Shown here: piece by piece, positions 1 to 48,281 of the stretch | Position numbering within the stretch: the stretch's first letter is position 1 | Layout: the number at the start of each line of letters is the position of its first letter | Origin: a virus | DNA: 48,281 nt | Direction: 5' to 3' (one strand) | Virus record (IMG/VR): IMGVR_UViG_3300031552_000007 | Coordinates: 1-48,281 of that record | The notes under the pieces: model-generated | The model's input: the letters and a program-made list of their open reading frames with translations, nothing else | Database searches by the model: none | What the model was told of the DNA's origin: nothing | Made by a program: the position numbers and the translations under genes

Positions 1-127
1 GAATGAAATAATCAGGCTTGAGAAACTCAGCGCAGCAGAACAGGATTTCTTGAAAAAGAAAACTGATGCAGAACTCGAACAATCAAAAAATAGAGTCGAT
101 ATTGAAAAACAATCAGCGCAGGAAGCC
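1..127. repeat. Terminal overlap, copy 1 (circular closure)
   Basis: These 127 bases are identical to 48155-48281. Both copies lie in the same reading frame of the tape-measure gene, so joining them restores one uninterrupted gene. A 127-base overlap is what a k-mer assembler leaves on a circular or circularly permuted molecule. I read it as an assembly overlap, not a biological terminal repeat. Confidence 0.95.
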
Positions 128-988
128 TTTGAAGCATGGAATGCAGCGCATGAAAAAGAAATAGAGGCGGTCGAAAGCACCTATGAAACTCTCACTGACC
201 TTGCTTCTGATTTCTTCGATGCCCTTGCAGATATGTATGAACTCGATACAGAAAAACAGCTCGCCGCATTGGAGACGACAACGAATGCCAAGCTGGCAGA
301 CCTGCAGAAAAGAAAGAACGCCGAGCTTGAAGCCGCTGGATTACTGGAGCAGACAGAGATTGAAAGGCTTAAGTCTGAACTGGCAGAGGCGAAAAAGTCT
401 GGCGATAAAGAGAATATTGAGAAAGCCAAAGACGCCCTGGCTTCTGCTGAGATAGATCAGAAATACGCAGAGGAAGAGGCAAAGATCCAGGAAGAATCAA
501 AAAAGAAAGAAGCAGATATCAGATACAAGGGTGATCTGTCTGCCTGGAAACTGAGGCTCGCAGAGGCAATATATACGGCCCCGATGATGGCAATGAACGC
601 GTATAATTCAGCGGCCGCAATTCCGTATGTTGGGTGGCTTCTCGCCCCTGGTGCGGCCGCGGCCGCTCTTGCTATAGGGCTTCTTAATATAAGTAACGTC
701 AGGAAGGGGAAACCAGAAAAGCCTTCGTTCGCCACAGGTGGTATGGTTCTCGCCGGGAAGTCAGGAGGAACAGATGTCACGGTTGCTGAGAACGGGTCGA
801 ATGAGCTGTTGTTTAACGGAGGTGCTTCTGGTCGTCCTTTCCTCAGAGAGTTTGCCGTTGTCGTTGCTGACGAGATCCTCCGGAGAGGATTCCCGATCAG
901 GATTGTGAACCAGCTTGATGGAAAAGTCATTGCTGATAATACAGCGAGGTACTTCCGGAACAATGAGGTTGTATTCGAGCCGAGATAA
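1..988 (+). CDS. Tail tape-measure protein, C-terminal part (continues from 46062)
   Basis: This is the 3' third of the gene that starts at 46062; the frame is open from base 2 to the stop at 988. The first part is a long charged coiled coil rich in K, E and A. A hydrophobic segment follows at about 577-690 (alanine-rich, with PYVGWLLAPG). A C-terminal domain then carries TGGMVLAGKSGG and NELLFNGG, a Gly-rich end often seen in tape-measure proteins. Joined to the 5' part it gives about 1026 residues. Tape-measure proteins set tail length and help DNA pass into the cell. The ATG at 50 is internal and is not the real start. Confidence 0.9.
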   Translation, partial: NEIIRLEKLSAAEQDFLKKKTDAELEQSKNRVDIEKQSAQEAFEAWNAAHEKEIEAVESTYETLTDLASDFFDALADMYELDTEKQLAALETTTNAKLADLQKRKNAELEAAGLLEQTEIERLKSELAEAKKSGDKENIEKAKDALASAEIDQKYAEEEAKIQEESKKKEADIRYKGDLSAWKLRLAEAIYTAPMMAMNAYNSAAAIPYVGWLLAPGAAAAALAIGLLNISNVRKGKPEKPSFATGGMVLAGKSGGTDVTVAENGSNELLFNGGASGRPFLREFAVVVADEILRRGFPIRIVNQLDGKVIADNTARYFRNNEVVFEPR

Positions 989-1003
989 TGATATGGTGGT
1001 GGT

Positions 1004-1717
1004 ATGAAGTTTTTATTCGAGAACCTGATGGAAGACGCAACGCTCTCATGTTTTAATGAATCGCTTAATTATCCTCCGGATAATCTCAATCATGTTTTCC
1101 TGGAAAAAAGATATCAACCGCTCGCTTCTCTGACGGACACTATCACAGGAGAGTGGGATTCTGATGTGACAATCAGTGAATGGTTTGTCGGATTTCATAC
1201 CCTGTCTTCATATACTGTCCGACTGTATGACTATGACGCTATCGAGCTTTATTCCTTCACTGTCGCATCTCCGAATGACATTGATTTTGCTGAGTTTGAT
1301 GAAGTTGAGGATGTCCGGTATTTTGAAATGGATGTTGTATTCTCTGCTTCCCCGGCATACGTCGGGGGTCTTGGATGCGGTGTCTGTCTTGAGCTGACAG
1401 ACTTCGAAACAAACTATTCACTCCCGATTGATGATACATCAGATTTTGAGGAGTCTGCTTACGGGCAAACTTTACAATCTCCTCGCGGAACTCTGGACGA
1501 GTTTGATTTTGAGTTCAATGATAAAACTCTTGCCGTGAAGACTGAGTTTGTCACGGCATATAAAACTCTCAGGAAAGGGAAGCCGGTTTATGTAGCTTTC
1601 TTCAATGAGGACACGCGTGACATCGCTCCGCTTTATGCCAAGTTCACAAGGGCACCAGAGGTTGAAAAGAATTATCGCCGGTTTTATATCCGCGTAAGAA
1701 TGAAAGAGGCACGCTGA
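1004..1717 (+). CDS. Putative distal tail protein
   Basis: A 237-residue protein directly after the tape measure, where long-tailed phages place the distal tail or tail-tip protein. It is acidic and rich in aromatic residues and beta-strand-like stretches. A basic end (RRFYIRVRMKEAR) overlaps the next start by one base. I see no catalytic motif. The assignment rests on gene order and composition, so a baseplate role is inferred. Confidence 0.5.
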   Translation: MKFLFENLMEDATLSCFNESLNYPPDNLNHVFLEKRYQPLASLTDTITGEWDSDVTISEWFVGFHTLSSYTVRLYDYDAIELYSFTVASPNDIDFAEFDEVEDVRYFEMDVVFSASPAYVGGLGCGVCLELTDFETNYSLPIDDTSDFEESAYGQTLQSPRGTLDEFDFEFNDKTLAVKTEFVTAYKTLRKGKPVYVAFFNEDTRDIAPLYAKFTRAPEVEKNYRRFYIRVRMKEAR

Positions 1718-3111
1718 TGAGCATAGTACGAAGACAAGATCCTGAATCCGTTCCGTCTGAATCGGGGGGGATAACAGATACTTATACACGGCAGAACACA
1801 CAGATAGACCTGCTTTTCCTTCAGGCCCCGGGTGTTTATTTCAGGCTGACCGGAACTGATCAGGTTCCGAAAGGGCTGGTGTTCTCTATCGGTGCAACGG
1901 AATACGAGTGTACAGCTGCCGAATCAATCACAGGAACGCCGAGCAATTTTGTGAAGTTCTCTCCATCTATTGACGGTTCAACTGCTACGGCTGCCTATAT
2001 CAGCCTTTCCACTTTTAATTCAGACTTCTCATGGAATGATTCATATAATGGATACTATAACGGAGAAGGGCATCTTTGTATATGTGACGAATTTAAAGAA
2101 ACGGTTGACGGAAATATCTCTTCACCGAAGTTGACAACAGGAATAATCGGAAAGCATATCGGAGGGTCTGATGAATTCAACTCTGGGCAGAATGACAACT
2201 CAGGGGATTCTCTTTTACAGACAATCGGGGAAACACTCAGAACAGAAACGAAAAGCAATCTTTATAGCGTTGGGATCACGACTGATGAAGACCATGATTA
2301 TATCAGGAGAGCAACACGGCCATTAAGCCTGACTTCATCTTTGCAATGGTGGCACCTGGCTTATATAAATACAGGTTATACAAACCAGGGTGAATGTCGG
2401 ATTACGGCATATATTGATATCCCATCAATCGGTCGGTGGGTCGGGACTCTAGAAATCTCTTCAGGCGGCCTTGAAGGAGTAGAGCCGATAATCAGAGTAA
2501 TTAACTCGAGCAGGAATTATGCCCTTGCGAATTATCAGTATGAGCCGCAGTTCCGTGCCCTGTACCCGGCATCCGGAGCAGATACCGGAATCTATATTCA
2601 GGTCGGTGTGAAGTCTTCAGATACTGAAACCGGATCAATCGTTTATTATTTAAATGAGAATGCTGTTTTTTCTGATACTGTTCTCGGGTTTGTTCTTTAT
2701 ACCTCAGTCAGTGGGACAGCGGACGGGACGCCGACGTATTTGCCGGATGGGGCGACTTCGCCTGTGGCGGGTGTGACTGTATATGGGTTTGGAACTGGAG
2801 AGATTGTAATCTGGACGGGATCAGAGACTGTTACTTCTGGGAATGCTTATGCAGGTGATTTTTTTACAGGGTTTACTAATCAAATGTTTGATAGATATGC
2901 ATTATATGCACCAGCAACAACAGCTTCTCCTTCAAATATATATAATTTTACTGCACTAAAACCCGAAGCATCAGATAAGAAATCTATTGGTTATTCTTTT
3001 GACTCTATTTTTGTTATTATGGACGACAATGATGTAAACGATTTTGGATTTTTTAATGGTACATCTTTAATTACATTTTCATTACATAAAATAACAGGAA
3101 TCATGCTTTGA
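1717..3111 (+). CDS. Putative tail-tip/adhesin protein
   Basis: A 464-residue acidic, Ser/Thr/Gly/Tyr-rich protein with no recognised domain, lying between the distal tail candidate and the hub-like protein. Its composition (many short beta-like segments, aromatic residues, few Lys) fits a surface-exposed baseplate or receptor-binding part. The last 80 or so codons (from about 2870) are clearly AT-rich compared with the rest of the gene, as if the C-terminus had been replaced. The stop overlaps the TTG start of the next gene. Function is inferred from position only. Confidence 0.45.
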   Translation: MSIVRRQDPESVPSESGGITDTYTRQNTQIDLLFLQAPGVYFRLTGTDQVPKGLVFSIGATEYECTAAESITGTPSNFVKFSPSIDGSTATAAYISLSTFNSDFSWNDSYNGYYNGEGHLCICDEFKETVDGNISSPKLTTGIIGKHIGGSDEFNSGQNDNSGDSLLQTIGETLRTETKSNLYSVGITTDEDHDYIRRATRPLSLTSSLQWWHLAYINTGYTNQGECRITAYIDIPSIGRWVGTLEISSGGLEGVEPIIRVINSSRNYALANYQYEPQFRALYPASGADTGIYIQVGVKSSDTETGSIVYYLNENAVFSDTVLGFVLYTSVSGTADGTPTYLPDGATSPVAGVTVYGFGTGEIVIWTGSETVTSGNAYAGDFFTGFTNQMFDRYALYAPATTASPSNIYNFTALKPEASDKKSIGYSFDSIFVIMDDNDVNDFGFFNGTSLITFSLHKITGIML

Positions 3112-4949
3112 CAATCGCCGAACTCGCCCTTTACAAAAAAGCAACATTCTGGACAAACTCAGGATTTCCTTTCTGCTTTGAGACCCGCCCGGCTTTCCGG
3201 GTTTATGCTCCATACTGGCTCGAGTACTTTGACGCGCCTGATGATCAGATAACACTCAGGATCAAAGTCAACTCTGTTTCCCGTGACGGGGATCAGTACT
3301 ACACGGAAGTTGATAATCTCGCTGATTGCTACGCACAGGAGCAGTCTTTTTATTGGGATCAAGGGAGCCAGATTTTGACTGTACATTTTGAGCATGAGTA
3401 CAGACCGACGAATGCTGTTATGCTTTTCGGTGCCGTCTTCGGAGTGACAGATACAACCGTAAAATACTTTGATGATATTGAATATCTCCCTCTGATTTCA
3501 AAAGCTCCGACGTATACAAAACAAGCAGATTTTCAGAACTATGACAAGATGACTTTTGCGAACGGTACACTGGAACTCGTAGGCGACGGATATCTCATTG
3601 ATTCTCTTTTACAGTATCCATTGAAGGGAAACCAGGTCAACTTGCTTTATGGTGATGAAGACGATGATTATGACGACCTGATTGAAATGGATATTTTTTA
3701 TGTCGAGGATTTCAGCTCGACATTATCAAAGCTGACACTCGAACTTCAGGATCTCCGGAAAAGCCGGGAAATGGAAATCCCCGTTTCTGTTTTTTCCCCG
3801 GATGACTATTCTGATCTTGAGGAAGATTATTACAATAAAACTGTTCCTCTGATATATGGAGAGAATGAGGATGTCCCTTGTACGCCTGTGAACGGCTTGG
3901 AGACTGTAGGGTCAACAAGAACATACAGGGCGGGATTCCTACTCACCGAGAACCCGACGAATGTCATGGTTAAGATTGATGACGCCTGGGTCGCAAGAAC
4001 ACCTGAGAACATTGTACTTTCTTCAGGAACGTTTGATGTCCCGTCTGCAATCACAGATGAAGGCGCACCATATGAATGTAAATGTGACTGCACCGGAATC
4101 GCTGTAACATACGCCTCTGATATCATTAAAGATATCAACAGCCGGTTTCTCAACATCAGTTATATCTCATCATCCTATCTGACATCTGAATGGGCAACAG
4201 AAGAAAAACTTCTTGCTCCTATCGGGATGGTTATCAGCGAGAAGACAAAAATATTTGACCTGATTGCCGAGATACAAAAGGCATCCTCAGTCGGATTCGT
4301 TTATGAATTCGTATATGGCAAGAGAACAATACGGGTTGATAACCCGAACAGAACTCCGGTGAAGTATATCTACAATGTTGAGATCCTTAATATTGACGAA
4401 CTGCCTGTCGAGCCTGACTCGACATATTTGTATTCGAAAATCAATGTTAACTATGGGAAAAACTGGGAGGCTGATACAGATCTCCTTGTATATAATGATA
4501 CTTATGAGGATGAAGTCAGCGCACAGCATCAGACAAAAAAAGAGTTTGAGATCCAGACTTATCTTAACTCTGAAACAGAAGCACAGGGCCGCGCTGATAT
4601 TGATGCTGAGAACTTTTCACAGCTCCGGCCTATCTCTCCGTTGAAATTGATGGGGAGAGACTTTTTTGATCTCAGGCAGTATGATATTGTCACAGTTGAG
4701 TTAACACCTGGGTTTGTTGATGCTGATGCCGGGACGGTAATAGGGCGGCAGTATTACGGAGTTGTCCGCGGACAAGTTGTGAAGATCAAACCTGACTTTA
4801 AAACAGGTGTGAATGAAGTCAGCATCAGGGTTCGTCCCTGGTCTGATATCTTCAACGGTTATCATCCGAAGCTGTTCTGTATCGAAGATTCCCTCGGTGG
4901 ATATCTGGAAGACGCTTCTGGAAATTGCCTGCAGGCAGTAAATGAATAA
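3108..4949 (+). CDS. Putative tail hub / tail-tip protein
   Basis: A 613-residue protein. The likely start is a TTG at 3108 that overlaps the preceding stop (TTGA), preceded by a weak AGGAA. Its size, position after the distal tail genes, a YVEDF-type segment at about residues 200-210 and a long acidic beta-rich middle are compatible with central hub proteins of siphovirus tail tips. The end (SLGGYLEDASGNCLQ) resembles a small surface tag. No enzyme motif was found. Two other genes here also start with TTG or GTG inside the upstream stop, suggesting translational coupling through the late operon. Confidence 0.5.
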   Translation: MTIAELALYKKATFWTNSGFPFCFETRPAFRVYAPYWLEYFDAPDDQITLRIKVNSVSRDGDQYYTEVDNLADCYAQEQSFYWDQGSQILTVHFEHEYRPTNAVMLFGAVFGVTDTTVKYFDDIEYLPLISKAPTYTKQADFQNYDKMTFANGTLELVGDGYLIDSLLQYPLKGNQVNLLYGDEDDDYDDLIEMDIFYVEDFSSTLSKLTLELQDLRKSREMEIPVSVFSPDDYSDLEEDYYNKTVPLIYGENEDVPCTPVNGLETVGSTRTYRAGFLLTENPTNVMVKIDDAWVARTPENIVLSSGTFDVPSAITDEGAPYECKCDCTGIAVTYASDIIKDINSRFLNISYISSSYLTSEWATEEKLLAPIGMVISEKTKIFDLIAEIQKASSVGFVYEFVYGKRTIRVDNPNRTPVKYIYNVEILNIDELPVEPDSTYLYSKINVNYGKNWEADTDLLVYNDTYEDEVSAQHQTKKEFEIQTYLNSETEAQGRADIDAENFSQLRPISPLKLMGRDFFDLRQYDIVTVELTPGFVDADAGTVIGRQYYGVVRGQVVKIKPDFKTGVNEVSIRVRPWSDIFNGYHPKLFCIEDSLGGYLEDASGNCLQAVNE

Positions 4950-4960
4950 AGGAGAAGCCT

Positions 4961-5692
4961 ATGGCACAGATAGATGATTATACAAAAATAACCTCACCGG
5001 ATTCAAACTGCCTGCTTTATATCATGAAAACAGACGGGACACCGCTGGCAAACATTGACAGATACATCGAATGGGATGACCTTATCACAGCTATTCAGAA
5101 TGCCGGGTTCCCGCCGCCTGTCGGCAAGATAGTTTTCCAGGAACCGTTTGAAGACACCCCAGATGATCTGTATTCAGGCACAACATGGAGAAACGTATCC
5201 GAAAAAGCGTGGGGATATGAGTTATCTGTTTCCGGGTGGGTTGCACGTGTTGATGTTCACGCTTGGTCAGAAGCAGATTATGCGGCGACTGACACTGTTT
5301 CCGGAGGAACGTATGATGGAGAAACAGTCAATACCGTTTTTAATCCGGAAGGGAAGTTCTTTTCCGTTGAAGGTACAAGAGATTCAGGCGTAACAGCGAA
5401 AGCGTTCGAGACTGGATTTGACACTGATGCAATACAGAGAATAATCGGGTCTTTCATTAGTCTGGCAGGAGCATACGATTCTGGAGCCGCTGCTTTGATT
5501 GATGGAGAGGGGGCTTTTACAACGACAAATAATGGGGAAAGTAATTCTGATACCCCATCAGGGTCTCATAACAATCAGCAATTTATTGAATTTGATTCCG
5601 CTGATTCAGTGAGCCCAAACGCTGCAAAAACAAACGATTATGAGACAAGGCCGGAATATTTTACAGTCCGCGCATGGATAAGGGAGAGTTAA
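4961..5692 (+). CDS. Tail fibre / collar-like protein
   Basis: A 243-residue protein with a good GGAGAA site before the ATG. The C-terminus (AAKTNDYETRPEYFTVRAWIRES) has the pattern of phage tail-collar fibre tips, where an N-x-x-x-RP-x-x-x-x-V segment precedes a short hydrophobic end. A Ser/Asn/Gly-rich stretch (about residues 185-215) is the likely exposed loop. The N-terminus would attach to the tail tip. The following gene looks like a fibre chaperone, which supports the call. Host range probably depends on this protein; that is inference. Confidence 0.6.
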   Translation: MAQIDDYTKITSPDSNCLLYIMKTDGTPLANIDRYIEWDDLITAIQNAGFPPPVGKIVFQEPFEDTPDDLYSGTTWRNVSEKAWGYELSVSGWVARVDVHAWSEADYAATDTVSGGTYDGETVNTVFNPEGKFFSVEGTRDSGVTAKAFETGFDTDAIQRIIGSFISLAGAYDSGAAALIDGEGAFTTTNNGESNSDTPSGSHNNQQFIEFDSADSVSPNAAKTNDYETRPEYFTVRAWIRES

Positions 5693-5693
5693 T

Positions 5694-6263
5694 ATGCAGT
5701 ACATACAGACCGAAAAAAACAAGGTCAAAGATATTTTCTGCGGTCCTTCAGTTCCAAAAGGTATGAAGGAAGTTCCAAAGAATCATCAATTCCGTATCGG
5801 AGATGATGTCCGGTTTTTCAAGAAAGACGGAAAGCGGATGACACCGGAAGAGGCTGTCAAAGCTGGACTCATTAAGATCGGGGAAAATCAAAAAGCAGTT
5901 TGGAATAATGGACAGTACAAGGTTATTGATGACTATACCGAAAAAGAGTACTGGAACAAGAAAACAGGGGAACAGGTTAAACTCAAACTTGGAGAAACTC
6001 CCGGAAAAGAATTGACAGACATAAAGAAACCGGACCCGGCAATGAAATGGGAAAAAGATGAATGGATCCTTCCTGATGATATTATGGCCATTCGTATCCG
6101 GGAAAAAAGAGACAACCTGTTGTTAAAAACTGATTATCTTCTTATGCCGGATTATCCTTTGAAAGAAAAAAAGGAATGGGAAGAGTACAGGCAATCACTC
6201 AGGGATATCCCACAGCAGACCGGGTTCCCTGGAATAGTCAGATGGCCGGAGGTTCCACAATGA
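5694..6263 (+). CDS. Tail fibre assembly-like protein
   Basis: A 189-residue, Lys-rich protein directly after the fibre gene. The last third has the layout seen in phage fibre-assembly proteins: a helix (RIREKRDNLLLKTDYLLMPDYPL), then WEEYRQSLRDIPQ, then a short end with RWPEVP. Such proteins help fold or attach fibres. The N-terminal part contains repeated W/Y/N segments that are less clear. The stop overlaps the next start by 4 bases. Confidence 0.6.
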   Translation: MQYIQTEKNKVKDIFCGPSVPKGMKEVPKNHQFRIGDDVRFFKKDGKRMTPEEAVKAGLIKIGENQKAVWNNGQYKVIDDYTEKEYWNKKTGEQVKLKLGETPGKELTDIKKPDPAMKWEKDEWILPDDIMAIRIREKRDNLLLKTDYLLMPDYPLKEKKEWEEYRQSLRDIPQQTGFPGIVRWPEVPQ

Positions 6264-6511
6264 ATTGGGGTGTACTGATTGCTGGCGGTGGTCTTGTATT
6301 GGCGACGTTAGGTTTTCTTTTCCCTATTGTTTTACGCACGGGAAAAACAGAACAGAGGGTGGACGAATTGGAAAAAGATGTGAAATCTGCACATGATAAT
6401 ATCAGGAAAGTTGAAGGCAAAATATCAGACCTTAGAGTTTTGATGGAGCGTGTTGATACGAACACACAAAACATTAAAGAGACAGTTGATAAGTTGGAGA
6501 AGAAAAAATGA
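6260..6511 (+). CDS. Small membrane-anchored coiled-coil protein (lysis-region)
   Basis: An 83-residue protein. The ATG at 6260 overlaps the upstream stop, and this start puts one transmembrane helix at residues 5-24 (LIAGGGLVLATLGFLFPIVL). The rest is a soluble charged heptad-like coil up to KLEKKK. This layout fits a holin accessory or an inner-membrane spanin-like protein. Its position ahead of the peptidase and two more small membrane proteins makes a lysis role likely but unproved. Confidence 0.55.
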   Translation: MNWGVLIAGGGLVLATLGFLFPIVLRTGKTEQRVDELEKDVKSAHDNIRKVEGKISDLRVLMERVDTNTQNIKETVDKLEKKK

Positions 6512-7131
6512 TAACAGGTGCAAAATACTGGGAACCGCGTGGTGTGTCTTATTACATTCAGACAAACAATGCGATTGAAAGTATTCTGAAAAAACAGATT
6601 GCAATTTTAAAGAGCGGCAATAAAATAGAATGGTTGGAATCTTGTGCTGTCGAAGCCGGGTCAGCCTGCGCCGCTTCTATGGGTCACGATATTACTGTCT
6701 CAATGCCTGGCGGCGGCGTAATTCAAGCCGGAGACGCCTGTACTATATGGGCGAATGATCCAAAAAACTATAAAAAGCTCACTGCGGCGCGTGACATAAA
6801 TCCTGACCTGTGGATGGGAAATGAAATTCCGCAATGGCTGCCGGTTATATTCAAAGAAGTCATTGGCGTTCATACACAATATGAAACTGGCCTTTCCTGG
6901 AAAAGACTGGTAACATTTATTACAGGATGTCATGCTGTTGAGCTTCATATAATTTCCCCAGGACATTACATCGCGGCCCTTGCATATGATGACAAGACAG
7001 AGGAAATTATATATAATGATTCATGGCCGTCAAGAAAGGGCCTGAGAAATAAAGGATTTCATGAACGGCTCTGCCGGGATGAATATGAAAGTGAATTCCA
7101 CAAGCATGGAATTGTTTTTTTTGGAGACTAA
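6508..7131 (+). CDS. C39-like cysteine peptidase, candidate endolysin
   Basis: A 207-residue protein that starts on an ATGA overlap. The pattern is of a papain-fold C39-like peptidase: Cys46 in ESCAVEAG, His153 in SPGHYIAAL, and an Asn/Asp pair (N170, D171) in IIYNDSWP. This family cleaves peptide bonds, and phages use it against peptidoglycan cross-links. It has no signal peptide, so export would need a holin. Flanking small membrane proteins support a lysis cassette. A structural or tail-associated peptidase is the alternative. Confidence 0.6.
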   Translation: MITGAKYWEPRGVSYYIQTNNAIESILKKQIAILKSGNKIEWLESCAVEAGSACAASMGHDITVSMPGGGVIQAGDACTIWANDPKNYKKLTAARDINPDLWMGNEIPQWLPVIFKEVIGVHTQYETGLSWKRLVTFITGCHAVELHIISPGHYIAALAYDDKTEEIIYNDSWPSRKGLRNKGFHERLCRDEYESEFHKHGIVFFGD

Positions 7132-7132
7132 T

Positions 7133-7357
7133 ATGGCCTTTCAATCAGCAGTTGTTTTCATAGGGGAGAAACTTGATGCTATCTTTAGGCTCATGGTGAA
7201 ATTCGATGGATTCCAGGAAACGTTTTGGAGTCTGTTTTTTATTCTAGGCGGGTTTGTTTTTTTTGTTACAACTTTTTGTGTCGTGAGGGATTTCATGTTA
7301 ACCGCGAAAGTTCAGACAAGAGAACAGGCAGCTCGTGAGATAAGGAAGATTGCATGA
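7133..7357 (+). CDS. Small membrane protein, holin candidate
   Basis: A 74-residue protein; the ATG at 7133 lies one base after the peptidase stop. A short amphipathic N-terminus precedes one strong transmembrane helix (FWSLFFILGGFVFFVTTFCVV), followed by a basic tail (REQAAREIRK). One helix with a charged tail fits a class III-type holin or antiholin. No sequence motif decides between these. Confidence 0.5.
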   Translation: MAFQSAVVFIGEKLDAIFRLMVKFDGFQETFWSLFFILGGFVFFVTTFCVVRDFMLTAKVQTREQAAREIRKIA

Positions 7358-7566
7358 AAGCAAAGACAATAACAATGTTCGCACAGATAACAGGAGCCGT
7401 GTGGATTGCCGGATGTTCTCTCCTGAAGTTTATCCGCGTTCCGGAATATATCGAAATCAAAGATGTTATTATTTCAGGTGTCGGGATTGTCGCCTGTTTC
7501 TTTCCGGTGACAATATCGGTTATTCTGGATAAAATTAAGGATATCAAAATCGGGGAGGGAAAATGA
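7354..7566 (+). CDS. Two-helix membrane protein, holin candidate
   Basis: A 70-residue protein starting on an ATGA overlap. Two hydrophobic stretches (ITMFAQITGAVWIAGCSLL and VIISGVGIVACFFPVTISVIL) are joined by a short charged loop and end in a basic tail. Two helices with a basic C-terminus match class II holin topology. It and the 7133 product could form a holin/antiholin pair; that is inferred from position. Confidence 0.5.
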   Translation: MKAKTITMFAQITGAVWIAGCSLLKFIRVPEYIEIKDVIISGVGIVACFFPVTISVILDKIKDIKIGEGK

Positions 7567-7964
7567 ATGTCAAATGGAAAATCGGTATTATTGCTGGTGT
7601 TGCTCTTGTGTGTTTCGTCGGCGGTTGTTGCACAGGATACTTCCCCCAGCACAGAAAGCGAATTGCCGCAGAATCTCAGCTCGATGAGTACAGACGATCT
7701 ATGGAATTATGCATTGACTTTGCTGGACGAAATGTCGATCAACTCAGAGAATATCAACAGCGAATTGACGAACTTATCCGAATTGAATCTGACAGAGATA
7801 GAGAAATTGAGGATCTTAAGCGAATTGGGATTGAGCGAAGACGAAGCATTGAGATACTTAAAAACGAGAATGAATCTCTCAGAACAGGAATGGCAGAACT
7901 TTCTCGAATACTGGCAGAACTTAAAAGCCGGTACGATTCCGAGTCACGAGCTGAAGGTTCATAA
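7563..7964 (+). CDS. Spanin-like coiled-coil protein, overlapping frame 1
   Basis: A 133-residue ORF whose ATG overlaps the upstream TGA (ATGA). It has an N-terminal hydrophobic helix (IGIIAGVALVCFVGGCC) and a long charged coiled coil, matching inner-membrane spanins. The stretch VGGC could instead be a lipobox. It is wholly contained, in another frame, in the 7567-8037 ORF. The ribosome site (GGGGAGGG at 7552-7559) sits closer to this start than is ideal. Both frames give plausible membrane proteins, so both may be used. Confidence 0.55.
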   Translation: MNVKWKIGIIAGVALVCFVGGCCTGYFPQHRKRIAAESQLDEYRRSMELCIDFAGRNVDQLREYQQRIDELIRIESDRDREIEDLKRIGIERRRSIEILKNENESLRTGMAELSRILAELKSRYDSESRAEGS

Positions 7965-8037
7965 AGCATGGAGGACTACCGCCATCGGTGAGGCCCTCCT
8001 TATTATCGGGATGATTATTGCTTTGATTCTTTTATAG
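7567..8037 (+). CDS. Exported protein with C-terminal membrane helix, overlapping frame 2
   Basis: A 156-residue ORF starting four bases after the previous one, at ideal spacing from the same ribosome site. It has a signal-peptide-like start (SVLLLVLLLCVSSAVVAQ), an acidic Asn/Ser/Leu-rich helical middle and a C-terminal transmembrane helix (EALLIIGMIIALILL). N-terminal export plus a C-terminal anchor resembles unimolecular spanins, but the lipobox is poor (LLLC). All 402 bases of the 7563 ORF lie inside it. Its end overlaps the convergent gene at 8032 by 6 bases. Confidence 0.6.
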   Translation: MSNGKSVLLLVLLLCVSSAVVAQDTSPSTESELPQNLSSMSTDDLWNYALTLLDEMSINSENINSELTNLSELNLTEIEKLRILSELGLSEDEALRYLKTRMNLSEQEWQNFLEYWQNLKAGTIPSHELKVHKAWRTTAIGEALLIIGMIIALILL

Positions 8038-8298
8038 ACTTGCCCAGAAGACAATATGAAACCACCCGTCTTTCATGTCTATGATATCGATTAACATGAA
8101 AGTATCAACAGGGGTCTCCGGGTCTTTTATCCTCTGTTCTTTGATTTCGATCTCTGCTCCCTGGTTCGCTGCATTCGCGCATTTCCTGTAATGTTCAATC
8201 AGGTCAACATCAACCATGATGTCATGGATACATTTTGCGGGGAACCTTTCCCCGGCGATCTCTTTATATTCTCTTTTGCCTTGTTTGCTGATCATCAT
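8032..8298 (-). CDS. Small conserved-looking protein, last gene of the early block
   Basis: An 88-residue protein behind a strong AAGGAG site. It starts MMISKQGKREYKEIAGERF, which looks like a short beta/alpha N-terminus, and ends with hydrophobic WFHIVFWASL. I do not recognise a family. It is the promoter-distal gene of the minus-strand block and overlaps the plus-strand lysis gene by 6 bases, so the two transcripts converge head-on without a spacer. Confidence 0.55.
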   Translation of the reverse strand: MMISKQGKREYKEIAGERFPAKCIHDIMVDVDLIEHYRKCANAANQGAEIEIKEQRIKDPETPVDTFMLIDIIDMKDGWFHIVFWASL

Positions 8299-8381
8299 AT
8301 TCTCCTTGTAGAAAATTGCCGGGATAACCCGCCCGGCGCGGGATTAACAGAAAGCGTTTTTTTACCAGGGCACCTCCTTTC

Positions 8382-8459
8382 TTATATAAGATAAGCCGCT
8401 GCAAGAGCAGCAATACAACAAACCGAAAGAACGATGGATACTATTATTAGCATTTTCAT
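8382..8459 (-). CDS. 25-residue membrane peptide
   Basis: A very short ORF that reads as MKMLIIVSIVLSVCCIAALAAAYLI, shown here only as a composition note: nearly all hydrophobic, with two Cys in the middle. It has a clear GGAGG site at about 8 bases. One membrane helix covers the whole peptide. It could be a small toxin-like or regulatory membrane peptide, or a lipoprotein remnant. Function unknown. Confidence 0.5.
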   Translation of the reverse strand: MKMLIIVSIVLSVCCIAALAAAYLI

Positions 8460-8491
8460 AACACTACCTCCGCATTTCCTTTGTATAAAAA

Positions 8492-8749
8492 TTATTCCGC
8501 TTCTTTAATCGCTATCACTTCAAAAGCGTTAATAGTCCGATTAAACCTGATGAAAAAAATAAACGGTTTTTCTTTTATGCTTTCAAATCCAGCAGATTCA
8601 TGCTTTACAAAATAATCTCTCTTATCATTCAAATAATCACAGATGCTTCTTCCTGTTTCGTTAAAAAAACTTTGTATAGCTCCACGAACATGATTATCCT
8701 CCATTCTTGTTGTATTAATAAGCACATCCAAATCAACTTTGATTTCCAT
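8492..8749 (-). CDS. Small hypothetical protein
   Basis: An 85-residue protein with a GGAGG site before its ATG. The sequence alternates hydrophobic and charged residues (MEIKVDLDVLINTTR) with a helical middle and a beta-like end (PFIFFIRFNRTINAFEVIAI), suggesting a small alpha/beta fold. It is not recognised. A strong hairpin (8773-8814) lies just upstream in the leader. Confidence 0.5.
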   Translation of the reverse strand: MEIKVDLDVLINTTRMEDNHVRGAIQSFFNETGRSICDYLNDKRDYFVKHESAGFESIKEKPFIFFIRFNRTINAFEVIAIKEAE

Positions 8750-8772
8750 AATATTCCTCCATAATTTTCTAT

Positions 8773-8814
8773 ATCCCCCGCCGGTAATGAACCGAATGAT
8801 TCGCTCCGGGGGAT
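8773..8814. other. GC-rich hairpin in leader of the 8492-8749 gene
   Basis: ATCCCCCG (8773-8780) pairs perfectly with CGGGGGAT (8807-8814) across a 26-base loop, in the gap between two minus-strand genes. No T-run follows on the minus strand, so it is more likely an RNA-stability or processing element than a terminator. Confidence 0.6.
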
Positions 8815-8819
8815 TGATT

Positions 8820-9143
8820 TTACCAAACTACAGGGTTTTCGCTTTTTGATTCAATACCAGAAATTTCAAACGAAAGCCCATTATACCATGCTTCATGTGC
8901 CATGGAAAAAATTTCTTCTTTTGAAAGGGTATCTTTATTGCCCTTAATGTGTTTTCTGAACCACCCTATAACGCCCACATAATGAGCCTTGGCTGCGATT
9001 TCAGAAAGTTCTCTATGAAGATCAGTTTCAATAAAATCTTCATATTTTTCAGAATCATTATCACAAAGATTCATAATAAAATCATGAAAATCACTCGGGC
9101 TATTATTCCTCTGTACTTCAATAACCATTTCTTTTTTGTTCAT
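8820..9143 (-). CDS. Small acidic hypothetical protein
   Basis: A 107-residue acidic, mostly helical protein starting MNKKEMVIEVQRNN. It contains HRELSEIAAKAHYVG and a C-terminal ESKSENPVVW. No family is recognised. Its leader contains an 18-bp element, including the ribosome site, that is repeated before the 9228-9455 gene. The two proteins are not alike, so only the leader is shared. Confidence 0.5.
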   Translation of the reverse strand: MNKKEMVIEVQRNNSPSDFHDFIMNLCDNDSEKYEDFIETDLHRELSEIAAKAHYVGVIGWFRKHIKGNKDTLSKEEIFSMAHEAWYNGLSFEISGIESKSENPVVW

Positions 9144-9149
9144 TCCATT

Positions 9150-9167
9150 ACTCCTTCGGGTTTCCCC
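9150..9167 (-). repeat. 18-bp direct repeat with ribosome site, copy A
   Basis: Identical to 9462-9479. Read on the minus strand it gives GGGGAAACCC followed by GAAGGAGT. GGG-GAAA-CCC is a GNRA-capped hairpin placed immediately before the Shine-Dalgarno site of the 8820-9143 gene. Confidence 0.85.
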
Positions 9168-9227
9168 AGCCTATCTCATCAGTGCCGGGAGGCTATCTCC
9201 GGCAGACCGGCACAAGGCCGGTTTCGA

Positions 9228-9455
9228 TTATTTTATAAGCTCAACAAGGCATTTGATATCCAGATCCCAGCCACACCAGAATTGTGCCCATTTTTTTCCA
9301 CATGTATCAGCATCAAACTGATCAAGTTTAGAATTTTCTATCCAAGACCTTCTTCCAAATACTTTACGCTCTGCAAACCGAGAAAAAGCATTAACAGCAT
9401 CTTCACCCTTGCTAGTATATTTTTTCCCTTTGTAATTAATAACATATCTCTTCAT
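9228..9455 (-). CDS. Small basic hypothetical protein
   Basis: A 75-residue protein; I chose the ATG at 9455 because a GGAGTGAGGAT ribosome site precedes it, and the longer frame from 9506 starts in a promoter. The sequence MKRYVINYKGKKYTSKGEDAV looks like a two-strand beta start, followed by a helix and a Trp/Cys-rich end (KKWAQFWCGWD). Not recognised. It follows the promoter at 9495-9523 with a leader of about 30-40 bases. Confidence 0.55.
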   Translation of the reverse strand: MKRYVINYKGKKYTSKGEDAVNAFSRFAERKVFGRRSWIENSKLDQFDADTCGKKWAQFWCGWDLDIKCLVELIK

Positions 9456-9461
9456 ATCCTC

Positions 9462-9479
9462 ACTCCTTCGGGTTTCCCC
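9462..9479 (-). repeat. 18-bp direct repeat with ribosome site, copy B
   Basis: Second copy of the 9150-9167 element, in the leader of the 9228-9455 gene. The copies are 312 bp apart, so recombination between them would delete or duplicate exactly one small gene with its leader. Confidence 0.85.
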
Positions 9480-9494
9480 TTGCATTATGTTATA

Positions 9495-9523
9495 AGTGTA
9501 GCACACGTGCCATGTAATATCCA
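9495..9523 (-). promoter_or_regulatory. Early promoter, minus strand (P9.5)
   Basis: On the minus strand: TGGATA, 17 bases ending in GTGTGC, then TACACT. The spacer end matches the phage-wide promoter family. It would transcribe the 9228-9455 gene and those beyond it. The -35 and -10 are each weaker than in the other members. Confidence 0.5.
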
Positions 9524-9530
9524 GTGCTTT

Positions 9531-9701
9531 TTACAATTTTCTTTCTTTTTTTTGCAGGCCGTCAAACTGCCAGTTTTCACAGTATGAATCGGATCCACAT
9601 GGCTGATTATCTGTTCCGCATTGTTCGAGATAGTTGGTTCCGTAATATTGTCTTTTCCTGTTTTTGCAGTTTCCACAGCATTTCATGTCTTCGATAAGCA
9701 T
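9531..9701 (-). CDS. Cys-rich zinc-ribbon-like small protein
   Basis: A 56-residue protein; the ATG at 9701 has a GGAGGA site, whereas the longer frame starts inside it. It has CCGNCKN near the start, then QCG, PCG and YCENW, i.e. enough Cys for one or two metal sites. The plus-strand gene at 32518 has a similar layout (C-x2-C near the start, C-x-x-W near the end), so the two may be distant members of one phage family. Function unknown. Confidence 0.5.
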   Translation of the reverse strand: MLIEDMKCCGNCKNRKRQYYGTNYLEQCGTDNQPCGSDSYCENWQFDGLQKKERKL

Positions 9702-9744
9702 AATATCCTCCATTTGCGCCGTTTCCTATGTGGAGAATCGTGTT

Positions 9745-9912
9745 TTAATCCTCTGGTGGCGTCTTTATTGTCTCTTTCCCGAAACGCTGCCCCAGGTAGG
9801 CTTTGACGCATTTCCGTATCATAGCCGAGTCGGTTTTATCCTCCGACTCGGCTTCTTTCTTGAACCACAAATACAGGAGATCGGGGATGATTGCTTTTAT
9901 GTGTTTGCTCAT
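9745..9912 (-). CDS. 55-residue basic hypothetical protein
   Basis: A short ORF with an AAGGA site 7 bases before the ATG at 9912. The sequence is helical and charged (MSKHIKAIIPDLLYLWFKKEAE), with a basic second half (RKCVKAYLGQRFGKE). A perfect 11-bp inverted repeat lies in the middle of the coding sequence. It lies 11 bases downstream of the SSB stop and shares its transcript. Confidence 0.5.
   Translation of the reverse strand: MSKHIKAIIPDLLYLWFKKEAESEDKTDSAMIRKCVKAYLGQRFGKETIKTPPED
9823..9853. repeat. Perfect 11-bp inverted repeat inside the 55-residue gene
   Basis: AGCCGAGTCGG (9823-9833) and CCGACTCGGCT (9843-9853) are exact complements with a 9-base loop. On the plus strand a T-rich TTCTTTCTT follows, so it could stop antisense transcription entering from the left. 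On the coding strand it would fold in the mRNA. Confidence 0.75.
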
Positions 9913-9923
9913 AGTGATATCCT

Positions 9924-10313
9924 TTAGAACGGGATGTCTTCTTCAAAGGTGTCGGCCTGTTGGGTTGGAGCTGCCTGCTGCTTCTGCGGATTGATCAGCC
10001 TGGGAAAGAAAGCATCCAGGGTGACAACGATCTTGCTGTATGTCTTTCCTTCATGATCCCATTTGTCAATATGGAGATCTCTGACATCGCCTGCAAAAAA
10101 TACACCTTTTTTAATCTTGGCAATCTGGTTCTGAGGACTCTTTGTCCAGTACTCAACATCGATGAAAACGGGAGCCTCTTCCCATTCTCCTGATTCATTT
10201 TTGACTCTTCTGTCATTATTAGCGACAGTAAAAGTCAGCTTTGTGTATTCGCTTCCCTGTGGTGCGAACGTCTTTGGATCTCCTGTCACGTATCCTGTCA
10301 GTGTGAATTTCAT
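9924..10313 (-). CDS. ssb: Single-stranded DNA-binding protein
   Basis: A 129-residue protein of the usual SSB type. An OB-fold region (residues 1-105, with LTGYVTGDP, LTFTVANND and VFIDVEYW) is followed by a Gln/Pro/Ala-rich linker. It ends in the acidic tip EEDIPF that recruits partner repair and replication proteins. It protects single-stranded DNA during replication or recombination. It overlaps the upstream SbcDC-like gene by 4 bases. The phage has no DNA polymerase of its own. Confidence 0.9.
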   Translation of the reverse strand: MKFTLTGYVTGDPKTFAPQGSEYTKLTFTVANNDRRVKNESGEWEEAPVFIDVEYWTKSPQNQIAKIKKGVFFAGDVRDLHIDKWDHEGKTYSKIVVTLDAFFPRLINPQKQQAAPTQQADTFEEDIPF

Positions 10314-13300
10314 ACCATCAACTCCTTAACCCGCACATGGCTCTGAATATAAGCGAGTGCGACTTCTTTTTTCTGAGTTACAACGAGGACAGTCTCTTCC
10401 CTGTTCTCGAAGTACGTCCGCTGAATATCATAATACATCGACACCCTTTCAGGGCTGATCGGTGCATCCTGTTCATCACTGATAATCGGGCTGTATGATC
10501 TCTTCATTTTCCGGTTCCTCTGATCAATCAGAGCTTTCACGTAACAGTCAGAATAAAATGCCTTGTTCCCAGGGTTGACAAAGAACATGGAGAAATCTTT
10601 TCCGGTTTCGTTGTCGTGGACGATGATGTCAAATCTATCAACACCGTTTTCATCCTGTGTTCTTGTCTGGTAGGAATACCGGCCATCAAGAAACGGCTCG
10701 ATGTTCTCTGTTGCCTGGCTGTCAATAGCATCGAGTACAAGTTCCAGTTCCAGGGCCGGGACCTTATCAGGGTTGAGCATCCGGCTGATCTTCTGCCAGG
10801 CTTCCGCGTCGGCTGTTACCGTGGAAAGGGAGTCTCTGTCTGCTTCAAGTTTTTCCTGCATTTCTTCTGATTTTTTCAGTTTCTCTTCGGCTGCACGGAG
10901 CTGTTCTTCGAGTGTAGCTTTCTTGTGCTGCCATCCTGAGAGTTCATTACGTTTATCATCAATAGCCTCTTGCCAGACTTTTGATTGCTCTGTTGCTGGG
11001 AGTAGTTTTTCCTCTTCATGGAGTTTCAAGATTTCCTCTTCGAGTTCTCTAATCTTCTTCCCTGCTTCAGATATCAGTATACTGTTCTCGTCAATCTTTT
11101 TCTGTGCCTGTTCGGCACCGTCTATCATGGCGAGGATCTCTTCACGATTGGGGAGGACGGGACGAAAAGGAAAATCTTTTTCTTCGATAACAAAAGGCTC
11201 CGGCTCTTCCGGTATGACGATTTCTTTCAGTTCTTCTTTCGCCTGATTGATCTTTGCTTCCTGCACAGCTTTCTGTTCTTCTGCTGTAGACGGAAACTTT
11301 CCGCAGAATTCACAAGGAACAAGGCGGTTGATAATCTCTTCAGAATGTTTGATAGTGAGTTCCATATCATCTGCTTTTCTTTTTACTACAGAGAAAAGAT
11401 TGAAGGCATTATGATATGCTTTTTGTTTTTCATACTGTTCCAGGCGAAATGCTGTCTCCTTTTTATCCTGTTCTCGATTGAAAGCAATGGCTTCATCATC
11501 CTCTTTGATCTTTGCCTTGTTGTCTCCAAGAAAAGCATTGGCAGTTTTTAAAGCATGTGATTCTTTCTCAAGGTCAAAGATTTTCTTTTTGAGGGTTGAT
11601 GATTGAGTCTCTTTTTCTTCAATCCTCTTCTTGATTTCTTCTGTCTGTCTCTCCCTCTTCAAAGCCTCTTCCAGTTTTTTCTCAAGTCCTGTGAGTTTTT
11701 CGTTGATGAATTCCTCTGCCTTCTCGGCCTCAACAATCAACTCAGCCGTCCTGTCAATCTCTTTCCGGATCTCTTCCGGATCGTCGACGAACGTTTCAGC
11801 TGTCTCAATTGCTGTCGACAGCCTGTCGACTTCTTTCTGTGCTTCTCCTGCTTTGTCCAGGGTATACCGTTTTTCTTTTTCTCTGTCGATCCCGGCGATA
11901 TTCATGACAACACCGCGGGCTTCTGTCCGGCTTGCGGACATCAGGCCGGACTGATTGTTCCGGCTCTGCTGTGGCTGTTCGTAAAAAGTGGTGATCCGGT
12001 AATCCTCGAACGGACCGTATTCTTTTTCTGACCATTCCATCATGGTGTCGAACGTTGCGCGGTCCAGTTGGGGGATGCCGTTGATGCTGGCATAACACTC
12101 TGTCTTCGACTTGATCGTGATGATGTGTTTGTGTTCTTTTCCATCAACAGAGAACCGTTTTTCTATCATCCCGCCTTGCGGGAAGAAATCTTTGATGGCT
12201 GACCTTCGACCATGTTGAGTTTCTTTTCCTATAACAACAGGATAAGGAGAACAGAAAGCGAAAAGGAAACTTTTCCAGTCTCCGTTTTCACCTATAATAG
12301 CATTGATAGTTTCTTTGAGCTTTGAAAGGTCAAATTCAAAACTGACAATTTCCCCTGTTATTGAAGTAAGATTTTTAACTTTTAAATATGTCATTCTGAT
12401 ATTTTTCTCGCCGTGTTGCTCCGTCTGTGTTGTCTCCTGGATCTGATCAACCTTTTCTTTCCATTCTTTCGGGGTTTCCGGATCGAACAACAGGAAGAGA
12501 TCCCACAGTGTCTTGGCCGCTTCTGCTTCCTCTACTGTGACACGGCGTGTTTGGGTTTCTGTTTTCAGCTGTGTGATCTTTGACCATGGGTGAAGATCAT
12601 CCTCAATAATAAGCTCTTTGATATTGTCTGTCTCGATCCAGTAGGCGATATCGGGTTTGAACATTCCCTTATTTAAAGTTCCATATCCGGTGACTTTCTT
12701 TCGCATGGGGGTACCGTATGGGATTCTTTCGATCTGCTGTTTTTCTATCAATTCAAAACAGGGGAGGAAGTCCCTCTCCCCCCATGTCATTCCCCATGGT
12801 CCAGGGTAAGATGCTGGAATATTTTTACTGTGCCACGGCTTGTGAATATGCCCGAGAAACCAGTAATCCAGATTGCAGATTGCCATGTCCTCCGTGTGGA
12901 TCACAATGTCTGATGCTTTTAGGATGGCATCTGTTTCGTTTGACTTCGAGCAGTCCGAGACGTTTCCATGAAAGACTCCGAAGGCCGGGATGTTTTCGTA
13001 CTTCATCCGCATCGGGGCAACGAACTCAGCGAGATACTGATTGAACAGGTTCACGGCCTCGGCGTTTGCCTGATCTGCAGGTAGCCCGAGTCGCGCCTGG
13101 ATGTTGTGTTTGTTGACTTCCGGGAAGCCGAAGAGGATGGCTGATGGCTTGATAGGCATAGGGAACTCTTGCATCAATTCGAATACTGATTTGTTTCTAA
13201 ACACAGGCACTCCGGATAGCCCTGCATGATATCCATAAACCTTCCCCGGCTTCAGGACGACCAATCCCATCTCCTCAAAAATCCCATAGCACCCCGGAGC

Positions 13301-13546
13301 ATCATGGCTCGGGGTTCCTTCGACCGCTACGACCGGGCAGACTTCCAACCATGATTGCATGATCTCTTTCGCTGTCCGGAGTCCTCCCTTATCAGTTGCA
13401 AGGATAGGTTTGTCAAACCAGTCCGATGTAACAATCAGATCAACCTCGTGTTTCAATGCCGCATCTGCGACAGCCTTTCCGCATGTCCGTGAAACCTGCT
13501 CCCATTCCATTGAGAAATGGAAGTCACTTGCGTTGATTATTTTCAT
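10310..13546 (-). CDS. Fused SbcD-SbcC-like nuclease/ATPase
   Basis: A 1078-residue protein combining an Mre11/SbcD-type phosphoesterase with a Rad50/SbcC-type ATPase in one chain. I used the ATG at 13546, one base after the upstream stop. Nuclease motifs: DFH at the start, SDWFD, PSHD where GNHD is usual, VFHGN and GHIH. The ATPase part has a Walker A-like GENGDWKS (near residue 420; the usual G before K is W), a long coiled coil, a CEFC zinc hook (about residue 745), and SDEQDAP as Walker B/D-loop. The signature loop reads NPGN, not SGGE. It is likely a DNA-end processing or recombination enzyme; activity of the divergent ATPase is uncertain. Confidence 0.85.
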   Translation of the reverse strand: MKIINASDFHFSMEWEQVSRTCGKAVADAALKHEVDLIVTSDWFDKPILATDKGGLRTAKEIMQSWLEVCPVVAVEGTPSHDAPGCYGIFEEMGLVVLKPGKVYGYHAGLSGVPVFRNKSVFELMQEFPMPIKPSAILFGFPEVNKHNIQARLGLPADQANAEAVNLFNQYLAEFVAPMRMKYENIPAFGVFHGNVSDCSKSNETDAILKASDIVIHTEDMAICNLDYWFLGHIHKPWHSKNIPASYPGPWGMTWGERDFLPCFELIEKQQIERIPYGTPMRKKVTGYGTLNKGMFKPDIAYWIETDNIKELIIEDDLHPWSKITQLKTETQTRRVTVEEAEAAKTLWDLFLLFDPETPKEWKEKVDQIQETTQTEQHGEKNIRMTYLKVKNLTSITGEIVSFEFDLSKLKETINAIIGENGDWKSFLFAFCSPYPVVIGKETQHGRRSAIKDFFPQGGMIEKRFSVDGKEHKHIITIKSKTECYASINGIPQLDRATFDTMMEWSEKEYGPFEDYRITTFYEQPQQSRNNQSGLMSASRTEARGVVMNIAGIDREKEKRYTLDKAGEAQKEVDRLSTAIETAETFVDDPEEIRKEIDRTAELIVEAEKAEEFINEKLTGLEKKLEEALKRERQTEEIKKRIEEKETQSSTLKKKIFDLEKESHALKTANAFLGDNKAKIKEDDEAIAFNREQDKKETAFRLEQYEKQKAYHNAFNLFSVVKRKADDMELTIKHSEEIINRLVPCEFCGKFPSTAEEQKAVQEAKINQAKEELKEIVIPEEPEPFVIEEKDFPFRPVLPNREEILAMIDGAEQAQKKIDENSILISEAGKKIRELEEEILKLHEEEKLLPATEQSKVWQEAIDDKRNELSGWQHKKATLEEQLRAAEEKLKKSEEMQEKLEADRDSLSTVTADAEAWQKISRMLNPDKVPALELELVLDAIDSQATENIEPFLDGRYSYQTRTQDENGVDRFDIIVHDNETGKDFSMFFVNPGNKAFYSDCYVKALIDQRNRKMKRSYSPIISDEQDAPISPERVSMYYDIQRTYFENREETVLVVTQKKEVALAYIQSHVRVKELMV

Positions 13547-13547
13547 A

Positions 13548-14606
13548 TCAGTACAGCCCGTGATTTTCTTTTGCGAACTCAGGGACGGCCGCGTCAATCT
13601 CTTTCAGATTACTGATGGCCTTGTTCCAGCCTTTTGACCTTGTCTCCGCATCTTCATGATCTGTAAGCCATCCGAGCATCGTGTTGACAGCATCTTTGAA
13701 ACCTTCAGGAACAAGATCCTCGGCCTGATACTTTCCGAGAACCTCAATCATCTTTTCCCTTTTCGTCTTTTCCTTTTCAGGCGGCTGTCCGATCACCGTC
13801 TCAGTCTCAGGCTCTGAAGCAGGACCGAACAGCGCCGGGGCGGCTTCCGTTTTGCTGAACCCCTGACTCATTGCTTGGAGCCTGGCAGCCGTTTCCAGTT
13901 GAAGGACTTCACGGCTTCTCCTGATCTTCACGAAGATAAATGAACCGTCTTTCAGGTCTTCGGTTTTGTATCCTGTCATGAGTCCTGCCAGTTCCCGGAT
14001 TGATTTTTCATAGGCTTTGGTTTCTGCCTTGGCCTGTGCGAATTTCAGCTCTGACTGGAAGTGTGCCCGGCGTTTGAATTTCGTGTCGTATTTGTTTGGA
14101 TACTGCCCAGGTTTTGAATACCCATCCGTATAGGATTCTTCTTTCATCCAGGATTCCGCGCATCTGTTATACACGTTGTATTCGACTGAACACGGGGAGG
14201 ATCTCCGGAGCGTCCCGTCCTCTTCCAGGACTGTTGAGTATTTGACAACCCTGTATCCGACAAGCATCTTCGCGAACGCCGGAGTATCTGATCTGTTCAT
14301 CAGGGAGATATCAACATCCTCATAGATAGGTTCGCTTTTTGATTTCTCTCCGCCTGATATCCCTCTGGCCTCTGCGATCCTGTACATCAGGGAAGGCTGT
14401 GGCATCCATGATGGATGCTTATCCGTTCCGACATTGCTGAAATCCTGTTTGAGATCATTCGGGTTGAACTTGACCTCTGTCAGGATGGCCTCATACTCAT
14501 CCGGTAGGTTCCGGATTGCATCCATGTTGACATACATCCCTTTGTCTGTCGGTGTTGCCTTTTCTGCCCGTTCAATGACTCGGGCTTCGCCGTAGATTTT
14601 ACTCAT
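13548..14606 (-). CDS. Phage protein of unknown function in the recombination block
   Basis: A 352-residue protein overlapping the upstream gene by 8 bases. It has an N-terminal region with aromatic and charged segments, a basic middle (KFKRRAHFQSELKFAQAKAETKAYEKSI) and a C-terminal helical half rich in Glu and Lys. Gene order next to a Gam-like protein, SbcDC-like protein and SSB suggests a DNA-recombination role, perhaps strand annealing. No diagnostic motif supports that, so it is inference. Confidence 0.55.
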   Translation of the reverse strand: MSKIYGEARVIERAEKATPTDKGMYVNMDAIRNLPDEYEAILTEVKFNPNDLKQDFSNVGTDKHPSWMPQPSLMYRIAEARGISGGEKSKSEPIYEDVDISLMNRSDTPAFAKMLVGYRVVKYSTVLEEDGTLRRSSPCSVEYNVYNRCAESWMKEESYTDGYSKPGQYPNKYDTKFKRRAHFQSELKFAQAKAETKAYEKSIRELAGLMTGYKTEDLKDGSFIFVKIRRSREVLQLETAARLQAMSQGFSKTEAAPALFGPASEPETETVIGQPPEKEKTKREKMIEVLGKYQAEDLVPEGFKDAVNTMLGWLTDHEDAETRSKGWNKAISNLKEIDAAVPEFAKENHGLY

Positions 14607-15015
14607 CGATCTTCACCTCCTTCGGGAACGTCACCTGAATGTCTTTCTCGATCTTCACGAAATCCAGGGATAGACCGGGTGCGGCCTTGTCGAAAGACTT
14701 CTTGTCAAGCTGGACGAACATATCTTTTTCTTTCGCCCATCTGAGAGCCTTGGCCTCGTCGTATTTGATCACGGTTTTTTCCCTGATCCCGATACCGCCG
14801 AAGAGCTTTTTCTTTCCTGTTTCAGTAAACTCGAAAATGGCGAAGTTCCTGACATCTGCGATAACCTCATTCAGTTCTTCCTTTGCAAGAGCAAGGCTGT
14901 CAATCAGTTCTCTGTTCTGAGCATCGAACTCTTCTCTTTTTTTGTTCAGAAGTGCTTTAAGGTTTTCGACCTCTTCTTTTTTTGCCGCGTACTCGCGGAC
15001 TGATTCCATCATCAT
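14599..15015 (-). CDS. Gam-like coiled-coil protein
   Basis: A 138-residue protein. I place the start at the first of three consecutive ATGs (15015), 6 bases after a GGAGG site; the frame extends to 15057 but there it meets a promoter. Residues 1-50 are a coiled coil. The second part has FTETGKKKLFGGIGIREKT and YDEAKALRWAKEK, a pattern I associate with phage proteins near host-nuclease inhibitors. Protection of DNA ends from host nucleases is a reasonable guess. Confidence 0.55.
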   Translation of the reverse strand: MMMESVREYAAKKEEVENLKALLNKKREEFDAQNRELIDSLALAKEELNEVIADVRNFAIFEFTETGKKKLFGGIGIREKTVIKYDEAKALRWAKEKDMFVQLDKKSFDKAAPGLSLDFVKIEKDIQVTFPKEVKIDE

Positions 15016-15997
15016 CACATACCTCCAAAATCTTTTGTATGACTTTCTCTTCATCATTATAGCACGCCTGCCAATTTGTGTCTATAACATTTGAAATAAA
15101 AGCTGCTTTTTTTATTCTGTCGTATATCTCCGGGGTGAATCCAGGCATCTTCTTTTCAGCGTGTTTCATGAACACATCCTGTTGGAGCAGGGCCGGACCC
15201 TTCCCGTTTCGGTATCCGTACCAAGACCACTTCACCCAAAACCTGACGAACGGCTCAATGTCAATCTTCTTTTTCTTCTCAGGGATAGAAAACATGGATA
15301 TCCCGATGGGAGCCATGACGGCAGCGAAAAGGGAAAACATTGACTGCAAAATGTATTGCCATGTGACTTCTGACAGGCCGGTCATGTCATGAAGAATGGC
15401 ATAACTGTCTGTTTCCTTTTCCTGGATAACTACCTGCGGAGCTTCCAGGTTGTCCAGTCGTTTCTGTGCTTCCTGGATCTGCTGTTCGTATGACTGGATC
15501 TCTTCGTTGAGAGTCTTGAAAACCTCTGACTCTGCTTGTTGATATCTGGCATCCCCTTCAGAGTCAAACCCGATAAACTGCCAATAAGTCCGGCTCGAGA
15601 TAGGGATATCGTCACGGGCTTGCTCTTTCTCTCTCTTCTGTTCTTTCAGGCTCTGGATATCTGACAGGAGCGTTTCCCTTTCCTCTTCTGCCCTTTCATA
15701 ATCAGTCTGCTGTGTCGTAATCACAGCCTGCTGTGAGTTATATCGTCCGGCGTATGCTGTTGCCTGCCCGCTGGAAGTACAGAAGATCGAGTATGCAATG
15801 GAAAGAGAAATCAGAATATAAAAGCCCCAGTGTTTCCTGAGAAGCAGAGCCAGACCGATTGTAAGAATCGTCAGGGCCGCGCCCTTTATTACTGATAGCC
15901 AGACGCTTTCGCCTTCGGATGTGTACTTCCAAGTGTAATAATAGATTTCCAGGAAAGAGCCGAGCAGGATCAGGGTGATGGGGAGGGCGCGTTTCAT
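14957..15997 (-). CDS. Membrane protein with coiled coil
   Basis: A 346-residue protein. There are about three N-terminal membrane helices (ALPITLILLGSFLEIYYY; VIKGAALTILTIGLALLL; YILISLSIAYSIFC), then a Glu/Gln/Arg coiled coil (about residues 95-195), a fourth helix (MFSLFAAVMAPIGISMF) and a soluble end that finishes in the basic RGKKRRGRKP. The layout suggests a membrane-tethered complex. No family is recognised. The end overlaps the next gene by 59 bases. Confidence 0.6.
   Translation of the reverse strand: MKRALPITLILLGSFLEIYYYTWKYTSEGESVWLSVIKGAALTILTIGLALLLRKHWGFYILISLSIAYSIFCTSSGQATAYAGRYNSQQAVITTQQTDYERAEEERETLLSDIQSLKEQKREKEQARDDIPISSRTYWQFIGFDSEGDARYQQAESEVFKTLNEEIQSYEQQIQEAQKRLDNLEAPQVVIQEKETDSYAILHDMTGLSEVTWQYILQSMFSLFAAVMAPIGISMFSIPEKKKKIDIEPFVRFWVKWSWYGYRNGKGPALLQQDVFMKHAEKKMPGFTPEIYDRIKKAAFISNVIDTNWQACYNDEEKVIQKILEVCDDDGISPRVRGKKRRGRKP
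15056..15084 (-). promoter_or_regulatory. Early promoter, minus strand (P15.1)
   Basis: On the minus strand: TAGACA, 17 bases ending in GCGTGC, then a perfect TATAAT. It lies inside the 3' end of the membrane/coiled-coil gene and would give the recombination block (Gam-like, unknown, SbcDC-like, SSB) its own supply of mRNA. Confidence 0.75.
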
Positions 15998-16239
15998 TTT
16001 TTCCTATTCATCTTCGCCATCTTCTTTGCGGCTTTCTTCAGTCTGGCAATAACAACCGGCCTAGTTCTCCATGACCGGCGGTGTTCAACGCTGGTCCAGA
16101 CTCTCCAGTCCTCGGCATACTCCGGAGGGACATGGCCGTTATGCTTTATGACATGGTCCTCGAGAGCTTGGTAAAATGCTTCCCGTTTATCCATTTTGTC
16201 TGCGATAATTTGAAACTGGAACTTTGCGTCATTTGTCAT
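15994..16239 (-). CDS. Small basic hypothetical protein
   Basis: An 81-residue protein that ends in an extremely basic tail (RLKKAAKKMAKMNRKK), likely to bind nucleic acid. The first half contains EDHVIKHNGHVPPEYAEDWRVW, with several His residues that could bind metal, but I see no known motif. It overlaps both neighbours by 4 bases and is part of the early operon. Confidence 0.5.
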   Translation of the reverse strand: MTNDAKFQFQIIADKMDKREAFYQALEDHVIKHNGHVPPEYAEDWRVWTSVEHRRSWRTRPVVIARLKKAAKKMAKMNRKK

Positions 16240-16430
16240 ACAATCCTCACTTTAATCCCGATAATAGGAACAGATTTATATTTTCCTGATCCATTTATTG
16301 TTTCATATTTATCAATATCGAATTCAATCTCGTGATCACATCCTATTTTATTTGACAAATCCCATATTGTTTTCTGTATGCTTTTTTCTGCTTCCTGTAT
16401 TTCTTCTGATAGCTCTTTAAGCGTTTCCAT
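16236..16430 (-). CDS. Small hypothetical protein
   Basis: A 64-residue protein. I chose the ATG at 16430 because an AAGGAG site lies just upstream. An N-terminal helix (METLKELSEEIQEAEKSIQKTI) is followed by a beta-rich end with VPIIGIKVRIV. It overlaps the sugar dehydrogenase gene by 14 bases. Function unknown. Confidence 0.5.
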   Translation of the reverse strand: METLKELSEEIQEAEKSIQKTIWDLSNKIGCDHEIEFDIDKYETINGSGKYKSVPIIGIKVRIV

Positions 16431-17172
16431 TCTGATGCTCCTTATTAACCTTGTCAACCGCCTCGATCAGCCGTGCCCTCTGCCCGGTTGACAAGGCGAA
16501 CTGAATGAACGCCGGGATGTCTTTATCCAGGCAATGAGACTGATACCATGGATGCTGCCGGTAAGTAAAAGAATGGCTGCGACCGATCCTCGGATCCATC
16601 AGGAGCAGTTCACGGAACTCGTCAGAGTCTAGTCCCATACTTTCTGCAATCAGTGAGAACTCATGAAAGAATGTCACCTTTGTCGCGAGAAAGCAGTTTT
16701 CGGCATACTTCACAAGTTCGGCCATGCATGGTTCTGTTTTTGCGATATGAAAAGATCCGTCCTTTATCGTCTTGTACAGCTCTGCAACCTTGTCGGTATG
16801 AGGTCTATATCCTCCCAGAATGACGAAAGAATAATCAACAGCGTTCGCGTGCTGTGTGCCTCCGAAAAACTCAGGAGAAAAAACACAGTTCTTCCCTGTC
16901 TCTTCCATTATTTTTTCTGTGGTCCCTGGGGGAACAGTTGATTTGATTACAAAGATATCAGCCTTGTTTTCCTTGATGGCAGCCTCAACTATTGACGTAT
17001 CACAGGAACCATCAGAGAGGGGATCCGTCGGAACACAGACAAAGGCAATGTCATAATGAATCAGACCAGGCTTGTCGCTGTCATCATGATCTGGGTCGAC
17101 TATTCTTGCATCTCGAAAAAGGATTCTCATGTTTCTCCCGACAACTCCGTAACCGATAATTGCTGTTACCAC
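16417..17172 (-). CDS. Truncated UDP-sugar 6-dehydrogenase-like protein
   Basis: A 251-residue member of the UDP-glucose/GDP-mannose dehydrogenase family, starting at GTG behind AAGGAG. It has the NAD-binding GYGVVG motif at residues 7-12, VPTDP, STVPPGTT, FGGTQH, the central helix motif ELVKYAENCFLATKVTFFHE, and the catalytic Cys in SHCLDKD. Full-length enzymes have about 390-450 residues. The C-terminal sugar-nucleotide-binding domain is missing here. It may act on a different substrate or be a remnant. It makes uronic acids in the full-length family; a link to the glycosyl genes of the late block is inference. Confidence 0.75.
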   Translation of the reverse strand: MVTAIIGYGVVGRNMRILFRDARIVDPDHDDSDKPGLIHYDIAFVCVPTDPLSDGSCDTSIVEAAIKENKADIFVIKSTVPPGTTEKIMEETGKNCVFSPEFFGGTQHANAVDYSFVILGGYRPHTDKVAELYKTIKDGSFHIAKTEPCMAELVKYAENCFLATKVTFFHEFSLIAESMGLDSDEFRELLLMDPRIGRSHSFTYRQHPWYQSHCLDKDIPAFIQFALSTGQRARLIEAVDKVNKEHQNGNA

Positions 17173-17432
17173 TATTTACTCCTTTCGATTGCTTCAGTAA
17201 GATTTTTCATTATGCTGACAACTTTGTCGTCAATAATATTCTGAAAGTTTTTTGAATCGTCACCTTTGATTTCACAATGTTTGAAAGACTCGTCCTGATT
17301 GAAGTGTAGTTGAACAACTGCGTTGTTCCAGTAGACAGTCTGGATTTCTATTGTTATTTTCCCACTCCGGCCGCCTCTGACATGATAAGGGATGCCCATT
17401 GTTTTGAAGATATCACAGAGGTCTTTTATCAT
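17172..17432 (-). CDS. Small hypothetical protein
   Basis: An 86-residue protein. The ATG at 17432 overlaps the stop of the 17429-17584 gene, so I do not use the longer frame that runs back through it. The sequence IQTVYWNNAVVQLHFNQDESFKH is beta-like, with a C-terminal helix. Not recognised. Its stop overlaps the GTG of the dehydrogenase gene. Confidence 0.5.
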   Translation of the reverse strand: MIKDLCDIFKTMGIPYHVRGGRSGKITIEIQTVYWNNAVVQLHFNQDESFKHCEIKGDDSKNFQNIIDDKVVSIMKNLTEAIERSK

Positions 17433-17584
17433 TTCGACCTCAGACGTTTGAAGATTATCAGAAAGGCCAGCTTCACCCTCTGCCAAAAAGGAAAGCTCGT
17501 TATTGCCCGGACGAACTCTTCCCGAAAAATCTCTTTCTGTTTGCGGATCTGCCGGCGCATTTGTTTTATTTTTTTCTGGCTCAT
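17429..17584 (-). CDS. 51-residue very basic protein
   Basis: A short ORF with GAGGAGG before its ATG. It starts MSQKKIKQMRRQIRKQKEIF and is dominated by Arg and Lys, with a hydrophobic second half ending RLRSK. Start and stop both overlap neighbours in ATGA form, strong evidence that it is translated. It could bind RNA or DNA. Function unknown. Confidence 0.6.
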   Translation of the reverse strand: MSQKKIKQMRRQIRKQKEIFREEFVRAITSFPFWQRVKLAFLIIFKRLRSK

Positions 17585-17769
17585 TCCGGCCTCCTCGGCC
17601 ACGGGCAATCAGGTTCTCCCATGTAATCCTCAAGTCGACATGCCTTTTTTGTAAATAACTGTGCTGGTATTCCAAGCGTAGGAAGAACGTTAAGCATCTT
17701 TTCAAAAAACAGTTTAGCAACGCTCGGTTTCTTCTTATACCATGACCAATACTTCGCTGTCCATTTCAT
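17581..17769 (-). CDS. Small Trp/Lys-rich protein
   Basis: A 62-residue protein starting MKWTAKYWSWYKKKPS with a GGAGA site. It is basic and Trp-rich and ends in EDYMGEPDCPWPRRPE. No family is known to me. It precedes the 51-residue gene with a 4-base overlap. Confidence 0.5.
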   Translation of the reverse strand: MKWTAKYWSWYKKKPSVAKLFFEKMLNVLPTLGIPAQLFTKKACRLEDYMGEPDCPWPRRPE

Positions 17770-17806
17770 ATCTTGTCTCCATCTTGTCTTTCTTCTATTC
17801 TATATC

Positions 17807-18196
17807 TCATCCTTTCACAATCTCCCCGTCTCGCTCCTGCCAGACTTCCGCGATACCACCGGCAGCCTGGACGTTATCGCGCCATTTCTTTTGCTTCTCT
17901 GACAGACGATCGTTCTCTGTTTTGATCTCGACTGAAGTAAAGACAGCAAGCCTCTTTCCGACCATATCAGGCGTGACCTCAACCGTCGACCACCCGACCA
18001 TATCTCCTGATCCCGGGAACAATCCGTATTTGATAGGGACGCCTCCCAGAACAACACGCTGTCCCTTTCTTATATGAATTCTCCCGTCTGCCTTGGCAAT
18101 AAACTGTTCACCACCGACAACGGCCCGGCCATTATCATTCCTGAAAACGAACGGATACTCAGACAGAACGGCGTCTGCGATTTCTTTTTCTGTCAC
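17807..18196 (-). CDS. VRR-NUC domain nuclease
   Basis: A 129-residue protein starting at GTG behind GGAG. It fits the VRR-NUC fold: GLFPGSGDMVG, then VEIKTENDRLSEKQKKW and a C-terminal AAGGIAEVW. The Asp in GSGD, the Glu-x-Lys and the Gln in SEKQ are the likely metal-binding residues. Phage members of this family often act alone on branched or replicating DNA, in place of a RuvC-type resolvase. Genome context with helicase and recombination genes agrees. Confidence 0.8.
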   Translation of the reverse strand: MTEKEIADAVLSEYPFVFRNDNGRAVVGGEQFIAKADGRIHIRKGQRVVLGGVPIKYGLFPGSGDMVGWSTVEVTPDMVGKRLAVFTSVEIKTENDRLSEKQKKWRDNVQAAGGIAEVWQERDGEIVKG

Positions 18197-18368
18197 GTGC
18201 GTACTCCATTATCTGATTCCACTCTTCGGAAGAAAGCCGGTATCCTTTCGGGGTGACCTGGAACTTCGCCCCGGTTTCATTCTGGAAATACCAAAAAAAA
18301 TTATTTCCAGTCTTTTCAGATATCCCGGATTCCCGCGACCAGGCTTTTATGGATTTTTTTTCGGGCAT
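18159..18368 (-). CDS. Small putative DNA-binding protein
   Basis: A 69-residue basic protein with a GGAGGAA site. The first half (KAWSRESGISEKTGNNFFWYF) resembles a short helix-turn-helix segment, and it ends KRNRRRRSV. It overlaps the nuclease gene by 38 bases. A DNA-binding role is plausible but not proved. Confidence 0.45.
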   Translation of the reverse strand: MPEKKSIKAWSRESGISEKTGNNFFWYFQNETGAKFQVTPKGYRLSSEEWNQIMEYARDRKRNRRRRSV

Positions 18369-18719
18369 TTATTCCTCCATGAATGTTGACATCTTCCTGA
18401 ATGATTCTTTGAATTCAGAAAATGTTTTTTTCATTGATAAGATTTCATTTCCAAGTCGGTCACGTTCATTTTCTGCTTTTTTGCTTACTTCATAGATATC
18501 GTTGACATATTCAGAAACAGCATCAACAACCTGCTTGTATCCATGGGGGCCATCGACAGTAACTGTTCCACCTTTCATCATAGTGCCTGGAAAAAAAATA
18601 TCAATACGAACTTTCCCGATTGTAGATTCGGCTTTTTCCAATTTGTCTTCAAGCTCGAGTGTCCTAGACTTCATCATGTCATATTCTTTTTTTTCAAGAA
18701 TAACTTTTCCTGTAGTCAT
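18369..18719 (-). CDS. Coiled-coil hypothetical protein
   Basis: A 116-residue protein with a heptad-like N-terminus (KSRTLELEDKLEKAESTI), a short beta stretch with GGTVTVDGPHG, and a second coil (SKKAENERDRLGNEI). Two coils around a small domain suggest a dimer. Its start overlaps the 3' end of the small ORF that follows the promoter at 18851. No family recognised. Confidence 0.5.
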   Translation of the reverse strand: MTTGKVILEKKEYDMMKSRTLELEDKLEKAESTIGKVRIDIFFPGTMMKGGTVTVDGPHGYKQVVDAVSEYVNDIYEVSKKAENERDRLGNEILSMKKTFSEFKESFRKMSTFMEE

Positions 18720-18846
18720 AATTCATACCTCCTAATATCCACGCGATAAACTGGTTCTCTTTTTCGGATTGATCATTTCCTACTTCGAGAACCAGCCCGG
18801 CGGCCGTCGCATGATCGTTTTTCTCCGCTTTGGTAATACCCATCAT
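18694..18846 (-). CDS. 50-residue leader-proximal ORF
   Basis: A short ORF that begins 4 bases (ATG at 18846) or 7 bases (18843) after a predicted -10 element, so its mRNA would have almost no leader. The sequence is acidic and ends in MNYDYRKSYS. It overlaps the 18369-18719 gene by 26 bases and carries that gene's AGGAGG site inside its own coding sequence, suggesting coupled translation. Confidence 0.5.
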   Translation of the reverse strand: MMGITKAEKNDHATAAGLVLEVGNDQSEKENQFIAWILGGMNYDYRKSYS

Positions 18847-18850
18847 AATC

Positions 18851-18879
18851 ATTCTAGCACAGGTTCCTTTTTATGTCTA
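18851..18879 (-). promoter_or_regulatory. Early promoter, minus strand (P18.9)
   Basis: On the minus strand: TAGACA, 17 bases with GGAAC and ending in CTGTGC, then TAGAAT. The spacer is nearly the same as in the promoters at 23174 and 32471. It drives the block from the 50-residue ORF through the VRR-NUC gene towards the dehydrogenase. Confidence 0.75.
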
Positions 18880-20260
18880 CTATCGTATCAGGATTATTTT
18901 TCAAAACTTTTGTCCAGATATAAAAAGCCTCTGTATGTTTGATCCCGTTCTCCCTGGCAATCTTCACGGCCTGTTTGAGATTGGCAGCACCGCGGGCAAT
19001 CTGGATGATCAAGTCCTGTCTTTCTCTTCGGTCACGGACATTGACAAGAACACCTTCTTTTTGTTCAGGGATAGTGTTCCTTTCCTGAGAAGCAAACTCA
19101 TGCCCACAATACTGGCAGACCTTAACAGAGACAGGAACAGGGTGAAAGCAGTCCGGACATCTTTTGTATGAGGATTTCCCTTTATCGTCTTTGATGACTC
19201 CGTCCAGGCTCCATTCTCTGTTATCGTCGGGAAGGCCGTGTCTCTCGAAGTTCCCAACATGGTCCAGGATGATGGCTTTCTCTTTCCCGGGATGAGGCCG
19301 GAGAACCCGACCGCAGTACTGCAGGAAAACGATCAAGCTCATTGTCGGCCTGAGTCCAATCAAGGTTGTCACGATAGGAATATCAACACCCTCACTGATG
19401 AGATCGCAGTTCGTCAGGCCGTCGATCGTCCCATCTCCGAGTTCTCGCATTGCCCGGACGATTTCAGCATCATCCATCTTGCTGTGAATGGCCCGGAATC
19501 TGTACCCGGATTCGCAGAATTCCCTGGCAACGTGTTCGGCGTGTTTAATTGAGACACAGGCAACGATGGCAGGCAGATGGTCGGAGTGCTGCCTGTAATG
19601 ATCAACAGCCGATCCGATTATCTGTCTTTTGTCCACACGGGCAAGAACCTCTGATTGAACGTACTCTCCCATTCTCTGATGGACGCCGTCCATACTGACA
19701 GTCACCGGAGCGAGGTAGTCATAATCGGAAAGAAATCCCTGTTCTATAAGCCATGACATTGAAGGCCCGGATATCAGTTTCTGGAATATATCCCCGAGAG
19801 GCTTTCTGTCTGTTCTTCCAGGGGTGGCAGTCACTCCGAGGATTCTGGCCTGCGGATACTGGTCAATGATTTTTCTGAACGTGCTGGCCTGACAATGATG
19901 GCTTTCGTCAAATATAAGGATCTCCGGTTCTGGAACTTTTCCTAATCGCCTGACGAGAGTCTGAACAGAACATACCTGTGTTTTATAACGCAGGGATGGA
20001 AAGCCGGCTTTGATCATACCGTGTTTTATATCGACACTCGACAGCTCATTTGACAGCTGGCGTGTCAGATTTGATCTATGCGCAATAACATAAATCGTTT
20101 TTCCTGATGAATAATGATTGTCAATTATGGTCCGGAGTATCCGGCTCTTTCCCGCGCCAGTCGGTAATTGGTAGCAAATTGACTGTATCCCTGACTGCCA
20201 AACCTGTTCAATCTTTGTGACCGCATCTTCCTGATATTCGCGGAGGCCGAAGAGGTTCAT
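18854..20260 (-). CDS. SF2 DNA helicase with zinc ribbon
   Basis: A 468-residue DEAD/DEAH-type helicase. Motif I is PTGAGKS (residues 33-39), motif II DESHH (118-122), motif III VTATPGR, and the C-terminal domain has a SEGVDIP segment and the motif VI-like QYCGRVLRP. A Cys4 zinc ribbon (CPDC and CQYC) follows near the end. Such helicases remodel DNA during phage replication or recombination. The C-terminus extends to the promoter at 18851. The upstream gene ends next to its start. Confidence 0.85.
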   Translation of the reverse strand: MNLFGLREYQEDAVTKIEQVWQSGIQSICYQLPTGAGKSRILRTIIDNHYSSGKTIYVIAHRSNLTRQLSNELSSVDIKHGMIKAGFPSLRYKTQVCSVQTLVRRLGKVPEPEILIFDESHHCQASTFRKIIDQYPQARILGVTATPGRTDRKPLGDIFQKLISGPSMSWLIEQGFLSDYDYLAPVTVSMDGVHQRMGEYVQSEVLARVDKRQIIGSAVDHYRQHSDHLPAIVACVSIKHAEHVAREFCESGYRFRAIHSKMDDAEIVRAMRELGDGTIDGLTNCDLISEGVDIPIVTTLIGLRPTMSLIVFLQYCGRVLRPHPGKEKAIILDHVGNFERHGLPDDNREWSLDGVIKDDKGKSSYKRCPDCFHPVPVSVKVCQYCGHEFASQERNTIPEQKEGVLVNVRDRRERQDLIIQIARGAANLKQAVKIARENGIKHTEAFYIWTKVLKNNPDTIVDIKRNLC

Positions 20261-20605
20261 TTATTCCTCCGGTATAAAATCGGCGGGAGGCTTGCCGTAT
20301 TGATTGGCTATAATAATATAATAGAGATTAAAGGTAGTGTCTCTATAGGGATAATAATCTGATAGTGTCCAAAACTCATTTCCATATGGGTGCCCGTCTT
20401 TATATTTCCACCACACAGGCCCATCATCCGGCCAATCTTCCCCGGTTATCTCTTTGTATTTTTCAGGGGTGATCCATTTGTCCCAGTCTTTCGGCCTATA
20501 GTTATCCTCATAAAAAGCCATTCTGCTGCGAACCCAACCGGGGCGGTTTTTCATCATCCAGTTGAGGGACCTTTCATTCCCATCTTCGTCATAATGTGTC
20601 ATCAT
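20261..20605 (-). CDS. Trp/Tyr-rich hypothetical protein
   Basis: A 114-residue protein rich in Trp, Tyr, Asp and Pro, with DEDGNERSLNWMMKN near the start and PPADFIPEE at the end. I do not recognise a family. It is adjacent to the helicase gene (no gap) and overlaps its upstream neighbour by 4 bases, so all three are translated in series. Confidence 0.5.
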   Translation of the reverse strand: MMTHYDEDGNERSLNWMMKNRPGWVRSRMAFYEDNYRPKDWDKWITPEKYKEITGEDWPDDGPVWWKYKDGHPYGNEFWTLSDYYPYRDTTFNLYYIIIANQYGKPPADFIPEE

Positions 20606-20823
20606 TCATCCTCCAAAATCTCTTTAATCTCCGGCCACTTAATAGGCCGTTTGACTGATAGAATGGATTTGATTGTTCTAATTGTCCTGTCCCTGAGGTA
20701 TATATCAATATTATACATAGGCTGTTCATTCATGTATAGAACGTGTTCAATCAGGGCCTTTAAAAGTTCCCGACGTTCTACCGGCGTTATTTCGCATACC
20801 TCAAAAAGTTTTTCAAAGTTCAT
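20602..20823 (-). CDS. Small helical hypothetical protein
   Basis: A 73-residue protein; the ATG at 20823 has an AGGGG site (a GTG two codons earlier is possible). It is mostly helical: NFEKLFEVCEITPVERRELL, then an Ile-rich C-terminal half ending EIKEILEDE. The related-looking protein at 21906 also ends in a W/I-rich EVREIYKECL segment, so both may be of one small phage family. Confidence 0.5.
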   Translation of the reverse strand: MNFEKLFEVCEITPVERRELLKALIEHVLYMNEQPMYNIDIYLRDRTIRTIKSILSVKRPIKWPEIKEILEDE

Positions 20824-20870
20824 AGTCACCCCTTAATCATTTTCTGTGTATCACGAACAATTTTCCCATC

Positions 20871-20900
20871 TATACACTCCAAATCTTTATTATTTGTCAA
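20871..20900 (-). promoter_or_regulatory. Possible promoter, minus strand (P20.9)
   Basis: On the minus strand: TTGACA, 18 bases, TGTATA. It overlaps the stop codon of the radical SAM gene and could drive the 20602 gene and the helicase. The spacer lacks the GTGC end, so it is not a member of the main family. Confidence 0.4.
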
Positions 20901-21763
20901 GGAACATTTTTATACTTTTCCCATGAGACAGATTTAAAAACCGCCTTATGATTTACCCATCTCGCCAGCCTTTTAAGATCTGGATTTATATAATTATTTT
21001 TGAAATCAATATAGGGCTGTGCAAACGGATCGAGATTGAGACTCCGTAAGAACTCAATTCTATCAATAGATTCATCCTCTTCTTTGAGAAGAGTATAAAC
21101 AAAAAAGCGCTTCGGTTTTGTTCCATGTTTTCTTAATAATCTGGTTGCTTTTCTTATCGGTTCTTTTTGTCCTTGATTATCACAGGCCATCCGTAACGGT
21201 TTCAACCATTTTACACATGATAATAATTTCGCTGTTTCATCATCTATAAGCCTGCAATCAAGGCCCTGGTTAAAATCAACCCTTATTTTTTTATCAATTA
21301 TTTTCTCAATTTCTTTTCTTCCGTGTTCTGAAGCAAGAATATTATTATCCAATAACACGGCAGTTTTTTTATCAGAAATAAATTCCTCAATTTCTGCATG
21401 GGGTTTTATATCACCCTCTTTCTGCGGAACAATGCACCAAGAACATTTATTCGGACAACCCCTTGTTAAAAACCCATAAGCATGTTCACAATTATATAAA
21501 TCATAATCCGGACAAACATGTTCAATTTCTTCAGGAAGTTTATGCATGTTATATCCAGTTCCACCTTTAATTTCCTTGTCAAATGAAGAAAGTGAAAATT
21601 GATCATCTGTAAATGTGAAAACCTTACTTTTATATTGTGTGTCAAAGTGGCCAATTCCGCAGAGGTTAACGGTATCATTTTTTTCCTTGTGATATGCTGA
21701 TAGTTTCATAAGTGCGAGGTTGGGAAAGTTGTGTCCATCTACATCGTACAGGTTAATATTCAT
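20897..21763 (-). CDS. Radical SAM protein
   Basis: A 288-residue radical SAM enzyme. The cluster motif is RGCPNKCSWC (C-x3-C-x2-C). A short N-terminal domain with GHFDTQYKS precedes it, and the barrel follows (AVLLDNNILAS, FNQGLDCRLID, LRMACDNQGQ). Such enzymes form a 5'-deoxyadenosyl radical for difficult chemistry. Partner and substrate cannot be told here. The gene stands alone among small genes, is more AT-rich than its neighbours and may be acquired. A role in modifying DNA or RNA, or a host target, is open. Confidence 0.8.
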   Translation of the reverse strand: MNINLYDVDGHNFPNLALMKLSAYHKEKNDTVNLCGIGHFDTQYKSKVFTFTDDQFSLSSFDKEIKGGTGYNMHKLPEEIEHVCPDYDLYNCEHAYGFLTRGCPNKCSWCIVPQKEGDIKPHAEIEEFISDKKTAVLLDNNILASEHGRKEIEKIIDKKIRVDFNQGLDCRLIDDETAKLLSCVKWLKPLRMACDNQGQKEPIRKATRLLRKHGTKPKRFFVYTLLKEEDESIDRIEFLRSLNLDPFAQPYIDFKNNYINPDLKRLARWVNHKAVFKSVSWEKYKNVP

Positions 21764-21766
21764 ATT

Positions 21767-21856
21767 TTAAAAAATAATATAGTTAAACCCAAAAGAAACA
21801 ACCCCAACAAGAAAAAGAAAAAATAACACAACAAATCCGATTATATTGTCTAACAT
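21767..21856 (-). CDS. 29-residue membrane peptide
   Basis: A very short ORF with a perfect GGAGG site 8 bases before ATG 21856. The peptide is a single hydrophobic helix (IIGFVVLFFLFLVGVVSFGF). It lies between the 21906 gene and the radical SAM gene, 3 bases from the latter's ATG, so translation of the two may be linked. Confidence 0.5.
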   Translation of the reverse strand: MLDNIIGFVVLFFLFLVGVVSFGFNYIIF

Positions 21857-21905
21857 AAGATCCTCCAAATAATGCCAGCTCATTCATTCTCAATCCTTTC
21901 AATTT

Positions 21906-22199
21906 TCATCCCAAACACTCCTTATAGATTTCCCTGACCTCAGACCACAGGAGGCCGGAAGCGGATTTGATGATTTTAATAATGGCATCCTGCCGTAAGC
22001 AAAAAATTAAATAATCTACGGAATTAAGCTCATCTGCATATTTTGATAAATGCTTCTCTAGAAATAGCCACTCCTCAACCAAAGCCAGAAACATTTCGCC
22101 ATAATAGATATCTCGTGCTTCATAAATATCCTCTCCGGAAACCGGGAACGGTTTCATGTTAACCCGTTCAAAAAAATTAGCTTTCTGCTCTTGTGTCAT
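21906..22199 (-). CDS. Small helical hypothetical protein
   Basis: A 97-residue protein that I start at ATG 22199, which overlaps the stop of the Lar-like gene (ATGA) and has a GGAGAG site. It is helical, with a Trp/Leu-rich middle (LALVEEWLFLEKHL), and ends LLWSEVREIYKECLG. No family recognised. Confidence 0.5.
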   Translation of the reverse strand: MTQEQKANFFERVNMKPFPVSGEDIYEARDIYYGEMFLALVEEWLFLEKHLSKYADELNSVDYLIFCLRQDAIIKIIKSASGLLWSEVREIYKECLG

Positions 22200-22390
22200 T
22201 CTTTCTCTCCTGCTCTGGTGTTCCATTCCTTCCTTGATTGTCTATGCCCTTTCTTTGTTTCCGGATATAATGCTGTTCGATATCCGCAATGCAGACACTT
22301 TTTTCCTTGTACAAAAAGATTCCCAATGGTAAAAACTAAAAACTTAATTTCATATTTTCCGCATATCTTGCACGGCTTCAGCTCTTTCAT
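22196..22390 (-). CDS. Lar-like restriction-alleviation protein
   Basis: A 64-residue protein with the family pattern LKPC-x2-CG near the start, C-x2-CG in the middle and WNTR near the end. The four Cys form a zinc ribbon. Lar-family proteins of lambdoid phages and prophages modulate host type I restriction. The preceding stretch carries a ribosome site that is part of a duplicated 20-bp segment. Fit to the pattern is good but the family is short and divergent. Confidence 0.7.
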   Translation of the reverse strand: MKELKPCKICGKYEIKFLVFTIGNLFVQGKKCLHCGYRTALYPETKKGHRQSRKEWNTRAGEKE

Positions 22391-22710
22391 TTCTCTCCCT
22401 CTCGGTGTTGTATAGCATCTCTAAAACTTGAATATTTATCTTCTGGGATCTCCTCTTGAAACGGTTTTACAAGATCATTATCTATTACCGATTCTTTCTC
22501 TCCCTCTCGGTGTTCTGTCATTGCCTTAAAACAATCCTCTGAAGCCAGATTGTAACCATATCGCAACAGCGCCCCGGCAACCTTCGCCCTGACTTTTTCA
22601 TCCGGTATTAATTCGGGAATATCATCAATTCTCCCGGTGAATATATCTTCAGGATATTGATTTTCCGGCCACCAATCGGGAAACGCCGGCCCGCCTGTTT
22701 CTTTACTCAT
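22387..22710 (-). CDS. Small protein with GGPAFP motif
   Basis: A 107-residue protein. The start MSKETGGPAFPDWW carries the GGPAFP signature common in small phage proteins of unknown function. The C-terminus contains two copies of HREGEK (near residues 67-72 and at the end), caused by the 20-bp direct repeat at 22390 and 22495. The 35 residues between look like an addition to a protein that once stopped at the first copy. Confidence 0.55.
   Translation of the reverse strand: MSKETGGPAFPDWWPENQYPEDIFTGRIDDIPELIPDEKVRAKVAGALLRYGYNLASEDCFKAMTEHREGEKESVIDNDLVKPFQEEIPEDKYSSFRDAIQHREGEK
22390..22409 (-). repeat. 20-bp direct repeat with ribosome-site-like end, copy A
   Basis: Identical to 22495-22514. 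On the minus strand it encodes the C-terminal HREGEK and contains the GGGAGAGAAA stretch that serves as ribosome site for the Lar-like gene. Confidence 0.85.
22495..22514 (-). repeat. 20-bp direct repeat with ribosome-site-like end, copy B
   Basis: Second copy, 105 bp (35 codons) upstream on the minus strand, in the same frame. It probably marks the old end of the gene and the former ribosome site of a gene that has since moved or been lost. Confidence 0.85.
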
Positions 22711-23156
22711 TTCATTATCTCCTCAATCTTCCTGATCTGCTCCGGTATCAGGTCTACCGGCTCGCCGTCTTTGATTAGGGTGTATGTATGGTCCCCTGTT
22801 AGTTTGTAATTGCCAAACAACAGACATTTGCAGCCACGTTCAAATCGTTCTAGGTCGTCAATAGCAAGACATGTCCCGTCTTTTCCTATTGCAATTATTT
22901 TACGATATCTTATATCGTCTTCATGATTCCAAACCCTCGCCCGCTTCCCATAATGCCGGAAGACGGAGGGGATGAGGAATTCAATTTTCCCCTCTTCACA
23001 ATAAATTACATTTATTGGATTTGTTCTCAATAAAATACGATGGGAATAAACATTAAACTGTGTTTCCCTTATCCCGTCATATATGCCATAAACAACCTGA
23101 CCATTGCCAAGCAAACCACTCACCGGCTCACCTATCCTGTCTTTGTAATCTTCCAT
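22707..23156 (-). CDS. Hypothetical protein, first gene after the 23.2-kb promoter
   Basis: A 149-residue protein (150 if started at 23159) behind AAGGAGG. It is beta-rich at both ends (QVVYGIYDGIRETQFNVYSHRI; NYKLTGDHTYTLIKDGEPVDL). Its position directly after a near-perfect promoter suggests strong early expression. No family recognised. Confidence 0.5.
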   Translation of the reverse strand: MEDYKDRIGEPVSGLLGNGQVVYGIYDGIRETQFNVYSHRILLRTNPINVIYCEEGKIEFLIPSVFRHYGKRARVWNHEDDIRYRKIIAIGKDGTCLAIDDLERFERGCKCLLFGNYKLTGDHTYTLIKDGEPVDLIPEQIRKIEEIMK

Positions 23157-23173
23157 CATATCCTCCTTTCTTT

Positions 23174-23202
23174 ATTATAGCACGTGTTCCTTTCCGTGTC
23201 TA
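23174..23202 (-). promoter_or_regulatory. Early promoter, minus strand (P23.2)
   Basis: On the minus strand: TAGACA, 17 bases (with GGAAC and ending ACGTGC), TATAAT. It is the best member of the family on this strand. It drives the 22707-21906 genes and perhaps the radical SAM gene. Confidence 0.8.
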
Positions 23203-23439
23203 CCACAAACTCTTGTTTTCTTCGTTTAACCTGGAGATTATTTCGGTGATCCAGGAGGGTTTATGTATATGCTCTAATGGCCATGTGATATAATCAGTCC
23301 TGTCTAGTCTATTCCCGAAATCAATGGAAAAGTGATATTCGTTTAGTATAGACAGATAACACTTTTCACAGAATCCACTTAATAGCAGCTTTGATCTTTT
23401 CCCGCATTGCCGGCATCTGTTAAAAAGGTATTTCATCAT
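23200..23439 (-). CDS. Small zinc-ribbon protein
   Basis: A 79-residue protein starting at ATG 23439 (the ATG at 23448 has poor spacing). Cys pairs in RCRQCGK and FCEKCYL form a likely zinc ribbon. The rest is aromatic and charged (WPLEHIHKPSW). Its start overlaps the end of the primase-helicase gene by 20 bases. Function unknown. Confidence 0.5.
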   Translation of the reverse strand: MMKYLFNRCRQCGKRSKLLLSGFCEKCYLSILNEYHFSIDFGNRLDRTDYITWPLEHIHKPSWITEIISRLNEENKSLW

Positions 23440-25885
23440 CGTATACATCCTCTTTTCTTTCTGCTGCCGTCTTTAGCCTGATCCCGATAAGACCTCTGCG
23501 CCTTTTCGTGACATACACTCCTTCCTCCGGGTCGCGGAACTCCAGATTTTTACTCCCTGAAATAATATGCCGGTTGAACTTTTTGACATTGCTGACAACC
23601 CACTTTGAAGAGGCTTTCCGGAATCCCATATAATCTTTGAATGCGTCCGTCAGTTCTTCAGAACTACAAAAAGAATCGTCATCAATGATACACATATCCT
23701 TTATGAACCTCCCGAAGTCGTCGTTCTCATGGATGTATGAAGACTTTTCCCTGAGTGCTTCGGCTGATTCTTTTATGTAACCGTCATTCTCGTTCTCGAC
23801 TTGCAGATAAACAGATATCATCTTTTTTATTATTGCCGGCTTCTCTGAGAAGATGGAAGAAAGGAGAGCATTCTTGTCTTTCCTTTCCCCGATATACTCT
23901 TCCGGAATTCCTTTTTCTAACAGTGCCGCCCTGTCATTCTTGCTCTTCGGAAAAGTCATTTTAAAAGGCAAGATATACAGCCGATCAATAAAAGCATTAT
24001 CCAGAGAGTTAAACCTCGGTAGATCATTCACCGCAAGGATCAACTGCCACGTGGGATAAAACTCAATCTGATCTTTGAACTTCGGGTTTGCCGTGATGGT
24101 ATCGCCTCCGGTAAGGTTTTTGATTATCCCTGTTGAAAATTCATTACCCTGATCAACCTCAGTCCCGACAGCTGCGTATGACCCCTGAAAACTGACAAGC
24201 TCCGGAGTCACCCCGAGCCCTGAATCTCGCCTGTCCGGCATCAGAAGTTTTGGGTTGTATGTATTTGTCTTCCCTTTCAGGATCTCTTTGATGATATCAA
24301 TGAGTGTTGATTTCCCGTTATAACCATCCCCTTCCCACAGCTGGAAGATCCTTTTGTTGCTGTTCCCTGAGATGCACAAAGAAATCAACTGCATTGCCAT
24401 TTCGTTCGTCTCTTCGTCCGGGAACAGTTCTTTCATAAACTGAAGAAAAGCTCTCGGCTCTCCTGCGTTCATGACATCGTCAACTGAATAATCTATATAC
24501 TTCAACCGGAACTCTGCCCGATATCCGTTTCTCTTTTCTATCTGTTTGTTCGAGAAGTCAATCACCCCGTCCCGGATGGTGACTGTCTCCCTGATGGCCT
24601 GGCTGTCCCAATCAACATAATCCTCTCTGATCATTGACTGGATCTCTGTAATGGTTTTCTTTTTCCAGGTTGTATCATTCAGATTTTTAATTACCCGGAT
24701 CAGGCACTCATTCATTTCCTTGCTGTTGTCCCTGGCATAATAATATTCTTTTGCAATCTTAAAAAGAATAGTATAGACAACCGAATACATATCACTCATG
24801 ATCTCCCATCTGGACCCGTTAAAAAAATATGTCTCTTTGTCGCCTTTGCAAAAAATCACATTCTCGTCAAAAGCTACATACAGCAATTTCTTTGCTGCTG
24901 TATTCCCGGATAGCGTGAAGAACTCCCTTGCCTCTACAAGCTCTGACAAATACAAATAATCCGGTTCCGGAAACGGGAGTGAACTCTCTTCGTCTTCTCC
25001 TATTAAAAGAGCGTTACTGATGGCGTCAACCTTCACAACCTGGTTCACCAGATACTGGCTGACACCCTCTTCCTGAAGGAACATTACAAACGTCCCTATT
25101 GTGATGCCGCCTTCCGGTTTAAAAGACTTTATTCTGTTGATGACTTGATGATGCTCATACTGCGGATCCCCACGGCTCCACTCTTCCAGGGCATCTATAA
25201 CCTCTGCACTGTTCCCTGCTGCCGCCACAGCTGATGTAATAAACTCCAACCATCTGTCATTACTGTTAAACCTCTGGACATCAACTTTTCTCAGTACGCT
25301 TTTCAACAGCTTCACAGGAATATGCTTTGATTCAGGAACCGTTTTCTTATCTGTATGTTTATCCGGCTTCTGTTTGACAGCCTGAAGCCATGAAAGAAGC
25401 TCTTCTGGAATCTCCATTGGGTCCGCGTCGCTAATATAGTTATACCCTGGAGACCCTGCAGCAATCACATACCCGGCTGACGTTTTTATATCAATGCCAA
25501 TCTCACAGTCCTCTATTTTGATGGATCCCTGTTTGAGGCCGTGATTCTTCCCGACATAGAAAAAGATATGCTGACCGCCTCCACCTGTTTTGACAACAGT
25601 TGTGTCGTAGAAATATCCGATGGTGATATTCAATTTCTTCATCAGTTCTTTGAAATAAATATTGCCATCAGGCTTCCCTTCGTGGCGATCAAGATCCAGG
25701 ATAATGACATCCTCTGGGATCCACGCCCCGATCATTGTCCCTATGGACTGCAATGTTTCCGCTTTCTCCCTATCAACATGATGTTTCTCATCCTTCCAAC
25801 TCTCACCTTTTGGGATGTCCGGCCCTTTGTTTGCTCTACATGGGAAAAATCTAAAACCGTTATCTTGATATACTTCTAGAGACAT
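23420..25885 (-). CDS. Bifunctional primase-polymerase / SF3 helicase
   Basis: An 821-residue replication protein. The N-terminal primase-polymerase domain has DLDRHEG (metal-binding Asp64/Asp66), GGGGQHIFF and DIKTSAGYVIAAGS. A middle region leads to an SF3-type helicase domain with Walker A GDGYNGKST (about residue 520), a Walker B-like VGTEVD and the sensor stretch LAVNDLPRF. The C-terminal part has KRRRGLIGIRL. Such proteins start replication by making a primer and unwinding DNA. With SSB and host polymerase they would suffice for phage replication. Confidence 0.9.
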   Translation of the reverse strand: MSLEVYQDNGFRFFPCRANKGPDIPKGESWKDEKHHVDREKAETLQSIGTMIGAWIPEDVIILDLDRHEGKPDGNIYFKELMKKLNITIGYFYDTTVVKTGGGGQHIFFYVGKNHGLKQGSIKIEDCEIGIDIKTSAGYVIAAGSPGYNYISDADPMEIPEELLSWLQAVKQKPDKHTDKKTVPESKHIPVKLLKSVLRKVDVQRFNSNDRWLEFITSAVAAAGNSAEVIDALEEWSRGDPQYEHHQVINRIKSFKPEGGITIGTFVMFLQEEGVSQYLVNQVVKVDAISNALLIGEDEESSLPFPEPDYLYLSELVEAREFFTLSGNTAAKKLLYVAFDENVIFCKGDKETYFFNGSRWEIMSDMYSVVYTILFKIAKEYYYARDNSKEMNECLIRVIKNLNDTTWKKKTITEIQSMIREDYVDWDSQAIRETVTIRDGVIDFSNKQIEKRNGYRAEFRLKYIDYSVDDVMNAGEPRAFLQFMKELFPDEETNEMAMQLISLCISGNSNKRIFQLWEGDGYNGKSTLIDIIKEILKGKTNTYNPKLLMPDRRDSGLGVTPELVSFQGSYAAVGTEVDQGNEFSTGIIKNLTGGDTITANPKFKDQIEFYPTWQLILAVNDLPRFNSLDNAFIDRLYILPFKMTFPKSKNDRAALLEKGIPEEYIGERKDKNALLSSIFSEKPAIIKKMISVYLQVENENDGYIKESAEALREKSSYIHENDDFGRFIKDMCIIDDDSFCSSEELTDAFKDYMGFRKASSKWVVSNVKKFNRHIISGSKNLEFRDPEEGVYVTKRRRGLIGIRLKTAAERKEDVYDDEIPF

Positions 25886-26084
25886 ACGCTTCTCTTTCCT
25901 TTATTTTGTAACCTTCAATCTCAATCCTGTCCTCCAGTGAGGAAGGAAGCCACCCGATCATTCTCCCGCATTTATCACAGAGAACACCGTATCGTTTTAT
26001 CTTCTTATCAGAATAATAAAATGATACTTCCGCTCCCTGACAATAATGACATGGAAGGATTTTTTTAAGCCAGTCTTTTATCAT
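25860..26084 (-). CDS. Small zinc-ribbon protein
   Basis: A 74-residue protein with CHYC and CDKCG pairs separated by a Tyr-rich loop, a single zinc ribbon. The start overlaps the regulator gene's stop (ATGA). It may be Lar-like, since the Cys spacing is similar, but the WNxR end is missing. It overlaps the start of the primase gene by 26 bases. Confidence 0.5.
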   Translation of the reverse strand: MIKDWLKKILPCHYCQGAEVSFYYSDKKIKRYGVLCDKCGRMIGWLPSSLEDRIEIEGYKIKEREAYVSRSISR

Positions 26085-26458
26085 GTTTCTGAAAACCTCC
26101 CATATTTTTCTTCATTTTCTCTGTCTCTTTCATATTTTTCTTTAATTGCCTTAAAAATATATTCATCAGTTTTCATCTTTGCATTTAAAGCTGTATTATT
26201 TATCCACCTTTTTTGCTCTGCTGATACTGACAGAAAGAGAATATCTTCCTCAAATGTTTCGAGTGACATTATTATATTGAGTCCTATTTTTTCAGAAAGT
26301 TTATTCAACATTTTTTCAGAAATAAAAACAGTCTCATTGAGTATTCTGTATAATGATGTACGGCTTATTCCTACAGCTTCAGCAAATGATTTTTTATTTT
26401 TAAAAGACTTTTCGATCATTTTTTTTATCTGAAATATCATCGGGCGTTTGTCAATCAT
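26081..26458 (-). CDS. HTH transcription regulator
   Basis: A 125-residue protein; the ATG at 26458 has an AAGGAG site, and the longer frame from 26521 would start in the promoter. The helix-turn-helix is KSFAEAVGISRTSLYRILNE (residues about 22-41), of the Cro/CI type. A helical C-terminal tail may dimerise it. It is the first gene of the replication transcript and sits between its own promoter and two inverted ACACT-containing sites. I infer autoregulation. No integrase was found, so this need not be a lysogeny repressor. Confidence 0.7.
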   Translation of the reverse strand: MIDKRPMIFQIKKMIEKSFKNKKSFAEAVGISRTSLYRILNETVFISEKMLNKLSEKIGLNIIMSLETFEEDILFLSVSAEQKRWINNTALNAKMKTDEYIFKAIKEKYERDRENEEKYGRFSET

Positions 26459-26477
26459 AAAAAACTCCTTTTTTAAC

Positions 26478-26506
26478 AATCTATCACAGATAAAAAAAAG
26501 TGTCCA
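26478..26506 (-). promoter_or_regulatory. Promoter for the HTH regulator and replication genes (P26.5)
   Basis: On the minus strand: TGGACA, 17 bases ending CTGTGA, then TAGATT. The predicted start is about 12 bases before the regulator's ATG, leaving just room for the AAGGAG site. It belongs to the family through the GTGA end. Confidence 0.6.
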
Positions 26507-26550
26507 GACATAAAAGAACATTTTTTACATTTGGCACACTTCCGGTAGAC

Positions 26551-26561
26551 CTTGTACACTT
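26551..26561. promoter_or_regulatory. Possible operator, site 1 (CTTGTACACTT)
   Basis: An 11-bp sequence repeated in inverted form at 26647-26657. Related AGTGT/ACACT half-sites occur at about 26500 and 26537. They surround the regulator promoter and the space before it, as expected for a repressor that binds co-operatively or makes a loop. Confidence 0.5.
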
Positions 26562-26646
26562 AAAAGGCTGTTTTGAAAAAGTCTCCTATAGAGTTAAAAT
26601 TATCTCGTAATTTTCCCTATATACAACTTTTTGAAAATAGGGGTAA

Positions 26647-26657
26647 AAGTGTACAAG
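26647..26657. promoter_or_regulatory. Possible operator, site 2 (AAGTGTACAAG)
   Basis: Exact inverted copy of 26551-26561, 96 bp away. The AT-rich DNA between contains AAAATTA-N5-TAATTTT (about 26596-26614) and CCCTAT/ATAGGG inverted repeats. This gap (26459-26667) has no gene that I can support and might also include a replication origin. Confidence 0.45.
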
Positions 26658-26667
26658 CGCTCAAGCA

Positions 26668-26904
26668 CTACAATTCCACCTCTTCCAGCCGGATAATCCA
26701 CCCGTCTTTCTCCCCGGAATAGATCTCTTTTCGCTTCCAGCCTGTTTTCAGCATACACTGTCTGATTGATTTGTATTCCCGGACACGATTGTTTTTTTTA
26801 CATATAACTTTTTTGGGATTGCCCCCGCTGGAATCATCCCCCGCAGGAAGGATCCTGTGGTTTATCTGCCCTGTCCAGCAGGGCATCTCTCCGTAATCTT
26901 CCAT
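26668..26904 (-). CDS. Small protein with NUMOD-like C-terminus at the divergent switch
   Basis: A 78-residue basic protein. I start it at ATG 26904, because the longer frame begins inside the promoter at 26907-26941. This start lies about 8 bases after the -10, so the mRNA may be leaderless. The second half (KKVICKKNNRVREYKSIRQCMLK) resembles NUMOD-type DNA-binding modules often attached to homing endonucleases, here without a nuclease domain. As first product of the leftward promoter it may be a switch regulator. Function is inferred. Confidence 0.5.
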   Translation of the reverse strand: MEDYGEMPCWTGQINHRILPAGDDSSGGNPKKVICKKNNRVREYKSIRQCMLKTGWKRKEIYSGEKDGWIIRLEEVEL

Positions 26905-26906
26905 GG

Positions 26907-26941
26907 TTGACAAGAATAGCACGCGGACTTATACTTGTCAA
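26907..26941. promoter_or_regulatory. Interlocked bidirectional promoter (early/late divergence point)
   Basis: Plus strand: TTGACA (26907-26912), 17 bases, TATACT (26930-26935). Minus strand: TTGACA (26941 down to 26936), 17 bases ending GCGTGC, TATTCT (26918 down to 26913). Each -35 hexamer directly abuts the opposite -10. Two polymerases cannot occupy it together, so leftward and rightward starts exclude each other. It separates the presumed early and late blocks. Confidence 0.85.
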
Positions 26942-26985
26942 TGGAGGACGGTTTCGCAAAACGAAGCCGAAAACGGAATGGCTGA
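26941..26985 (+). CDS. 14-codon leader ORF before small terminase
   Basis: A tiny ORF that begins with ATG at the predicted +1 of the rightward promoter and reads MEDGFAKRSRKRNG. Its stop overlaps the terminase start by 8 bases. The small terminase has only a weak ribosome site, so translation of this leader could feed it by coupling. It is basic enough to be a simple leader peptide; real translation is unproved. Confidence 0.35.
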   Translation: MEDGFAKRSRKRNG

Positions 26986-27415
26986 AAAGAAGTTCTGGGA
27001 ATACAGCAAACAATTTTCTTCAACATACCAACCGAAGAAGAATGGCCGGAAACCTTCCCACCTGAGAAAATGGATCAAAGACAATAATATATCGACTGAT
27101 GATATCCGGAGAATGATCGGCAGCCTTGGCCCGATGATCAAAACCATCGATGACGCGAAGGAACTGCTGGAAAAGGACAGTACTCCTTTTATCGTCAAAC
27201 TTTTTTTAAAACCTATCATCCAGGACTTCGTCAAAGGACACACGAAAACAATTCAGTGGATGATAGAGTATGGATTCGGGATGCCGAAGCAGGAGATTGA
27301 AAGCACTGAGACGCAGATCACCGCGAAGGATATCCCGAAGGAAGATAGACAGAAGATGCTTAAAGAGTTGATGAGGAAGTACAATGAAGCAGAGCCTGAA
27401 ACAGAAGATAATTGA
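26978..27415 (+). CDS. Small terminase subunit (putative)
   Basis: A 145-residue basic protein, the first structural-block gene. I used ATG 26978 because the longer frame starts inside the promoter. The segment QPKKNGRKPSHLRKWIK resembles the N-terminal part of some phage small terminases. A helical core follows and an acidic Glu-rich end. It would recognise phage DNA for packaging and regulate the large subunit, encoded 1.3 kb downstream. The methyltransferase gene between them overlaps it by 32 bases. Confidence 0.65.
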   Translation: MAEKKFWEYSKQFSSTYQPKKNGRKPSHLRKWIKDNNISTDDIRRMIGSLGPMIKTIDDAKELLEKDSTPFIVKLFLKPIIQDFVKGHTKTIQWMIEYGFGMPKQEIESTETQITAKDIPKEDRQKMLKELMRKYNEAEPETEDN

Positions 27416-28712
27416 ACTCCACGAGAAACACGGCGATATCGAGATCCGTTGCGCTGGCCGTGATTCTCTCCCGTTGGATATTATCCTGGACTTCCAGGGC
27501 AAACTCAAAAAGAGATCAGAACAGAACCTGTTAAAGCTGATCGAGAGAATATTCAAACTCGGTTTCATCGCCCCGTTCTTCGTCTGGGAGCATGAGGGAT
27601 CGTATTATGACTTGGATGGTCACGGGAGGTCCGAGGCAATGAACGCTGTCAGGGAAGCCGGGGTGCCGATCCCTGGGATGTTCCCGGTTGACTATATCCA
27701 GGCAGACTCGAAAGAGGAAGCGAGGGAGATCCTCCTGTCAATCAGTAGTCAATATGGGGAGTTTGATACTGTGGAGCTTTCTGAATGGCTGAACGGTCTC
27801 GGGGAGAGTGTTGCGGAGTCCATCCGGCTTGTGGATACTGAAATCAAAGTTTCCTTCCCGGGAGAAGATACCGAATCAGACGACGAAGTTCCAGAAGAGG
27901 TGGAGCCTATTACAAAGCTCGGCGACCTGTGGGAGTTGGGTAACCATCGGTTGCTTTGTGGTAATAGTACGAAAGAGGAAGATGTTGAAAGGTTGATGAA
28001 TGGGAAGAAGGCTTGTATTTGTTTTACAGACCCGCCGTATGGTGTTGGAATAGGTGACAAGAACAAGTTTCTTAATTCCTTCCAGCCTTCTGGAAGGAAT
28101 TTAAAAGATATTGTATCAGATAATGAGAAGCCAGAAGACTTAAAAGAGATTCTTGTTAAAGCCTTCATTAATGCCAGAAAGATTGCAGCAGCAGAAGATT
28201 GTACTTTCTTTGTTACAGCACCGCAAGGTGGGGAGCTTGGAATGATGATGATGATGATGATGAAGGAGGCAGGGATGCCTGTTCGTCATGTTCTTATGTG
28301 GTATAAGAATGCCCCTACATTTAGTATGGGCCGCCTTGATTATGATTATCAGCATGAACCTATTCTTCTTACATGGGGGAAGAAACACAAGAGACCGATG
28401 GAAGGAGAACATCGTTCCTCTGTCTGGAAGATAGATAAGCCAAGGAAATCGGCAGAACATCCAACAATGAAACCAGTTGAATTATATGACAATGCGTATC
28501 TAAATAATTCAGATGATGGCGATATCAGTTATGAGCCCTTTGCTGGGTCGGGTACTGCCTTCATTTCTTCTGAAAAAACCGGGCGCACCTGCTATGGCAT
28601 GGAGCTGGACCCGCATTACTGCGATGTGACCGTCACCAGATACAAGGAATGGTGTGAAGCGAACGGGAAGAACCATGAAATAAAACTCAATGGCAAGCCT
28701 CACAGCTTCTGA
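27384..28712 (+). CDS. ParB-like domain fused to DNA methyltransferase
   Basis: A 442-residue protein. Residues 20-150 resemble a ParB/Srx-type nuclease-like domain (GRDSLPLDI, DLDGHGRSEA). The second half is a beta-class amino-methyltransferase: DPPY at 216-219, then the SAM-binding FAGSGT at 386-391, and CYGMELDPHYCD. It probably methylates adenine N6 or cytosine N4 in phage DNA. Position between the terminase subunits suggests a link to restriction avoidance or packaging. A run of seven ATG codons (287-293) and a 12-bp inverted repeat lie in the catalytic part, which is also more AT-rich than the ends. Confidence 0.85.
   Translation: MKQSLKQKIIELHEKHGDIEIRCAGRDSLPLDIILDFQGKLKKRSEQNLLKLIERIFKLGFIAPFFVWEHEGSYYDLDGHGRSEAMNAVREAGVPIPGMFPVDYIQADSKEEAREILLSISSQYGEFDTVELSEWLNGLGESVAESIRLVDTEIKVSFPGEDTESDDEVPEEVEPITKLGDLWELGNHRLLCGNSTKEEDVERLMNGKKACICFTDPPYGVGIGDKNKFLNSFQPSGRNLKDIVSDNEKPEDLKEILVKAFINARKIAAAEDCTFFVTAPQGGELGMMMMMMMKEAGMPVRHVLMWYKNAPTFSMGRLDYDYQHEPILLTWGKKHKRPMEGEHRSSVWKIDKPRKSAEHPTMKPVELYDNAYLNNSDDGDISYEPFAGSGTAFISSEKTGRTCYGMELDPHYCDVTVTRYKEWCEANGKNHEIKLNGKPHSF
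28074..28101. repeat. Perfect 12-bp inverted repeat in the methyltransferase gene
   Basis: AATTCCTTCCAG (28074-28085) and CTGGAAGGAATT (28090-28101) with a 4-base loop. It lies just after the DPPY codons. No T-run follows, so a terminator is unlikely. It would form a strong mRNA hairpin or DNA cruciform. Confidence 0.8.
28242..28262 (+). repeat. Seven tandem ATG triplets (poly-Met)
   Basis: A pure trinucleotide run encoding seven Met in a row within the methyltransferase domain. Changes in repeat number would alter length but not frame, so it is not an on/off phase switch. Confidence 0.9.
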
Positions 28713-30018
28713 GGAAGCCCTATTCATCGACATCCTGAACACAGAACTGAGGGAAAGAGTCGCCCCGAAGTTTGAAGCATGGCGAGAGCCGGCTGATTTC
28801 AAAGTCGCTCACGGTGGCCGCGGCGCCGGGGCAAAGTCATGGTCTGTTGCTTCACTGCTTGTACAGAAGCTCCAGGCGCAGCACCTGAAGTGTTTCTGTG
28901 GCCGTGAAATCCAGAAGACACTTGAAGAATCCTCGTACTCACTGATCTGGGATACTATCAGCAGGCTCGGTTATGAGGCCGACTGGGAGGCCATCCCGTC
29001 ACGGTCCAGGATAGTTAACAAGAAGAACGGATCTTATTTTTATTTTGCCGGACTGAAAGACCTGAAAACTGCGAAAGGGTTGAAGGGTCTCGAAGGGTAT
29101 GACCTCTGTTGGATTGATGAGGCTGAGTCTATCCCTGTTGAATCTTGGGACCTGATTTTCCCGACCTTCAGGAAAGCCGGTTCTGAAATATGGATCACGT
29201 TCAACCGGGATAAAGACATGGACCCGGTTTACAAACTGTTCTATATTAACCCACCACCGAACACGATTGCATTGGAACTGAAACCAGGGAAAGAAGACAA
29301 TCCGTGGTTCCCGGATAAGCTCCTCACTCAGATGAAACATGATTATGCTGTCCGGCCAGATATCGCGGAGCATAAGTGGGGAGGGAAGCCGAAGGCACAG
29401 GGCTTCAATGCCGTCATGTCTCGGGTCGCTGTCCGGGCTGCCATGAACCGCCGTCTTCCCGCAGAGGGACCGTTCTCATGTGGCGTGGACGTTGCCAGGT
29501 TCGGTGATGACAGGACAGTGATGTATCTCAGGCAGGGAATGAAAGTCATTGACAGCAAGATCCTCCACGGGGCCAACACTCAGAGGGTGGCAAAAGAGGT
29601 CTGGTCATTTGTGAAACACAAGAAGTCTACGACAATTAAGATTGATGACACCGGAGTCGGCGGTGGTGTGACTGACCGGCTCCGTGAGTTCGGGGCGAAA
29701 GTGGTCCCGATAAACTTTGGATCGTCAGCTGTCCAGAAGAAAAAATATAAAAATCTCGCCACTGAAATGTGGTTTGAGTTGCCTATAGATGAGATCGATA
29801 TCCCGGACGATGACGAACTTATGGACGAACTGTCTGAAAGATTATATGATTACGATAAAACGGAGGCGAAGATTATCGAGCCGAAGAAAGACTTCAAAGA
29901 ACGATATGGAAAAAGTCCTGATAAAGCGGACGCGCTTATCCTCTGTTTTTTTACAGGCAAGACAATCCAGTACACGCCAAAGGCCAAGAGAGCATTGGCC
30001 GCAAGGAGGGGGCGATAA
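28690..30018 (+). CDS. terL: Terminase large subunit
   Basis: A 442-residue packaging motor. Walker A-like GGRGAGAKS (about residues 42-50), Walker B CWIDEAE (Asp143, Glu144), coupling motif FNRD, then the RNase H-type nuclease: VDVARFGDD, DDTGVGGG and PDKADAL. The length and motif order match PBSX/T4-like terminases that package by headful, which agrees with the circular map. It overlaps the methyltransferase by 23 bases and the portal start by 1. Confidence 0.95.
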   Translation: MASLTASEEALFIDILNTELRERVAPKFEAWREPADFKVAHGGRGAGAKSWSVASLLVQKLQAQHLKCFCGREIQKTLEESSYSLIWDTISRLGYEADWEAIPSRSRIVNKKNGSYFYFAGLKDLKTAKGLKGLEGYDLCWIDEAESIPVESWDLIFPTFRKAGSEIWITFNRDKDMDPVYKLFYINPPPNTIALELKPGKEDNPWFPDKLLTQMKHDYAVRPDIAEHKWGGKPKAQGFNAVMSRVAVRAAMNRRLPAEGPFSCGVDVARFGDDRTVMYLRQGMKVIDSKILHGANTQRVAKEVWSFVKHKKSTTIKIDDTGVGGGVTDRLREFGAKVVPINFGSSAVQKKKYKNLATEMWFELPIDEIDIPDDDELMDELSERLYDYDKTEAKIIEPKKDFKERYGKSPDKADALILCFFTGKTIQYTPKAKRALAARRGR

Positions 30019-31463
30019 TGAGCATATTCAGCAGTACGTTCGACTGGTTCAAATCCAGAAGCGCGACAAATAATCCTGTCAAGACATCCAGAAAGACGCC
30101 GCAGACCAGGGATTTCACAGACGGGATGCAGGTCAACCAAGCTCTGACTCGCGGGCTTTACTTCGGAGATTATCCTGGGCTGAAGCTGGCGTCGGCCTTG
30201 GCAATGGCACCTGTTAAGATCCCTGTCTTTTTCCAGGGGTTCCCTATTCCGAAGACTATTGAGGATGATAAAGAAATTGACCAGATCCTCAAGGATCTAA
30301 TCAAACAGTTCAATATGCAGATCCAGCAGATCCATATTCAACGGAGGAGGGAGGGGACAATCTGGGTATGGCCGAAGTTTTCTCAGGGCAAACTCTATTG
30401 GGAGTTCATCCCGGATAATACAGTCTGTGATATTATCAGGAATATCGACACGAACGAAATCCAGGAGTTGATCGTCGAAGAGAATATCACCGTGACAACA
30501 GCTTACAGCCGGAACGTCACAGTGACCCGCCGGAGATCATTCACAGAGCAGAGAATCACTGTAGCATACACCGGTTCCGGGATGCCGTCAGACCTGAAGG
30601 AAGGGACGATGCGGAATCCGATCGGGATGATTCCGGTTCCTTTTTCCTGCGAGGCTGACGGTGATGATATCCGCGGTCATTCTATTTATGGCAGGATTAT
30701 TGCGGATCTGAAAGCATACCACGACATCGACCTTTCACTTTCAACTCTTCTGGCGAAGTTCAAAATCAAACTGCTTCTCGGGACAGAGGACCCGGACGCC
30801 TTTGCGCAGGCGAACGGGTATGATGATGCGGCTGATATGTTTGCGAATATAGATATCAGCGAGATTGATTTGATGATCCACAGACCAGAAGCAGGAGACA
30901 CAGCTCCGGAGCTGCTGTCGCCTCCCCTGCAGGCATACCAGGCTTATATGGATGCCCTTAAGCTGAAGTTCCGGAAGATCATTGAAGGCTCCGGTATCCC
31001 TGAGATAGCATGGGGGCTGAAGACAGAAGGAAACCTCGCATCTGTCCAGGAGAATATGAGTACGCTGCTGATGTATGTCCGGGGAGACCAGAGAGAATGC
31101 ACGAATCCCTGGATCAAAGTTTTTGAGGCATCACTCAAACTTCTGATGATAGCTAGAATGATCAACAGAGATGTCAGTCTCACAGTCGAGTGGAATGACC
31201 TGGATTCTATCAGTGATGAAACTAAGTCGATTATTTTCAAGAACTTCGCAGAGGGGATCAGCAAACTGATGAGCGTTGCAGGTATGACAAAACAGCAGCT
31301 TCATCGGTTGTGGGATATGAACTTTCCGAACGCGACGGAGGATGATTTTAAAGAGTTTGTTCGGGGCCTCGGAGACATGGCAGCTTTCAAAGCCCTGGCG
31401 AGTGCTGACCCAATGACGGCTCTTGATGCCGCCGGGATGCTTAACCGGGAGACCACTGTTTGA
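30018..31463 (+). CDS. Portal protein
   Basis: A 481-residue protein between large terminase and minor head protein, the usual portal position. Features agree with the family: N-terminal basic region, alternating beta/alpha middle, a segment with SGIPEIAWG and a helical C-terminus with Met/Ala-rich end. The portal forms the ring at the capsid vertex for DNA entry and exit. The stop overlaps the TTG start of the next gene. Confidence 0.85.
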   Translation: MSIFSSTFDWFKSRSATNNPVKTSRKTPQTRDFTDGMQVNQALTRGLYFGDYPGLKLASALAMAPVKIPVFFQGFPIPKTIEDDKEIDQILKDLIKQFNMQIQQIHIQRRREGTIWVWPKFSQGKLYWEFIPDNTVCDIIRNIDTNEIQELIVEENITVTTAYSRNVTVTRRRSFTEQRITVAYTGSGMPSDLKEGTMRNPIGMIPVPFSCEADGDDIRGHSIYGRIIADLKAYHDIDLSLSTLLAKFKIKLLLGTEDPDAFAQANGYDDAADMFANIDISEIDLMIHRPEAGDTAPELLSPPLQAYQAYMDALKLKFRKIIEGSGIPEIAWGLKTEGNLASVQENMSTLLMYVRGDQRECTNPWIKVFEASLKLLMIARMINRDVSLTVEWNDLDSISDETKSIIFKNFAEGISKLMSVAGMTKQQLHRLWDMNFPNATEDDFKEFVRGLGDMAAFKALASADPMTALDAAGMLNRETTV

Positions 31464-32473
31464 CGAATGAGGCGTTTGAAGAGTTATACACGGCTGCTCG
31501 GGCAGAGTGGCCCCGTGTTCAACTCTCAGTCCTTAAAGAAATCAGGGATGTTTACATCCAGGCAGCCGATGAGTCTGCTGCTGTCGTCAGGGCAACAGAG
31601 GCCGCCGGGCTGTCTGACCTGACCTCTTCAGGGTGGCAGGCGATTGAGAGGCAGCTTCGGGAAGGCGCAAGAATAATCAGCCGGTCAGTTGAAGAGGCTG
31701 TTCCTGGCATGGTCACTGATTGTTATTTCCTGACAGAGGCGACCCCCGGGCCGGGACGGATTGACGCGAAATATCTATCAGAAGCCTTCACAGAAATCGG
31801 TGGGGTCATCACCGTTACCCCGGAAGGTCTTTCGAATATCTATCAATCTATCAATAATAGACTTGTCACAGCTCTTGTCAATCAGGAATGGCAGGATGGG
31901 TACACTTTCAGCGAAAGGATCTGGGGTGGGATAAACGGGCAGTATCAGGCAGACATCAAGAGAGTCGTTCAGGCAGGTGTAGCGCAGGGAAGGGATGTGA
32001 CCCAGATCGCCCGTGATATTGAGGTCTATGCCAGGAACGGGCGGGATTATACGTTCAGCGCAGGTCGATACGGGAGACTCAGGCCAGGGACCGGAGAATA
32101 TTCACGCCGGATCGGAAGAGCTATTGATTATCGCGCTCTCCGGCTTGCAAGGACGGAGCTTTATTCTGCCATGCAGACAGCTGCAGCATGGCAGGGACAG
32201 AGCAACCCAGCCTGTCCTGATTTGTATGATTGGGAGTTGAGCGGTGGTCGTCAGGGCTGGCCGTGTGATTGTGCTGATCTAGCCAGGAATAGTCCTTATC
32301 AATATGTCGAATTACCAGGATACCCCCATCCGAACTGCCTTTGTGTCATACGCCAAAAACTCCGCCCTCACGGCGAGTTCATGGCAGACCTGCAGTCATG
32401 GTCTGAGGGTGGTTCCGTTCCGTACCTGGATGAGTGGTATAACAAATATTATCTTCCTGCTCAATCAGGCTAG
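31460..32473 (+). CDS. Mu-F/SPP1 gp7-like minor head protein
   Basis: A 337-residue head-morphogenesis protein. The C-terminal motif PHPNCLCVI with CDCAD before it is typical of the Mu gpF/SPP1 gp7 family. A helical N-terminal part with a conserved-looking ARTELYSAMQ stretch precedes it. The protein sits inside the head near the portal and may be ejected. The likely start is TTG inside the portal stop (TTGA), giving coupled translation. Confidence 0.85.
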   Translation: MTNEAFEELYTAARAEWPRVQLSVLKEIRDVYIQAADESAAVVRATEAAGLSDLTSSGWQAIERQLREGARIISRSVEEAVPGMVTDCYFLTEATPGPGRIDAKYLSEAFTEIGGVITVTPEGLSNIYQSINNRLVTALVNQEWQDGYTFSERIWGGINGQYQADIKRVVQAGVAQGRDVTQIARDIEVYARNGRDYTFSAGRYGRLRPGTGEYSRRIGRAIDYRALRLARTELYSAMQTAAAWQGQSNPACPDLYDWELSGGRQGWPCDCADLARNSPYQYVELPGYPHPNCLCVIRQKLRPHGEFMADLQSWSEGGSVPYLDEWYNKYYLPAQSG

Positions 32474-32499
32474 ACACGGAAAGGAACCTGTGCTATTCT
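32471..32499 (+). promoter_or_regulatory. Late promoter, plus strand (P32.5)
   Basis: TAGACA, 17 bases with GGAAC and ending CTGTGC, then TATTCT. It begins two bases before the minor head gene's stop is complete and would drive the small genes and the phosphonate-glycan island independently of the head operon. The spacer differs from that at 18851 only at the start. Confidence 0.8.
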
Positions 32500-32517
32500 A
32501 TAGACAGGAGGACTACG

Positions 32518-32694
32518 ATGGAAAAGATTTGTAAAAATTGCTTTCACTTCCTTTTATTCCCGAACGGAAACAATGGATACTGCCGGGCAGGCAATCCACA
32601 GCAGGGTGACAGGTCTTCTTCGGTTTTCCCGATCATGAAGCAGGAAGACAGCTGCGGGCAGTGGAGGGACAGGCATGTTGTTTACAATGGATAG
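32518..32694 (+). CDS. Small Cys-rich protein
   Basis: A 58-residue protein with an AGGAGG site. KICKNCFHF, GYCRAG and SCGQW suggest a zinc ribbon. It resembles the early gene at 9531 in layout. It is the first gene after promoter P32.5. Function unknown. Confidence 0.6.
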   Translation: MEKICKNCFHFLLFPNGNNGYCRAGNPQQGDRSSSVFPIMKQEDSCGQWRDRHVVYNG

Positions 32695-32905
32695 TAATAC
32701 ATTATGCTATTTAGACGAAGTCAAACTTGTATATCCTCCCGGAATATACAGGATATGGCAATGCCACAGATGCGGGCGTATATATCCTCAATGGCCTGAT
32801 GATTCGCCACCCGACAGGACCTGTCTTTGTGGTGAAGATTTCTGGATATTGATATGGTCGGCAGAGAGAAAGGAGAGAAATAATGCTCTACAACACAGCA
32901 AATAA
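32675..32905 (+). CDS. Small zinc-ribbon protein
   Basis: A 76-residue protein starting 6 bases after GGAGGG, overlapping the previous gene by 20 bases. WQCHRCGRIYPQWP and CLCGEDFW form a four-Cys ribbon of the rubredoxin-like kind. It ends in a basic Lys/Arg stretch. Function unknown. Confidence 0.55.
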   Translation: MLFTMDSNTLCYLDEVKLVYPPGIYRIWQCHRCGRIYPQWPDDSPPDRTCLCGEDFWILIWSAERKERNNALQHSK

Positions 32906-33002
32906 AATCCGTAATTACGGAATCAGAAAAGGAAAAGGCTGGATCGTTCGTTTCGGGATCTGGCTTCGCAAAGTATCAGAAAAAATGAGGTGGTATCTAT
33001 GA
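32883..33002 (+). CDS. 39-residue basic peptide
   Basis: A short ORF with a GGAG site overlapping both neighbours. It reads as a basic amphipathic peptide (NKIRNYGIRKGKGWIVRFGIW). Both overlaps suggest that it is translated. It could associate with membrane or nucleic acid; nothing more can be said. Confidence 0.5.
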   Translation: MLYNTANKIRNYGIRKGKGWIVRFGIWLRKVSEKMRWYL

Positions 33003-33103
33003 GTTGGGAATGGTGGCAGTGTATCGCGGTTATCGGGCTTTTCGGAATAGCTACGGTCTATACGTGGATTCTTTTTTTTACGTCCAGGAGGAGGAAGAAA
33101 TGA
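32999..33103 (+). CDS. 34-residue membrane peptide
   Basis: A short ORF on an ATGA overlap. A Trp-rich start and one membrane helix (CIAVIGLFGIATVYTWILFF) are followed by a basic tail (SRRRKK), the positive-inside pattern of a single-span protein with an external N-terminus. It is adjacent to a second such peptide. Confidence 0.55.
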   Translation: MSWEWWQCIAVIGLFGIATVYTWILFFTSRRRKK

Positions 33104-33180
33104 AGGATATTGCTGAGATTATCTGTATAATAGCTGTTTGCCTCGGTGCACTTTTTTTCCTCTGGATGTTGCTCAAATGA
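33100..33180 (+). CDS. 26-residue membrane peptide
   Basis: A short ORF on an ATGA overlap with an AGGAGG site. It is a nearly continuous hydrophobic helix (IICIIAVCLGALFFLWMLL). It precedes the first glycosyltransferase with another ATGA overlap, so the two membrane peptides belong to the island operon and might anchor its enzymes. Confidence 0.5.
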   Translation: MKDIAEIICIIAVCLGALFFLWMLLK

Positions 33181-33974
33181 TCATCGTCACAGTCAGTTTC
33201 AACTACCCCCCAGAGTACAACCTTGCTGATTATGAAATGCTCGCCAGAGTTTTTCGGCATTCCTGCAGCAAGTATTGCCCTGATGCAAAGTTCATTGATA
33301 TAAAGGTCGAGCCTCCTGTCCTCCCTGAAGGCGATCGGCACGATCTCAATTTCCTGTACAATACTATTAAACTCGAAGAGTGGCTCCGTATAATCGAAGG
33401 AACAGATGAGAATATCGTTCTTGCTGATGCCGACATGGTTGCTATCAGGCCGTTCTCCGAGTTTGAGATATTCGATCATCATTTCGATGTCGGGTATACT
33501 GAACGGACTGAGGTCCGGATGAGAAAGGACAAGAATACAAGGCAGTATTGGGGTGAAGAGAAGATCAGGAGAATGCCGATGAACGGCGGGATCATGTTCG
33601 TGAAACCGACGGAGGCCGCCCGTGATTTCTTCAGGCAGTATAAAGAAGTCAATCAGAGGCTGTACGATAACGGGTATGAGCATAAGAAATGGCGGGTGAA
33701 ATACGCCGGGATGAACCAGGCGGCATTCGGCTGCCTGTTTGAGACCGGTCAGTATGAGGCCATTGTGAAGTCGTTTCCGTGCCGGACATGGAATGCTGTT
33801 GATACTGACTGGCCGCACGTCACACGGTGCGGATCTGTATTCGTTCACATGAAAAGCCGGCTTCGCCGTCTTGTTCTCGCGAGAAAGCAGCCTTTCGGGA
33901 ACTACAAGGAGGCGATGAAGTTGTGGTATAAAGAAGCTGCAGAGATAGGAGAAAGAATATGGACGGAACAGTAA
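33177..33974 (+). CDS. DxD glycosyltransferase 1 of the phosphonate-glycan island
   Basis: A 265-residue GT-A-fold glycosyltransferase; ATG 33177 overlaps the upstream stop. The metal-binding DxD is DAD at residues 84-86, after a short N-terminal beta/alpha region (IIVTVSFNYPPEYN). A loop with GGIMFV and the segment YAGMNQAAFG follow, then WNAVDTDWP. The last two are also in the gene at 36537. It transfers a sugar from a nucleotide donor; acceptor unknown. Its 3' end contains one copy of a 21-bp repeat, so the final residues may have been altered by insertion of the next gene. Confidence 0.75.
   Translation: MIIVTVSFNYPPEYNLADYEMLARVFRHSCSKYCPDAKFIDIKVEPPVLPEGDRHDLNFLYNTIKLEEWLRIIEGTDENIVLADADMVAIRPFSEFEIFDHHFDVGYTERTEVRMRKDKNTRQYWGEEKIRRMPMNGGIMFVKPTEAARDFFRQYKEVNQRLYDNGYEHKKWRVKYAGMNQAAFGCLFETGQYEAIVKSFPCRTWNAVDTDWPHVTRCGSVFVHMKSRLRRLVLARKQPFGNYKEAMKLWYKEAAEIGERIWTEQ
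33932..33952 (+). repeat. 21-bp direct repeat, copy A (flanks inserted gene)
   Basis: Identical to 34321-34341. It encodes the end of glycosyltransferase 1 (KEAAEIGE) and carries the ribosome site used by the 33959 gene. Beyond the exact repeat the two copies stay similar for about 25 bases, including both ATG starts. Confidence 0.95.
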
Positions 33975-34315
33975 AATGTATTTTTTGTGGAAAAGAAATT
34001 GAAGGTGGATGTCGCTCTTCTTTTGGCGCATATTGTTTTGAATGCGAAGAGAAAAAAGAGAATAAAATAATTATAGAAAGACATAATAATGAAGAAATGA
34101 TTAAGACCATAAAAGAATATAATAAAAAGGGTTTGTGCGGGTATAGAATAGCAAACGGAGAATTTTGTCAAAATAAAATACCCTGCAAGAAGCATCAGGA
34201 TTTAACATGTTGGGTATGTGGTAAAAAAGCAATATCAAATTGCATAAATTATGATGATTCATTATCCGTGTGTGAAGATCACCCACAGATAATGCAAACA
34301 ATAAATTATAGATAA
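33959..34315 (+). CDS. Inserted AT-rich zinc-finger protein
   Basis: A 118-residue protein with Cys pairs at CIFCGK, YCFEC, CWVCGK and CEDH, i.e. two possible zinc sites, plus a Lys/Glu/Ile-rich middle. The gene is far more AT-rich than its neighbours. It sits between 21-bp direct repeats that duplicate the junction of its two neighbours. It looks like a recent foreign gain (a moron) that took over the duplicated ribosome site. A nucleic-acid-binding role is likely; function unknown. Confidence 0.7.
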
Positions 34316-34320
34316 TTATG

Positions 34321-34341
34321 AGAAGCTGCAGAGATAGGAGA
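34321..34341 (+). repeat. 21-bp direct repeat, copy B (flanks inserted gene)
   Basis: Second copy, 389 bp downstream, just before the start of the PEP mutase gene. Read from this copy the old end of glycosyltransferase 1 would have been GEPVWEE with a stop overlapping the mutase start. So the genes were probably overlapped before the insertion. Confidence 0.95.
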
Positions 34342-34347
34342 GCCGGT

Positions 34348-35610
34348 ATGGGAGGAGTAAAACAGGTCTACATCGCTATGAGCGCGGACATCATTCACCC
34401 CGGGCATCTGAATATCATCAGGCACGGGGCAAAGCTCGGTGAAGTCACGATCGGACTCCTGACAGATAAGGCAATCGCCAGCTATAAGCGGCTGCCTTAT
34501 ATGACATACGAGCAGCGGAGGGAGGTTGTTCTCGGGCTGAAAGGCGTCTCCCGCGTCCTTGATCAGGATACCCTAGATTACCGCCCGAACCTGAAAAGGC
34601 TCAGACCGGATTATGTTGTTCACGGAGATGATTGGAGGGAAGGCGTCCAGTCACAAACCCGTGAACAGGTTCTTTCTGTTCTGTCAGAATGGGGCGGTCA
34701 GCTGATTGAAGTTCCGTATACCGAAGGGGTCAGCTCGTCAGGACTCAGGGAAGGAATCCGATCCAGAGGGATTACTCCAGAGAAGAGGCGCGTGATGCTC
34801 CGTCGGCTTATCAGAGACAAGAAGCCTGTCCGGATCTGCGAGGCGCATAACGGGCTGTCCGGTCTTATTGTTGAGCGGTCCGGATTTGACGGGATCTGGT
34901 GTTCCTCTCTGGCCGATTCTCTTTCCAGGGGGAAGCCTGATATTGAGGCTGTTGATATTACAAACAGAATCAGGACTGTTGAAGAGATAATGGAAGTGAC
35001 GACAAAACCGATTATCTTTGATGGGGATTCCGGCGGCAGGACTGAGCATTTCTGCTTTACTGTCCGGACGTTGGACAGGCTCGGCGTCTCGGCTGTTATC
35101 ATAGAGGACAAGGTCGGCCCGAAACGGAACAGCCTCGGGAGTGGTGAAGGACAAAGACAGGCGGATCCGCAGGAGTTTGCGGAGAAGATCAGGGCCGGGA
35201 AGGCCGCGCAGATTTCTGATGACTTCATGATAATCGCGAGGATTGAGAGTTTTTGTCTCGGCAAGGGTCTTGATGATGCTGTTGACCGGGCAGAGGTGTA
35301 CATCGAGGCCGGGGCAGATGCGATTATGATTCATTCGAAGAATGAGAGCGCCGAAGAGGTTTTTTCTTTTTGTGATGCTGCCGATTATGGAGTCCCTCTT
35401 GTATGTGTGCCGACGACTTATGATCGATGCCCTGGTGATCTTCTTTCAAAAAAAGGTATCAATGTTATTATCTATGCGAACCAGTTGATCAGGGCTTCCA
35501 TTCCGGCAATGCAATCTATAGTAAATGATATTCAGAATTATGATTGTGCATATCCTGTCCGCGGGAAAATTATCCCCGTTAAAGAAACATTGGAGTACAC
35601 AGATGTTTGA
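34348..35610 (+). CDS. pepM: Cytidylyltransferase - phosphoenolpyruvate mutase fusion
   Basis: A 420-residue bifunctional enzyme. Start chosen at ATG 34348, behind AGGAGA; the frame is open from 34318. Residues 1-135 are a TagD-type nucleotidyltransferase with HPGH at 17-20. Residues about 145-420 are PEP mutase: [14 protein letters not shown] (225-230), [10 protein letters not shown] (253-262; the EDK-x5-NS motif that separates PEP mutase from isocitrate lyase-like relatives), HSKN and VPTTY. The mutase isomerises PEP to phosphonopyruvate, making the C-P bond. The N-terminal domain probably activates the final phosphonate with CTP. The same fusion is known from bacterial phosphonate clusters. 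Confidence 0.92.
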
Positions 35611-36562
35611 TTTTCTTGTGGGAGTCCCGGACTCCACTCTCGCCGGGCTTGGCGGTATCGTTGCCGCTAATGAAGGGAGCGCCATTGGGCTGGCAATCGG
35701 GTATCACCTGGCAACAGGAAAGACTCCTGTTGTGTATATGCAGAATTCAGGGCTGTGGAACGCCATGAACCCGATAACGTCTCTGGTTATCCCTTACGGG
35801 ATCCCGATGACGCTGTTGATCAGTGATAGGGGAGGATTACCACAGCATGAGATTGATTTCGGGATGAGCACAGAGGTCCTTATGTCTGCCGGTTTTTCTC
35901 TTTTCCATATCGATACAAAAAAAGACTTGTTCGATGTCTCCGAGGAAGAAAAAGGCAAGCTGTCTGCTGTTGTTATTCCAGACGGAATGTTCAAAACCGA
36001 CCAAAAAGAAAACACCGACCGTGAAAAAACAATCGAACGGATTCTCAGTGAAGCACCGCCGGACAGTATCTTTGTTTCTGCCACCGGGAAGATCAGCCGG
36101 GAGCTGTATGAACTCCGCGGAGACAGACACGAGAAAGACTTTCTCTGTATCGGAGGCATGGGTCATTGTCTTCAGGTAGCAGCAGGAATAGCTATGCAGA
36201 AACCAAATAGGCGAGTTGTGTGTCTGGATGGTGATGGTTCAGTTCTGATGCATCTCGGCGGGTTGGCTGTCGTGGCACAGATGAGGCTCCGGAACCTGAC
36301 TCATATTATGCTGAATAATGGTTCCCATGATTCTGTTGGCGGTTGCCCGACTGTTGCGCTCGATCTGGATTTCAGATATATAACTGGTGGAATGGGTTAT
36401 TTATATTCAACTGAGCTGAAGTTCGAGAACGGCCCATGGTTCTGTGAGCAGTTTGTTTCGTCTGGAGCGCGTGCGGATCTCGGCAGGCCGAAGGAACAAC
36501 CGGGAAAGTTGAAAAATATTTTCATGGAGAACTTGAATGAAGATAGTCACAACCATCTTTGA
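35603..36562 (+). CDS. ppd: Phosphonopyruvate decarboxylase
   Basis: A 319-residue ThDP-dependent enzyme. ATG 35603 overlaps the mutase stop by 8 bases with GGAG upstream; a longer frame from 35525 lies in the mutase gene. Family matches: VGVPDS at the start, [31 protein letters not shown], and the ThDP/metal motif GDGS...NN (about residues 211-240). It decarboxylates phosphonopyruvate to phosphonoacetaldehyde, which pulls the unfavourable mutase reaction forward. It is shorter than usual (about 370-400 residues), mostly through a lost N-terminal helix and a shorter first domain. Confidence 0.9.
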
Positions 36563-37346
36563 CTATGCCAGGACCTCTTTCAATTATCAACAGCTGTATG
36601 ATGTTTTCGTCGCTTCCTGCAGGAAGCACATGCCGGGCGTCGAGGTCGTGACTCTCGAATTGGATGTTCCAATGCAGAAAGATGACCGGAAGCCTGGACT
36701 GTGGATCAATACCTGCAAGCTCCGGGCGCAGGTTGAATACCTGGAACACGCTGATGACGATGTTGTTTTCTGTGATTGCGATATGCTTTGCCTGAGATCA
36801 AACGAGGATGTCTGGGACATGCTGTTTGATATCGGGTACACAGAGAAACCGGCCTGGAAGAAAACCAGGTGCCGATTGAATGGTGGTGTTGTTTTTGTCC
36901 GGAACACAGAACGCGCTCATGCCTGGATGCGGAAACTCTTGGAAATCAATGACCGGATGTATTACGATTTCCGATTCCACAAACAGTGGAGGGTTAAATA
37001 CTTCGGGATGAATCAATCTGCAATGGGATACATGATTGAGATGCACCCGGAGATTGCCGACGCGGTCTCTCTCTCCACTCAGGTCTGGAATGCTGTTGAC
37101 TGTGACTGGCAGTATGTCAACGAAGAAACAAGGTTTGTTCATGTGAAAGGCAAGCTCCGGCATTGCGTTTTCCTCCGGGAGGGCTATCCGTGGATGCATG
37201 ATATCTTGAAAGAATGGGCCTCGTATACTGACAGGAAAGAGATTACAGTGTCAGAAAAGATGCCATGGGACATCAAAAAAGAGCAGATGAAAACCCAGAA
37301 AAAGAAAAGGGTTCGTGGTTTCGACTATAAAAGGAGACGACTGTGA
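36537..37346 (+). CDS. DxD glycosyltransferase 2
   Basis: A 269-residue GT-A-like enzyme. The DxD is DCD at residues 80-82. RLNGGVVFVRNTERA, WRVKYFGMNQSAMG and WNAVDCDW match the first glycosyltransferase closely, so they are paralogues. A basic C-terminus (QKKKRVRGFDYKRRRL) could bind a membrane surface or nucleic acid. It overlaps the decarboxylase by 26 bases. It probably adds a second sugar to the same glycan. Confidence 0.75.
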   Translation: MKIVTTIFDYARTSFNYQQLYDVFVASCRKHMPGVEVVTLELDVPMQKDDRKPGLWINTCKLRAQVEYLEHADDDVVFCDCDMLCLRSNEDVWDMLFDIGYTEKPAWKKTRCRLNGGVVFVRNTERAHAWMRKLLEINDRMYYDFRFHKQWRVKYFGMNQSAMGYMIEMHPEIADAVSLSTQVWNAVDCDWQYVNEETRFVHVKGKLRHCVFLREGYPWMHDILKEWASYTDRKEITVSEKMPWDIKKEQMKTQKKKRVRGFDYKRRRL

Positions 37347-38059
37347 AAATTGTAACGATTCATTTTGAAGAGGATTATAATGATTTTTCCAATCTTTTAA
37401 AGGTCTGGGAATACTCAGCTCGATTGCATCATCCGGATGCGGAGGTTGTTGTTCTGACTGTACCACGGCCTGAAGAGGTCTCGAGGAAGTGTGATCCGTT
37501 TCTGACGTTCTCATCTTCGTATGCTTTTTTGGAAATGGCGAGGTGGGCTCTTACTCAGAACGATGAAATAATCATGACAGATGCGGACCTGATGTTTACC
37601 GGGGATTGCTCTCCTGCTTTCAAAGAGGACTTCACTCTCGGTGTTACTGTCAGAAAGGCCCGCGGGTGGCTCAACGCCGGTGTCTTGTTTTATCGGCCTG
37701 CAGGGCGGGGGATTCTGAAGTCAATAATCAGGATGACGGAAACCATTGTTTCGAATCCGGAGCTGTTCGTTGAACATGTCAGTGAGTGCCTGGGAGGTGA
37801 CCAGACAGCAATTACCCTTCATGCTCTGAACGACAACAGTATTAAACGGTTTTCCTGTTCGGAGTATAATCTTGAGCAGAACAGCTGGGAATGGTTTTCT
37901 GAGAATACAAAGATCGTCCACATGAAGTCGAACCTGTGGGACATGGTCCAGGGTTTGGAGCCTCGGCGACCGGTTCCGGAGGATCATGTGACGCACAGGA
38001 TTTTTGAGATTTGGAAAGGGTATTTGAGGGAGGCAGGTTGTGACGAAGGATCCGAATAA
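37343..38059 (+). CDS. DxD glycosyltransferase 3
   Basis: A 238-residue paralogue, starting at GTG on a 4-base overlap. The DxD is DAD at 80-82. KARGWLNAGVLFYR, GGDQTAIT and IVHMKSNLWD follow the same plan as the other two but the WRVKYxGMNQ segment is replaced. It is the most divergent of the three and so probably has another donor or acceptor. Confidence 0.7.
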   Translation: MKIVTIHFEEDYNDFSNLLKVWEYSARLHHPDAEVVVLTVPRPEEVSRKCDPFLTFSSSYAFLEMARWALTQNDEIIMTDADLMFTGDCSPAFKEDFTLGVTVRKARGWLNAGVLFYRPAGRGILKSIIRMTETIVSNPELFVEHVSECLGGDQTAITLHALNDNSIKRFSCSEYNLEQNSWEWFSENTKIVHMKSNLWDMVQGLEPRRPVPEDHVTHRIFEIWKGYLREAGCDEGSE

Positions 38060-38621
38060 GAACAGAACCGAAGATGACTTCAAACGACAGGCTGAAATGC
38101 TCATTGAGGTGAAGGCTGTTCTGACAAAATACAAACAGCCGGCTATCATGTCGGATGGGATTGTTCTGGGATACGTACGGGATGGTGACTTTATCTCGTG
38201 GGATTTCGATGCCGACTTTTTTCTGGAAGCTGAGAAAGTAATGGGACTTGAGGACCACATTGCGAATGAATTCTCTTCTCTCGGGTATGAGATCATCACT
38301 GTTCGTGGTGGCCTGAATGACTGGAAGGTTGCCATTGATAAATACGATTATCATATTGATCTGCGGAGTTTTTTCCGGGTTAAGGATATGCACATCAGCA
38401 AAGTAAAACGGTCGAACGGGAAGTGGAGCGTGTACACCATGCCGACCGGATTTATGGATAACCTGCAGGAAATAGAATTCCGCGGTGGATTATATTTGAT
38501 CCCGCACGATACCGAAGGATACCTGACTCATCTTTACGGCCCGGACTGGCGAATACCTATCAGGAGCGTGAAACAGAAAGAATATCTCAACCCGGTATTC
38601 AAACAGGAGGTTTCAGTGTGA
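38040..38621 (+). CDS. LicD-like phosphotransferase (candidate phosphonate transferase)
   Basis: A 193-residue LicD/fukutin-type protein starting at GTG behind GGGAGG. The core is GIVLGYVRDGDFISWDFDADF (in part, residues about 43-60), with the family's W-D-x-D-x-D pattern at 54-59, and a C-terminal GGLYLIP...YLTHLYGPDWRIP, as in LicD proteins. LicD moves phosphocholine from CDP-choline to a sugar. Beside a CTP-type activating domain on PEP mutase, this one is well placed to transfer an activated phosphonate to a glycan. That link is inference. Confidence 0.75.
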   Translation: MTKDPNKNRTEDDFKRQAEMLIEVKAVLTKYKQPAIMSDGIVLGYVRDGDFISWDFDADFFLEAEKVMGLEDHIANEFSSLGYEIITVRGGLNDWKVAIDKYDYHIDLRSFFRVKDMHISKVKRSNGKWSVYTMPTGFMDNLQEIEFRGGLYLIPHDTEGYLTHLYGPDWRIPIRSVKQKEYLNPVFKQEVSV

Positions 38622-39256
38622 TTGACCTGACCGAATACGCCAAGACTTTCCCGAGCATGGGAGGCCTTCAGATCGGGGAGCATATCAGAAACGCAGTGAA
38701 GCAGATCCAGGACGGCGTTGCCATTGTCGAACTCGGGACATGGATGGGAGCCGGGACCGCACAGGCTGCTCTCGCTGTAATGGATTATGAAAAGGATAAT
38801 CCCATATACACATACGACAGGTTCGTTGTCTCCGGCAGACAGCCGATGAAAGCAGCCCGGGAGGGAGTGAGCCTGAAACCTGGAACGAGCAATTATGAAC
38901 TTGTGAAAGGAATGCTCAGTGTCTTTCCTGTTCCGATAACTGTTATCAGGAAAGAGATCCGCAAGGCAGAATATCATGGCGGCCCCATCGGGCTTTATAT
39001 CGATGATGCCTGTAAACAGGAATCGAACTTCATAGAGACACAGAGAATCTTCTGGCGGCATTTCATCCCAGGAATGACGATCTGCATATTCATGGATTTC
39101 TACCTCTGGAAAAAAACGGGTGATGAAAAGCATAAGTTTCAGTACAACTTCATCACTGCCAGGCCGGAGCGGTTCAAATATTTGAGAGATATTGAAGAGA
39201 CATACGGCGGAGAGGAAGAGTTCGGCGCGATGTTTCTTTATCTGTGTGAAAAATGA
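38618..39256 (+). CDS. SAM-dependent methyltransferase-like protein
   Basis: A 212-residue class I methyltransferase-like protein, GTG start 6 bases after AGGAGG. SAM motif I is VELGTWMGAG (about residues 37-46). GPIGLYIDDAC could be the acidic metal-binding segment of TylF/macrocin-type sugar O-methyltransferases. It may methylate a sugar or the amino group of the phosphonate. It is the last gene of the island and is followed by a terminator. Confidence 0.65.
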   Translation: MIDLTEYAKTFPSMGGLQIGEHIRNAVKQIQDGVAIVELGTWMGAGTAQAALAVMDYEKDNPIYTYDRFVVSGRQPMKAAREGVSLKPGTSNYELVKGMLSVFPVPITVIRKEIRKAEYHGGPIGLYIDDACKQESNFIETQRIFWRHFIPGMTICIFMDFYLWKKTGDEKHKFQYNFITARPERFKYLRDIEETYGGEEEFGAMFLYLCEK

Positions 39257-39414
39257 CCTTCATATTCGCCCGAGGATCGCTTTTCAAGGTATTAAAGGTA
39301 TATTGGCACACGTGCCATTTTTAAAGGCCGGTGTTTCGTTTTTATAATTCTTTACTATATATAGAGTTATATAAAAACTGTAAAAATCTTAATATTTTAT
39401 AAAACAATAAAAAG

Positions 39415-39446
39415 CTAAGTCTTTACTACCTATAGATTTAGTTTTT
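39415..39446 (+). terminator. Terminator after the phosphonate-glycan island
   Basis: An 8-bp stem CTAAGTCT/AGATTTAG (one G-U pair) with an 11-base loop and TTTTTG. A run of A precedes the left arm, so it might work both ways. The surrounding 39257-39508 gap is AT-rich and has no gene I can support. Confidence 0.65.
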
Positions 39447-39472
39447 GTGCTTTTTCAGAAATTAACAACCTG

Positions 39473-39502
39473 TTGACGATTTAACAAAAAATATTCTATT
39501 CT
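39473..39502 (+). promoter_or_regulatory. Late promoter for protease/capsid genes (P39.5)
   Basis: TTGACG, 18 bases, TATTCT. The predicted +1 falls on the ATG at 39509, with no ribosome site before it. It resumes transcription after the terminator at 39415 and makes capsid expression independent of the island. Confidence 0.6.
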
Positions 39503-39508
39503 CACAGT

Positions 39509-40753
39509 ATGAAGAAGAAACTTGTCTTTTTGAATTACGCGGATATCGGTTCAAAGGTTTCTGCCGACTCAATCCCGACTCTGGTCCCTGAAGAAAAGAT
39601 GAAATCGTTACTCGGTGATGATGAATCTCCTTTCTACAAAGTCGAGTCGATTGAGTACCCTGTGAAGGGTACAGGCGGGATCTATCAGGAACAGTTTTTC
39701 GAGTCCTTCAAAAACGTGATGAGTGACAGGCCGATCCCCGGATCGAAGCGCGGTCACACATGGGAATCCCGCCCGACATCCGACCTGTACACGGTCGGAG
39801 CCAGGATGGACAAGAACGGTGATGGAACCGGGATGATTCACATGAAAATCTATATCCCTCCCGATGGAGACTCTGACAGCAACGCCGGGCTGATCCGTGA
39901 TGCGAAGGCAAACATTGTCCATTTCTCCCTGGTCACATGGCCTGAGTACACTGTCTCGAAAGACGAGGAAGGGAATGAAATCACATATTTCACAGCATCG
40001 AAAGGATATGAAAGAAACGATGCTGTTGAATATGGAGCCGGAGCAATGCAGCAGAAAGTCAATTCGGATGAATATGGCTGGCTCGAGGAAGCGAGATCGC
40101 TGATTGAGTCAGGTCGTTTCAATACAGACGATGATTCTGATAAGCCCATCCATGACGGGGTTGTTATGCGTTCCGCGCTGAGACGAATGGTCTCCCGCGC
40201 TAATGCAGAACACAAGCCTGAGATTGCAGAGCTGATCAGTCTGATCGACAAAAACAAAGGAGCAAGAACAGTGACTAAAAAGGAAATCCTCGAAGCTGTT
40301 TCGGCAGCCATCGAGAATAACTCGTTGACGCTCAAAGAACTTGCCGCCGCCGCAAACAGTGAGGATCGTCTCCTGACGAATAACCACGAGGACGCGCTGG
40401 CAATGGCAGAACAGTTCGCTGAACTCGGTGTTGATAATCCTGTCTCTTCTTACAAGAACATGGAAGAGACAATCAAAAAGACTGAGAAAGCCCGTGTTGA
40501 GAACAAACTCAAAGCTGAGTTTGATCCGAACGGTCTCGGCGAGAAAAATGATCTGCTTACTCATGCCGTTGACAAACTCGGGAACACTCCCGAGGCAGAG
40601 CTGGATGAAGCAATCGCAGAGCTGAAAGAAACAGCCGTTGCCAAGAATCTGGCAGGCCAGTTGGCCGACGCAGGGTCAGAAGCAAACCAGATCGGTTATT
40701 CTGACAAAACCACAAAAAACGAAATCACGGGCGCACCCGTGATTGAACTGTAG
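39509..40753 (+). CDS. Prohead protease with scaffold domain
   Basis: A 414-residue protein with no normal ribosome site; its ATG coincides with the predicted transcript start. The N-terminal half resembles phage maturation proteases (GHTWESRP, then IVHFSLVTWPEYTV, where His and Ser are possible catalytic residues). The second half, from about residue 205, is highly helical, with Glu/Lys/Ala composition, as in scaffolds that line the prohead. Fusion of protease and scaffold is well known. It precedes decoration and capsid genes. Confidence 0.75.
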   Translation: MKKKLVFLNYADIGSKVSADSIPTLVPEEKMKSLLGDDESPFYKVESIEYPVKGTGGIYQEQFFESFKNVMSDRPIPGSKRGHTWESRPTSDLYTVGARMDKNGDGTGMIHMKIYIPPDGDSDSNAGLIRDAKANIVHFSLVTWPEYTVSKDEEGNEITYFTASKGYERNDAVEYGAGAMQQKVNSDEYGWLEEARSLIESGRFNTDDDSDKPIHDGVVMRSALRRMVSRANAEHKPEIAELISLIDKNKGARTVTKKEILEAVSAAIENNSLTLKELAAAANSEDRLLTNNHEDALAMAEQFAELGVDNPVSSYKNMEETIKKTEKARVENKLKAEFDPNGLGEKNDLLTHAVDKLGNTPEAELDEAIAELKETAVAKNLAGQLADAGSEANQIGYSDKTTKNEITGAPVIEL

Positions 40754-40762
40754 GAGGTCGAG

Positions 40763-41176
40763 ATGTCTTTACCCGCATCACAGGACAATTCGTCAAACCA
40801 TCAGGGATACGTCGTTAAAGAAAAAACCACTGGTGATGATCACATTGCGATCACCGCGGCTGCTGACATCACTCAGGGTGACTTCGTAAAAGCGTCTCCG
40901 TATTTCGGCCTTGCCGATGAGGACATTGCGTCCGGAGCAAATGGAACGATTCATGTCGGCCAGATCTATGAGGTCGGCTCTGACATGATCGGTTCCGGGG
41001 AGACTTTCGACACCTGGGGTCAGGAAGTGTACTGGGACACCGCCAAGAGTAAGTTTTACGAATCTGAAGGCGATGGAAACCGGTATCTTGTAGGGTATGT
41101 CAGGAGAGTTGAAAACTCAAATGATGTATTTCGTTTCGAGGGACTGCGGTTCCACGGCGCAGAAGCCAGCACCTAA
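40763..41176 (+). CDS. Capsid decoration protein, DUF2190-like
   Basis: A 137-residue beta-rich protein with a strong GGAGG site, between protease/scaffold and major capsid genes. Segments such as ITQGDFVKASPYFGLADEDI and RRVENSNDVFRFEGL fit the DUF2190-like family commonly found here. Such proteins can stabilise or decorate the capsid. It is one possible carrier for glycans made by the island. Confidence 0.65.
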   Translation: MSLPASQDNSSNHQGYVVKEKTTGDDHIAITAAADITQGDFVKASPYFGLADEDIASGANGTIHVGQIYEVGSDMIGSGETFDTWGQEVYWDTAKSKFYESEGDGNRYLVGYVRRVENSNDVFRFEGLRFHGAEAST

Positions 41177-41186
41177 GGAGTAATAT

Positions 41187-42386
41187 ATGGCACTTATACT
41201 TGATAAAAATGCGCTCGTTGAACAGCGCGTGAAGAACGGATACTCACTGAGGTCCGTTGGGTATTCCGGAAAGAAAGAACAGAATCTCAAAGCAACAGAT
41301 CCGGAAAGTCTGAAAACAGGTGACAACACTGTTGTCATGAAATCAAATATCTGGGAAGGGTCAGAAGGCCATGCCAAGGTCTGGAATAAAATCGAGGATC
41401 TTCATAAGAAAGCGAAGAACGCCTCCATGCTGCCTGATGACTGGTCAACACTGACTGACCTCATGCGTATTGATATCACCCGCAGACGGATGCAGGAAGC
41501 TGACTACACTGACATGGTCATGAATGAACAGGTCAATGATGCTTTCGGGAAGTCCGTCCGGCTGGATGAGTTCCTTGACGCTGGTGGTGCTTTCGAGGAT
41601 ATCTACGGGAATAATGACGCCGTTCCTCTCCTGGAACATAAAACCGGAGCAACCGGTTCTGTCAGCATGGACCTCTTTGCGCTGGGTGACAAAACCAGCT
41701 TGCAGGATGTGATCTATAACCCGCTCTATGATATTCAGAAAGTCATGCGGGCTGTCACGCGGGCATACGTCGGTCTGCGAAACAACAGAAATGTTCTCGG
41801 CCTGATGGTTGCCAAGACAACCGCTGCCGGATGGGACACAGGACAGCAGGAAGCCGCCGATACAGTCGAGACTTCGAAAGAGGCAAAACTGTATGCTACT
41901 CTTGTGAATGCTTATGACAGGCTGTTGAACCTGACTGATGCCCAGACCGGGCAGACGATCGGTGCCGATCAGGTTTATCTTGCTATTCCTTATGGGAAAC
42001 AGATGTGGTTCCAGAGAGCCGTCAACGGACAGCTTAACCTCGGAGGAAAAGGAAAGCCCTCGAATTTCGAATCCCTGTCCTGGCTTGATGCTATCATCCC
42101 GTATCGGGGCGATACGATCTATGTCGGCGAAGATACTGTTTCTTACCCCGGCGTTGCTGCAACAAAGGCATATATGTTCGTCCCCCGTGCAGCCTATACC
42201 CTGACAAAGCGCGGGCTGACTATGGAACAGGGCAAAGGATCTGTTCTTACCCTGAGTCAGGAAGAGCGCGTATGGTACGGAATCCAGACTGAATATGTTG
42301 CTGAGTTTTTCGGGTATTCTCACAGCACCCCCGTCGGTTCTTCTGGAACTGGCATGTGTGTAGAGATCACCCTGCCGACTCTTTAG
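41187..42386 (+). CDS. Major capsid protein
   Basis: A 399-residue protein directly after the decoration gene, with AAGGAG before the ATG. The position, length, acidic/hydrophobic mix and end with SHSTPVGSSGTGMCVEI fit an HK97-fold capsid protein. The helical N-terminal 90 residues may be a delta region removed by the protease. High use of common codons agrees with a strongly expressed protein. A terminator/promoter hybrid follows at once. Confidence 0.8.
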   Translation: MALILDKNALVEQRVKNGYSLRSVGYSGKKEQNLKATDPESLKTGDNTVVMKSNIWEGSEGHAKVWNKIEDLHKKAKNASMLPDDWSTLTDLMRIDITRRRMQEADYTDMVMNEQVNDAFGKSVRLDEFLDAGGAFEDIYGNNDAVPLLEHKTGATGSVSMDLFALGDKTSLQDVIYNPLYDIQKVMRAVTRAYVGLRNNRNVLGLMVAKTTAAGWDTGQQEAADTVETSKEAKLYATLVNAYDRLLNLTDAQTGQTIGADQVYLAIPYGKQMWFQRAVNGQLNLGGKGKPSNFESLSWLDAIIPYRGDTIYVGEDTVSYPGVAATKAYMFVPRAAYTLTKRGLTMEQGKGSVLTLSQEERVWYGIQTEYVAEFFGYSHSTPVGSSGTGMCVEITLPTL

Positions 42387-42388
42387 AC

Positions 42389-42417
42389 TTGACAGAAAAT
42401 GGTCAGCGTGATATTCT
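42389..42417 (+). promoter_or_regulatory. Promoter inside the post-capsid terminator (P42.4)
   Basis: TTGACA, 17 bases ending GCGTGA, TATTCT. The spacer contains the left arm of the terminator hairpin and the -10 lies in its loop. Transcripts that begin here (about 42424) lack the left arm and so would not be stopped by that hairpin. Confidence 0.7.
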
Positions 42418-42437
42418 ATTATTGCCTGACCATTTTT
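42396..42437 (+). terminator. Post-capsid terminator 1
   Basis: AAAATGGTCAG (42396-42406) pairs perfectly with CTGACCATTTT (42426-42436) over a 19-base loop, followed by further T. It would end messages from the capsid operon. It overlaps promoter P42.4. Confidence 0.75.
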
Positions 42438-42486
42438 CTATTTCATCACAATTCTCCTAACCCCGGCTCATCACCGGGGTTTTTTA
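42424..42486 (+). ncRNA. Predicted short RNA with CUCCU loop
   Basis: From the predicted +1 of P42.4 to the T-run of the second terminator is about 60 bases with no ORF. The 5' end is complementary to the left arm of terminator 1. The middle is unpaired and contains TTCTCCTAA, a match to Shine-Dalgarno complements. The 3' end is a strong intrinsic hairpin. This is the layout of a bacterial or phage small regulatory RNA. Existence of the transcript is a prediction. Confidence 0.5.
42460..42486 (+). terminator. Post-capsid terminator 2
   Basis: ACCCCGG (42460-42466) pairs with CCGGGGT (42474-42480) over a 7-base loop, followed by TTTTT. A textbook intrinsic terminator; it ends whatever starts at P42.4. 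Confidence 0.9.
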
Positions 42487-42515
42487 TTGACATGAATCGG
42501 AATACGTGCTATAAA
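42487..42515 (+). promoter_or_regulatory. Late promoter for connector and tail genes (P42.5)
   Basis: TTGACA, 17 bases ending ACGTGC, TATAAA. It starts in the T-run of terminator 2, and an AGGAGG ribosome site follows before the ATG at 42532. It would drive the small 42532 gene and probably the tail operon. Confidence 0.85.
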
Positions 42516-42531
42516 GAATCAGGAGGCCAGA

Positions 42532-42720
42532 ATGGCAACAGAACGGATACAGATTGTAAAGTTTGATCGGGGAGGATCTCTTGTGATTCTCGGGTATTAC
42601 AAGACGAAACAGGAAGCGTGTAATGCTCTATCTGATATGGTTAGCAAGAAAGGCTGCTATGTTATGACTAAACCTGGAGAGTTTTTCAACTCAGCCGGAG
42701 AAAAAGTCAAAATAAAATAA
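42532..42720 (+). CDS. Small hypothetical protein
   Basis: A 62-residue protein with AGGAGG. The sequence IQIVKFDRGGSLVILGYYKTKQEACNAL (in part) suggests a beta-hairpin then a helix. It lies alone between promoters P42.5 and P42.7. Function unknown; a small head or regulatory protein is possible. Confidence 0.55.
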   Translation: MATERIQIVKFDRGGSLVILGYYKTKQEACNALSDMVSKKGCYVMTKPGEFFNSAGEKVKIK

Positions 42721-42724
42721 CCTA

Positions 42725-42753
42725 TTGCAACATAAAAAGGAAAAAGATACTAT
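42725..42753 (+). promoter_or_regulatory. Possible promoter before the connector gene (P42.7)
   Basis: TTGCAA, 17 bases, TACTAT. The ATG at 42759 lies 5 bases after the -10, at the expected start of transcription. It lacks the GTGC end and is weaker than P42.5. Confidence 0.4.
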
Positions 42754-42758
42754 GACTC

Positions 42759-43220
42759 ATGGCAACATTCAACGAAATAAAAGAGGTACGCCTCAGAATC
42801 GATGATCCTGACGGGTTCATCGATATTCAGGATGTCACCGGTGATCTTCCGGATAGCCCTGTAAATCAAACAGCATACAGACATAACGGCCTCTACAAAT
42901 ACCACGACGGGAACGAGTGGGAGACTCTCAACCTTTATGTCTCAGATACCCGGCTCGGAATCTGGTACGATGCAAACGGTGAGGACTTTGCCTGTGTGAA
43001 AGCAATCAAACAGATCATCGCGAAGCTCGGGAAAGAACTTAGGCTGAAGCGGTCTGATACCGGAGCGGAATCTACAGAATGGACAGGGCTGCAGGATCTT
43101 CTCAAGTATTATGAGAATCTTCTGGCAGAGTTTCAGGAAGACTATGAAGAGACAGTCAGTAAGGCGGGCCCTCGGTGGGGAGGTTCTTCAGCTCCTGAGA
43201 TTTCCGGGGGGAATGTGTGA
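42759..43220 (+). CDS. Head-tail connector protein
   Basis: A 153-residue protein after the capsid gene, where the first connector is normally encoded. There is no ribosome site at normal distance, so it may be translated from a leaderless message. The C-terminal helical part (GLQDLLKYYENLLAEFQEDYEE) fits a connector ring. The end overlaps the next GTG start by 4 bases. Confidence 0.55.
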   Translation: MATFNEIKEVRLRIDDPDGFIDIQDVTGDLPDSPVNQTAYRHNGLYKYHDGNEWETLNLYVSDTRLGIWYDANGEDFACVKAIKQIIAKLGKELRLKRSDTGAESTEWTGLQDLLKYYENLLAEFQEDYEETVSKAGPRWGGSSAPEISGGNV

Positions 43221-43630
43221 GGGCCGAACTCACCCAACGCCGGAAAGCCATCCAGCAAAAAATCAAAGAAAATCCGACAGCTATTATTACATACTCAAAA
43301 TCTATGATCGATGACGGGATGGGCGGGCTGATTGAAGACCCGTACGGAACACCTGTTCCTGATGACACGAGATATGTCAGGCTCAGCCATGAGCAAGGGA
43401 TGAGTGTCCCGAAGCAAGGAACCGTCCCTGCCGGCGTCAGTACAAACCTGCAGAGGTTCATCCTGTCTGATTATCAGACAGTCATCACAGAGGGAGAGAC
43501 GTTTGAAGCCATCGGAAAAGAATGGCGTATCGGGCCTGTTGATCCGCTGTATGCTTCAGGTGGGATTATCGGATATCAGGCTCCGCTGATGGAAGCTGCT
43601 GATCTTGACGATGCGGAGGCCGAGACATGA
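43217..43630 (+). CDS. Head-tail stopper-like protein
   Basis: A 137-residue protein with GTG start close to GGGGGG. It has an N-terminal helix (RRKAIQQKIKENPT) and a beta-rich core with DGMGGLIEDP and EWRIGPVDPL, a pattern found in stopper proteins that close the connector. Position between connector and gp10-like genes supports it. Confidence 0.6.
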   Translation: MRAELTQRRKAIQQKIKENPTAIITYSKSMIDDGMGGLIEDPYGTPVPDDTRYVRLSHEQGMSVPKQGTVPAGVSTNLQRFILSDYQTVITEGETFEAIGKEWRIGPVDPLYASGGIIGYQAPLMEAADLDDAEAET

Positions 43631-43824
43631 GTGATATCCCTAACAAGATAACCATTGATGATGACACCGGACAGATCAGACCGAAAGCTGAAGGCAATGA
43701 CAGCGAGACAATGATCATTCAGGTAAACGGGAAGAAACAGGAAGTGACAAAAGAACAAGCCTGGTCCTTGGCAATCTCTATCCTTTATCAACTGAGGTTA
43801 ATGGATGAGCATCGTCGGGGTTGA
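43627..43824 (+). CDS. Small hypothetical protein in the connector region
   Basis: A 65-residue acidic protein on an ATGA overlap. A disordered-looking start with many Asp precedes a short helix (EQAWSLAISILYQLRL). It overlaps the next gene by 20 bases. No function assigned. Confidence 0.5.
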   Translation: MSDIPNKITIDDDTGQIRPKAEGNDSETMIIQVNGKKQEVTKEQAWSLAISILYQLRLMDEHRRG

Positions 43825-44155
43825 CCTTGTAATCGGAAACCTGTTCGGGATCTTTGAAAGAAAGGAAGCGGCCCTATATGCTCTCTGCCTTTACTATGCA
43901 GCGCGAAGTCTGGAAGATTTTAACCGGAGACAGGCCGCAGAAGAGTTTTGGGTCAACAGGACATACCAGGCAAAAGACAGGGTTCACTCCGATGCCTTCA
44001 GGGGAGAAGGCTTTGTCGGTTTTTTTCTTGCACACGGCGTTCATTATGGTAAGTATCTTGAGTTCGCCAAGGACGGGAAGAATGCGGCCCTGTGGCCTGT
44101 TGTGAAATCAGTTATACCTGATTTCATGAGAGACCTTAAGGAGTTATACGAATGA
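43805..44155 (+). CDS. HK97 gp10-like tail-completion protein
   Basis: A 116-residue protein. HGVHYGKYLEFAKDGKNAAL and the following helical end are characteristic of gp10/neck-type tail-completion proteins. It helps join the tail to the head. It overlaps the next gene in ATGA form. Confidence 0.65.
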   Translation: MSIVGVDLVIGNLFGIFERKEAALYALCLYYAARSLEDFNRRQAAEEFWVNRTYQAKDRVHSDAFRGEGFVGFFLAHGVHYGKYLEFAKDGKNAALWPVVKSVIPDFMRDLKELYE

Positions 44156-44502
44156 TTTTCAAGGTACGCGACAGGCTGAAAACGGGGCCGATCGACAGGG
44201 TATATATTTATGGTGCTGATCATGGACCTGACGCTCCTTATGTCGTAGTTAAAGAAGAGCCTTTCCCAGGACGTGGAACACAGCTCCGGATCTTTGCGCA
44301 CTTTCTTCCAGGGCAACAGAAGTTCCTAAGGACGTATGTACGTAAAACTCTTCTTGAGCTTTTAGAAGATTACGAAGCCGAGAGTGATGACGGCAACAGA
44401 AACATCGTCTTGTCAGAGAATCAGATATCAGATACGATGATCAAAGAAAAGGATGGAACGATCTCCATGTGGAGATTGTTTTTGATTCCTGATTTATTTT
44501 AG
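44152..44502 (+). CDS. Tail terminator-like protein
   Basis: A 116-residue alpha/beta protein after the gp10-like gene and before the tail tube gene, the normal position of the tail terminator. Segments ALAxVR-like KVRDRLKTGPIDRVYIYGAD and TMIKEKDGTISMWRLFLIPDLF (quoted only in part) fit this class. Assignment is mainly from order. Confidence 0.55.
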   Translation: MIFKVRDRLKTGPIDRVYIYGADHGPDAPYVVVKEEPFPGRGTQLRIFAHFLPGQQKFLRTYVRKTLLELLEDYEAESDDGNRNIVLSENQISDTMIKEKDGTISMWRLFLIPDLF

Positions 44503-44511
44503 GAGGACATT

Positions 44512-45438
44512 ATGTCATTAAGAACAAGTGCCGAATATATGGCATTCATCAAATTCCTTCGGATTCTGCCCTTAAACGATGATAAAACAATCCCCACTGT
44601 TTCCAGAATTATCGGTGGTGCAGGTCCGTTTGATTTCTCTGCAGCATATGATACGTCGGCTGTTGAGTTTACGTTCAAGCAGGATGGAACAGCAGAGACA
44701 GTAGAGGTCGACGTCTCGACCGGTGTCGGATCTGTTGATGAAGAAGCAGTCACTGTTGCTGAATTGGTTATTGCAATCAACGATGCCAGCCCGACGAACA
44801 TTACAGCTTCATCGGATACATCAACTAGCCGGTTAAAGATTGCTCTGACTGCCCCTGGATCTGTAAGCTATCTGCAGGTATACGGTGAAGGCCCTGAGAT
44901 TGCAATGATCGGACAGGGGTATGGTGTGAAATTCATCAAAAGCAATACCATCCAAAGTATGTCGCTTAGCCCGAATTACAAAGAATCTGAAGAGCTTAAC
45001 ATACAGGATTCCAACGGAAAAGAAACAACCATCATGACTGACTCATACAAGAAAGGATTTTCTGCAACTCTTGTTGATACGGCCTATGACCCGGAACTCT
45101 TGGCAATCATTGAGGGTGGTACATGGAACTCGACAACCGAGATTTATACTGACCCTGATTCTGAATCCGAAAAAGCATACTTCATGTACGAAGCTTTTTA
45201 TGCGAAGTATTCTAAGGGAGAGAACAAAGAAGGGGATCTTGTCGGATATTACAAAGAAGTTGGACGGACTCTTTCTGGCCAGACAGGAGAGGAGCCCCAT
45301 GACAGGAATATCAATCCTGTGAATTACTCTCTCGTAGCGACAAACTACAAGGATGAAGATGGCACAATCTACCCTGCAAAATACAGAGAAGAACTCTCAA
45401 TCACAGAATACGCAGCCCTCGACGTCGAGAACGTGTGA
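44512..45438 (+). CDS. Major tail tube protein
   Basis: A 308-residue beta-rich acidic protein with a strong AGGAGG site. It lies before the chaperone and tape-measure genes, the standard tube position. Inserts with many Thr/Ser/Glu (around residues 60-100) may form an extra surface domain. The end overlaps the next gene by about 80 bases. Confidence 0.7.
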   Translation: MSLRTSAEYMAFIKFLRILPLNDDKTIPTVSRIIGGAGPFDFSAAYDTSAVEFTFKQDGTAETVEVDVSTGVGSVDEEAVTVAELVIAINDASPTNITASSDTSTSRLKIALTAPGSVSYLQVYGEGPEIAMIGQGYGVKFIKSNTIQSMSLSPNYKESEELNIQDSNGKETTIMTDSYKKGFSATLVDTAYDPELLAIIEGGTWNSTTEIYTDPDSESEKAYFMYEAFYAKYSKGENKEGDLVGYYKEVGRTLSGQTGEEPHDRNINPVNYSLVATNYKDEDGTIYPAKYREELSITEYAALDVENV

Positions 45439-46093
45439 GCAGTTAATTGAAGAGGCGGCATATCAGGAGATATGGCCGCCCTTCAATGGCCTGATTATCG
45501 GGCCGGTAATTGTTCGCCCGCTCCGGCAGGTTGAGATTGAAGAGTGCGGAAACTTCTCACTGATAGAAACCTTTTACGATAAGATCCAGAAGAAAGAGGT
45601 TTCGGCTGAAGACATGCTTCAGTTTGCTAAAATCCAAAACAGGATCATGAGGTATGCCATGATCTCGCCTTCGTATGATGATGCATTGAAGGCTGCTTCA
45701 TTATACGAAGATGCACAGGCGATGAAAGCTGATATCAAAAAAGCAAGGGAAGATGCTCTTGCTGAGAATGACGCAGGTGAAAGGGCGAAGAAAGAAAGAA
45801 CCCTGTTGAATAAGGAGCTTGCTTTTTATCAGATTTTCCCGGCTGATTTCGCGGGGACGATTTTTTCTTATGGTGTTGAACTGGTTGATAAAAACGACAT
45901 TAAAAAAGTTGACGAGGAGATTTTGAAGAACCTTGCTATCATGGCAAGGAATAATAATAATCGCCCGTCGGAGAATATAACGGGCAACTTCACTGATTTT
46001 AACAAGGCCGATATCGACCGGAGAGCATGGGCGATATACGCAGAGGAACAGGAGAAAAAGAATGCCCGCAGGAATAGACGCCGGAACCGTTAA
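45359..46093 (+). CDS. Tail assembly chaperone-like protein
   Basis: A 244-residue helical protein between tube and tape measure. I prefer ATG 45359, 5 bases from AAGGA, over 45353. The first 28 residues overlap the tube gene in another frame and are rich in Ser, Thr and Gln. The end is very basic (KKNARRNRRRNR). I do not see a second frame that would make a frameshift product. It probably coats the tape measure during assembly. Confidence 0.6.
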   Translation: MAQSTLQNTEKNSQSQNTQPSTSRTCEQLIEEAAYQEIWPPFNGLIIGPVIVRPLRQVEIEECGNFSLIETFYDKIQKKEVSAEDMLQFAKIQNRIMRYAMISPSYDDALKAASLYEDAQAMKADIKKAREDALAENDAGERAKKERTLLNKELAFYQIFPADFAGTIFSYGVELVDKNDIKKVDEEILKNLAIMARNNNNRPSENITGNFTDFNKADIDRRAWAIYAEEQEKKNARRNRRRNR

Positions 46094-48281
46094 TGCACAA
46101 GTCAGAGTAAACACTGGCGCACTCCATGGCGATCTCATGTCAGCCGGGACATTTTTCAAAACCTTTGCTGGCGGGGCCGTTGCTTCTCTTGGGGCAATCG
46201 GACTGGCCGTCGTTGCCCTTACAAAAACAATCCAGGGAATAAAAGCCGCCGTCTCAACATTCGCTTCTTTTGAACAGTCAATGGCGAACGTCGCTTCTGT
46301 AGCCAAGGCGTCCACTCAAGAGATGGAAGCCCTTAATGCGGCAGCCCAGGAAGCAGGACGGACAACCAGGTTTACAGCTTCACAGGCTGCCGATGCTCTT
46401 TATTATTTGGCTTCAGCTGGGTTTGATGCCACTCAATCAATGGGTGCCTTGAACGGTGTTCTTTATCTGGCCGGAGCGACACAGTCTGATCTGGCGACAA
46501 CGTCTGCATCTGTCGCGGCGTCTATCAGTCAGTTCAACCTCGAAGCTGAGGATGCCGTGCGTGTTGCCAATGTTTTTACCGCTGCGATAACTAATTCACA
46601 GGCGACAATGGACAAGCTGACGACATCAATGAGGTATGCAGGACCGGTTGCTTCCGGTCTTGGAATCTCTCTGGAAGAGACTGTCGGCGCGCTTCAGATC
46701 CTGTATAACAACGGATTCGCTGCGACTCAGGCAGGGACGGCTCTCAGGGCTGCCCTCGGTGATCTGGCAAACGCAACCAGTCCGGCGATTGCAAAACTGA
46801 AGGAACTCGGTGTTAGTTTTGATGATGTCAACCCTGCAACTCATAGTCTTGCGGAAGTGATGGGAGTCCTTGGAGAAGCCGGACTCGAGACCGGCGACAT
46901 CATGGCGATTTTCGGGAACCGGGCAGGACCTGCATTGATCAAACTGATCCAGGGTGGCCGTGAGGCCATAGAGGAATATACAGAAGCAGTAACGGACACG
47001 AACGCTGCTGCCGAGGCTTATGCTATCCAGAACGATACTCTTGCCGGCGCACAGGACAGGTTTAAGAGTGCGACTGAATCACTGGCGATTGCTGTCGGGG
47101 AGCAGTTGGCTCCGTTTCTCCAAAGAGTCCTCGAGCTTGGGATTCAGATTGTTAATTGGTTAACAGAGGCTGCACCGACAATCGGTAATGTCTTTAAGTT
47201 GATAACAACATTAACACCTCTCGGTGCCGTTATCGCTTTGTCCGATGCGATGGATGGTGGACGGTCTGCCGCAGACGAATACGCAAAGGATCTGGACAAG
47301 GTCAGCGATGCTCTTGATATGGTTAACCAGGTTGTCGATGCAAACGTCGGCATCCACAATAGGAGGATTGAGCTTGACGGCCTTGTAAATGAATATGAAA
47401 CATTAACAAGCCAGACCACGCTCAATGCTGATGAACAGGAAAGGCTCAGAGTCGTTATTGATCAGTTGGCTGATCGGGTCCCTGATGCTGCCAGTGCTTT
47501 TGATGAGTTTGGGAATGCCATTGAGATTAACACAGATATCGCGCGCCAGGCTTCTCTTGATCTTTTGGAACTGGAAAAGGCGAATAATGAAGCAGCTCTT
47601 GCAACCCTCGAGGCAGAACAGTGGATAGCACAGGAAAAAGCAAAAGCCCTTGAATATTCCAGGGATTCATCCCGCGAAGAATACCAACGGAAGCGCGACG
47701 AACTCGCTGAACTAAGCGATCAATATACGAGAATACTTGGAATTGAAGCACAGTACCAGGCCGAACGTGAACAGGTATGGGAAAGTGGTGCTGATATTTA
47801 TGATGCTCAAGTTGAAGCTGCTCAGAATCTATTTAATGCAGACGTTATTACACAACGAGAATTGCAGAGTGTTATTGATAAATCAATCAATTTTGTATCA
47901 CTTCTTCAGACAAAAGTAAGACCGTTGAAGGAAAGATACCAGGAATTAACGGAAGAGGTACAGAATCAGTTTAATGAATGGCAGGAAGTTGAGAGTCAGT
48001 ATCAAAGAGCAGACGAACTCTCTCTCGAGATTGCAAAAAAACAGCAGGAGATAGCTGCCAATGAAAGAGCAATCGGGATTATTCAAACACAGAATAATGA
48101 TAATCAGCTTCAGGGTGAGGATGACCTCGATAATGAACGTGAAGATAATTACCAGAATGAAATAATCAGGCTTGAGAAACTCAGCGCAGCAGAACAGGAT
48201 TTCTTGAAAAAGAAAACTGATGCAGAACTCGAACAATCAAAAAATAGAGTCGATATTGAAAAACAATCAGCGCAGGAAGCC
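46062..48281 (+). CDS. Tail tape-measure protein, N-terminal part (continues at 1)
   Basis: The gene starts at ATG 46062, 8 bases after GGAG and overlapping the chaperone by 32 bases, and continues across the window end to 988. The N-terminal region is of the TP901-type tape-measure kind: FFKTFAGGAVASLGAIGLAV membrane-like helix, then FEQSMANVASVAKAS, TRFTASQAADALYYLASAG and GNRAGPALIKL. A long coiled coil follows. With 1-988 the total is about 1026 residues, which predicts a tail of roughly 150 nm if the usual 0.15 nm per residue holds. Confidence 0.92.
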   Translation, partial: MPAGIDAGTVNAQVRVNTGALHGDLMSAGTFFKTFAGGAVASLGAIGLAVVALTKTIQGIKAAVSTFASFEQSMANVASVAKASTQEMEALNAAAQEAGRTTRFTASQAADALYYLASAGFDATQSMGALNGVLYLAGATQSDLATTSASVAASISQFNLEAEDAVRVANVFTAAITNSQATMDKLTTSMRYAGPVASGLGISLEETVGALQILYNNGFAATQAGTALRAALGDLANATSPAIAKLKELGVSFDDVNPATHSLAEVMGVLGEAGLETGDIMAIFGNRAGPALIKLIQGGREAIEEYTEAVTDTNAAAEAYAIQNDTLAGAQDRFKSATESLAIAVGEQLAPFLQRVLELGIQIVNWLTEAAPTIGNVFKLITTLTPLGAVIALSDAMDGGRSAADEYAKDLDKVSDALDMVNQVVDANVGIHNRRIELDGLVNEYETLTSQTTLNADEQERLRVVIDQLADRVPDAASAFDEFGNAIEINTDIARQASLDLLELEKANNEAALATLEAEQWIAQEKAKALEYSRDSSREEYQRKRDELAELSDQYTRILGIEAQYQAEREQVWESGADIYDAQVEAAQNLFNADVITQRELQSVIDKSINFVSLLQTKVRPLKERYQELTEEVQNQFNEWQEVESQYQRADELSLEIAKKQQEIAANERAIGIIQTQNNDNQLQGEDDLDNEREDNYQNEIIRLEKLSAAEQDFLKKKTDAELEQSKNRVDIEKQSAQEA
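48155..48281. repeat. Terminal overlap, copy 2 (circular closure)
   Basis: Exact copy of 1-127. Removing one copy gives a circular unit of about 48,154 bp. A circular map fits either headful packaging, where linear ends are permuted, or a circular replicative form. Confidence 0.95.

Follow-up and report, generated by a model that had tools for sequence, protein, structure and literature searches.

The window analysed here is the 48,281-base linear IMG/VR virus record IMGVR_UViG_3300031552_000007, which comes from an uncultured phage, and the whole analysis is computational, i.e. it draws on sequence, homology, synteny, selection and predicted structures. An island of enzyme genes, all on the + strand, lies between the MuF gene and a prohead-like gene (Table 1). 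Its order is GT1, a small Cys-rich ORF, a fusion of cytidylyltransferase (CyTase) and PEP mutase (PepM), a gene resembling phosphonopyruvate decarboxylase (Ppd), GT2, GT3, LicD and a methyltransferase (MT). The terminase (at 28690) and portal (at 30018) genes are found upstream of the island, as is MuF, while the prohead, decoration and putative major capsid protein (MCP) genes are found downstream. As terminase, portal, MuF, decoration and putative capsid genes all flank the island, its head-gene setting is certain. A preliminary description of this DNA had placed eight named genes inside a phage head operon, and both their positions and strand and the location itself are borne out. The prohead-like gene has homologues that occupy an equivalent place in related phages. 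Shine-Dalgarno-like sites precede most island genes, and a scan for promoters and terminators gave weak evidence of a possible transcription restart 3' of the island. As far as sequence comparison goes, family matches of the strength seen for PepM, LicD and the Ppd-like protein are not due to chance.

Table 1. Features of the island and of the flanking head genes (positions in the window).
Feature	Position	Strand	Evidence or remark
MuF-like head morphogenesis protein, flank	31460..32473	+	phrog_1657, 2.3e-39
GT1, GT-A-like glycosyltransferase, DADM motif	33177..33974	+	PF03407, 21.7 bits, just below the cut-off of 22
36-nt direct repeat, left copy, with Shine-Dalgarno-like site	33932..33967	+	81% identical to right copy
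AT-rich, Cys-rich small ORF between GT1 and PepM	33959..34315	+	30.5% GC
Direct repeat, right copy, with PepM Shine-Dalgarno site	34321..34356	+	resembles former GT1 3' end
Cytidylyltransferase (PF01467, HPGH)-PEP mutase (EDK-x5-NS) fusion, 420 aa	34348..35610	+	profiles, alignment
Compact Ppd-like TPP decarboxylase, 319 aa	35603..36562	+	profile, alignment, model
GT2, GT-A-like glycosyltransferase, CDCDM motif	36537..37346	+	PF03407, 22.8 bits, cut-off 22
GT3, GT-A-like glycosyltransferase, TDADL motif	37343..38059	+	homology to GTs in related phages
LicD-family nucleotidyltransferase-fold protein	38040..38621	+	PF04991
MT, class I SAM methyltransferase, sugar O-methyltransferase-like	38618..39256	+	Foldseek: MeT1, SpnH
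Prohead/scaffold-like protein, flank	39509..40753	+	assigned from its place between MuF and decoration, without a family match
Head decoration protein, flank	40763..41176	+	phrog_122, 8.9e-11
Putative MCP, flank	41187..42386	+	synteny; phrog_3116 (unknown function)

The PepM protein passes the curated cut-off of TIGR02320 (342.9 bits against 319.55). Its EDK-x5-NS motif at residue 253 is intact, the catalytic residues are kept, and so are 133 of the 145 conserved columns defined over 102 homologues. The N-terminal PF01467 domain carries HPGH at residue 17, so the fusion of PepM to an HPGH nucleotidyltransferase is as originally proposed, and C-P bond formation and CTP activation are supported by sequence as its predicted functions. 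The best PDB match of the CyTase domain is 5x3d (193.9 bits), a 160-aa, CyTase-sized chain labelled phosphoenolpyruvate phosphomutase, which we take to be the CyTase domain of Fom1. The Fom1 CyTase makes CMP-HEP, the activated form of 2-hydroxyethylphosphonate (HEP) (PMC6697681). The retained HxGH and the similarity to 5x3d point to a Fom1-type CyTase domain, for which HEP is the predicted substrate. Identity of the phage fusion to its cellular counterparts reaches 61%. In the PepM tree the island protein has the longest branch of all rows (1.53) and groups weakly with cellular rows; its common descent with a viral clade of 16 rows was considered and is unsupported, given this grouping and the long branch. 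Since the island PepM falls outside the main viral clade and sits weakly with cellular sequences, it was likely captured separately from that clade. PepM and Ppd have the same codon use as the structural genes, hence the capture is probably not recent.

No other family comes close to TIGR03297 for the Ppd-like protein (E 9.5e-81), even though the score, 271.6 bits, does not reach the curated equivalog cut-off of 312.5. The island protein has about 55 residues fewer than cellular Ppd; it keeps GDG (from residue 210), NN at 238-239, the catalytic glutamate E24 and 70 of 83 conserved columns. Its active-site loop, DRGGLPQH, is shortened and resembles GHRHSLPQH of two-chain (split) viral Ppds; a short xxRxxLPQH loop is in fact common to the island protein and many viral split Ppds. 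The structure model (pLDDT 87.6) has as its top PDB match the beta chain of RhiEF (4.6e-11, TMt 0.84). RhiEF is a two-chain phosphonopyruvate decarboxylase. The gene product is thus Ppd-like and predicted to be active. Its earlier naming as phosphonopyruvate decarboxylase is upheld by family, motifs and fold and falls short at the TIGR03297 cut-off, while decarboxylation as the predicted function is supported.

The step after Ppd is where we depart from the preliminary description, which spoke of a full set of phosphonate genes and put 2-aminoethylphosphonate (AEP) first among the products. The set is incomplete: a search of the contig found no phosphonoacetaldehyde reductase (Fe-ADH; best E 0.32), and AEP transaminase was found neither in the island nor in the rest of the contig, with the control L114 positive. 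In homologous loci the Fe-ADH gene usually lies directly 3' of Ppd. Within this PepM clade, i.e. among the 80 cellular homologues that are the nearest of 546, the Fe-ADH profile matched 74 of the 80 loci with the whole fusion, as well as 19 of 20 viral loci with the whole fusion, three of whose ADHs were also checked against Pfam. Most loci with no match are interrupted by a contig end. The AEP-transaminase query had zero matches among these 80 cellular and 20 viral loci, and again matched the control. Because the homologous loci pair with Fe-ADH and never with a transaminase, and because the CyTase is nearest to the Fom1 domain, HEP is the more likely product than AEP, and formation of HEP with a host reductase is favoured by these comparisons.

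The remaining genes would serve glycan attachment. Three glycosyltransferases had been named; GT1 and GT2 come near the PF03407 cut-off, and GT3, which has no direct Pfam match, is recognised only through GT paralogues of related phages. The LicD-like protein stands as named: it scores 39.5 bits against PF04991 (cut-off 22.6), has its D-x-D motif as WDFDAD, and in its C-terminal part matches NF045866; an alignment to FKRP is weak (E 0.036). LicD is predicted to move a CMP-activated headgroup onto a sugar. The methyltransferase assignment also holds, in this case through the fold, which matches SAM methyltransferases with no direct Pfam match. A modest resemblance to the sugar O-methyltransferases MeT1 and SpnH is suggested by a model with pLDDT 70, the one good model in five. 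Homologues of GT2 or MT were not found among annotated phage proteins.

A single contig of 22.8 kb (L027/L029; about 77-86% nucleotide identity) represents the closest relative. It carries GT1-GT2-GT3-LicD-MT at the equivalent position, and there GT1 directly joins GT2. Precisely PepM and Ppd are absent from its island; as the contig is a fragment, the genome may hold copies outside it. As this relative has the five glycan genes in place without PepM and Ppd, gene order indicates that PepM-Ppd is a separable two-gene cassette. By the same comparison the link of PepM to LicD is looser than the preliminary description assumed, since LicD and three GTs are kept there without PepM or Ppd. The five shared genes are under strong purifying selection: dN/dS against L027 is 0.057 for GT1, 0.047 for GT2, 0.047 for GT3, 0.043 for LicD and 0.066 for MT, i.e. 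lower (0.04-0.07) than in the prohead or capsid genes (0.08-0.13), with dS partly saturated. In the more distant relatives L030 and L031 the stretch from MuF to prohead contains no island. The cousins L117-L123 have homologous GTs at other head-operon sites, namely between terminase and portal or 3' of the capsid gene, and their islands also contain Methyltransf_24 proteins, UDP-sugar dehydrogenase and TupA-like ATP-grasp genes. A search for the host, in which TerL and portal were compared with samples of 398, 289, 395 and 395 genomes from four phyla and which included no positive control, gave no match.

It is instructive to compare the island with known systems. Cellular NTase-PepM/Ppd/Fe-ADH clusters of bacteria and archaea (PMC6697681) have the same fusion followed by Ppd, with LicD and GT neighbours, whereas the phage copy is without ADH, has a compact Ppd and is placed in a head operon. 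Fom1 of fosfomycin biosynthesis likewise has a CyTase on the PepM N-terminus and is a close match over this domain, but the island has glycan enzymes and no later fosfomycin enzymes. The preliminary description suggested looking for PepM/Ppd pairs in phage genomes. Twenty IMG/VR contigs have the whole NTase-PepM fusion, mostly with a split Ppd and a short ADH; most PepM contigs show no terminase, and phage status is supported for only three of those with the whole fusion. These are G019, a T4-like phage with Gp23 (3e-62) and terminase, G013 with a terminase, and G011 with a tail-sheath gene. A further contig with a terminase, G024, has the NTase part only. Two gut records named 'Bacteriophage sp.' with a close PepM (MT837901, MT836947) were not accepted as coming from phages, as their neighbour genes look bacterial. 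Independent HEP modules are thus present in other phages, one of them T4-like. Such modules (e.g. L019, a T4-like contig of 106 kb) share NTase-PepM and Ppd in a phage genome with our island, but differ in that Ppd is in two chains, a short ADH is present, the location is outside the head operon and the PepM belongs to a separate tree branch. In the cultured Vibrio phage Va2 (MW073017), too, one gene is annotated as PEP mutase and another encodes a TPP enzyme resembling Ppd; in contrast to the island, its PepM is divergent (EDK-x6-NS), the genes adjoin ribonucleotide reductase genes and no glycan genes are adjacent. No published account of a phage PepM-Ppd cassette was found in the open-access literature.

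Which glycan would be decorated is a matter of weighing virion against host. In Corndog phages an O-methyltransferase, two GTs and a GlcNAc transferase lie between portal and protease, and capsid modification is suspected (PMC4351075). The placement of GTs and an O-methyltransferase in the structural operon of these Cluster O mycobacteriophages is similar to that of the island and recurs in it, although no PepM, Ppd or LicD is described there (PMC4351075); the parallel is one of layout, with no homology detected for GT2 or MT. Virion glycosylation has been reported for Che8 (cited in PMC11256854). Conversely, the island could alter host surface glycans and thereby mask receptors or change the serotype, with the phosphonate on lipid-linked or surface sugars. 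Cellular PepM/LicD clusters do serve cell surfaces (PMC6697681), and it has been proposed for marine bacteria that surface phosphonate could block adsorption (PMC8931226). However, a simple hydropathy scan predicted that the island enzymes have no TM segments and that the contig encodes no polytopic membrane protein, i.e. no candidate flippase or membrane GT, so that the membrane GT and flippase of Gtr-type host serotype conversion were not found. The late head-operon position and the GT islands in relatives' head operons also speak against a host target, and we regard it as unlikely. The virion is favoured as the target because the enzymes appear soluble, no flippase or membrane GT is obvious, related phages have islands in their head operons, the layout matches Corndog, and Che8 is reported to have a glycosylated virion. 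The putative MCP is a possible acceptor.

We therefore propose, at somewhat less than an even chance, a late-expressed virion-glycan island with a detachable PepM-Ppd headgroup cassette. The PepM domain would isomerise PEP to phosphonopyruvate, which would then be decarboxylated to phosphonoacetaldehyde by the compact Ppd-like enzyme, both steps being predicted from sequence. A host oxidoreductase would then yield HEP (alternatively, a host transaminase would yield AEP), and the Fom1-like CyTase domain would turn HEP into CMP-HEP. In the cytoplasm GT1, GT2 and GT3 may assemble a short sugar attached to a head protein; LicD would transfer the phosphonate from the CMP donor to this sugar, and the methyltransferase may cap a hydroxyl. 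Addition or loss of the cassette would change the headgroup; where the cassette is lacking, this LicD would use a different CDP-linked group from the host. LicD need not use a phosphonate, since in the nearest relative the glycan genes are present although PepM-Ppd is missing. The lack of a post-Ppd enzyme on the contig, the Ppd score and the long PepM branch count against the model as a whole.

The same relative lends weight to a different reading, in which the GTs, LicD and MT draw on a host CDP-donor (choline, polyol or host phosphonate) to decorate the virion and PepM-Ppd is an unrelated metabolic passenger; in most viral PepM contigs, moreover, LicD is not close to PepM. Yet the PepM-Ppd pair occupies exactly the GT1-GT2 junction and reading frames overlap there, the CMP donor type used by LicD-like enzymes is what the CyTase domain would yield, and LicD homologues are close to several cellular PepM loci, which leaves the passenger reading about as improbable as a host target. 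It is more doubtful still that PepM-Ppd is a decaying or inactive relic whose Ppd has lost its N-terminus and loops. The short, sub-threshold Ppd and the long PepM branch would fit such decay, but both frames are open, the conserved columns are largely kept, the short loop is shared with many viral split Ppds, and codon use is that of the structural genes. We give very little credence to a phosphonate that is never placed on a glycan and serves as a small molecule, be it a phosphorus store, an antimicrobial or a nucleotide modifier: Fom1-type CyTase domains do occur in antibiotic pathways (PMC6697681) and the PepM-like and TPP genes of Va2 adjoin ribonucleotide reductase, but here three GTs, LicD and MT share the operon, further tailoring enzymes are absent and the location is a late head operon.

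Phosphonates are rare compounds, and it is debated which organisms produce them and what they are for. The gene content suggests a phosphonate-tipped sugar on the phage's own particle and a virion-glycan island in which the phosphonate module is apparently optional; the activity of the enzymes, their product, its acceptor and the benefit are what we infer from sequence, homology, synteny and selection. In its fullest form, which we hold slightly more tentatively than the island model itself, the proposal is that the phage, aided by a host enzyme, synthesises HEP or AEP de novo and attaches it as a cap to a glycan on a head protein, that the virion bears a C-P bond, and that relatives swap headgroup modules. 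If this is true, phages join the producers of C-P compounds, the virion gains a hydrolysis-resistant decoration, and the swappable sugar-modifying islands in phage head operons are accounted for.

A last point concerns the small Cys-rich ORF between GT1 and PepM, which the preliminary description did not contain. Its GC content is far from the 46-51% of the neighbour genes, and it is flanked by the two copies of the direct repeat, the first 21 nt of which are identical. The ORF is probably a later intruder, with the ribosome-binding stretch duplicated on insertion. In the right copy, ATG 34348 is served by a good Shine-Dalgarno site and is therefore the probable start of PepM, and ATG 35603 is the most likely start of the Ppd-like gene.

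On viral contigs L019, L005, L011, L003 and others we observe a conserved module made up of a cytidylyltransferase-PEP mutase fusion (NTase-PepM), a phosphonopyruvate decarboxylase (Ppd) split into two chains, and a short iron alcohol dehydrogenase (Fe-ADH). In many cases an extra gene lies 5' of this module, which in L019 belongs to the sulfatase/AP superfamily. Judged from sequence, modules of this type are predicted virus-borne pathways for 2-hydroxyethylphosphonate synthesis within large glycan clusters. In the cultured phage Va2, the ribonucleotide reductase genes lie between a PepM-like gene, which is divergent and has the motif EDK-x6-NS, and a gene for a Ppd-like TPP enzyme; the PepM-like/Ppd-like pair might have a role in nucleotide modification. 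Two gut records labelled 'Bacteriophage sp.' (MT837901.1 and MT836947.1) were rejected as phage evidence, as they resemble pieces of a bacterial chromosome that carry phosphonate genes.

The ORF between GT1 and PepM in the window is low in GC and Cys-rich, and the direct repeat enclosing it is arranged as if a ribosome-binding stretch had been duplicated upon insertion. In L027, the closest relative, the MuF head protein is longer by approximately 300 aa; an intein-like insert begins at a Cys in its C-terminal part. The glycosyltransferase GT3 of L027 carries an additional domain of approximately 120 aa, fused at its C-terminus, that is absent from the window. The window has a UDP-glucose/GDP-mannose dehydrogenase-like gene in its early region, on the minus strand; in the related phage L117, a gene of this kind lies in the head operon.

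Since the left-end frame matches a tape-measure family and frames run off both ends, the contig could represent a near-complete genome whose ends come from a cut within the tape-measure-family gene.

Coordinates of features in the window and in related or compared viruses
Feature	Location	Remark
Open frames at both contig ends	window 46062-48281 and 2-988	run past ends
UDP-glucose/GDP-mannose dehydrogenase-like gene	window 16417-17172 (-)	early region
36-nt direct repeat with Shine-Dalgarno-like site, both sides of ORF	window 33932-34356	
Terminator-like hairpin, then promoter-like site	window 39304-39348	between island and prohead gene; consensus matches only
MuF gene, longer form	L027 864-2792	
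GT3 fusion	L027 5585-6679	
PepM-like and Ppd-like genes around ribonucleotide reductase genes	MW073017 104837-110942	cultured Vibrio phage Va2
L019	106 kb T4-like contig	carries NTase-PepM/split Ppd/short Fe-ADH module
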